Source of the DNA: a virus
IMG/VR virus record: IMGVR_UViG_3300001341_000036
Coordinates: 1 to 28,932 of that record
Reading direction: 5' to 3' (one strand)
DNA: 28,932 nucleotides
In this document: positions 1 through 28,932 of the stretch, piece after piece
How the letters are laid out: each line of letters begins with the position of its first letter
Numbering within the stretch: the stretch's first letter is position 1
The notes under the pieces: generated by a model
Database searches by the model: none
What the model was told of the DNA's origin: nothing
The model's input: only the letters and a program-made list of their open reading frames with translations
Made by a program: the position numbers and the translations under genes

Positions 1-63
1 GTCGCCGCCCGCATTGGCGGCACGCGCTTGATCGACAATATGGGAGTCTCTGCAAAGGGCTGA
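1..63 (+). CDS. panC: PanC C-terminal end (partial, host gene)
   Basis: The window opens inside a frame that ends at a TGA at 61-63. Its last 20 residues begin VAARIGGTRLIDN. This matches the conserved C-terminus of pantoate--beta-alanine ligase: the E. coli enzyme ends with VAAWLGDARLIDN followed by a few residues. PanC joins pantoate and beta-alanine with ATP in pantothenate (coenzyme A) synthesis and is a core chromosomal gene. It therefore marks host DNA at the left edge. Only the tail is visible, so the call rests on this short motif. A paralogous or phage-carried copy cannot be excluded but is unlikely. Confidence 0.8.
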   Translation, partial: VAARIGGTRLIDNMGVSAKG

Positions 64-157
64 GCGCCCTTGGCCGTTGTCTGGAGCGGGTAAGGGGAAT
101 CAACCACAAAAGTACCTTTTTGCGGATCGCGTGCTAGGAACCATCTGAGGGCACGCA
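64..157. other. Intergenic gap between panC and the accessory genes; possible prophage boundary
   Basis: This 94-base gap separates the host panC tail from the first accessory gene. I see no tRNA, integrase site or clear hairpin. A ribosome binding site (GAGGG) sits just before the ATG at 158. If the element is a prophage, the left attachment core could lie here or in the 3' end of panC. The matching right copy is outside the window, so it cannot be recognised. Confidence 0.3.
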
Positions 158-520
158 ATGATCACACTCCTAGTCAGCTTGGCAATGGCCACACAATGCA
201 CAGCAATTGATGGCGATAACATCCGCTGCGGCGACGAAAACATCCGGCTGATTGGGATCGACGCACCGGAACTGCGGGCATGCCCAAAGACTCGCAATTG
301 CGCGCCTGGTGATGGCCGGGCATCTAAGCGGTCTCTTGAGGGTCTGATCGCCGGTAAGCAGCTCAACATCGAGCGCGTGGGAAAAGATCGCTACGGCCGC
401 ACGCTGGCGATCGTGCATGCCGGCAAGCTCAATCTATCTTGTGCGCAAGTTTCGGCCGGTCAGGCGATCTATGTCGCCCGTTGGGATCGCGCCGGGCGCA
501 TTGCCGCATGCCTACCTTGA
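158..520 (+). CDS. Staphylococcal nuclease-like (thermonuclease) protein, probably exported
   Basis: This 120-aa protein has the SNase (TNase) fold signature. IDGDNIRC comes first, then IRLIGIDAPE at residues 29-38, and DRYGRTLAIV at 77-86. R30, D35, E38 and R81 align with the catalytic or calcium-binding R35, D40, E43 and R87 of staphylococcal nuclease with near-identical spacing. A short hydrophobic start (MITLLVSLAMA) suggests export, and the length fits a minimal SNase domain. The family cuts DNA or RNA in a calcium-dependent way. The ATG follows a GAGGG ribosome site by about six bases. It lies directly after panC in the same orientation, so it could be host or phage cargo. The domain call is strong; the role is unknown. 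Confidence 0.85.
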   Translation: MITLLVSLAMATQCTAIDGDNIRCGDENIRLIGIDAPELRACPKTRNCAPGDGRASKRSLEGLIAGKQLNIERVGKDRYGRTLAIVHAGKLNLSCAQVSAGQAIYVARWDRAGRIAACLP

Positions 521-521
521 T

Positions 522-689
522 ATGAGCGGCGTGGCACCACTTGCCGTCGGGTCATCGATACACCCTGGCGCCAGCGAGATCGAGAAATACAAAGCCGCCT
601 ATGATGCACTTGGCTATGTGATGACGTGGACCGAGGCAGATCCCGACAAGTGGGGAAAGGGCGCGCTCAAAGGCACTCGTAAGGCCTGA
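522..689 (+). CDS. Small hypothetical protein, 55 aa
   Basis: An ATG one base after the nuclease stop opens a 55-codon frame. The predicted peptide has a charged, helical middle (EIEKYKAAYDALGY) and a basic tail. There is no good ribosome site, so expression would depend on coupling to the nuclease gene. The frame also runs upstream to an earlier ATG at 417, but that would lie almost wholly inside the nuclease gene, so the short version is preferred. I recognise no family and it may not be real. Confidence 0.35.
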   Translation: MSGVAPLAVGSSIHPGASEIEKYKAAYDALGYVMTWTEADPDKWGKGALKGTRKA

Positions 690-746
690 CAGTTGCATTG
701 CCTCGGCAGCGGATTAGGTATGTCCGCAACAACGGGGAAGACTGCA

Positions 747-932
747 ATGATCGAAACGCTGCCAGATGATGTTGGGCCCGAACAGCGGATTGCGCTCGCT
801 GGAGTGTACGGACAAGCCTACGCGGCCGCGCAAAGAATGGGTCGGAAGCCACACGAATGCAGAGACGAAGCCGAGAGAGCCGTCATGGGTTGCTCGCAGT
901 TCGTGTTTGGCGTGGATGTGGGCCTGCCTTAA
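747..932 (+). CDS. Small hypothetical protein, 61 aa
   Basis: A 61-aa acidic, helical protein. I chose the ATG at 747 because a GGGGAAG ribosome site lies seven bases upstream; the same frame also has a TTG at 693 without one. Visible features are an Ala/Arg-rich helix (AYAAAQRMGRKPHECRDEAE) and a hydrophobic end (FVFGVDVGLP). It has no recognised domain. It ends 30 bases before the membrane-anchored HTH gene and probably shares its transcript. Confidence 0.5.
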   Translation: MIETLPDDVGPEQRIALAGVYGQAYAAAQRMGRKPHECRDEAERAVMGCSQFVFGVDVGLP

Positions 933-962
933 TCTCAGACCGTGCCAACCGATCAGAGCCCC

Positions 963-1457
963 ATGACCGCCGCCCAGGCAGAAGCTGAGCTGGACAAGCT
1001 CACGCCGAAGCAGCGCGAGTTTATGGAACTGGCGTGTAGGCCGGGCGGGATCACAACTAAGGAAATGGCCTTGGAGCTGGCAATCTCACCCAGCGCGGTC
1101 GATCAGCGCGCCAATGCGGCCCGCCTCAAGCTTGGTGTGCATGATGGCAATACCGCCGAAGCTGTGCGGATCTATATCGCGCTCAAGGCAGCCTGTGGGG
1201 TTTCTACAGGTGTGATTTCACAGGTAGGAAAGCCGGCATCTTTGATCGATGAACCGTGGCGTGACGACGAGGTGGAGAACCAAACTCTCTCGCTTCCGAG
1301 TCGCAGGGTTTCGATCAATCACCTGAACAACCGCCGTAGGATTTTGGCGATACCACTAATAGCAATTGCTGTGATGTCCGCCGTGATGGTGGTGGTCGCA
1401 ATGGCAGTCGCTCTAGCTCCCGGAGTGAGCAAATTGGTGGTGCTGTTCGGAGGTTGA
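963..1457 (+). CDS. LuxR/GerE-type HTH protein with C-terminal membrane anchor
   Basis: This 164-aa protein begins with a GerE-like DNA-binding domain at about residues 11-62. It has LTPKQREFMELA, then ITTKEMALELAISPSAVDQR with the typical recognition helix. A variable linker follows. Near the C-terminus, after NNRRRILAIP, there is a single hydrophobic helix of about 25 residues. The topology implied is HTH in the cytoplasm with the chain tethered to the inner membrane by its end. There is no receiver or ligand domain. Small LuxR-HTH proteins with a terminal membrane segment are familiar from sphingomonads, but their function is not established as far as I know. The ATG at 963 is preferred; a GTG at 942 would add seven residues, and neither has a strong ribosome site. 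It probably regulates its own cassette. Confidence 0.75.
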   Translation: MTAAQAEAELDKLTPKQREFMELACRPGGITTKEMALELAISPSAVDQRANAARLKLGVHDGNTAEAVRIYIALKAACGVSTGVISQVGKPASLIDEPWRDDEVENQTLSLPSRRVSINHLNNRRRILAIPLIAIAVMSAVMVVVAMAVALAPGVSKLVVLFGG

Positions 1458-1494
1458 TCTTCAAGCCCATAGGTTCAAACGCTTGGAGATATTC

Positions 1495-1812
1495 ATGCAG
1501 GAAAAATCGCCCCAACAGCAGATCGGTGACGCCTGTCACGCTGCGCGAAACCGCTCTGACGAGCAACTTATCGAGCTTGGCGCGTTGTTGACGAAGTCCG
1601 CGACGTTCGCCATGCACAACAGCGTCTCTGCCAAAGAGAAACACCGCACCTACTCGCAAATCGGCCAAGCCATCACAGCGACGATTGAGATGAACGAGAA
1701 AATTATGCTTGCGCATTTTTCGATGCAGAAGATCGCTGAGACGGCCGACGTTCCGTTCAATTGCCCGCCAGACAACGCCGAGGCCAAGCCAGACCTAAAG
1801 GTTGTAGCCTAA
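1495..1812 (+). CDS. Hypothetical soluble helical protein, 105 aa
   Basis: The ATG at 1495 sits six bases after a GGAG ribosome site. The predicted protein is almost entirely helical and soluble, with the stretch SDEQLIELGALLTKSATFAM and a long amphipathic middle. It ends in a loose Pro/Asp/Lys-rich tail. No signal peptide, membrane segment or known motif is seen. It lies 37 bases after the membrane HTH gene and one base before the first multi-pass gene, so it belongs to the same operon. A partner or modulator of the HTH protein is one possibility, but that is only an inference from position. Confidence 0.65.
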   Translation: MQEKSPQQQIGDACHAARNRSDEQLIELGALLTKSATFAMHNSVSAKEKHRTYSQIGQAITATIEMNEKIMLAHFSMQKIAETADVPFNCPPDNAEAKPDLKVVA

Positions 1813-1813
1813 C

Positions 1814-2344
1814 ATGTTGCCTGATTTCACCGAGCCAACGATTGTCGCTTTCTGGGCAATCTATTTCGGTGGGATCGGGCTTGCCTTGTGGAAAGGTGGA
1901 GCACCGGAGCGTTTGGGCGCAGGTGTGTTGCTGTTTTGCTTAGTCATACAGGCGATGGCGCACAGTATCGCACCCCCTGAGTTTGTTTCGGTCAATGTCG
2001 TAGCGTTCTTGGTTGATCTGATCAGCCTTACAGGATTCACGGCCATTGCGCTGCGTGCAGATCGCCAATGGCCATTGGTTGCGGCAGGGATAGCGCTTCT
2101 TGGCGCGGGCGCCCATGGGGCTAGGTCAATGCTGGATGTTGAATTTCATCCGTATGCCTATGTCCTCATGACGGTGCTTCCTACGCTTGTGATGAGCCTA
2201 TTGATTGGCGTCGGAACGATCCGGCATCAACTCAGGCTTCGGCGCGACGGATACGACCCAGACTTCACCGACCTCGAACTACTTAAGAACAAGCCCGAGG
2301 CGATCCCTCGGCGGAAGGTGAACGAAGATGAACAAGCCTCATAG
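1814..2344 (+). CDS. Multi-pass membrane protein, paralogue A
   Basis: This 176-aa protein begins MLPDFTEPTIVAFWAIYFGG. It has about four or five hydrophobic helices spread over residues 8-130, then a basic loop (RHQLRLRRDGYDPDF) and a charged tail, probably cytoplasmic. It is homologous along its length to the gene at 2730-3221, which starts MLPNFSDP. Both carry a DRQWP or NRKWP motif after the third helix and a Gly/His motif (GAHG or GTHF) in the next. It starts one base after the previous stop and overlaps the next gene by 17 bases, indicating translational coupling. I recognise no named family; superinfection exclusion is a guess from its position at a prophage end. Confidence 0.75.
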   Translation: MLPDFTEPTIVAFWAIYFGGIGLALWKGGAPERLGAGVLLFCLVIQAMAHSIAPPEFVSVNVVAFLVDLISLTGFTAIALRADRQWPLVAAGIALLGAGAHGARSMLDVEFHPYAYVLMTVLPTLVMSLLIGVGTIRHQLRLRRDGYDPDFTDLELLKNKPEAIPRRKVNEDEQAS

Positions 2345-2711
2345 AATTGCACCAGAACAGTTTTTCGAGACTGATTTCAGTGAGCTCAAAGCGGCCCATG
2401 ACCAGGGCTTCCTGGCCGGTTGGCATGCCAACACGCAATATCGCAAAGAGCATGCCGCGGCTCACACCCGACTATGGCTGGAATGGCCAATGATTATCTC
2501 CGGATCTCTGATCCTGGGCTTTATCGGACTGGCTCTGCTGGTCGCTCCATCGTCAAGCATCAATTGGCCGGTGACGATCTTGGCAACTCTGATTGGGACC
2601 ACCTTGGTTGTCGGCGGTGTCTGGTGGGGTTTCCAATCCAGCAAGGCTTATGCTCGCCGGATCGCAAAGTTCGCAAAGCGCTGGGAAGCTGCATTTGACG
2701 ATACCAAGTAG
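2328..2711 (+). CDS. Two-pass membrane protein, 127 aa
   Basis: This protein begins with a soluble, charged region of about 50 residues. Two hydrophobic helices follow (MIISGSLILGFIGLALLV and VTILATLIGTTLVVGG). The C-terminus is basic (SKAYARRIAKFAKRWEAAF). Both ends should be cytoplasmic. The ATG lies inside the end of the preceding membrane gene, so the two are probably coupled. No enzymatic motif is seen. It sits between the two paralogous multi-pass proteins, so it may form a complex with one or both; that is inference. Confidence 0.7.
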   Translation: MNKPHRIAPEQFFETDFSELKAAHDQGFLAGWHANTQYRKEHAAAHTRLWLEWPMIISGSLILGFIGLALLVAPSSSINWPVTILATLIGTTLVVGGVWWGFQSSKAYARRIAKFAKRWEAAFDDTK

Positions 2712-2729
2712 GATCGATTAGTCGGGGGC

Positions 2730-3221
2730 ATGCTGCCCAATTTCAGTGATCCCGGCATCCTAATGGTGTGGATTATAATCCTCACAACAGTCCTGTTCGG
2801 CTTGGTTGTCGACGGATGGACGAAGCGCCTCAGCCCCGAGCGCATGGCAAGCCTTGGCACGATTGCGGTGATCGCACTGCAGACGGCGTTGATCCAACCA
2901 ACCGGCAGGGACTTCGATGGCCGAGACTTCGACGCTTGGGCTGCCGACATTGCTATGTTCTTGACGTATGCGCTGTTGATGGTCAGCGCGAACCGGAAAT
3001 GGCCAATGTCTGCAGCAGCGTTTCAGCTGATGGCCATCGGCACGCATTTCGTCATGGTTTCAACGCCTAACATCAATGCTTGGGCGTGGGCTCAAATCAA
3101 TTTTGGCTGCTCTTTGGCCGCAACACTTTCTCATTTTGGCGGTTGCCTGAACTCCGCATTGAGGCGCTATCGCGGTGAGGCTATTCCTGACTGGGCTCCG
3201 TGGGCTCAGCGCCGACCATAG
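2730..3221 (+). CDS. Multi-pass membrane protein, paralogue B
   Basis: This 163-aa protein begins MLPNFSDPGILMVWIIIL and has about four membrane helices, with the motifs NRKWPMSAA and IGTHFVM. It resembles the protein at 1814-2344 in length, helix pattern and the N-terminal MLP(D/N)F(T/S)(E/D)P motif, so the two arose by duplication. Its basic end (LRRYRGEAIPDWAPWA) parallels the paralogue's LRRDGYDPDF. The last 41 bases overlap the 3' end of the opposing gene at 3181-3633. No known family is recognised. Confidence 0.75.
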   Translation: MLPNFSDPGILMVWIIILTTVLFGLVVDGWTKRLSPERMASLGTIAVIALQTALIQPTGRDFDGRDFDAWAADIAMFLTYALLMVSANRKWPMSAAAFQLMAIGTHFVMVSTPNINAWAWAQINFGCSLAATLSHFGGCLNSALRRYRGEAIPDWAPWAQRRP

Positions 3222-3633
3222 GCGCATCAAATACCTCGATCGCAGACGTAAAGAAGAAGATCGCCAGCGCGAGGCCGGCCAGCACTATTGTGTAGCCAGC
3301 AGCCAAACCGAACATCCAGGTGATCCGTGCCTGGATAGGGTGATCCTCCGCCCATTGCCGCCAACCTGGCAGGACCTCTAATCGAGCATCCGGCTCCGGT
3401 ACGGCATCGGGATTGATCGGCTCCAGATCGTAGTCATCGCGAAACGCAGCCTTCAATCGGTAGAGACTGTAGATCCCATAAGCATCTTTGACCGCGTTCA
3501 CGTGATGGCTGACGGTGGATTTGGAGACGCCAAGGAGTTCTGCCGCATCCTGATAGGTGTCGGTTTCGCACACGCGAATCATCACGTCGACTTGACGCTC
3601 AGTTAGATCAATCTGGCCTCGGTCGTTGGCCAA
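3181..3633 (-). CDS. LuxR/GerE-type HTH protein with C-terminal membrane helix
   Basis: This 150-aa protein has a GerE-type HTH at about residues 9-60: LTERQVDVMIRV, then YQDAAELLGVSKSTVSHHV. A Pro/Asp-rich linker follows, then one strong membrane helix at about residues 108-130 (GLAAGYTIVLAGLALAIFFF) and a short acidic tail. I chose a TTG start at 3633 because a GAGAGG ribosome site lies about five bases upstream. It has the same plan as the protein at 963-1457, but from the opposite strand and facing it across the membrane cassette. An ACCTGTAC copy lies 17 bases upstream of its start codon, which would fit autoregulation. Its membrane tether suggests response to an envelope signal, as inference. 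Confidence 0.75.
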   Translation of the reverse strand: MANDRGQIDLTERQVDVMIRVCETDTYQDAAELLGVSKSTVSHHVNAVKDAYGIYSLYRLKAAFRDDYDLEPINPDAVPEPDARLEVLPGWRQWAEDHPIQARITWMFGLAAGYTIVLAGLALAIFFFTSAIEVFDAPMVGAEPTEPSQE

Positions 3634-3649
3634 AATCGCCTCTCAATAG

Positions 3650-3733
3650 ACCTGTACGCAAGCCATGCGCCGGAAGAAACTATGCTCCAGAAACCGCAGA
3701 ATTCTGCGAATCCAGACCTGTACAAACCTGTAC
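3650..3733. promoter_or_regulatory. Divergent control region with three ACCTGTAC repeats
   Basis: The octamer ACCTGTAC occurs at 3650-3657, 3716-3723 and 3726-3733, all in the same orientation. The last two start 10 bases apart, about one helical turn, which suits side-by-side binding by one regulator. The first copy lies in the leader of the minus-strand HTH gene, the others before the plus-strand gene at 3813. No convincing -35/-10 pair could be fixed by eye. Confidence 0.5.
3695..3708. promoter_or_regulatory. Perfect 14-bp palindrome, candidate operator
   Basis: CGCAGAATTCTGCG reads the same on both strands. It lies in the gap between divergent genes, between the ACCTGTAC copies. Size and position fit a dimeric repressor or LuxR-type operator. 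Which protein binds it is not shown. Confidence 0.45.
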
Positions 3734-3812
3734 TTTCATTGTGCAGGTATGCAGCGATCGATTTTCCCGTCAAGCTTGTCTCTATCGAAATCGAAGACAG
3801 GAACCCCACCGC

Positions 3813-4061
3813 ATGACCGAGCAAATGACCGGGTTTGTGATCAGCCAAAGAGGCGAGGCACGATTGAACAACCTCGTTACCTGCCTGCGCGCCGTGGCGA
3901 GGCCCATTGCGGAGGCTGAACACAATGACGACGCGATACCCATCAGCGGCATAGAAGCCTCTGCCCTGCTCGATATGGCTGCGGACGCGATCGAGATCGA
4001 ACTGGCCAATGCCGGCTTCACGGTCGAGCCCGCGCCCGTCAAATTCGAACGGCTCGGCTAG
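3813..4061 (+). CDS. Hypothetical protein, 82 aa
   Basis: An acidic, mostly helical protein of 82 residues with Ala/Asp/Glu-rich helices (SALLDMAADAIEIELANAGF). An AGGAA ribosome site lies about nine bases before the ATG at 3813. A GTG at 3741 in the same frame would add 24 residues, but it sits beside the operator repeats. It is transcribed away from the minus-strand HTH gene and could be under the same operators. It ends with a TAG that overlaps the opposing lysis gene's TAG within one CTAG. No family is recognised. Confidence 0.55.
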   Translation: MTEQMTGFVISQRGEARLNNLVTCLRAVARPIAEAEHNDDAIPISGIEASALLDMAADAIEIELANAGFTVEPAPVKFERLG

Positions 4062-4423
4062 ATAAGGCCAAGGAATTTCGGCTCGGCGCGCTTAATCGCC
4101 TCGGCGTCGCGCTTCTCACAACGCTCCTGACCTTCAATGATCGCCTGCTTCTCTTCGAATTCCTGGCGCTTCGCTGCGGTCTGCGCGATGCCAAAGACCC
4201 GCCATCGATCAGTAATTTGCTCGACCCAAGCTGTGTAGGCTTCGGTGTTGCGATCGGCGTCTGGCTTTTCAGGCAATTGCGGCAGGGATGCACCAGGTAC
4301 CGCGTCCTTGAGTTGAGAGGGAATGAGGCCTGAACAGGGGGCCTTGTCGGTTATGACCGGCGGAGAGGTGATGCACCCAGCCAGACATGCGGACAGCAAA
4401 GGTAAAATGGTGAGCCGTTTCAT
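4058..4423 (-). CDS. Candidate outer-membrane spanin (Rz1-like lipoprotein)
   Basis: This 121-aa protein starts with a lipoprotein signal: a basic N-terminus, a hydrophobic stretch and the lipobox LAGC at about residues 13-16, so it should be lipid-anchored at that cysteine. After it come a Pro-containing segment (SGLIPSQLKDAVPGASLPQLP) split by charged residues, then a long charged helix. It starts at ATG 4423, which overlaps the preceding stop as TGATG, with AAGGAAG upstream. The upstream partner is a membrane-anchored coiled-coil protein, the normal order for Rz/Rz1 spanins that fuse inner and outer membranes at lysis. It is longer than lambda Rz1 (60 aa), so the role is likely but not certain. 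Confidence 0.55.
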   Translation of the reverse strand: MKRLTILPLLSACLAGCITSPPVITDKAPCSGLIPSQLKDAVPGASLPQLPEKPDADRNTEAYTAWVEQITDRWRVFGIAQTAAKRQEFEEKQAIIEGQERCEKRDAEAIKRAEPKFLGLI

Positions 4424-4773
4424 CACTCTTCCTTCTCACAATAGGCAGGATCGATCTCGCACATGGCCGCTGCAGCCAGCGAGTCCTTCTCGGCCTGGGT
4501 CTCAGCAGCGCTTATCGCCGCCTCTGTGGCCTCCACGACGCCCAGGTGTCGCTCCCGCGTCGCCTCGATCTCGGCGAGGTCTTCGAAGGCGTCCTGCGCA
4601 TTGCTGACGGCCGCGCCAGCACGCTCCGTCTCAATGTCTGCAATTACCTCTGTGTTGCCTACGATGAGGTCGCGCACAAAGCTTACAACAAGAACAACCA
4701 AGACGACGGTGATTAGGGCGCTGATGATGCGGCCGAGCGGGGTCAGCCCTTTGAAGAACTTGATCACTGGCAT
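4423..4773 (-). CDS. Candidate inner-membrane spanin (Rz-like)
   Basis: This 116-aa protein has one N-terminal membrane helix (IISALITVVLVVLVVSFV). An Ala/Glu-rich periplasmic coiled coil follows at about residues 40-100, ending in an acidic tail with two cysteines. This is the plan of an i-spanin, which bridges the inner membrane to the outer-membrane lipoprotein after the cell wall is cut. It sits between the desaturase-like gene, with which it shares a TGATG junction, and the lipoprotein gene, again with TGATG. Spanins diverge too fast for sequence-only identification; topology and order are the evidence. Confidence 0.55.
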   Translation of the reverse strand: MPVIKFFKGLTPLGRIISALITVVLVVLVVSFVRDLIVGNTEVIADIETERAGAAVSNAQDAFEDLAEIEATRERHLGVVEATEAAISAAETQAEKDSLAAAAMCEIDPAYCEKEE

Positions 4774-5303
4774 CAGGGTGTCTCCAGCTTTGTCACCGGA
4801 CGGATTCCGATCAGCGCGAGGCCGCGCTCAAGCCAATACCAGAATCGGATCAGTTCAAGCCAAGGGTTGAGCCAACCCGACAACGTGCAGTAGTGTGTCG
4901 TCATGCTTCCCCGGTGGTGGCGAGAATGCTGAGCGGGCCTTTGGAAGACACCCGTCTCCTGCAACGCCGATATCCATGCGGGACGAACAGCCTTGTGCGC
5001 CCAGGCATGGGTCTCATTGGCAAGACAGCCGCCTATCGTTGCGGCAAACCACGCCCAGGAGAAACCGAACGCTGCTAACCAGGCGAGCGATATTGGAGCA
5101 ACGGCCAACCAGGTGGTCCAGCTACGATCGAAGAATGAGCTGGCGAGGAATGCCTGCGGATCTGAGTGGTGCAATTCGTTGGGCGCCCCCACCAGAGCGC
5201 CTAGCAAGGGTGTGTTGCTGGTGATGAATTGGTCCTCGAACCAGTGAACGACACCGGAGAGAAAGTCCGCGATGAGCCAGCCAGTGAGCAGGAGCAGGAT
5301 CAT
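4773..5303 (-). CDS. CarF/PEDS1 (Kua, TMEM189)-type lipid desaturase-like protein
   Basis: This 176-aa membrane protein matches the lipid desaturase domain of plasmanylethanolamine desaturase (PEDS1/TMEM189) and bacterial CarF. The histidine motifs occur in family order: GVVHWFEDQF (H20), ELHHSDP (H45, H46), ETHAWAHK (H99, H103), HSRHH (H126, H129, H130) and THYCTLSGWLNP (H137). In known members these histidines bind a di-iron centre that makes the vinyl-ether bond of plasmalogens. Hydrophobic helices lie at about 1-20, 60-95 and 145-165. I chose the ATG at 5303 because a GAGGGAG ribosome site lies seven bases upstream and it overlaps the endolysin stop as ATGA; an ATG at 5333 has no such support. 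Its place between endolysin and spanins is unexpected. The fold call is strong; the substrate is unknown. Confidence 0.88.
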   Translation of the reverse strand: MILLLLTGWLIADFLSGVVHWFEDQFITSNTPLLGALVGAPNELHHSDPQAFLASSFFDRSWTTWLAVAPISLAWLAAFGFSWAWFAATIGGCLANETHAWAHKAVRPAWISALQETGVFQRPAQHSRHHRGSMTTHYCTLSGWLNPWLELIRFWYWLERGLALIGIRPVTKLETP

Positions 5304-5896
5304 ACCGAAACTCCCTCGATCGAACCCCACCATTCACGAACATCAAAGCAGGGGCAGGCTTTTGCGACACCTGGGTGATCGTTATGTCCAAGCACCTCGG
5401 CGGAGGGATAAGCGCATTTCAAGCCGCTCACCAGGCGAGCCATGGCGTCTTTCTGAGCGGCGGTTCTGGTGTCTTTGGGGTTGCCATTCGCGTCGAGACC
5501 GCCTGCATAGACGATCGCGATCGCACCTTCGTTGTGGTGGCGGACATGGATGCCGGTAACATCTTCATCGAGTCCGCGCTCGATCGTGCCATCAAGCTTG
5601 ATCAGGTAGTGATAGCCGACACGGCTCCAACCGCGGCCGTGAGGTTTGGGATCGGTATGCCACCGCGTGACCTCTTCAATGCTGACATCGCGACCTTCTG
5701 GCGTGGCAGTGCAATGGATGACGATGCGATCAATGTTGCGGCCAGTGCCCTGGACCAACGGGTCAGATGCGATGGCGGCTGTGTCGTCGCCGAGCGCTTC
5801 GAGCGCCTTGCGGGCGGTTTGTGGGCCGAACTTGCCGTCGACAGTGGCGCCGACGCGGCGCTGCAGCTGCCTGGTTAGTTCGCGCAATTCAGACAT
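5300..5896 (-). CDS. N-acetylmuramoyl-L-alanine amidase endolysin
   Basis: This 198-aa endolysin has an N-terminal peptidoglycan-binding-like helix bundle (VGATVDGKFGPQTARKALEA, residues 15-34). An Amidase_2 (T7 lysozyme/PGRP-like) domain follows from about residue 55. Zinc ligands and active-site residues can be matched to T7 lysozyme: H61 in VIHCTA, Y95 in VGYHYLI, H171 in GHNDH, K179 and C181 in KACPCFDV. The enzyme cuts the bond between muramic acid and L-alanine. There is no signal peptide, so it needs a holin; two small membrane proteins lie directly upstream. A GAGGAG ribosome site precedes the ATG by eight bases. Confidence 0.93.
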   Translation of the reverse strand: MSELRELTRQLQRRVGATVDGKFGPQTARKALEALGDDTAAIASDPLVQGTGRNIDRIVIHCTATPEGRDVSIEEVTRWHTDPKPHGRGWSRVGYHYLIKLDGTIERGLDEDVTGIHVRHHNEGAIAIVYAGGLDANGNPKDTRTAAQKDAMARLVSGLKCAYPSAEVLGHNDHPGVAKACPCFDVREWWGSIEGVSV

Positions 5897-5947
5897 GACG
5901 GGTTCTCCTCAATTACAAGGATTGAAGGCGGGAAATTTGGGCATCGC

Positions 5948-6223
5948 TCAGTTAAAGAGCGGGCAGGTCTCACGGCGCTTGCGCCACACCCAAAGGAACG
6001 CAAAGACAAGCATCGCAACATGGGCGGTGTCGAATATCCAGCGGAAGTGGGGCAGCATCGCTGGGTCAAACCAGAACAGCATTCGGCCGGTGCCGAACAG
6101 CATGACGGTTACAGCAAGCAACCAACACATCCAGCGATCGATGCCGTCCCTGTCAATCGAAGCCGCGTGCCATAAAAGCACCAGCGATGCCGGAAGATAG
6201 AGGAGCCAAATTAATTCGATCAT
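5948..6223 (-). CDS. Small three-helix membrane protein, holin candidate
   Basis: This 91-aa protein has about three hydrophobic helices and a basic end (WVWRKRRETCPLFN). I chose the ATG at 6223 because it overlaps the preceding stop as ATGA and follows GAGGAGAGGG; the frame also runs further upstream through the neighbouring gene, which is less likely. Size, helix count and position just before the endolysin fit a class I-type holin, but holins cannot be identified from sequence alone. Confidence 0.6.
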   Translation of the reverse strand: MIELIWLLYLPASLVLLWHAASIDRDGIDRWMCWLLAVTVMLFGTGRMLFWFDPAMLPHFRWIFDTAHVAMLVFAFLWVWRKRRETCPLFN

Positions 6224-6588
6224 TGGCCCTCTCCTCGTTTCCAGGGCAGGGACATGTTGCCGCTCGCTGCTCGGCGGGCGAGCCACGGCGAAGCGAGTCC
6301 TGCAACCCCCATTACCAGCGGCAAGGGCAATGCAGAGACCCAACCGATCCACGCACCGCCTGCAGCGAAGTGAGGGTGTGCCATCCCGGCAAACGCACCA
6401 ATCACCATCGCAACGACAACGGTTAGGGGTAGCGTCAGGCGTTCGGTTGGTGGACTCACAACCATGCCGACAAATCCTCCCGCCACCGCAAAGAACATGC
6501 CGGCGACGATATACGGCCAGGGCGCGGCAAAGCCGAGCGCCCCGGTGATCAGCGCCATATAGCCGCTGAACTTGGCTTCAGGTATCAA
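6220..6588 (-). CDS. Small multi-pass membrane protein, holin or antiholin candidate
   Basis: The protein has about four hydrophobic helices (for example PYIVAGMFFAVAGGFVGMVV) and a short charged end. Two starts compete. A TTG at 6588 has a GGAGAG ribosome site five bases upstream and lies 67 bases after the tail-fibre gene, giving 122 aa. An ATG at 6675 has no ribosome site and overlaps the previous gene by 20 bases, giving 151 aa. I prefer the TTG. Its neighbour at 5948-6223 is coupled by ATGA. Together the two look like the membrane part of the lysis module. Confidence 0.6.
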   Translation of the reverse strand: MIPEAKFSGYMALITGALGFAAPWPYIVAGMFFAVAGGFVGMVVSPPTERLTLPLTVVVAMVIGAFAGMAHPHFAAGGAWIGWVSALPLPLVMGVAGLASPWLARRAASGNMSLPWKRGEGQ

Positions 6589-6655
6589 CAGGTCTCTCCA
6601 GAATGGTGCGACCGAAATTTGGTCACCTTTGGTGTTTTCAGCACTGCATCGAGTG

Positions 6656-7321
6656 TCAGAAAAGCGCCTCTTCATCGATAAGCAGTTGCGAGAGCTGGGT
6701 CGGATCGGTCAGCGCAAGGGGTTCGCCGAATATGTCCACGCCAGTTATGATCGTATCATCGAGATAGTCGAGCCGGTGCCCGCCAATCTGGAATTCGGGC
6801 CAGCTCGCCCATGGGGTAGCTGTTCCGATCTGGGAAACGGGGGTGTTGCCAGGCGTTTGGCAATAGCTGGTCCGTGTGCGCGAGACGAACGTGAATGCTG
6901 CAACGAACGGGTCTGTGCCGTTGTTCGGAATCTCGCCGGTTGGTGTGTAGCCGCTGCTGGCGTTCGGATAGAACGCTTGACCGCGCTGGCCGTTGTAACG
7001 GCAAGACCAGGTGTTCGTATTCGTTCTTGTGCCGCCTGCGAATTCTTTGGTGCCGCCGCCTGAATTGACGCGGCCTGCAACGACAATGGTGAAGTCGCGC
7101 GGACTGCGCATCCGTCCGCGAATTGTCTCCGTGACGTCATCGCTGAACAACATGCCCTCAAGATTGCCAACGCTTGCAAACGTCGGTGTCGCACCGTTGA
7201 CGACAAGATCACCGCCGCCGGCAACCAGGTTGGTGAGCGTACCGCCGGCACCGCCGCTGTAATTGGCTTGCGACAGGCGAAAGCCGCCCCAGTGCCTGAG
7301 AAAGTCGCTTGGAACTACCAT
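6656..7321 (-). CDS. LamG/concanavalin-like tail adhesin (putative)
   Basis: A 221-aa Gly/Thr/Asn-rich, beta-strand-dominated protein without membrane segments. The strand pattern DFTIVVAGRVNSGGG and the closing segment DIFGEPLALTDPTQLSQLLI resemble LamG-like lectin modules, which commonly end with a strand, a short turn of the 'aLTd.e...L' type and a helix. Such modules bind glycans. It starts immediately after the stop of the esterase-like gene (TAG then ATG) and precedes the lysis genes, the usual location of receptor-binding proteins. The LamG assignment is a pattern match by eye, hence moderate confidence. Confidence 0.5.
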   Translation of the reverse strand: MVVPSDFLRHWGGFRLSQANYSGGAGGTLTNLVAGGGDLVVNGATPTFASVGNLEGMLFSDDVTETIRGRMRSPRDFTIVVAGRVNSGGGTKEFAGGTRTNTNTWSCRYNGQRGQAFYPNASSGYTPTGEIPNNGTDPFVAAFTFVSRTRTSYCQTPGNTPVSQIGTATPWASWPEFQIGGHRLDYLDDTIITGVDIFGEPLALTDPTQLSQLLIDEEALF

Positions 7322-8644
7322 CTATGCCACCGTCCATTTGTCGACACACAGGAAGTTAGGCATCGCAGTGCTGTCGTTTGTTGTGGTGAATGCGCTGGAA
7401 TCGCGGACGGTGCCGCGAGGCCCATTCACTGGGCCGGCCCGAACATTGATCGTGTTGTTATGATAGGCATATTCGAGATCGCCAGAGACGGCGGCGTCCA
7501 GCTCGATCTCGATCGTGCCTGTGTTGGTGCCAGTTCCATCGTCCGTGATGTCGACATTCGTGATGCTTGCCACCGTGTGGTTGAAGCCATGATTGTCGAT
7601 TGCAGTGATCAACGACGTGTCGAAAACCAGCGGGGGAACCGGGACGTGGACGGTAACCGTGATAGTCGTCCCAGAACGCTGAACATCGGTGATGTGGCAG
7701 GGATCCCAACCGATTGCCGCCACAACGGCGTCAAAGGCCTCCTTGATCTTCTCACCGTAGTTGCGAGACGTATTTGATAGCAGGTGAACGTCTGCACCGC
7801 TGTTGCAGTGGGCGAGCGGATAGCGCGGACCAACGCAAGCGAATTTGTCTGGATGTTCGCGGTGGAGCTCGATCGCTGCGACCGCCAGTTCAGCATACGT
7901 TGTGCTGTTCTGGCCCATGCCCTGCTGGTCGATGATCATCTTCCAATTGAACGGCATTTCAATGCCGGTTTGGGCGGGGATGCAATCAACGAATTCTTGG
8001 TGAAGCGCCAGGATTCCGGTCTTCCAATCGGCCGGCGCGGTGTTGTTCAGTGCGTCGGCCGCGCCCTGAATGAAGATCATTGGACCCAAGCCGTATGTCT
8101 CGCCGGCATCTTCAGTCAGTCGCTTGGAATGCTCAATCGCCGACAGGGTGTTGGCAAAATGGAACCAACCCGTGTCCTCGCCATCAATCGGTCTGAGTTG
8201 GTCGATTGTGTAGGCGCCGCGCCCCGTAACAGTTGCCACCAGGTCGTAAGACGATCGAGTGGCCAAGCCCGACGCGAAGGTCTCCTGCATCTGGCTGTCA
8301 TTCGGATTCACTTGCTCCTGAAGCGCGACAAGAGAGGTGAACTGCGTCCCTTCCATTGGTTGGTTCGGATTGGTGCGGCCAGGTTCGTCATAGTGAACCC
8401 GAACGCCGCCATTCGCCATGAACGAACCCGACACCGCAGCGCCTGTTATCAGCGCGGCGGCGGTGACGTCCGTCCCCAATGTGAGCGATTGGCCATAGAA
8501 ATGCGCGCCAGTTCGATCCGTCGGCACTGGCAATGGTGTGTTTGGGGCAAACCTAATTGCATAGTCTGGCGCCGCTTCCCAGACGATCGTCGCCTGGATC
8601 GGAACACCTTGAGGTGCCAGTATCAAGGGGCGGCGAACACTCAT
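7322..8644 (-). CDS. Tail-associated SGNH/sialate-O-acetylesterase-like protein
   Basis: This 440-aa protein has a short N-terminal part (about 1-45) that likely attaches to the tail, then an SGNH-hydrolase-like region. HFYGQSLTLG (G51-S53) has the block I nucleophile serine. IFIQGAAD (about 191-197) is in the place of the QGESD block of the SASA esterase family. GADVHLLSNTSRNYGEKI (283-300) carries the Asp-x-His pair (D285, H287). A C-terminal beta-rich domain follows (about 315-440). The family removes acetyl groups from sugars, so a role in trimming surface polysaccharide during adsorption is plausible. The ATG at 8644 overlaps the preceding stop (ATGA); a longer upstream start is rejected. 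The Glu-to-Ala change in QGESD leaves activity uncertain. Confidence 0.65.
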   Translation of the reverse strand: MSVRRPLILAPQGVPIQATIVWEAAPDYAIRFAPNTPLPVPTDRTGAHFYGQSLTLGTDVTAAALITGAAVSGSFMANGGVRVHYDEPGRTNPNQPMEGTQFTSLVALQEQVNPNDSQMQETFASGLATRSSYDLVATVTGRGAYTIDQLRPIDGEDTGWFHFANTLSAIEHSKRLTEDAGETYGLGPMIFIQGAADALNNTAPADWKTGILALHQEFVDCIPAQTGIEMPFNWKMIIDQQGMGQNSTTYAELAVAAIELHREHPDKFACVGPRYPLAHCNSGADVHLLSNTSRNYGEKIKEAFDAVVAAIGWDPCHITDVQRSGTTITVTVHVPVPPLVFDTSLITAIDNHGFNHTVASITNVDITDDGTGTNTGTIEIELDAAVSGDLEYAYHNNTINVRAGPVNGPRGTVRDSSAFTTTNDSTAMPNFLCVDKWTVA

Positions 8645-9042
8645 AGGTTTACAGCTCCGCGCACAGGCTGAATGCCAGCAGCCAAGGTGTAGCGGACGCC
8701 GCCGGCCGGCGTGCAATCGATCTCGTAAACCAGATCGAGCACGAACGTGCTGTCAGCGTCTGCAGGAATGTTTGTCTGATCAGCCGCCAAGAGCTGCAGA
8801 GTTACGGGTGTGACGCCATTCGCAAATGCCCCTGGTGAGCAATTGAATGTCGCCAACGGATCGCCTGGTGCATCGGGCGCCAGTCGCACATTCATAACGA
8901 AAGCGGCCGCACTGAAGTCACCAGCAAGCTCAAGCGTGACGGTGTGATCCTTGCCTCTGGGAATTGCAGGCATTTCCGCCTTGGGGCCGCCCAAGCCGTC
9001 ATTCTGCAGCTGAAGAAGCCACTCTTGCAATTGTGAAGTCAT
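8641..9042 (-). CDS. Small beta-rich tail or baseplate protein
   Basis: A 133-aa protein with the strand pattern HTVTLELAGDFSAAAFVMNV followed by RLAPDAPGDPLATF. It recalls the N-terminal beta-sandwich of baseplate proteins that carry receptor-binding modules (BppU-like), but I am not sure of this. An AGAAGG ribosome site lies seven bases before the ATG. It is placed between the tail-tip protein and the esterase-like adhesin and overlaps the latter by four bases, so it may connect the two. Confidence 0.55.
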   Translation of the reverse strand: MTSQLQEWLLQLQNDGLGGPKAEMPAIPRGKDHTVTLELAGDFSAAAFVMNVRLAPDAPGDPLATFNCSPGAFANGVTPVTLQLLAADQTNIPADADSTFVLDLVYEIDCTPAGGVRYTLAAGIQPVRGAVNL

Positions 9043-9075
9043 CGCTCTGCCTTCTGAGAATGGCGCCGCGCGCCG

Positions 9076-11022
9076 TTAGCTGTACCAATCATCTTCTTGG
9101 ACGCCTGGAGGAATGGCCCCGCCACCGCTCGACCCACCGCCGCCAAGCGCATCGGTCACCACGCGCGCGACATTGTGGCGATATGGATGTTCCTGAGAGT
9201 TCACCGCGTCTGCCAGGACTTGCGTGGCCTTAATCGTCACACCGCTGCCGCTGCGCGAACTGTCATCGTAATAGAGGTGATAGACCGTCTCGGCTGCCAA
9301 CGGCGTCGTGCCGTCGTCTTCGGTGGTGATCGTTGCGGCGGCGATTGAGGTTGCCTTGTCGGAATAGGTCCGGGTGTGAGCCTCAACATCGATCGAGGTG
9401 TCAGTCGCCGACCACAGACCATCCATTGGGTCGAGATCGGTGACATAGGAGTTCGTGATCAATTGACTGGTGAGCGGTGCCTGAATCTGATTGGCAGCCA
9501 CCAATCGGTCGATATCCTCACCGCTGGCAGTCGGCGGCGCGGTCGGCAAAACACCGCTGACAACGCCGGCCGCGACGTGCTTGTCGTCATCCTCCTCTAC
9601 GAAGGTCGCCTGAATGGTCGCGCTGATCGGATCGATTTGCCTACGCGTCATCCGCACTTTCATCGCCACGCCAGTGGGTGATAGTTCCGCGTCCAGGGTT
9701 AGCGCGTCGCCAGGCACATAGGCCTTCAAGTGGGGTTTGAGCGGCAGATTGATCGCGCCCAAGGCCCGCCGTTCATAGAGCTCGTAAATTGCCAGCTCGG
9801 CGCCCTGATCAACGTCGGTGACCAGTTCGTACTTGACCTCGTCGATCTTCTCTTCGCCATCTTCGGTGACAAAGGACGCAACTGACACCGGGTCGGATTG
9901 CGGATAATCCCAGTTGTGGGCCTCGCTGCGGACACGGAAGATGATCGTGTTGTGACGCGATTTCCAATTGCTGCCGAGCTGGTCGCGCAAACCACCCGGA
10001 GCAATGTCGTCACGGGTGATCGTGGCGAGGCTGATGCGTGGGGCTTGGTAGTCAAAGCGCAGAACGCCGCCGATCAGAACAGGCTTGGCGCCGCCTGCAA
10101 TCGCGATGCGCTTCAGGTTGTCCCACTTAGATCCGGGCTCGTAGATTTCGCCGCCAAGGGTCCAACCATTGGCGTCGCAGACATTGGCCCACGCCACCAA
10201 ATTGGCGAGATCAATTGCCGCCGAGCCGAGATTGCCGCCAAATACCAGTTTGCCATTCTCAAAGCGGCCATAGGCATAGGCGAGCGCATGTAGTGCGGGA
10301 TTCTGGCTGTATGCCCAAGTGGTTTCATCATCGATCCGCTGCGAGCCCGATCCGCCTGGATAGGTGCTATCGAGCCGGGGATCGTACACGCGAACACCGC
10401 GCCAAATGGCTCCGATGACCGGCAGTTGGCCGCCAGCAAATATCTCGCCATCCTTGTCGAACAACAGAGAATGCGCGAGCGCCGCCTTGCCGGAGAGCTT
10501 ATAGCTCGCCCCCCAGCTGGGTACACCTGACCATTGCGCATCAAGTGCGGCCACCTCTGGCTGTTCACCGAGTTGATAGTCGCGATACCAGTGATCTTCG
10601 TAATATCCGGTCGCGGCCGCCAAAGCCGGCGTGCTGGTCGCGAATGACACCGTGGCGAAATTGGCCTGGACCGCCTCCAGCGCGTCAACTGGTCCCGCAC
10701 ACGAATGAACCGTGGTCATCATGCGATAGGGGTTTTCGACCCCATCAACTTCGCCGCCCCAGCCAATGTCATGAACCTGGACGCCGCCAGAGTAACATCG
10801 ACCCATCAGATAGGGCATTGGATTGTTGGCGCCGATCACCCGGTCATTGACGCTGCCTTTGGCGCGCGCTGATCGCGGGGAGGCTACCAGCTCTGAAAGG
10901 CCACCTGCGACAACAGAAACCGCGCCGGCGATGGCAGCGACAGCCTGACCGCCAGGCACAAAGGCGGCTACGCTCGCGACGGCGCCAGCGACAACGCCGA
11001 CTGCGCGAAAGACACCTGCCAT
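9076..11022 (-). CDS. Tail tip/central hub protein (lambda gpJ-like role)
   Basis: This 648-aa protein starts with an Ala/Val/Gly-rich hydrophobic segment (about 1-50). Then comes ANNPMPYLMGRCYSGGVQVH, a segment typical of phage tail-hub proteins. Residues about 290-480 include the hub-like passage YEPGSKWDNLKRIAIAGGAK and the strand-rich LKAYVPGDALTLDAELSP. The C-terminus is Gly/Ser-rich, with GGGGSSGGG just before the end. Size, order after the peptidase-like gene and content fit the baseplate hub at the tail tip, equivalent to lambda gpJ or GTA gp15. It would cap the tape measure and hold the adhesins encoded downstream. Confidence 0.75.
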   Translation of the reverse strand: MAGVFRAVGVVAGAVASVAAFVPGGQAVAAIAGAVSVVAGGLSELVASPRSARAKGSVNDRVIGANNPMPYLMGRCYSGGVQVHDIGWGGEVDGVENPYRMMTTVHSCAGPVDALEAVQANFATVSFATSTPALAAATGYYEDHWYRDYQLGEQPEVAALDAQWSGVPSWGASYKLSGKAALAHSLLFDKDGEIFAGGQLPVIGAIWRGVRVYDPRLDSTYPGGSGSQRIDDETTWAYSQNPALHALAYAYGRFENGKLVFGGNLGSAAIDLANLVAWANVCDANGWTLGGEIYEPGSKWDNLKRIAIAGGAKPVLIGGVLRFDYQAPRISLATITRDDIAPGGLRDQLGSNWKSRHNTIIFRVRSEAHNWDYPQSDPVSVASFVTEDGEEKIDEVKYELVTDVDQGAELAIYELYERRALGAINLPLKPHLKAYVPGDALTLDAELSPTGVAMKVRMTRRQIDPISATIQATFVEEDDDKHVAAGVVSGVLPTAPPTASGEDIDRLVAANQIQAPLTSQLITNSYVTDLDPMDGLWSATDTSIDVEAHTRTYSDKATSIAAATITTEDDGTTPLAAETVYHLYYDDSSRSGSGVTIKATQVLADAVNSQEHPYRHNVARVVTDALGGGGSSGGGAIPPGVQEDDWYS

Positions 11023-11037
11023 GATCCGCGTCCTGCC

Positions 11038-11472
11038 CTACAATTTCCACGCTGCGATGATCTCGGTCTCAGCGAGCTTGATCACACTCATTTTTGAAAG
11101 ATCGCTGCCATGCCAGGCAAAGACATTGCCGCGCCCATCAGCGATCCCAATCGCGGCCAGCACGTCGTCGCGCTCGCCATCTCGATCGCCAGGCAGGACC
11201 ACCAGATCACCCAGCTCAGCAAAGGCCGGTGCTGGGTGACGCTCAAACCACTTGTCGAGTAGTTCAGCTGTGCTGCGAACACCCTGCTTGCGAAGAGCCT
11301 TGATCGCACCACGTTCGCTCGCGAAGAGCGGAACGGGCGGAACCTGGTGGCCCATGTTGATGGCCTGCTTTCGCGCTAGCTTGATGCAATTTGCACCTTT
11401 CCAGCTCAGCGGCTTGTCCCGAAACTTGGCGAGCGTCTTTTCGGTCGGATGGAGATGCGCGTCTTTGATCAC
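11038..11472 (-). CDS. Putative NlpC/P60-like (DUF6950-type) tail protein
   Basis: This 144-aa protein is read from a GTG at 11472 that overlaps the preceding stop as GTGA. The frame continues upstream, but the residues there look like out-of-frame translation of the neighbour. LSWKGANCIKLARKQA (about residues 22-37) places a cysteine at the start of a helix, as in NlpC/P60-type proteins. FAELGDLVVLPGDR and VFAWHGSDLS follow, and the protein ends IIAAWKL. Order after the DUF2163-like gene and before the tip protein equals that of the peptidase in lambda and gene transfer agents, where it cuts cell wall during DNA entry. A catalytic His is not clearly assigned, so it may be structural only. 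Confidence 0.55.
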   Translation of the reverse strand: MIKDAHLHPTEKTLAKFRDKPLSWKGANCIKLARKQAINMGHQVPPVPLFASERGAIKALRKQGVRSTAELLDKWFERHPAPAFAELGDLVVLPGDRDGERDDVLAAIGIADGRGNVFAWHGSDLSKMSVIKLAETEIIAAWKL

Positions 11473-12095
11473 AGCAAGCTCGGTGTTGGTGAGTTGGGAT
11501 CTGTGAAACCCCCGCCGCGCGTACTGGTGCCTGTGGGTGGTGCGGCCGCACCCCATGCGACCGGCACCGGCGTATCTGTGCAATTGTTGAAGCCATCTTC
11601 GCCTGCCCAGACGCTCTTGTGAAAGCGCTCGCTGCAAACGTTGCCCTGGTTCGTCAAGAACAGCCGTTCAGCTCGTCCGCTCAGTTCCATAGCAAGCGTC
11701 AATTCACCCTCGGCAGATATCTCACGCGCTGGCACGTCAACCAGCATATCGGCAAGCAGCTCAGCATTGCTCGCAACTCCCGTCTCGCGGTCGACTTCGC
11801 CAAGCCAGAACTTAACTGCGGAATCGCGCAGAGCCGGAGTGTACCAATCTGTCAGGACCGCATCGGGATGCGGGTGAAAGGCAATCGACGCGCTTTCCGC
11901 GACATCGCCAAAGGCGGCCTCGAACGCATCCATCTCGGCAATCGAGCCAAACACGGAATGTTCAGATTCGAAGGTCTCAAGGCCGCTTCCATCATCGAAC
12001 TTCAGAAAACCGCCATCACAGATGCGCACAGTCCCACTCGGCGCCTCAAGCGTCATGAATGCGGCCATCGTGACCACTCGATCAGTGCCGCTCAT
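11469..12095 (-). CDS. Tail protein, DUF2163-like position
   Basis: A 208-aa, strand-rich protein. The first half contains GTVRICDGGFLKFDDGSG. The middle (NAELLADMLVDVPAREISAE, then LTLAMELSGRAERLF) resembles the alternating strands of tail adaptor proteins. The last part has two cysteines (about 157 and 173) and WAGEDGFNNCTDTPVPVAWG. Its place between the distal-tail-like protein and the peptidase-like protein matches the DUF2163 (GTA gp13-like) slot. The ATG overlaps the upstream stop (ATGA) and a GAGAG ribosome site lies five bases away. Family assignment is from context more than from clear motifs. Confidence 0.55.
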   Translation of the reverse strand: MSGTDRVVTMAAFMTLEAPSGTVRICDGGFLKFDDGSGLETFESEHSVFGSIAEMDAFEAAFGDVAESASIAFHPHPDAVLTDWYTPALRDSAVKFWLGEVDRETGVASNAELLADMLVDVPAREISAEGELTLAMELSGRAERLFLTNQGNVCSERFHKSVWAGEDGFNNCTDTPVPVAWGAAAPPTGTSTRGGGFTDPNSPTPSLL

Positions 12096-12694
12096 CGCAT
12101 CTCTCGGATCGTGAATTGGAAACCGCGCGCGAGGCGCGAAACATCGGTGAAGTGGCCTGCGTCTTCAGCACCGCCAAGCCGGCCCTCAATGTAAACCGAA
12201 GCGAACTCCAGCACGTCGCCATCAGATGGCGGCGCGCGAAGGGCTGGCACGATGGGTAGGTCGACCTCTCCGTTAGCGTCTGCGCGGGCAGCTGCATTCG
12301 CGCGATAGCAGTAGCGCTGGCCGCCCGAGATCAAGGAGAAGAACTTTCCCTTACGGATCGCATAACCGGGATTGAAGCCACGGCAGGCAAGCGTGCTGCC
12401 GGCCTGTCCGTTGCCGTCGACCACCGGACTACCTGGCGAGCCACCCGGCATGCCAACCTGGCGAATTCTGTAGCGCACGAGATTGTCGAGCCCATCAGTC
12501 AGGACCACCGACCACTCGGCCGCAACTTCCGGATCCATTCGTGGAAGTTGCACCGATATCTGCCATTTTGATCCAAGTCGGTTAATCCGCGTCTCGGCGC
12601 CACCAAGCGGGCCTTGCTGGTTGCTTCCGAAATTGATCGGCAACCAGCCTTCATCGGCCGGGCCAGGCGACGTGGGAAGATCGACCACAGCCAT
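12092..12694 (-). CDS. Distal tail-like structural protein
   Basis: A 200-aa protein rich in Gly, Pro and beta strands. It includes SKWQISVQLPRMDPEVAAEW, a Gly-rich loop (GMPGGSPGSPVVDGNGQAG) and the ending FQFTIREMR. No membrane segment is present. It directly follows the tape measure gene with a TGATG junction, the usual place of the distal tail or adaptor protein that joins tube to tip. I recognise the type from phage tail operons but cannot give a precise family. Confidence 0.55.
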   Translation of the reverse strand: MAVVDLPTSPGPADEGWLPINFGSNQQGPLGGAETRINRLGSKWQISVQLPRMDPEVAAEWSVVLTDGLDNLVRYRIRQVGMPGGSPGSPVVDGNGQAGSTLACRGFNPGYAIRKGKFFSLISGGQRYCYRANAAARADANGEVDLPIVPALRAPPSDGDVLEFASVYIEGRLGGAEDAGHFTDVSRLARGFQFTIREMR

Positions 12695-14766
12695 CAGGAA
12701 AATCTCTTGCTTTGACGCTTGGCGAACGCCGCACCCGAAGCGGCCACGGCTTCAGCAGCGATGCCCCTGCGAGCCATCGAGACGCGGCCATCAGCCTGCG
12801 CATCGACCCGGTTCCAGAATTCGTCGCTGGGCAGAGTGTAATAGATGTTGGTCACGCCGCCGCGACGACCACTGTCATTGGCTGGCGTGATATGCGCCAT
12901 TTCGCCGCGTGAGACGCGCGCGATGGGCGATCCGTTCAGTGAGAGAATGTTGCGATCGATGCCCGACATTCCGCCCAAGCGGATTGATCCGCCGTTAGCA
13001 AACCCAGGCAAGGGCTGGTTTAGGAAGCCTTGCACCTTGCCGCCTAAAACACCCGCGCCGCCAAGCGAGGAGAATATACCGAGCACGCCTTCGAGGATGG
13101 AGAGGAAATCGCCGCTGCGAATACCATCGACCATGCTCCGCAGCGCGCTCATTGCCTGGTTCGCCATGTCCTTGAAGCTGTCGGCGATCCGGACAGTTTG
13201 AACCCGCGCCTTGTCGGCCTGCTCGCGCAGCGCATCGCTCATCCGCTCAGCCGCCTGCTCAACCTTTTCAGCTTCGCGCAATGGACCCTGGCCGAGTGCT
13301 GCAATCTCGAAATTGCCTTTGCCGCCGCCTCCCACCAGACGGAAACGCGCGCGGCGCTTGTCAGCGTCGCTCAGATTGGACCCATCAATCAGGCGACGGT
13401 CGGCCACCAGCTGCCGCGCGGCTTCAATTTCAGGGAAGAGGCGCGCGAGCAGAGAGCGCGTTTCTTGCGCCATATCGCGCATGGCCTGCTTGACCTCTTC
13501 GGCCGACTTCTTCGCGGGGCGCACCATGACCGCGTCGAGGCGCGACATCTCATCATCAATGCCGTCGACCATGTCTGGCACATAGGAATTGCCGACAATC
13601 GCGGTATACATGCCTTTGAAAAGCCCGATGACATCATCAATGTCTTTCTGGACCTTGCGCCAGACCGCTCCGAGCTTGTCGATGATCCAGGTCTTCACAC
13701 CCTGGTAGAGATTGCGAAGGATCGGCTCGATCTTGTCCCAATTCTTCCAAGCGAGGTAAATACCCTCGATCGCGAGCAGAACCAGGCCAATCGGCCCCAG
13801 CATGAAGCGGAACGCGACGCCCACCGCGCGCAGAACAGCCGGCGCATATTTAAGCAGCGGAAGAAGCGTTGAAACAACCGATAGGATTGGCCCTAGCACC
13901 GCCAAGACGCCTGCAGCTGCAGCCCCAACCTTGAGTAAGGTCGGATTGGTTTCAGCGAGGTCGCTGGTCCAATCAGCGAATTGCACAACCAGCTCGGTGA
14001 TCGTGTCGAGAAGGCCTGAATTCACAAAGGCGATCACCAGCTTTTCGCCAGCCTCACCAAGCTTGCGCTGCGCCTCAAGATACTTCTCGAAGCGGGCCTG
14101 GTCTTCACTGGTGACGATGTTGGCGCTCTCGCCCAGTCGCTCGAACTGCTTGCCATTCTGCTCAAGCAGCGGGATCAAATTGGTGGCATCAGAGGCCATG
14201 GCCTCCAGATAGAACACCATCTCCTCCTGGCTGACATTGGCTTTGCGCAGGCTGTCGAAATAGAGCTGGAGCGCATCCTTGCCGCTCAGATCCTTAAAGT
14301 TCTGCGCCGTCACCCCGACTTTGGGGCCAATGTTCTCAAAGAAGTCCGCCATCGGGCCACCGCCCGTGGCGAGAAAATCGCCAACGCGGTCGCGCATATC
14401 CTTGAAGATGTCGCCGAGCTTGTCGAATTCGATCCCAACTGTCTTGGCGGCGTGGGCCTGGCGCTGAAACTCCTCAAACCCTTCGCCAGCAACCTGAGCT
14501 GAATTCTTGATGTCGCGCGAGTCAGTGGCAATCTTATGAGCCGCTGCGCTGAATGCGGTGGCGGCCGCTGCGATGGGAAGGCTTATGTTCTTCGAGAGCG
14601 CCTTGCCGACTTTGCGGGTACTCTTCGCCATCTTGGTGAAGCGTCGATCCAGCACCCGCTCCAATGCCTTCGACTTGCGGCGGGCACGGGTATCACCTTC
14701 TTCGAATTCAGCCGTATCGAGACTGAGCATCGCGCGAAGCGCGCCGATGACTGAATTCTTCGCCAT
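12694..14766 (-). CDS. Tail tape measure protein
   Basis: At 690 aa this is the longest gene of the tail module. The N-terminal 200 residues are charged and helical (DTRARRKSKALERVLDRRFT), including a conserved-looking phage segment (DLSGKDALQLYFDSLRK). The middle has hydrophobic stretches (about 275-345: VGAAAAGVLAVLGPILSVVS and FMLGPIGLVLLAIEGIYLAW) typical of tape measures that insert in the membrane during DNA ejection. The C-terminal part is helical, then Gly-rich. It sets tail length and is packed inside the tube. It starts immediately after the TAG of the GT chaperone frame, which matches the G-T-H order of lambda. Confidence 0.9.
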   Translation of the reverse strand: MAKNSVIGALRAMLSLDTAEFEEGDTRARRKSKALERVLDRRFTKMAKSTRKVGKALSKNISLPIAAAATAFSAAAHKIATDSRDIKNSAQVAGEGFEEFQRQAHAAKTVGIEFDKLGDIFKDMRDRVGDFLATGGGPMADFFENIGPKVGVTAQNFKDLSGKDALQLYFDSLRKANVSQEEMVFYLEAMASDATNLIPLLEQNGKQFERLGESANIVTSEDQARFEKYLEAQRKLGEAGEKLVIAFVNSGLLDTITELVVQFADWTSDLAETNPTLLKVGAAAAGVLAVLGPILSVVSTLLPLLKYAPAVLRAVGVAFRFMLGPIGLVLLAIEGIYLAWKNWDKIEPILRNLYQGVKTWIIDKLGAVWRKVQKDIDDVIGLFKGMYTAIVGNSYVPDMVDGIDDEMSRLDAVMVRPAKKSAEEVKQAMRDMAQETRSLLARLFPEIEAARQLVADRRLIDGSNLSDADKRRARFRLVGGGGKGNFEIAALGQGPLREAEKVEQAAERMSDALREQADKARVQTVRIADSFKDMANQAMSALRSMVDGIRSGDFLSILEGVLGIFSSLGGAGVLGGKVQGFLNQPLPGFANGGSIRLGGMSGIDRNILSLNGSPIARVSRGEMAHITPANDSGRRGGVTNIYYTLPSDEFWNRVDAQADGRVSMARRGIAAEAVAASGAAFAKRQSKRFS

Positions 14767-15120
14767 CTAACCGCTCCTGCCTCGGCTCACGACCGCTGCA
14801 ATCTTGAAGTTGTGCATCATCTCTTCAACGCTCATCGCCCGCGCTTGCGGACGGCCGCTCGAAGCATTCGAGGGATCGACCCCCATCAGTTCGCTGAGTG
14901 TCACCCTGGAATCGTGAACACCCGCGCCAGCATGATAAGCAAGCCAGCCACGCCTACGCTCGTAGGCCCGCCAGGCAATCAGCAGGAGGCGCGGTGTGGC
15001 CTCCCAGAAATCGCTTGGACTTAGGCCCGCTTCGAGCGCGTTGCCCTGGAACGCTTCCCAGTCGATCCTTTGCGCTTCGCCTTTGCCGGCGGCTTTGGCT
15101 TTGCCGCCTTTGCGTTTCCC
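14767..15120 (-). CDS. Tail assembly chaperone, T extension (expressed by -1 frameshift)
   Basis: A frame with no good start of its own runs from the slippery site at 15120 to a TAG at 14767-14769. Decoded residues include RIDWEAFQGNALEAGLSPSD, then FWEATPRLLLIAWRAYERRR and RAMSVEEMM. The 'sPsdFWeaTPr' core is typical of second-part tail assembly chaperones (gpT/Phage_TAC type). A ribosome slipping back one base at GGGAAAC would add about 115 residues to the first 112 residues of the upstream frame, giving a 227-aa GT fusion. The fusion normally recruits the tape measure, and its TAG abuts the tape measure ATG. Frame and motif are seen directly; slippage itself is inferred. Confidence 0.8.
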   Translation of the reverse strand, partial: GKRKGGKAKAAGKGEAQRIDWEAFQGNALEAGLSPSDFWEATPRLLLIAWRAYERRRGWLAYHAGAGVHDSRVTLSELMGVDPSNASSGRPQARAMSVEEMMHNFKIAAVVSRGRSG

Positions 15121-15434
15121 TCATCTGCCGGAGGCATCGCGAGTTCGAAGGCCTTCGCCATTGCCTCCTGACCAGCTGGGCTCACAACCATTTCCATGGC
15201 TGCATCCCTGTCGATCTCGGGGTGGTGGCGGTGAAGGCCCGCTTCAAGGATGGCACCCATCACGCTGAGCTTTGGTGGGTCGCGACCTTCTTCGTCGGCG
15301 AACTGCTCCAACACAGCAAAGATAGACAGGTTGGTTTGATCCTCAAATCGGGCAATTGCAGCCATGTCGAAGACCATCGTGAAGGTCTCGCCGTCGATCT
15401 CCAGCTCTACCTCGGCTTTCTTTGAGTTTGCCAT
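15021..15434 (-). CDS. Tail assembly chaperone, G protein
   Basis: In the zero frame this gene gives a 137-aa protein. The folded part is about residues 1-100 (VELEIDGETFTMVFDMAAIA, then RFEDQTNLSIFAVLEQFADE). A Lys/Ala/Pro-rich tail follows, produced only when ribosomes do not slip. Like lambda gpG, it would coat the tape measure before tube assembly and be absent from the finished virion. I chose the ATG at 15434, one base after the tail tube stop; an upstream start at 15449 would overlap the tube gene. The GGGAAAC heptamer lies at codons 106-107 from this start, and the second frame begins there. Confidence 0.8.
   Translation of the reverse strand: MANSKKAEVELEIDGETFTMVFDMAAIARFEDQTNLSIFAVLEQFADEEGRDPPKLSVMGAILEAGLHRHHPEIDRDAAMEMVVSPAGQEAMAKAFELAMPPADEGNAKAAKPKPPAKAKRKGSTGKRSRATRSKRA
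15114..15120 (-). promoter_or_regulatory. Slippery heptamer GGGAAAC for -1 ribosomal frameshift
   Basis: Read on the minus strand in the zero frame, the site is G GGA AAC. This is a canonical X XXY YYZ heptamer, one base different from lambda's GGGAAAG in the G/T genes. The -1 frame that follows stays open for 115 codons to the TAG before the tape measure. No stimulatory hairpin was established by eye. Confidence 0.75.
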
Positions 15435-15435
15435 A

Positions 15436-15864
15436 TTACGGTGTCGCATCCTGAGCGATCGCGCCGGTCACCTTGAGAGTGGCCGAGAAGGTCTGGAGGC
15501 CGTCAATCTCCATGCCGTCTGGCCCATAATCGGTGACAATTGCGCTGCCCGATTGCGTCTCAGTGCCCGAGTCCGCCTTGGGAAGAGCTTCCCAATCTTG
15601 AACCGTACCGGACGTCAGCGCTGCGATGAACGCGTCATCACCAGAACTGCCGGCAACGTAGTGGCCCTGAATGGTGATCTCGCCTGGGTCATACGTGCCG
15701 TCCGCAACAAATGTCTTGGCTTGGTTGGGGTTGTCGTGGGTGGTCGACTCAACCGTTGCTCGTGATCGACTTGGCAGCTGCACCGAGCTGCAATTTGCGA
15801 CAGCGACCGGAGAGGATCCGCTATCTGCCATCTTGAAGATGACGCCAAAGGCAGTCTTTGTCAT
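15436..15864 (-). CDS. Major tail tube protein
   Basis: A 142-aa Ser/Thr/Gly-rich, beta-strand protein. Its middle (KTFVADGTYDPGEITIQGHY, then VAGSSGDDAFIAALTSGTVQ) has the pattern of siphovirus tail tube proteins, where the pattern 'dpgeitI.ghY....ddafi.al..G' is common. Many copies stack as hexameric rings around the tape measure. A strong AGGAAAGGAA ribosome site precedes the ATG, as expected of an abundant protein. It lies between the tail terminator and the chaperone genes, the standard order. Confidence 0.85.
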   Translation of the reverse strand: MTKTAFGVIFKMADSGSSPVAVANCSSVQLPSRSRATVESTTHDNPNQAKTFVADGTYDPGEITIQGHYVAGSSGDDAFIAALTSGTVQDWEALPKADSGTETQSGSAIVTDYGPDGMEIDGLQTFSATLKVTGAIAQDATP

Positions 15865-15879
15865 TTCGCGATTCCTTTC

Positions 15880-16296
15880 CTAAATCACCGCGTTCCAGAA
15901 GAATTGATAATCTTGTCGCAGGCGGAGAAGCTTGCGGTCATTACCCAGGTCCTCGACCTCCTGATCGCTGTCGATCAGCGTGCCGAAATGAAATTTGGTT
16001 GATCCTTGCACATCGCCGTCGCGCTCCATCACGCCGAGCAGTGCGGCCCTGCCAGCCTCAAGCTCAGCTGCACCACCAACGGGCGCGCGCATGTCAAACT
16101 GAACGCGAGGATTGTGCATCCCGCTCGCGCCGTCATGTGTATAGTTGCGGCCGGGCGATATCTCTTGCAGCACCATATACGGGCTGTCGAAGCCCCAGCT
16201 TCGAGCCGCTTCAAACCAAGCAATCCGCGATCCGAACACGGCGGCCAAAGGGATGTCGCCGCGAAGACGCGCCAACATGTCGCGTTCGTAGTTCAC
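15880..16296 (-). CDS. Tail terminator/completion protein (DUF3168-like)
   Basis: A 138-aa protein beginning MNYERDMLARLRGDIPLAAV, with FDSPYMVLQEISPGRNYTHD and PRVQFDMRAPVGGAAELEAG. The helix near the start, then 'p.vvlq.is....h.g.......vqfd', is the DUF3168 pattern. These proteins form the ring that closes the tail tube top and meets the head. It sits between the HK97-gp10-like gene and the tail tube gene, as in HK97-type phages. Confidence 0.8.
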   Translation of the reverse strand: MNYERDMLARLRGDIPLAAVFGSRIAWFEAARSWGFDSPYMVLQEISPGRNYTHDGASGMHNPRVQFDMRAPVGGAAELEAGRAALLGVMERDGDVQGSTKFHFGTLIDSDQEVEDLGNDRKLLRLRQDYQFFWNAVI

Positions 16297-16299
16297 AGC

Positions 16300-16776
16300 T
16301 CACCCTTTGCGCTTCTTGGCGAGACGCCGCTCTTGCCGTTTGAGCGTCTTCTCAAGGTCGGCCCACAAATGACGGCCGAGACGATCGAGCGCTTTCAAAC
16401 CCCCGAACGCATCCCATGCGCGCCGCATATGCCCGACAGCGCGGTGATGGACCGTGCCAAATTCCTGCATGATCGCCTGCGGGTAACCGTCCTTGGTCGG
16501 TCCAATGTGGATCACCTGCTCGGTCTTGCTTTGCTTGCGAAACTTCGTGGCGCGGCCAGACTTCTGGCGCGGCGACTGAGAGACCGAACTTGTCAGATCA
16601 AGCGGCGCCCCAGTCGCTGGATCGTCAGGTGCCAACTCAGCCATCCGCTGCGTGATGGGCTCGGCGGTCTTCTTGAGCGCCCTGCGCCCCAATGCACGCC
16701 GCTGCGTCGCCTTGGTGACCTCGCCAAGCGCCTTCTCAAACTCGCGGAACCCGCTCGTCTTCATACGCTTGGGCAT
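16300..16776 (-). CDS. HK97-gp10-like head-tail/tail component
   Basis: A 158-aa strongly basic protein. Residues 9-40 form a helix (FREFEKALGEVTKATQRRAL, then GRRALKKTAEPITQ). It is followed by MAELAPDDPATGAPLDLTSS, a marker region of the HK97-gp10 family (APvdTGaLrdSi), here with an altered TG segment. Later it has VIHIGPTKDGYPQAIMQEFG, the family's 'G....yp..vEfGT' motif. It ends in a Lys/Arg-rich tail. It acts at head-tail joining. Order and motifs agree. Confidence 0.85.
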   Translation of the reverse strand: MPKRMKTSGFREFEKALGEVTKATQRRALGRRALKKTAEPITQRMAELAPDDPATGAPLDLTSSVSQSPRQKSGRATKFRKQSKTEQVIHIGPTKDGYPQAIMQEFGTVHHRAVGHMRRAWDAFGGLKALDRLGRHLWADLEKTLKRQERRLAKKRKG

Positions 16777-16780
16777 GGCG

Positions 16781-17110
16781 TCACGCCCCTTTTCTGGTCG
16801 CCGTAAAGTCTAATTCTCGGTTTTGGCCGATGGGCACAATGGCATTGATGGCCCAGCGAGAGCCATCATAATCGATTTCCCAGGTCTCATCTGCAGAGCG
16901 CAACTGCACGCTCGACAGAACGTTGAAGGTGGCCCTTTGGTCGCTGCCGGCCTGGGCCGCCTCGCGGCGCTCAGAACCCCGGCCGTAGAACACCTTCGCA
17001 AAGGCAGGAATAGCCGTTCCATCACCCTCACCCTCGGTGCCCCAGTCATCCTCGGTTTTCACGCGAGGAAAGAAGTTCACCAGGCGATCGCGATTGCCAG
17101 ATCCATTCAT
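16781..17110 (-). CDS. Head closure/head-tail adaptor protein
   Basis: A 109-aa protein with the phage head-tail joining pattern: NRDRLVNFFPRVKTEDDWGT, a Tyr/Gly-Arg segment (VFYGRGSERREAAQAGSDQR), strand-rich WEIDYDGSRWAINAIVP, and a final RELDFTATR. Typical members are 100-115 aa. They close the portal channel after packaging and form the interface to the tail. It lies one base from the connector gene and four bases from the gp10-like gene. Confidence 0.82.
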   Translation of the reverse strand: MNGSGNRDRLVNFFPRVKTEDDWGTEGEGDGTAIPAFAKVFYGRGSERREAAQAGSDQRATFNVLSSVQLRSADETWEIDYDGSRWAINAIVPIGQNRELDFTATRKGA

Positions 17111-17111
17111 A

Positions 17112-17681
17112 TCAGATCACCGGCATGCGATACTGCGCGCACATAGCCCTGAACCCGAGAGGCACCTCTCCGCCTATTGCGCCGGCACTGACGGCCTCGG
17201 CATTCAAGAAGAGGTGGGCCAAGAAGAACTTGATCGCTTGGACCAAGGCAGGTGGGCGGTTTGCGTCGGTAAACCCAGCATCGAAGGTAATGGCGACGCC
17301 GGCACACACATCGCTCGGCAGGTCTGCGCCGGGATTGAGATGGATTCGATCGTGAACGCCGATCCTCCAGTCCGAATGATCACCTGTTACGCTTTCACCA
17401 TCGCTGTCGAGATAGGTCAGCCCAGTGATGTTGGTTACCGGCCAGAAACCGAGATCGATGGTGGCTGGTAGCGACTCGCCATTCCACACAACGCCAGTTC
17501 GCTCGCCGAGATAGACCCCGCAATAACGCTCGACCATGTCGACAGCCGCATTGCGATAGAGCTCTATCAGGCCATCCTGGTCGCTGTGCAGGACGCGGAG
17601 ATGATCTTTGGCATCGGCAAGCGAGAGGATCTGCTCGGCATAATCGGCCGGCAGATCATAGGGCGCAAGCTGGAATCGCAT
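17112..17681 (-). CDS. Head-tail connector protein (HK97 gp6-like)
   Basis: A 189-aa protein with the helix-rich gp6-type start (SLADAKDHLRVLHSDQDGLI, then ELYRNAAVDMVERYCG), a beta section (WPVTNITGLTYLDSDGESVT) and a closing helical part (PPALVQAIKFFLAHLFLNAE). The motif 'L..aK.HLRv..sddD.li..l...A...vE.y.G' is the signature of this family, which forms the ring below the portal. I chose the ATG at 17681 with AAGG about seven bases upstream; a GTG at 17684 is adjacent. Confidence 0.87.
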   Translation of the reverse strand: MRFQLAPYDLPADYAEQILSLADAKDHLRVLHSDQDGLIELYRNAAVDMVERYCGVYLGERTGVVWNGESLPATIDLGFWPVTNITGLTYLDSDGESVTGDHSDWRIGVHDRIHLNPGADLPSDVCAGVAITFDAGFTDANRPPALVQAIKFFLAHLFLNAEAVSAGAIGGEVPLGFRAMCAQYRMPVI

Positions 17682-17714
17682 CACTCACCCTTTCGCTTGC
17701 CGCAAGGCCGTATC

Positions 17715-17852
17715 TTACTTCTTGGCCGCTTTGGGTTTAGGTTGGGCCTTGTCGAGGTTCTTTTGAACAGCCTCGGCGTCGCTCAACGCCGGATCGTTCA
17801 TGTCTGGTTGCTCACGCTTCGGACGGCGCGTGGAAGTTGGTTTCTTTGCCAT
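17715..17852 (-). CDS. Small basic Pro/Lys-rich protein, 45 aa
   Basis: This short gene lies between the capsid terminator and the connector. It starts MAKKPTSTRRPKREQPDMND and ends AQPKPKAAKK. A GAGGAG ribosome site lies close upstream of the ATG at 17852, which supports translation. The product is unstructured-looking and highly basic. Similar small ORFs often sit after the capsid gene in HK97-type phages, but I cannot assign a function; capsid decoration or DNA contact are guesses. Confidence 0.65.
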   Translation of the reverse strand: MAKKPTSTRRPKREQPDMNDPALSDAEAVQKNLDKAQPKPKAAKK

Positions 17853-17890
17853 AGTATCACTCCTCTTCTTGAAGCCTGCGCACAGGCCTC

Positions 17891-17920
17891 AAAAAGAGGG
17901 CGGGCCCCTGTGGCCCGCCC
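17891..17920 (-). terminator. Intrinsic terminator after the capsid gene
   Basis: On the minus strand a perfect 9-bp GC stem (GGGCGGGCC with GGCCCGCCC, five-base loop) is followed by TCTTTTT. It begins 19 bases after the capsid stop, between two co-oriented genes. It likely lowers read-through into the connector and tail genes and so keeps capsid mRNA in excess. A weaker hairpin (17871-17890) lies between it and the 45-aa gene. Confidence 0.85.
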
Positions 17921-17939
17921 ACACCGAATTGAAATGGCC

Positions 17940-19205
17940 TTACGAGCCGGTTTCGATCTTCAAAGCCTTCATGGCTTCAGGATTCTTGACGCCGCCACCA
18001 ACGCGCTTCGTCGTGTAGAAGTGGACATAAGGCTTGTTGGTGTAAGGATCCCGCAGAACGCGGATGCCAATGCGATCGATAACCTGATAGCACTCACGCA
18101 TGTCGCCGTAGAGCGCAGCGATTGCGTTAGCCGCCACAGTCGGCATACCAGGCATATGAACAACCGGCGCACCGCCAAGTGTCGCAGGCTCGCCAGCCTG
18201 ATAGCTCGGCTGCCACAGGTAATTGCCCTGACCGTCCTTCAGTTTGCGGGCGCGCCGCGCAGTGTCACGGTTCACGAAGAGGCGTGCGTTAGCCTCAAAC
18301 TCTTCGGGCAATTCATAGATCAGATCGATCAGCCCATCGCCTGTTAGAGCAGAAGCCGCGCCCGACGAAACCGTCTCGATGGCACCCCATGGATGGCGGC
18401 TTTCGTGGGCACCTCCGGTGACATAGCCAAGGAGTCCGTGAGGCTTGTTTGACCCATCTCCGGAAAGGAAGGCGATACCTTCCTGCCGTGCAAACTCGGT
18501 CTCGACCTCGCTGGCGAGCCAAGCCTCAACGTCGACTTCAGCGTCGTCGAGAAGACCCTGAGTCGCCGCCGGATTGGCGTAGATTTCACCCAGGGGGAAT
18601 TGGAGTGAAGTCAAAGTGGGGGTGCCAGTTTCGGGGCGAGCGGCTTCTTCGCCAACCCAACCCGAGCCGATCGAGCGATTGTTGAACACCTTGGAGAAGC
18701 CCGCGCCGCTGATGCGCTGGACCGAAGCATACTGCCGGATGAGCGAGATTTGCTTCAGCTGATCGGTGATCGTGCGATCCCATTCAACAGGGGCAAGATA
18801 ACCACCTTCACCGTCGGTCTTGGTGGCCGTCGCCTTGACTTCTTCAAGGCGAGCCGAGGTGACGCCACCTTGGAAATACGCCTCGAATTCAGCCGTGTAT
18901 TCGGCATCGCGCAAAGGTCGCTCTTGACCGGCCGCAGCGGCCTGTTGAGCCAGAGCCCGATCAATCGACTCTTCCAAATTTGCGATTGTGTCGTTGATGC
19001 GATCAACGTGTTCACGAAGAACAACGTCATCAACTTTCGCGGCAAGGTGCTCGTCATTCTTGGAGCGAAACTCCTCAAACGCCGTGGTCAGCTGCGCAAG
19101 CAGTTCGTTGGGGTTTTGGGTTGCGTCGGCCCGAGGGGCGGCAGCAACAGCGGAGGGCATGGCAAGCGCAGCAGCGCTCGCCAAGAGAGCGGTTGTTTTC
19201 ATCAT
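17940..19205 (-). CDS. Major capsid protein, HK97 fold
   Basis: A 421-aa HK97-type capsid protein. After residue 30 there is a long charged helical delta domain (about 32-95: LLAQLTTAFEEFRSKNDEHL and INDTIANLEESIDRALAQQ). The fold follows with family landmarks: GEGGYLAPVEWDRTITDQLK, FPLGEIYANPAATQGLLDDA, and FLSGDGSNKPHGLLGYV. Near the end are the PGMPTVAANAIAALYGDMRE and LRDPYTNKPYVHFYTTKRVG segments. The first 25 residues (MMKTTALLASAAALAMPSAVA) look like a Sec signal peptide, odd for a cytoplasmic capsid protein. The start is backed by an AGGAA ribosome site. The delta domain is probably removed by the protease encoded upstream. Confidence 0.95.
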   Translation of the reverse strand: MMKTTALLASAAALAMPSAVAAAPRADATQNPNELLAQLTTAFEEFRSKNDEHLAAKVDDVVLREHVDRINDTIANLEESIDRALAQQAAAAGQERPLRDAEYTAEFEAYFQGGVTSARLEEVKATATKTDGEGGYLAPVEWDRTITDQLKQISLIRQYASVQRISGAGFSKVFNNRSIGSGWVGEEAARPETGTPTLTSLQFPLGEIYANPAATQGLLDDAEVDVEAWLASEVETEFARQEGIAFLSGDGSNKPHGLLGYVTGGAHESRHPWGAIETVSSGAASALTGDGLIDLIYELPEEFEANARLFVNRDTARRARKLKDGQGNYLWQPSYQAGEPATLGGAPVVHMPGMPTVAANAIAALYGDMRECYQVIDRIGIRVLRDPYTNKPYVHFYTTKRVGGGVKNPEAMKALKIETGS

Positions 19206-19216
19206 GGGAAATGTTC

Positions 19217-20104
19217 CTATTTGAGGCTTTGGATTGCCTTGAGGATGTTAGATGCCACGGGCATCGGGTCGGTGTTGACAGCGCCTGGCGTGCCACCTTG
19301 GGCAGCGCCTGGCGTGCCCTTAATTGAGTTGATCCGGGCGCGCGCTTCGCTGCGCGTGCTTCCTGAGTGAACGAGCGACAACTCCATCGCGCGCAATGGA
19401 TTCACGTCCTTTGCCTGCGCGCGGGCGTTCTCATCTTCGCTGATGGCGTCTGAAGGCAAAATGTCGTCGGCAAAGCCGCGCTCGATAGCGGTCGAACCGC
19501 TCATATAGGTTTCGGCGTCCATCCACTTGGCGATGTCCTCAGGGTCGGCGCCGGTGCGGAACGCGTACATGTCGACCATCGCTTGGTCGAATGGCGCCAG
19601 CCAATCCGCAACTTCTTGCATGTCATGGCGGTTGCCCATCGAGACAACCCAGCAATTGTGGATCATCATGAAACTGGCGACACCAATCTCGATGCGATCA
19701 CCCGCCATCGCGATCAGCGAGGCAGCGCTTGCTGCCATCCCCATAACCTTGACCGTGATCTCCTGTGGATGCTCACGAAGCACGTTGTAGATGGCGATGC
19801 CCTCAAACATGTCACCACCAGGTGAGTTGATTTGAACCTCTACCGGACGATCACCTATTGCCCGAAGCTGCTTTGCAACTTTCTGAGCGGTGACACCTCC
19901 GCCTGTCCAAAAATCCTCGCCGATCACGTCAAACATCGTGATCACATTGTCCCCCACTTCGAGCGCGCAGATCCCGGCCGATTCCTCGCACCACTTGTCG
20001 AGAACCGACGATTTCGTCAGCGCTGACACCGAGCGGTCAGCCGGCAACGGCAGGGCACCCGGCCGAGCTTTGGCCATCACGCGAAGGGGAAGACTATTCA
20101 GCAT
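19217..20104 (-). CDS. ClpP-type (S14) prohead maturation protease
   Basis: A 295-aa protease. The ClpP-like core spans about residues 45-220: VEVQINSPGGDMFEGIAIYN, then GMAASAASLIAMAG with the nucleophile S126, and FMMIHNCW with H149. The C-terminal 80 residues are charged and Pro/Gly-rich with a duplicated GTPGA motif and may act as a scaffold or targeting tail. It would trim the capsid delta domain during maturation. I chose the ATG at 20104, which overlaps the portal 3' end by 11 bases; the frame extends to 20149 but that adds residues encoded within the portal gene. Confidence 0.92.
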   Translation of the reverse strand: MLNSLPLRVMAKARPGALPLPADRSVSALTKSSVLDKWCEESAGICALEVGDNVITMFDVIGEDFWTGGGVTAQKVAKQLRAIGDRPVEVQINSPGGDMFEGIAIYNVLREHPQEITVKVMGMAASAASLIAMAGDRIEIGVASFMMIHNCWVVSMGNRHDMQEVADWLAPFDQAMVDMYAFRTGADPEDIAKWMDAETYMSGSTAIERGFADDILPSDAISEDENARAQAKDVNPLRAMELSLVHSGSTRSEARARINSIKGTPGAAQGGTPGAVNTDPMPVASNILKAIQSLK

Positions 20105-21347
20105 TGCTCTCGCTTTCCATCTGCCATGCAGGATTGGTTCCAGCCCCATCGGGCATCGGGTTCATGTCCATTTTCTCGCGGGCCTCATCGGGCACCATCC
20201 AGCCACCCTGACCAGGACCACCTATGGCCTTGGACAGGAATTCGGCTTGATCTTTGAGTGAGCCGCGCAGCAGCGCGCCTTCATTGAATTTGAAATAGTG
20301 GTCAGCTCGCTCGGTATCACTGAGCAGCGCCTTGGCGGCGGCTTCCTCCCAGGCGTTGAACCAAGGCAGCAAACAGTAGGTGACGAAGAACAAACCCAGC
20401 TGCTCGATGCCCGATCCCCAGCTGGTCTCGTCAAATGCCAGCAATGGACGCGGAACACCGGTGAAGCGCGCGATCTCTTCTGACTGATGCTTGCGATGAC
20501 CAAGGCCTTCAGCGTCCTTACCAGTCGCACCCAACGGCTTGGCCTTCATGCCCTCTTCGGCAACCATCCACTTGCCGGCATTCTCCGGGCCAACAAACTT
20601 CTCGTTGAACTGAGCGCGCAGGCTCTTGATCGCCTCTGGCGACAGGTTGCCAGGATGCTCCAGAACACCACCAACATAGGCGCCGTTTTTGAGCAGCCGC
20701 GCCGCACTCTCGTCAGTTAGGTCGGCCAAGCCCAAGGCATCTACAGCGAGCTTCAACCAGCCATCGCCGTTGATCCCATCACTCGACCATGGCGAGCGTA
20801 GATGAAATATCTCATCGACCTTGAAGGTCCGCTCTTCGCCTTTCTTTGGACGGTAGCGGTAGCGGGGGGTCATGTCCCTCGACAGCTCAAGCGTCACCAG
20901 ATCTGGATCGAGCGGCCACAGAGCCTGAGTTCCGCGAACACCTGGAACCTTTTGCGCGTAAGCATTACCCTTTAGCAAGGCTCGGCCCTGCATATAGGCC
21001 TTGAATTGGTACGGCGTGTGAAGCGGGTTTGGCCGCTCTCTCATCAAGCGCCAGGCCTGGTGGTCGCGAGCCTTTTCAATCTCATCGCCATTCCGCACCA
21101 TCAGGTTGAACGGCAACATTCCGATCGAGCTGGAGATCAGCGTGACGGCACGGTTAAACGTCGCATTGCGCATCGCCGATGTCTCGGTGACCCGTTCACC
21201 AGTGCGAGATGCGTATCCTCCACCAACATGGTACAGCAGAGCGAGATCGCCGTATTTCGCAATCTCGGCTGACGTTGCGGCCTGCACACCATTGGCCGAC
21301 ATAGGCAACACGCCGAATGCGGCAGCGAGGCGATCCATCAAGCTCAT
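20094..21347 (-). CDS. Portal protein, HK97 family
   Basis: A 417-aa portal protein. Markers are RNATFNRAVTLISSSIGMLP near residue 60-80, HQAWRLMRERPNPLHTPYQF, then LKGNAYAQKVPGVRGTQALW (lkGnaya in the family), and RFTGVPRPLLAFDETSWGSG followed by IEQLGLFFVTYCLLPWFNAW. It forms the dodecameric ring at one capsid vertex through which DNA is packed. It sits two bases after terminase and overlaps the protease gene, the standard HK97 order. Confidence 0.95.
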   Translation of the reverse strand: MSLMDRLAAAFGVLPMSANGVQAATSAEIAKYGDLALLYHVGGGYASRTGERVTETSAMRNATFNRAVTLISSSIGMLPFNLMVRNGDEIEKARDHQAWRLMRERPNPLHTPYQFKAYMQGRALLKGNAYAQKVPGVRGTQALWPLDPDLVTLELSRDMTPRYRYRPKKGEERTFKVDEIFHLRSPWSSDGINGDGWLKLAVDALGLADLTDESAARLLKNGAYVGGVLEHPGNLSPEAIKSLRAQFNEKFVGPENAGKWMVAEEGMKAKPLGATGKDAEGLGHRKHQSEEIARFTGVPRPLLAFDETSWGSGIEQLGLFFVTYCLLPWFNAWEEAAAKALLSDTERADHYFKFNEGALLRGSLKDQAEFLSKAIGGPGQGGWMVPDEAREKMDMNPMPDGAGTNPAWQMESESNAE

Positions 21348-21349
21348 AG

Positions 21350-23137
21350 TTAGATTACAATCGCTTCACGATCCTCATATACCGAGCGGCCAGGCCCGGC
21401 GGCCTCGGGGTTCATTTCGAGTAGTTTGGTTGCGTTCATTGCCGCCATCAGTGGATCAATCTTCGCGGTCGCTGTTCCGTTCTTGACCAGCATCACGGTT
21501 TGGCGGCCCTGCTCTTCCTTCGCGTTCCCAACACACCACGCCATCATCGGTGCACCATTGTGTGCGGCTTGCGCGAATTTGAGCTTGCGGGCCAAACCGA
21601 CAACCGCTGACATCAATCGATAGCCTTGGCCAATTGCGACGATCTGCTCATCGGCAAATTCCGCATCAGCCAAAGCGTCGACCAGATCGGCAACACCGTG
21701 CGGGTCAAGTCCGATTGCAGCCTTGTCGGGCATCAATCCGCTATCACGTACCTGGACCAGAATCTCCACGATCTCGGCGATGTCTTGTGGCGTGTCAGCA
21801 CTCTCCCAGTTCTCATCGAGAGGATCGAGCTCGGCGGCTGCCAGCGGTTCGCAAATCACCAAATCGCCATCATTACTGAAGTCCTTGAGGCGCGGTGCAA
21901 TTTGCTTGCGCAGCTTCAGAACTTCTGGCCAGACCCACGCCTTGAACCAAAAAAGCCATCTCTTGCTTTCACGCTCGCGGCCGGCGATGCACAATCCGTA
22001 GAGATCGTCCAGGCCGCCACCATCAGCCCCGGCCACCACTACTTCGCAGCGATCGAGCAAGGCCTCTAAAGTCAATGTCGTGTCACCGCGCTGATCCCAA
22101 AAATCAGCACCACGCCACCGGTCGCGGCGCAATCGCACACCAATCTCAACATTGAGATATTTGGCGAGCACCACTTGCAGTGACGCATCTTCCTCACCTT
22201 CATCAAGTTCGCCGCGCGAGGCTTTGCGCAGCTTGCCGGCGATGAAGTCGGTCGACACGGAGCGACCCAGATTAGGGTTGGTGAGATAGAAATTCTCAGC
22301 CTTAAGGTAGGCCTGGTCCTCGATCATCTGCTCTGGCCACTCATAGAGCATTCCAAAACAGGTCGGGTCAGCGATGTTGCCGTCACGCACATCGCGGAAA
22401 TATTCGAGCTTCTCCTTGTAGATGCCCGCCGGTGGCTCGTTAGAGTGTGTGGTCAGATAGACAACAAACCCCTCAGGCCGCGAGGCCATTCCCCCTGTGG
22501 CCTCTTCGAATAGATCTTCTGCATCGGCGCGCTTACCAAACAACCAAAGTTCATCGATCAAGATGAAGCCAGCTTTGGCGCCCCCCACTGTACCCGTATC
22601 GGCGGCAACGACCCGCAGCTCTGCCTGCGTCTGGCGATGGCGGATCGTGCGCGTGTTGTTGATGATGTGGAACTTCCGTTCCAGATCTGGATCAGCACGC
22701 ACCATCGCGGCTGCCGGCTTGAAGCTGTTGCCGGCGACCTCGATCGTTGGTGCGAGAATGATCAGTTCGGCCAGGTCGCGCCAATTTAGGATCAGGGCCG
22801 TGACCATAATCCCGGCCGCAATCGTCGACTTCCCATTCTTCTTGCTGATCAACAGCATGAATTCTGTGATGTGGCGGACGCCCTCTCTTTCGTCATAGGC
22901 GCCAAAAATGGCCCCAACGAAATCGAACACAAACGGTTCACAAGCCTCTCCGAACGTCGGCTTGCCTGGCACATCTACCATTCGCAGCGATTTGAACACC
23001 GCGACCGCCTTGGCGGCATAGTCAGGATAGAGCGGGTCGAATGGGACCAAGCTCTCGCGCTCCACAATGCGCCGCTCCCAATCTGGGCATGCGGTGCTCC
23101 ACTTGGTGCGCGGCACCCGGCTGATCGGGGCGCTCAA
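21350..23137 (-). CDS. Terminase large subunit
   Basis: A 595-aa packaging motor. The ATPase domain shows Walker A SKKNGKST (98-105) and Walker B FILIDELW (D195, E196), with YLTTHSN as the coupling motif. The nuclease domain has VVVAGADGGGLDDLYGLCIA with metal-binding aspartates and a later GLDPHGVADLVDALA. The type is Terminase_1/HK97-like, which packages DNA from a cos site with the small subunit. It overlaps the small subunit gene as ATGA. Confidence 0.95.
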   Translation of the reverse strand: MSAPISRVPRTKWSTACPDWERRIVERESLVPFDPLYPDYAAKAVAVFKSLRMVDVPGKPTFGEACEPFVFDFVGAIFGAYDEREGVRHITEFMLLISKKNGKSTIAAGIMVTALILNWRDLAELIILAPTIEVAGNSFKPAAAMVRADPDLERKFHIINNTRTIRHRQTQAELRVVAADTGTVGGAKAGFILIDELWLFGKRADAEDLFEEATGGMASRPEGFVVYLTTHSNEPPAGIYKEKLEYFRDVRDGNIADPTCFGMLYEWPEQMIEDQAYLKAENFYLTNPNLGRSVSTDFIAGKLRKASRGELDEGEEDASLQVVLAKYLNVEIGVRLRRDRWRGADFWDQRGDTTLTLEALLDRCEVVVAGADGGGLDDLYGLCIAGRERESKRWLFWFKAWVWPEVLKLRKQIAPRLKDFSNDGDLVICEPLAAAELDPLDENWESADTPQDIAEIVEILVQVRDSGLMPDKAAIGLDPHGVADLVDALADAEFADEQIVAIGQGYRLMSAVVGLARKLKFAQAAHNGAPMMAWCVGNAKEEQGRQTVMLVKNGTATAKIDPLMAAMNATKLLEMNPEAAGPGRSVYEDREAIVI

Positions 23138-23598
23138 TTCACAGCCCCTGGAGCGGGCGGCACATCATACAGTTCGCTGGGTTCCATCGCCGCTAACCTT
23201 GCCGCCTCCTTTTTTCCGAGCGGCTTCGCTTTGGGCTTGGGCGCTTGCTTCGCGTGCGAGTCACGCATGCGAAGTTGTTCAAGCTTGCGCGATAGCTCTT
23301 TCTCAGCTGGCACACTTCCCGCTTCGGCAGCGTCGTTCAACCGTTCAAGTTGGCGCATCTCCATTCGCTCGATCGCGCTGGTGCGCATCGAGCACTCCGA
23401 AGAATATACCCTCTTGAGCGTGGGGACACTCAACCGAACATGCTTAGCCGTCCTGGCCAGTGTCCATTGCCGCGCAAAGCACAGCAGCACCATATTCGAT
23501 GTGCGCTTGTCCCACTCAACTTTAGGCCTTCCACGCGTCTCTGCGGGCGCCTCAATGGGGTTGCCAAACAGGTCTTTCTTCAAAACCCCGTCTGACAC
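23134..23598 (-). CDS. Terminase small subunit (HTH-containing)
   Basis: A 154-aa protein. Residues 20-65 (RGRPKVEWDKRTSNMVLLCF, then TLARTAKHVRLSVPTLKRVY) form a helix-turn-helix domain, followed by a long Glu/Arg-rich helix (SAIERMEMRQLERLNDAAEA) and a Lys/Pro-rich linker. It should recognise the packaging site and recruit the large subunit. I chose a GTG at 23598, with GGAG nine bases upstream across a T8 run; the frame is open further upstream, but that would overlap the HNH gene. Position directly before the large subunit makes the role likely. Confidence 0.8.
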   Translation of the reverse strand: MSDGVLKKDLFGNPIEAPAETRGRPKVEWDKRTSNMVLLCFARQWTLARTAKHVRLSVPTLKRVYSSECSMRTSAIERMEMRQLERLNDAAEAGSVPAEKELSRKLEQLRMRDSHAKQAPKPKAKPLGKKEAARLAAMEPSELYDVPPAPGAVN

Positions 23599-23654
23599 GA
23601 AAAAAAACTCCGAATGAGATAGGCGGCGGTTTTCTGGGCGGTGTCTCTGGGAAG

Positions 23655-23670
23655 TTTTGACCCTCCCCCC
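23655..23670 (-). other. Candidate packaging-site (cos) element: G-rich tract then TCAAAA
   Basis: Directly after the HNH stop the minus strand reads GGGGGGAGGGTCAAAA. I remember similar G-tract-plus-TCAAAA sequences next to HNH-terminase modules of cos phages, but I cannot verify that here. It lies between HNH and small terminase, a position in which cos elements are expected. Confidence 0.3.
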
Positions 23671-23671
23671 G

Positions 23672-23998
23672 TCACCTTTTTCCCAGCGCTCGCGCCTTGC
23701 GAGCCTCGGCCGTCTTCCGGTTATGGCAACCGGTGCAATACCAATGAGCTTGATCGTATGGCGGGAAGTCATCACCGCCATCCTTGCGTTCGATCTCGTG
23801 GTCGAGGATCAACCGGCCCACCGCACCGCAGACCCGGCACCAAACGCCGCCTTGCTTCGCTCGGGTCCAAGCGCGGTGCGCCTTGCGATAGGCCTTCCAC
23901 TCAACCGAGGTGTAGAATGATTCCGCCCGCTTGGGCAGCGATTTGACCCGTGCTCCGAGCCCGCCGATCCGCGCTGGCAGCTGCTTGAGCTTGCCCAC
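23672..23998 (-). CDS. HNH endonuclease of the packaging module
   Basis: A 108-aa HNH nuclease. It begins basic (MGKLKQLPARIGGLGARVKS), then has FYTSVEWKAYRKAHRAWTRA, a zinc CxxC (CRVCGAVG), the HNH core LDHEIERKDGGDD and WYCTGCHNRKTAEARK with the second CxxC. HNH proteins of this kind beside terminase genes help the terminase cut cos in HK97-like phages. A GTG start at 23998 is preceded by GAGG. It is the first gene of the packaging/head operon after the 24000-24280 control region. Confidence 0.9.
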   Translation of the reverse strand: MGKLKQLPARIGGLGARVKSLPKRAESFYTSVEWKAYRKAHRAWTRAKQGGVWCRVCGAVGRLILDHEIERKDGGDDFPPYDQAHWYCTGCHNRKTAEARKARALGKR

Positions 23999-24033
23999 AG
24001 ATCACCTCGCGTCAACAGCTGCAATGCAGGGAT

Positions 24034-24071
24034 GGGTCCAGCAGTGTGAGGGTAGTCGCACCGCTGGACCC
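24034..24071. repeat. Inverted repeat upstream of the HNH gene
   Basis: GGGTCCAGC at 24034-24042 and GCTGGACCC at 24063-24071 form a perfect 9-bp stem around a 20-base loop. It lies about 35-75 bases before the HNH start, in the leader of the head operon. It could be an RNA leader hairpin, a protein site or part of cos. No T tract follows, so it is not a standard terminator. Confidence 0.55.
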
Positions 24072-24162
24072 AGAGGACTAGCCAGAGGCAGCTCCAGCCA
24101 ATCAAGGAGGGGGGTCCGCCCAAACGCAAGCGCTCAAGCTACGGTCTGAATACCCCGCACTT

Positions 24163-24258
24163 GCTATGGAACTGAAACGCTATTTCGCTATGGAACGCCG
24201 AATTCCACACTTGACACACGTAAAACTCAAGGCGAGCTGAGGGTTCAAGCTATGGAAT
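24163..24258. repeat. Three GCTATGGAA repeats in the late control region
   Basis: GCTATGGAAC occurs at 24163-24172 and 24187-24196, and GCTATGGAAT at 24249-24258, all in the same orientation. They lie in the gene-free stretch 23999-24280 before the packaging/head operon. The spacing is irregular (24 and 62 bases start to start), which suits regulator sites better than regular origin iterons. Confidence 0.5.
24198..24210. promoter_or_regulatory. 13-bp shared element, copy 1
   Basis: CCGAATTCCACAC is identical to 25060-25072. This copy lies before the HNH/terminase operon. A shared element in two separate gene-free regions suggests a common regulator. The next six bases on the plus strand, TTGACA, resemble a -35 box, but no matching -10 was found. 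Confidence 0.45.
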
Positions 24259-24280
24259 TATCGCACGACCCACATTGAAT

Positions 24281-24913
24281 TCACCGCCATTGCTCGCGTT
24301 CAGCCATCGGATTGGTGGTTTTGTTGGCAATCTCTCGCGCGCGCCGGGTCGGCCAGCCATGCAGAGTGCAGATCATCGCTGCCAGCACCTCACGATATCG
24401 TCCAGCCAATCGCCGCGCAGAGCGCTTGTACCCGGTCCAACGCTTGATAGCGGTCCACGGCACGCGACCTTCGCCCTTGGCCAGCTGCTGTGTCGCCAGC
24501 CACACCATCTTGCGATCCATCGGCACTTCGATCAAATCCACCATCGCCATGATCGCATCACGCCGGTCGACCTCGTGACTGCGTAGTGGAGTGCGTGGCC
24601 TGCGGCTGTCGACCTTGCGCGTCTCAAGCAGCTTGCCCGCCTCATTCTCCAGCAGCGTGATCGAATAGTCACCCTTCACATCGCCCACTTCGCTTTGCGC
24701 CAGATGCCACGGCCCATCACCCGCATAGGGCCTGGCAGACTGACCGGGGGATCGCCACCACAGATCATGCGCCTCGATCAGCAAGCCTTCCGCCTCTTCA
24801 ACGCTGGTAGGCATATCGGACCCCAAAACTTCGTCGATTGGAATGGTCGAAGATGCGGTGTTTTCTCTCATCATTTCAGCAGCTTTCATAAGTTCTAAGG
24901 CTAACAAACTCAT
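24281..24913 (-). CDS. Putative helix-turn-helix protein (DUF6362-like)
   Basis: A 210-aa protein. The C-terminal part has the pattern PLRSHEVDRRDAIMAMVDLI, then GRVPWTAIKRWTGYKRSARR and LAGRYREVLAAMICTLHGW. It reads as a helix-turn-helix with basic recognition helix, followed by an Arg-rich helix. This is similar to the DUF6362 type of phage proteins, which probably bind DNA; I am not certain of the family. It stands alone between two control regions that share a 13-bp element, so it is a good candidate for the late-gene regulator. The start is uncertain, since neither ATG 24913 nor ATG 24889 has a ribosome site. Confidence 0.6.
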   Translation of the reverse strand: MSLLALELMKAAEMMRENTASSTIPIDEVLGSDMPTSVEEAEGLLIEAHDLWWRSPGQSARPYAGDGPWHLAQSEVGDVKGDYSITLLENEAGKLLETRKVDSRRPRTPLRSHEVDRRDAIMAMVDLIEVPMDRKMVWLATQQLAKGEGRVPWTAIKRWTGYKRSARRLAGRYREVLAAMICTLHGWPTRRAREIANKTTNPMAEREQWR

Positions 24914-24917
24914 TCAT

Positions 24918-25056
24918 TTGGAAGGTTGGAAGGCAAAACAGTGCTAAGTGGTCATGGCAAAACTTTTCGGTTTTCGTGCGAGAGCATCCCCGACTTGCCT
25001 TCCATCCCTTCCACACGAAAGCAAGCGCCTCAAAAGACGCAATTTTTTGCCTTCCA
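24918..25056. repeat. TTGCCTTCCA repeats in the early control region
   Basis: TTGCCTTCCA occurs at 24995-25004 and 25047-25056, and in reverse orientation within 24926-24936 (TTGGAAGGCAA). Half copies (CCTTCCA or TGGAAGG) adjoin two of them at 25007-25013 and 24918-24925. The gene-free stretch 24914-25113 lies between the methylase and the putative regulator. Operator or replication-origin function is possible. Confidence 0.5.
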
Positions 25057-25059
25057 ATT

Positions 25060-25072
25060 CCGAATTCCACAC
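25060..25072. promoter_or_regulatory. 13-bp shared element, copy 2
   Basis: Identical to the element at 24198-24210. This copy lies upstream of the putative regulator gene at 24281-24913, next to a TTGCCTTCCA repeat. It is in the same orientation as copy 1 relative to the minus-strand genes. Confidence 0.45.
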
Positions 25073-25113
25073 CATTCCGCCCGGCGGCGGATGGAACGGT
25101 GGTGCATGCTCGG

Positions 25114-25959
25114 TCATTCGAACAACCCTTTGTTGTTAAGCCATTGCTGACCCCTTGGGTTGATCCACAGGCACTCGGTTCTAGGTCGTGCGCCATCGGC
25201 CAGCGCAGCCCTCTCGATCCGCTCCCATCCTGGCAAATTGTCATCATAGAGCGCGTGCGGGTAGCCGCTCAGCACCACCGCACCTTCAACAGCGGCCAAC
25301 GCTTCGAGCAGCACAAGATGCTCTTCGTCACTCATTTCATGTCGATAGTTCTTTCGGGCCCCACTCCTGGCCGGGGCGCGTGTATCGCTGAGATAAGGAG
25401 GGTCGGCGAAGATCAGTGCATCGGCGCAGTCGTGTTGCGAAATCACATCGATCGCAGGCCTGTTCTCAATGATCACGCCTCGCAGGCGTTCAACGACCCG
25501 TTGCAAGCCATTTGGATAGTTCATCCAATCATGTGCCGGCGTGTTGCCTGATCGGTCAGAATTGGCTCGAAACCCGGTCTTTCGAGCATCGTTGTGGCCA
25601 TCGCTTCCGAAACCCATGAAAGAGCGAATGCACAACCTCCGGGCGCGCTCAATCGGGCAATCGGTCGGTTCATAAGCCTTGTCGAATTCGGCACGCGCGA
25701 ACGGTGTGATCTGCAACAGATGGATCAGCTCGCCGGCCTGTTCGGTATCCTGCAGGAGACGGAAAAACTCAACGATCTCGCCATCCAGATCATTGTAAAT
25801 TTCCGCATAGCTGCGCCACTTTCGCAGCAGCACAGATGCTGCGCCGCCAAACGGCTCGATATATACGCGGTGCGGGCCAAAATGCTCAATAATCCAAGGC
25901 GCAAGCATCCATTTGCCGCCATGATATCGCAGCGCCGGACGTGTTGGCTCAATCCCCAT
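25114..25959 (-). CDS. D12-class adenine-N6 DNA methyltransferase (Dam-like)
   Basis: A 281-aa methylase. RPALRYHGGKWMLAPWIIEH at residues 8-27 is the AdoMet motif region of the D12 class, followed by YIEPFGGAASVLL (motif I) and later ALIFADPPYLSDTR, with DPPY the catalytic motif IV. It would methylate adenine, perhaps in GATC, protecting the phage DNA or affecting its timing. I chose the ATG at 25959 because GGAGG lies seven bases upstream; longer starts would lie inside the primase gene. No restriction enzyme is next to it, so it looks like an orphan methylase. Confidence 0.93.
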   Translation of the reverse strand: MGIEPTRPALRYHGGKWMLAPWIIEHFGPHRVYIEPFGGAASVLLRKWRSYAEIYNDLDGEIVEFFRLLQDTEQAGELIHLLQITPFARAEFDKAYEPTDCPIERARRLCIRSFMGFGSDGHNDARKTGFRANSDRSGNTPAHDWMNYPNGLQRVVERLRGVIIENRPAIDVISQHDCADALIFADPPYLSDTRAPARSGARKNYRHEMSDEEHLVLLEALAAVEGAVVLSGYPHALYDDNLPGWERIERAALADGARPRTECLWINPRGQQWLNNKGLFE

Positions 25960-27904
25960 CGTCTGGCCTCCATGGATCAGACTCACCATCCCAGCGATCA
26001 TCATCAAAGGCACTCGCGCCATCGCCGGCCGCACCGCCCTCTCCTGCGGGCTTCGCCGAGCTCCAATCTCCATCACGGATCGTTTCGGCATCGACGCCGT
26101 CGCGCAGCGCAATACCAAGCCACTTCATCCCGTTCGAGGCCTTCTGCTCGAACCCCTTGTCGATCATCGCCTTCTTGAAGCCCCTGGTGCTCCAACTGGC
26201 CCCACCAGCATCAGCGCACCAGGCCAGATAGGTGTCGTGCAGCTCCTTGGCCCCGACCCGCATCGGACGGTCGGGTAGGTCATCGCCCACATCGCATGTG
26301 TCAGACAGGAACTTGCCCAGTTCGTCGGATTGGTCGCGATAGGCCTCGGTCGCCATGCGCACCTGCTTGGGTTCGATTAACCCATGCTCTCGCCAATCGC
26401 ACAACCCCTCTAGCAACCGGTTGAGCAAGCCGCTCGCCTCGGCCTGCAGCTTGGCTGGGAGATCGCGATCAACCTCCTCTCGTGGAACCTTCTGATCCCA
26501 TGGCACCAATTGCATGCGCCGCCAGATGCCGTCGCTGGTGTCCTTGATGTCTGGCTTGTGATTGCCCGATATCGTCATCTTGAAATCAGGCAGGAAGGTG
26601 AAGAAGCCTTTGTTGAGATGGCGGGCATCCACCGGATCACCGCCAGTTACCATCTTCACCAGGCCCTCATTGAGCTTTGCATTCCGCTCCGGCTCGGAAA
26701 CGCGCAAAAAGCGTACGCCGGGGAGCCGCGCGAGATCGGGCGTCGCCTGATCGCCGCGCCTCTTGATCCCGCTGTCGAGAAAGCTCTCGATCGGGATAGA
26801 TCCGGCATAGTCGCCGGCCAGATGCGCCACGGCCTCAACCGATGTACCTTTGCCATTGCGACCGGAGCCATAGAAGAACGCCAGCTTCTGCTCGCCGATG
26901 TCGCCGGTCAGCGACAGGCCAAACCATTGATGGATGAATCGCCGCATTGCCTGGTCGGGCTGCATTTTGGCGATGAATTCATCCCAAACCGGGGCTTTGG
27001 CGCTTGGCGCGAACTTCACCGGGGCCAGCTTGGTGATTAGATCCTCGCGATTGTGCGGATGCTTTCTGATCTTCCAGCCATCCACCTTCCAAACCGACTT
27101 TCCGGCCGCAACCTCCTCGGCGGATCGCTTCACCTTTCGGCGATCCAGTCTCAGCGTGCCGTTGAGCACGTTTATCGCCATGCGGTCCTGGTCGAAGGCA
27201 TCGGGCTCCACTGCAATGCCGGGAAAGGCGCGAGCCAGCTTGGCAACCGCCGCCAGCTTGCCCGATCCCTCGGATTGCTTGCCATGTGCCTTGATCGTGT
27301 GGCTCCACAATTTGCGCTTGCTGGGCTGGGTCTCAATCGCGAAATCCTGCACATCGCAGGTCTCAATGAAGGCTTTGGCGCGCTCGATCGCTTGGTCGTA
27401 TTCAGGCGGCCGCTCACCCTCCTCATTGGCAGGATATTGCCACGCAATGCTGCGAGTCAGGGCGTCCCAGCCTTCGGCCTGCTCCCCGCGCGCCCACGCC
27501 ATGAACCAACCGAGCTTTTCGTCGGGCAGGTCTGGCATTTCACAGCCCAGCGCCGCAATCAGCGCCGCCTCATTGGCGATCGCGCGGATTGTGCTGAAAA
27601 CGCTCTGCATTACCTCGGCCGGCAGCGCGTCCTTTTCTTCAGACAGCAGACGCCAGCGCCGGCCGTCCCACATAAACCAGCCAATCTTGTCGCAAAAACG
27701 AAAGTCGTCGCCGTGGCGCACCCGCCAGCGCTCGGCATTGCCCATATCGGTCAGCGACAGGAACGCGCAGGTCAGATCACGCGGCAGGTCTGGGGCCACA
27801 CGAATGCGGCCGGCAGCGCCGATTTCAAGCAACTGCGCGGTCGATGGCGCAGCGTCATGGCTTCCCGCCGAGGCGGGGCCGGCAAGGCGGTTCTGGTTGG
27901 GCAC
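25949..27904 (-). CDS. P4/D5-type DNA primase-helicase
   Basis: A 651-aa replication protein. Residues about 75-130 hold the D5 N-terminal segment (KIGWFMWDGRRWRLLSEEKD). The middle domain ends near 340, and an SF3 helicase core follows with Walker A FFYGSGRNGKGTSVEAVAHL (about 342-361). Later motifs are RFLRVSEPERNAKLNE, KMTISGNHKPDIKDTSDGIW and RRMQLVPWD, which includes the arginine finger region. It ends in an Asp/Pro-rich tail. Such proteins unwind and may prime phage or plasmid replication. A GTG start at 27904 directly follows the DUF3310 stop, with no strong ribosome site. Confidence 0.92.
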   Translation of the reverse strand: MPNQNRLAGPASAGSHDAAPSTAQLLEIGAAGRIRVAPDLPRDLTCAFLSLTDMGNAERWRVRHGDDFRFCDKIGWFMWDGRRWRLLSEEKDALPAEVMQSVFSTIRAIANEAALIAALGCEMPDLPDEKLGWFMAWARGEQAEGWDALTRSIAWQYPANEEGERPPEYDQAIERAKAFIETCDVQDFAIETQPSKRKLWSHTIKAHGKQSEGSGKLAAVAKLARAFPGIAVEPDAFDQDRMAINVLNGTLRLDRRKVKRSAEEVAAGKSVWKVDGWKIRKHPHNREDLITKLAPVKFAPSAKAPVWDEFIAKMQPDQAMRRFIHQWFGLSLTGDIGEQKLAFFYGSGRNGKGTSVEAVAHLAGDYAGSIPIESFLDSGIKRRGDQATPDLARLPGVRFLRVSEPERNAKLNEGLVKMVTGGDPVDARHLNKGFFTFLPDFKMTISGNHKPDIKDTSDGIWRRMQLVPWDQKVPREEVDRDLPAKLQAEASGLLNRLLEGLCDWREHGLIEPKQVRMATEAYRDQSDELGKFLSDTCDVGDDLPDRPMRVGAKELHDTYLAWCADAGGASWSTRGFKKAMIDKGFEQKASNGMKWLGIALRDGVDAETIRDGDWSSAKPAGEGGAAGDGASAFDDDRWDGESDPWRPDDGD

Positions 27905-28147
27905 TTATTCTGGTTTCGGTTCTGCTGCGAGTTTTTCGCACGTTTCGACCAAACGATCAGAGTACCAGCGCGCTTTTGCCGCATCCTCGGCCGCCGATCC
28001 CTTATGGCCGAGCCTCCACTGGTACTTGATCACATTGCCGCGCAGCCAACCAATGAATTGCTCTGGTCCGAGCGCGGCCTCGACAGCGTCGACGCACTCA
28101 ATTTCACCCTGATTGTAATGGCTGGGTGAGTTGACGGGATCGTTCAT
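27905..28147 (-). CDS. DUF3310 family protein
   Basis: An 80-aa protein matching the phage DUF3310 family: VNSPSHYNQGEIECVDAVE, then FIGWLRGNVIKYQWRLGHKG and AAKARWYSDRL. The pattern 'V..PsHY..g.iE.id.....f.gf..GNvikY..R...K...ed..KA.wY' is characteristic. Some members are annotated as nucleotide kinases, though this is not well established. It sits between thyX and the primase, in line with a role in nucleotide supply. A GGAGG ribosome site lies seven bases before the ATG, which overlaps the thyX stop (ATGA). Confidence 0.88.
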   Translation of the reverse strand: MNDPVNSPSHYNQGEIECVDAVEAALGPEQFIGWLRGNVIKYQWRLGHKGSAAEDAAKARWYSDRLVETCEKLAAEPKPE

Positions 28148-28818
28148 TTTTCACCCTCCCAAGCTTCAAGACAGATCGGCGCGACAGTCCGCGCAAGCTC
28201 ACGCAGCGCATCGGCGTAAACTCGGATTTCATACTGCGCATGCTCATCACATCGCAGCGTGAGGAACTTCATCAGATTGAGCAGATTGACGGTCGCGAAC
28301 ATCGTCGAATAGGTGCCAACGGGAAGCACAGAGCGGGCAAGCTCGCGCGCGACCCCCGCCCTGATCAATTCGCGATAGTCGACAAAGGCAGCGGCGTTCG
28401 AATCGCGGATTTGTTCTTGAACCTGCATGGCCTGCGCGCCGCCTAGGGCGCTGCCCCGCCCCTGCTTGTTGCTCATGGATTGGGCGCAAATGTTCTCAAC
28501 GTCCGGCACATAGAACTCGTCAGGCAGCTCACGATATCGCGCGCTCAACTCATTGAATGACCATGTCCGATGGCGATGCCATTGCCGAAAAACGAAGATC
28601 GGCGCATGCACTTCAAACGTCAGCGTCACCGCCTCGAACGGCGTCGTGTGATGGTGCGACCAGAGGTAATGGATCAAGCGATGATCGCTGCCTTGGTCCT
28701 CTCCTGCACGCCACGCCGCATCGTATGAAACACGGGCGGCACGCACGACACTCAAGTCGCCGCCCATTGAATCAACCAGCCTCACATAGCCATGGTCAAG
28801 CACATCAACCCGCTGCAT
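28144..28818 (-). CDS. thyX: Flavin-dependent thymidylate synthase
   Basis: A 224-aa ThyX. The signature RHRxxSxNExSxRY is found as RHRTWSFNELSARY at residues 82-95. PVGTYSTMFATVNLLNLMKF and LRCDEHAQYEIRVYA form the later substrate and FAD regions. The enzyme makes dTMP from dUMP using FAD and methylenetetrahydrofolate. The ATG at 28818 has GGAGG seven bases upstream and overlaps the previous stop as TGATG; a GTG at 28821 is adjacent. It likely raises the dTMP supply for phage replication along with DUF3310 and the primase. Confidence 0.95.
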   Translation of the reverse strand: MQRVDVLDHGYVRLVDSMGGDLSVVRAARVSYDAAWRAGEDQGSDHRLIHYLWSHHHTTPFEAVTLTFEVHAPIFVFRQWHRHRTWSFNELSARYRELPDEFYVPDVENICAQSMSNKQGRGSALGGAQAMQVQEQIRDSNAAAFVDYRELIRAGVARELARSVLPVGTYSTMFATVNLLNLMKFLTLRCDEHAQYEIRVYADALRELARTVAPICLEAWEGEK

Positions 28819-28931
28819 CACGCCACCTCCCTTTCCTGAATTCTGACCGGCGGCGCCTCGCTCACGCGCGGCAAATCGCCATAGGCGAGCAAGGCTCGCA
28901 TCCTTTCGCCGGCACCCGCATCCACCTTCAA
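28818..28931 (-). CDS. C-terminal end of an unidentified gene (cut by the window edge)
   Basis: An open frame enters from the right edge and ends with a TGA at 28818-28820, overlapping the thyX ATG as TGATG. The 37 visible residues include ERMRALLAYGDLPRVSEAP and a charged end (RIQEREVA). The coupling and coding-like composition suggest a real gene of the same operon. Too little is seen for a function. Confidence 0.55.
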   Translation of the reverse strand: MKVDAGAGERMRALLAYGDLPRVSEAPPVRIQEREVA

Positions 28932-28932
28932 T

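Follow-up and report, generated by a model that had tools for sequence, protein, structure and literature searches.

A conserved HTH-SOL-5TM gene module, predicted to act in membrane-tethered transcription control, at the end of a prophage

Six small genes at one end of a prophage include a complete copy of a gene triad, here called HTH-SOL-5TM, that recurs in the chromosomes and plasmids of Sphingomonadales, in a second alphaproteobacterial order and in another phage. The DNA analysed (the window, whose numbering is used for all coordinates unless a contig is named) is the 28,932-bp IMG/VR virus record IMGVR_UViG_3300001341_000036, and its minus strand carries phage genes for terminase, portal, capsid, tape measure, amidase and thymidylate synthase. 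On balance, we read the six-gene cassette as a prophage copy of a conserved membrane-tethered transcription-control module, followed by a diverged 5TM/HTH pair and an orphan membrane protein. The triad is new as a described unit, while devices of its general kind are already known; it occurs in roughly one half of the Sphingomonadales species sampled and in the second order, and has had no family name.

All six ORFs listed by the first-pass annotation are present and unbroken where it had placed them. The triad proper spans positions 963-2344 on the plus strand, with the three genes in the order seen in 88 of 102 5TM ORF contexts: HTH1 (963-1457) encodes a protein with an N-terminal HTH and a C-terminal membrane helix, SOL (1495-1812, ATG at 1495) a 105-aa soluble helical hairpin, and 5TMa (1814-2344), which almost touches SOL, a five-helix membrane protein. 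The reading frame of 5TMa overlaps that of 2TM (2328-2711, plus strand), an orphan two-helix protein located between 5TMa and a strongly diverged second 5TM copy, 5TMb (2730-3221, plus strand). The last gene, HTH2 (3181-3633, minus strand; TTG start after GAGAGG), encodes a strongly diverged second HTH regulator and is convergent with 5TMb, whose end it overlaps by 41 bp. Hydropathy analysis agrees with the membrane topology first proposed for these proteins, giving a single helix near the C-terminus in HTH1 (residues 133-149) and HTH2 (residues 116-132), zero membrane helices in SOL, two in 2TM and five in 5TMa.

HMMs of the module that were rebuilt excluding all window sequences matched five of the six cassette proteins: HTH1 over its full length (E 2.5e-23), SOL (E 2.2e-14), 5TMa (E 6e-45), 5TMb (E 4e-21) and HTH2 (E 1.1e-13), the last match spanning HTH, linker and membrane helix. 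The exception is 2TM, which falls outside these HMMs and for which no relatives were found in plasmids or viral contigs. HTH2 is also matched by the HTH protein of a plasmid triad (BLAST E 2e-9), and the two multi-pass proteins are paralogues, as had been surmised, with 24% identity (E 4e-9) and matches to the same window-free HMMs. In the trees the branches of HTH2 and 5TMb are very long, and 5TMb falls in the same clade as 5TMa. The window holds a full triad (HTH1, SOL and 5TMa), a diverged 5TMb/HTH2 pair and the orphan 2TM. The long branches of the pair may stem from a second output, from an antagonistic role or from decay, in which last case 5TMb and HTH2 may be copies without function.

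Scans of Pfam, PHROG, PADLOC and NCBIfam returned weak generic HTH matches for HTH1 and HTH2 and chance-level matches for the remaining proteins; no family in these four collections describes SOL or 5TM. The best Pfam matches, both under the cut-off, were Sigma70_r4_2 for HTH1 (which also matched Sigma70_r4, HTH_10 and GerE) and HTH_1 for HTH2, and Trans_reg_C was not among the matches of either protein at E values up to 1. The label LuxR-HTH given to these proteins by the first-pass annotation holds at the level of the superfamily but not of the family, as GerE scored 17.3 and 19.2 bits against a Pfam cut-off of 23.5. The PHROGs, a library restricted to described families, gave no convincing match for SOL or the membrane proteins, and the literature searched yielded no account of the HTH-SOL-5TM trio. 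The AF2 model of SOL consists of two long helices (residues 6-41 and 46-83; pLDDT 89.4), and AlphaFold models 5TMa with five long helices (pLDDT 89.6, pTM 0.80), hence the family name 5TM. Conservation in the 5TM family is concentrated in the motifs GGxPE, D68, RxWP, H101 and R141, and the few conserved charged or polar residues are E32, D68, R84, H101 and R141. A fold search of the PDB with 5TMa gave generic helical bundles, with cytochrome b561 among the tied rows, and no informative match. In a viral structure library the 5TM fold recovered uncharacterised 140-170-aa proteins of large phages, the best from phiCbK (E 4e-3, TM-score 0.55); a search of phiCbK with the 5TM sequence profile found nothing, and we take this likeness between a model and the phiCbK protein as a lead only.

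Searches of viral contigs, phage records and genome contigs with single window proteins recovered only a sister contig of the window. By tblastn, 5TMa matched 14 plasmids, every one from Sphingomonadales, in which the operon is annotated as a 'helix-turn-helix transcriptional regulator' followed by hypothetical proteins of about 110 and 150 aa, and the plasmid sequences, used as seeds, led to 52 genome loci. A profile built on the full set of 13 5TM proteins proved too diverse for scanning and one made from a closer subset worked; by profile search, 5TM was found in 150 of the 296 Sphingomonadales species sampled. The notion that the module is confined to this order was overturned by a phylum-wide search and a RecA tree: 20 of 398 genomes drawn across the phylum matched, 11 of them already included in the Sphingomonadales survey and 9 forming a separate clade in the RecA tree. 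Most of these nine carry HTH-SOL-5TM, some with SOL and 5TM doubled, and flagellar genes adjoin the triad in one of them, which suggests that this second alphaproteobacterial order is probably Caulobacterales. The triad is also present on a second phage contig (IMGVR_UViG_3300044445_000198), together with a phage integrase, a Cro/C1-type repressor and, at the end, terminase-like genes. As this triad belongs to a different clade from that of the window, phages have acquired the module at least twice. Judged by where its sequences occur, the module is chiefly chromosomal, in Sphingomonadales and the second order, and also plasmid-borne, and so is not phage-specific.

The first-pass annotation had put the six genes forward as a candidate undescribed system, a proposal to be refuted if homologues never co-occurred. 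Homologues in fact co-occur almost always, and the proposal of an undescribed unit stands for the triad and fails for the block of six. For 102 5TM ORFs (a redundant set that includes the window), partner genes sought within 2 kb upstream and on the same strand comprised an HTH gene in 98 cases, a SOL gene in 89 and both in 88, and all 20 regions drawn from the order survey contained HTH and SOL. The pairwise distances of HTH, SOL and 5TM are correlated across 65 non-redundant triads (r 0.84-0.88), at a level reached by 0 of 1000 permutations. By this sequence comparison, the three genes are inherited as one unit. A fourth gene, encoding a wHTH protein alone or fused to RadC/JAB, lies downstream of the triad in 69 of the 94 loci with room for it, and no convincing match to it was found among the window ORFs (best E 0.03).

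The location at a prophage end, suspected earlier, is borne out by the attachment site. The sister contig G001 (IMGVR_UViG_3300027607_000009), identical to the window in the stretches compared (3105-13333 and 28594-28932), runs beyond it and supplies the opposite prophage end, where a tRNA-Gly(TCC) gene (G001 54-127), at the far end of the contig, is followed by a gene for a 551-aa serine integrase (phrog_95, E 2e-81). The unstranded attachment-site junction at window 82-118 consists of TGGAGCGGGTAAGGGGAATC, a repeat of the tRNA-Gly(TCC) 3' end at 82-105 (24-25 bp match to G001 103-127), and then the phage arm AACCACAAAAGTACC, with an inverted match between window 100-118 and G001 124-142. The phage-side arm at one prophage end, AACCACAAAAGTACC, recurs in inverted orientation at the other as GGTACTTTTGTGG, the pattern expected for a serine-integrase attP. 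About 0.85 kb separates this prophage end from the start of the cassette, which lies past the lysis genes; a nuclease-like gene and one small ORF are all that this interval contains. A related phage, G002, shares 80% DNA identity across the lysis region; window 1-3700 has no match in it, and at the corresponding place its sequence reads as an HTH-metallophosphatase gene and a kinase-like gene, so the cassette occupies an accessory region of the prophage.

This replacement of window 1-3700 by other genes in G002 would equally be expected of a host-type regulator carried as cargo (a moron), which would act on host genes to the benefit of lysogen fitness and play no role in the phage programme. 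The presence of the same triad on the chromosomes of about half the sampled species fits such cargo, as does a CI/S24-type repressor of the phage's own, encoded at the end opposite the cassette. Against it, the prophage copy is highly diverged (the best identity of 5TMa to other triads is 39%) and carries the extras 5TMb, HTH2 and 2TM, both suggestive of a copy adapted to the element. We regard a pure cargo regulator as rather unlikely; it would differ from the prophage-adapted control module that we favour in its targets, the kind of device being the same.

The neighbours of the triad span conjugation, phosphate-uptake, envelope-stress and phage genes. The counts that follow come from simple ORF calling in a redundant set of loci. 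The gene for a TrbB-type ATPase of a conjugation operon is divergent from the triad in 24 of 83 loci, and in 11 loci the triad lies upstream of a sensor kinase gene (phoR) and pstSCAB-type genes; in one genome it follows a gene for a PspF-type activator and adjoins pspA. In 11 non-redundant trbB-HTH intergenic regions the blocks TAAGAGACGCA, TTCAACA and GAAAGACAGG are kept while the remainder diverges. The DNA upstream of the phoR-pst triads showed no conserved motif, and no motif shared by the upstream regions of every triad was found, conservation being seen only within lineages. In the window, a candidate operator (3648-3733, unstranded) lies upstream of HTH2, with (A/G)ACCTGTAC at 3648, 3714 and 3724, two of the copies being 10 bp apart. 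Exact ACCTGTAC occurs three times in the window, always upstream of HTH2, against 0.09 expected, and 0 of 100 shuffles reached three; a scan for sigma-70 promoters found nothing. Candidate binding sequences for the HTH proteins are AGACCTGTAC, or TAAGAGACGCA and GAAAGACAGG in the trb-HTH intergenic region. Neighbour genes and repeated motifs together point to local transcription control, in keeping with the membrane-linked control function first suggested for the cassette, and the differences in neighbours from lineage to lineage may reflect either a change of targets or simply synteny.

The neighbourhoods also bear on two readings in which the membrane proteins would be effectors. If the module were a toxin-antitoxin or abortive infection system, 5TM would be a membrane-acting toxin that the HTH and SOL proteins repress and neutralise, and the small co-transcribed genes, their occurrence on plasmids and prophages, an HTH regulator over a membrane protein and a VapC-type toxin locus adjoining two plasmid copies would all be in character. 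We nevertheless consider this improbable, given the stable phoR-pst linkage of single-copy chromosomal triads and the membrane anchor of the HTH protein itself, an unusual feature for an antitoxin. PADLOC, whose library holds described families only, likewise has no model that SOL or 5TM proteins match (2TM is marginal, E 0.04). Superinfection or entry exclusion, raised as an example by the first-pass annotation, would have the membrane proteins stop incoming phage DNA or plasmids under the control of the HTH proteins. Prophage ends and trb neighbourhoods, where these multi-pass proteins are encoded, are places where exclusion genes occur, and 2TM and 5TMb are special to the prophage. But its most frequent form is a chromosomal unit, present in half the species of one order; the membrane proteins have no PHROG or PADLOC match of meaningful score; and an exclusion gene would need no conserved HTH-SOL-5TM trio near phosphate-uptake genes. 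With trb, phoR-pst or psp genes as the usual neighbours and nothing pointing to an exclusion effector, we give this reading very little weight, slightly less than that of a toxin.

For the control module that we prefer, a working scheme would be as follows. The tail-anchored HTH protein, held at the inner membrane, would bind DNA adjacent to its own operon, and 5TM would sense the state of the membrane or envelope, with E32, D68, R84, H101 and R141 looking like a ligand- or signal-binding set. The SOL hairpin could couple HTH and 5TM or keep the HTH protein in an inactive state. In the prophage, the module would most likely autoregulate and adjust nearby phage or host genes, with HTH2 and 5TMb providing a second, possibly antagonistic, output. 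More tentatively, this may be an undescribed mobile membrane-signalling module (tail-anchored HTH regulator, helical coupler and five-helix sensor), common to alphaproteobacterial chromosomes, conjugative plasmids and prophages, by which mobile elements tie their transfer or lysogeny genes to the membrane state of the host, the diverged HTH/5TM pair being a built-in antagonist, a broader proposal that we think possible and less than probable. If the triad does act as a switch tethered to the membrane, a widespread signalling device has been missed because its proteins are small and fast-evolving, and the plasmid and prophage copies would make the reading of host membranes by mobile elements directly testable.

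Regulators that are tethered to the membrane and have a partner gene are well established (PMC10269533, PMC9214523). Co-component systems (VtrA/VtrC, ToxR/ToxS, PsaE/PsaF) pair a DNA-binding chain that bears a periplasmic domain with a lipocalin-like partner protein of one helix (PMC9214523). Like these, the module is a compact, fast-evolving cassette that places a DNA-binding domain on one inner-membrane helix beside a presumed sensor partner from the same operon, and the alignment, HTH1 and HTH2 included, shows the same layout of an N-terminal DNA-binding domain followed by one membrane helix. It is nonetheless not a member, because three hallmarks differ: its HTH is of the Sigma70_r4/GerE kind rather than a winged OmpR/Trans_reg_C domain; the tail after the membrane helix is short in HTH1, HTH2 and their relatives (about 8-25 residues), so that a folded periplasmic sensor domain like that of ToxR is missing; and SOL, a soluble helical hairpin, and the five-helix 5TM stand in place of a one-helix lipocalin-like protein. 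With the LuxR/GerE family the module shares an HTH of the GerE/sigma-region-4 kind, whereas the module HTH lies at the N-terminus, falls short of the GerE cut-off and is followed by a C-terminal membrane helix, and no autoinducer or receiver domain was found in the module HTH proteins; the text of PMC10269533 contains neither 'LuxR' nor 'GerE'. One-component transmembrane regulators such as CadC (PMC10269533) are likewise membrane-anchored and act from the membrane, but combine sensor and DNA-binding parts in one protein, whereas sensing in the module would need separate gene products. By analogy, HTH-SOL-5TM may work by the logic of ToxR/ToxS and VtrA/VtrC, with different parts.

Comparison of the loci in which the HTH-SOL-5TM triad (an HTH regulator with a C-terminal membrane helix, a helical hairpin of ~110 aa and a five-helix membrane protein) lies divergent from trbB, the TrbB-type ATPase gene of a conjugation operon, revealed that the short blocks TAAGAGACGCA, TTCAACA and GAAAGACAGG...TGGCGTAG are strongly conserved within an otherwise diverged trbB-HTH intergenic region (L016, L019, L027, L028, L033, L034, L036, L043, L044, L048 and L051), making them candidate control sites for the conjugation genes. 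Along one chromosomal lineage the triad is followed by the gene for a PhoR-like kinase with the phosphate-uptake genes pstSCAB (L111, L112, L114, L115, L117, L120, L123, L124, L125, L127 and L129), and at several of these loci Ku/LigD genes flank the opposite side. At another locus (L135, G192:C22, 3173-8397), the triad sits immediately downstream of a PspF-type sigma-54 activator gene; its neighbours include pspA as well as genes for small membrane proteins, an arrangement that may connect it with envelope stress. Several genomes of a second order, probably Caulobacterales, carry doubled SOL and/or 5TM genes with no recognised HTH gene adjacent (L132, L133, L180, L181 and L185).

In the related phage G002 (L004), the position equivalent to the cassette (9326-11143) holds an HTH/metallophosphatase-like fusion gene and a nucleotide-kinase-like gene, as read from the sequence. 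The sister contig of the window, G001 (L008), encodes the prophage's DNA polymerase sliding clamp at 7359-8771 on the plus strand (phrog_947, E 2e-53). The lysis cassette of the window includes a Lipid_desat gene (PF10520, TMEM189/CarF-type; 4773-5333, minus strand; domain match E 1e-36) that overlaps the amidase gene by 34 bp, abuts the inner-spanin gene and has a counterpart at 90% identity in G002; no PHROG matched it. Carriage of a lipid-modifying enzyme by a phage within its lysis cassette looks unusual.

Searching the viral structure library with the model of 5TMa, the product of the cassette gene at 1814-2344, showed that its five-helix fold is resembled by uncharacterised proteins of 140-170 aa from phiCbK and other large phages (best E 4e-3, TM-score 0.55). 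A search of phiCbK with the 5TM profile gave no sequence support for this likeness.

Follow-up and report, generated by a model that had tools for sequence, protein, structure and literature searches.

What a gene of a lipid desaturase family is doing among the lysis genes of a phage, and whether it makes plasmalogens, takes part in lysis or serves another purpose, is the question raised by this locus. The DNA analysed (hereafter, the window) is a single IMG/VR virus record of 28,932 bases. The first-pass annotation had placed the reading frame and its overlaps correctly but omitted the strand, and the gene is encoded on the minus strand (Table 1). It overlaps the amidase gene by exactly four bases (5300-5303) and the next gene by exactly one base (4773), and its translation appears to be coupled between the endolysin and the inner-spanin candidate. 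Translation could also begin further upstream, at 5333, but this start lies inside the endolysin gene. The plus strand across the same interval is interrupted by stops. A promoter and terminator scan across the operon yielded none exceeding the shuffled expectation.

Table 1. Coordinates of the desaturase gene, its key codons and the adjoining lysis genes in the window
Feature	Position	Strand	Remarks and basis
PF10520 lipid desaturase gene, 176 aa	4773..5303	-	ATG at 5303; Pfam, dN/dS, AlphaFold
Shine-Dalgarno GAGGGAG	5311..5317	-	7 bases 5' of ATG at 5303; sequence
His20 codon (mouse PEDS1 H96)	5244..5246	-	alignment and published numbering
Asp24 codon (mouse D100)	5232-5234	-	four residues past His20; alignment and published numbering
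Asn42 (F118 equivalent)	5178-5180	-	alignment
His45-His46 (mouse H121-H122)	5166..5171	-	alignment
Ser55 (H131 equivalent)	5139-5141	-	alignment
His99 ... His103 (mouse H187, H191)	4995..5009	-	alignment
His126..His129-His130 (mouse H215, H218, H219)	4914..4928	-	alignment
Endolysin, N-acetylmuramoyl-L-alanine amidase	5300..5896	-	PF01510, phrog_822; upstream, 4-base overlap
Inner-spanin candidate, 116 aa	4423..4773	-	one N-terminal TM, then helical; downstream, 1-base overlap
Outer-spanin candidate	4058..4426	-	lipoprotein signal LSACLAGC; sequence
Holin candidate, 91-aa membrane protein	5948..6223	-	upstream of endolysin; predicted TMs and position
Holin candidate, 122-aa membrane protein	6220..6588	-	three predicted TMs; TTG start uncertain

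The spanin assignments are plausible: the inner-spanin candidate weakly matches an Rz-like spanin family (phrog_214, E = 0.0011), and the relative of the outer-spanin candidate on contig L003 weakly matched spanin families. Neither holin candidate matched any family in the profile searches. Elsewhere in the window, the reading frames at 942-1457 (plus strand) and 3181-3633 (minus strand) appear by eye to encode a LuxR-like helix-turn-helix followed by a C-terminal transmembrane segment, and their products may be membrane-anchored regulators.

The desaturase gene is under purifying selection. One contig (L002) is 100% identical to the window across 10,199 bp, and the independent contig L003 carries the same operon at approximately 80% DNA identity with a desaturase relative that is 93% identical. 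The dN/dS of the desaturase gene between the window and L003 is 0.067, which is lower than the values for the endolysin gene (0.149) and for the two spanin candidates (0.168 and 0.145). Because this relative keeps the operon at such a dN/dS and a second contig is identical, the window gene represents more than a chance reading frame. A shadow ORF or an artefact is ruled out by the dN/dS, the two contigs and the Pfam match. The 122-aa holin candidate shows a conservation that is extreme for a small membrane protein, with a dN/dS of 0.004 against L003 (approximately one non-synonymous change at a dS of 0.95).

The window protein matches PF10520 (Lipid_desat) over residues 9-169 with 127.3 bits (E = 8.3e-37) in the Pfam search, against a gathering cut-off of 26.4 bits. 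The eight family histidines (H20, H45, H46, H99, H103, H126, H129 and H130) and Asp24 are all present, and their spacing within each motif equals that of mouse PEDS1 H96, H121, H122, H187, H191, H215, H218, H219 and D100, of which the histidines are essential for catalysis (PMC7149458) and D100 is likewise essential (PMC8960569). Therefore, the claim of the first-pass annotation that a PF10520-family gene with an intact metal-site signature lies within an endolysin/spanin operon is supported, whereas the full CarF/PEDS1 histidine series that it had reported is incomplete by one residue, the ninth histidine (mouse H131), in place of which stands Ser55. The eight histidines and the aspartate are invariant across 37 aligned phage and bacterial relatives and are retained in 127 of the 130 sequences of a larger set; the exceptions are L143, in which one histidine of the last motif has been lost, and L144 and L145, in which the aspartate is replaced by glutamate. 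The phage copy on L143 (416-958), with its last motif reading HGRLH, is possibly a decayed one. No family for the desaturase protein was found in PHROGs, nothing matched in a plasmid search, and a PDB sequence search with either the single protein or the family profile gave no meaningful match.

The conservation of the metal ligands bears on a second suggestion of the first-pass annotation, namely that the protein might act in the membrane without an enzymatic role. It could, for example, be a holin or antiholin substitute that has retained the desaturase fold. It is indeed a small multi-helix membrane protein, and the holin of the cassette is matched by no family model. However, the ligands are strictly kept in nearly all relatives, including those from phages in which a recognisable holin adjoins the gene, which makes a non-enzymatic function scarcely credible.

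The AlphaFold model of the protein, computed with 35 relatives in the input, has a pLDDT of 93.9 and a pTM of 0.87. Its best fold match in the PDB is the sphingolipid fatty-acid hydroxylase Scs7p (TM 0.48, probability 0.95), a link that is merely suggestive because the Foldseek E-value is 0.12. The top viral fold match is a lipid desaturase of a giant virus (Harvfovirus A0A3G5A308, E = 1e-6), which infects eukaryotes, and the two proteins are 26% identical. Together with a sub-threshold FA_hydroxylase match in Pfam (27.2 bits against a cut-off of 31), the resemblance to Scs7p raises the possibility of a di-iron oxygenase, either a hydroxylase or a desaturase, that acts on a sphingolipid, hopanoid or carotenoid instead of on glycerophospholipid acyl chains. 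We consider this unlikely, given that PF10520 outscores FA_hydroxylase by 100 bits and that the characterised PF10520 members are glycerophospholipid desaturases.

The first-pass annotation had further linked the protein specifically to plasmalogens, as would be expected if it were a true plasmanylethanolamine desaturase of the PEDS1/CarF type with vinyl-ether lipids as its product. The aerobic bacterial plasmalogens known so far are largely myxobacterial, and the ether-lipid substrate is therefore expected to be missing in a typical host. The window protein resembles PEDS1 (TMEM189) and CarF as a membrane protein of the same Pfam family with equally spaced essential residues, but it is shorter and phage-encoded. 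It also matches the NCBIfam CarF equivalog model (NF045946) with an E-value of 6.6e-22, but the score of 78.2 bits is far below the cut-off of 500. The ninth histidine (CarF H113) is conserved in PEDS1/CarF only and is absent from FAD4 and alphaproteobacterial members, and F118, another residue important in PEDS1, corresponds to Asn42 in the window protein (PMC7149458, PMC8960569, PMC9131029). Asparagine occupies this position in 122 of the 128 sequences scored, and in nearly all of the branch to which the window protein belongs; a PEDS1 mutant at F118 has 6% activity. In addition, alphaproteobacterial and plant homologues fail to complement carF (PMC9131029). A histidine at the H131 position was found in one of the 130 sequences, which by inspection is the protein of a huge phage (LR756511.1, 595 kb; L005 4989-5447). 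Because alignment inspection reveals the equivalents of both F118 and H131 in this PF10520 protein, the residue test is able to discriminate; the huge-phage protein is a candidate for a true plasmalogen-type desaturase. Plasmalogen formation by the window protein is disfavoured by the residues, the equivalog score, the failed complementation and the expected lack of substrate, and we regard it as very improbable. Since the eight histidines and the aspartate are kept and the PEDS1/CarF-specific features are absent, the protein is best described as a PF10520 protein of the desaturase type that is distinct from PEDS1/CarF.

Another parallel is plant FAD4, the delta-3-trans phosphatidylglycerol desaturase, which we compared by its published description. 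FAD4 also belongs to PF10520 and has the eight histidines without the ninth, but it is reported to have F118 as PEDS1 does. It is a plastid enzyme that acts on phosphatidylglycerol with the assistance of the peroxiredoxin PRXQ (PMC12456178), whereas the window protein is encoded by a phage.

The gene orders around the relatives, determined with a simple gene caller of our own and family searches, address the role in lysis that the first-pass annotation had offered as an inference. Such an effector would desaturate inner-membrane lipids late in infection and thereby tune holin triggering or spanin-driven membrane fusion. The coupled position of the window gene is consistent with this idea, and placement in or beside a lysis cassette recurs in one lineage other than that of this phage and L003. 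In this independent lineage, the gene adjoins holin, endolysin and spanin-like genes: a phrog_2359 holin and a phrog_822 amidase were confirmed beside the desaturase gene in L062, with L117 and L118 placed by similar gene order, and a phrog_2359 holin and a phrog_7 endolysin were confirmed in L136 and L137, with which L139 was grouped (L136 also has a confirmed phrog_65 tail terminator downstream). L153, L155 and L138 have endolysin genes at a distance of a few kb on the upstream side. Most of the relatives, however, are found among other genes, namely PhoH and portal genes (L004, L065 and L144), head-tail genes (L010, L151, L152, L154 and L158), baseplate genes (L142 and L157), terminase or portal genes (L140 and L169), a trypsin-like protease gene plus HNH/terminase or head genes (L011, L013, L053, L057 and L080), or genes for a nucleotide kinase and a PQ-loop protein (L058). 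The PHROG tallies of 148 neighbours consist mainly of packaging, head-tail, tail and HNH families, and no lysis family is present among the 25 most frequent neighbour families in either set.

Of some eighteen distinct contexts, we count only about two in which the gene genuinely belongs to a lysis cassette or immediately adjoins one, and adjacency to lysis genes is thus not consistent across the PF10520 relatives in phages. Because most relatives lie with packaging, head-tail, baseplate or nucleotide-metabolism genes, the adjacency to lysis genes is lineage-specific. A literature search for lipid desaturation linked with holins found nothing relevant, and at this late stage of the cycle an enzyme may remodel bulk lipid too slowly. 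A lysis role is therefore possible in the cassette-bearing lineages but is not general, and as an explanation of the window gene it seems to us improbable. That lipid desaturation sets holin triggering or aids spanin fusion in the phages that keep the gene in the cassette, which would make it a fourth kind of lysis factor, is a rather more doubtful proposition.

Several features of these neighbourhoods deserve mention in their own right. In several phage lineages (L011, L013, L053, L057 and L080), the desaturase gene is immediately preceded by the trypsin-like protease gene, and there are five PF13365 matches among the neighbours. The small membrane protein of the PQ-loop type in L058 (6507-6782) is encoded directly 3' of the desaturase gene and fits, by its sequence, the sole PF04193 match among the neighbours. 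In L044 (4926-5849), and at a similar position in L026 (4918-5847), a gene shortly upstream of the desaturase gene encodes a product bearing a thioredoxin-like CxxC motif, which may be of relevance in view of the peroxiredoxin that assists FAD4. The neighbour set contains one PF13899 match.

At least 116 different IMG/VR contigs (our own count from the viral scans) encode relatives of the window protein, and in a phage collection two further sequenced phages carry one. One of these is Erythrobacter phage vB_EliS-L02, whose protein UIS25202.1 is annotated as hypothetical; it is 43% identical to the window protein and has the same catalytic residues, but its gene lies between PhoH and portal genes and not in a lysis cassette. 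The phage copies form 39 clusters at 80% identity, and a maximum-likelihood tree places the window copy in a clade of 22 clusters that consists of phage sequences only (support 97/94), nearest to L148 and L153 (support 93/85, not starred), which are Mu-like in appearance by gene order. PF10520 was found above cut-off in only five of 385 genomes sampled from the class to which an Erythrobacteraceae MAG belongs, once on an apparent prophage contig; the copy of that MAG clusters with L008, which lies among head-tail genes and hence in an apparent prophage. A recent capture from a host gene is ruled out by the long branches of the phage-only clade and by the few genomes of the class that have PF10520. 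The clade of the window copy thus appears to have been phage-borne for a long time. The host is probably an alphaproteobacterium: a tail protein of the window is similar to the J proteins of Caulobacter phages (32%), which suggests a phage of the Caulobacter type, and relatives of the desaturase are present in phages of Erythrobacter, which suggests a phage of that kind.

Classical desaturases of cyanophages were reportedly described as phage-carried genes by Roitman in 2018. Further ones were found in Arctic viruses, and these membrane desaturases, like the protein studied here, are carried by phages and are viewed as modifying host membranes (PMC7300359). Those of PMC7300359 are, however, modelled on stearoyl-CoA desaturase, have other histidine boxes, do not belong to PF10520 and have no reported placement in a lysis cassette. 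The literature searched (most subscription journals and preprints lay outside it) contained no account of PF10520 genes in phages, and the phage desaturases that we found described all belong to the classical stearoyl-CoA type. PF10520 would therefore be a second, unrelated desaturase family carried as cargo by both metagenomic and isolate phages, here in an unusual position within a lysis cassette.

Family membership, catalytic residues, purifying selection, translation signals, the phage-only clade and the varied contexts are best accommodated, with a probability that we put at roughly 60%, if the gene is late-operon cargo encoding a phage-borne di-iron PF10520 lipid desaturase that alters host membrane lipids. 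The product would be a working integral-membrane enzyme of the type without the CarF/PEDS1-specific histidine, translated along with the late lysis operon. Using oxygen and electrons supplied by host donors, it would most likely desaturate host phospholipids by creating a double bond in one of their acyl chains, and late in infection the membrane may thereby differ in packing or in oxidative stability. The benefit to the phage could lie in membrane fluidity, oxidative stability, a change of the envelope or the tuning of lysis. Against this explanation, no electron donor gene adjoins the desaturase gene in the window, the F118 equivalent is asparagine and the fold link to Scs7p has a poor E-value. 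The gene has the attributes of an auxiliary metabolic gene, being non-structural, widespread on phage contigs, under purifying selection and of a host-metabolism enzyme type, and its product is more likely to be a late-expressed modifier of host membrane lipids than to be dedicated to lysis or to make plasmalogens. The site between lysis genes would then be one of several late-operon places where phages put desaturase cargo.

These results caution against naming PF10520 matches in bacteria and phages plasmalogen desaturase or CarF by default. They also suggest that the alteration of host membrane lipids is a commoner phage strategy than current annotation indicates, and the recurrent placement of the gene in lysis cassettes makes a link from lipids to lysis directly testable.
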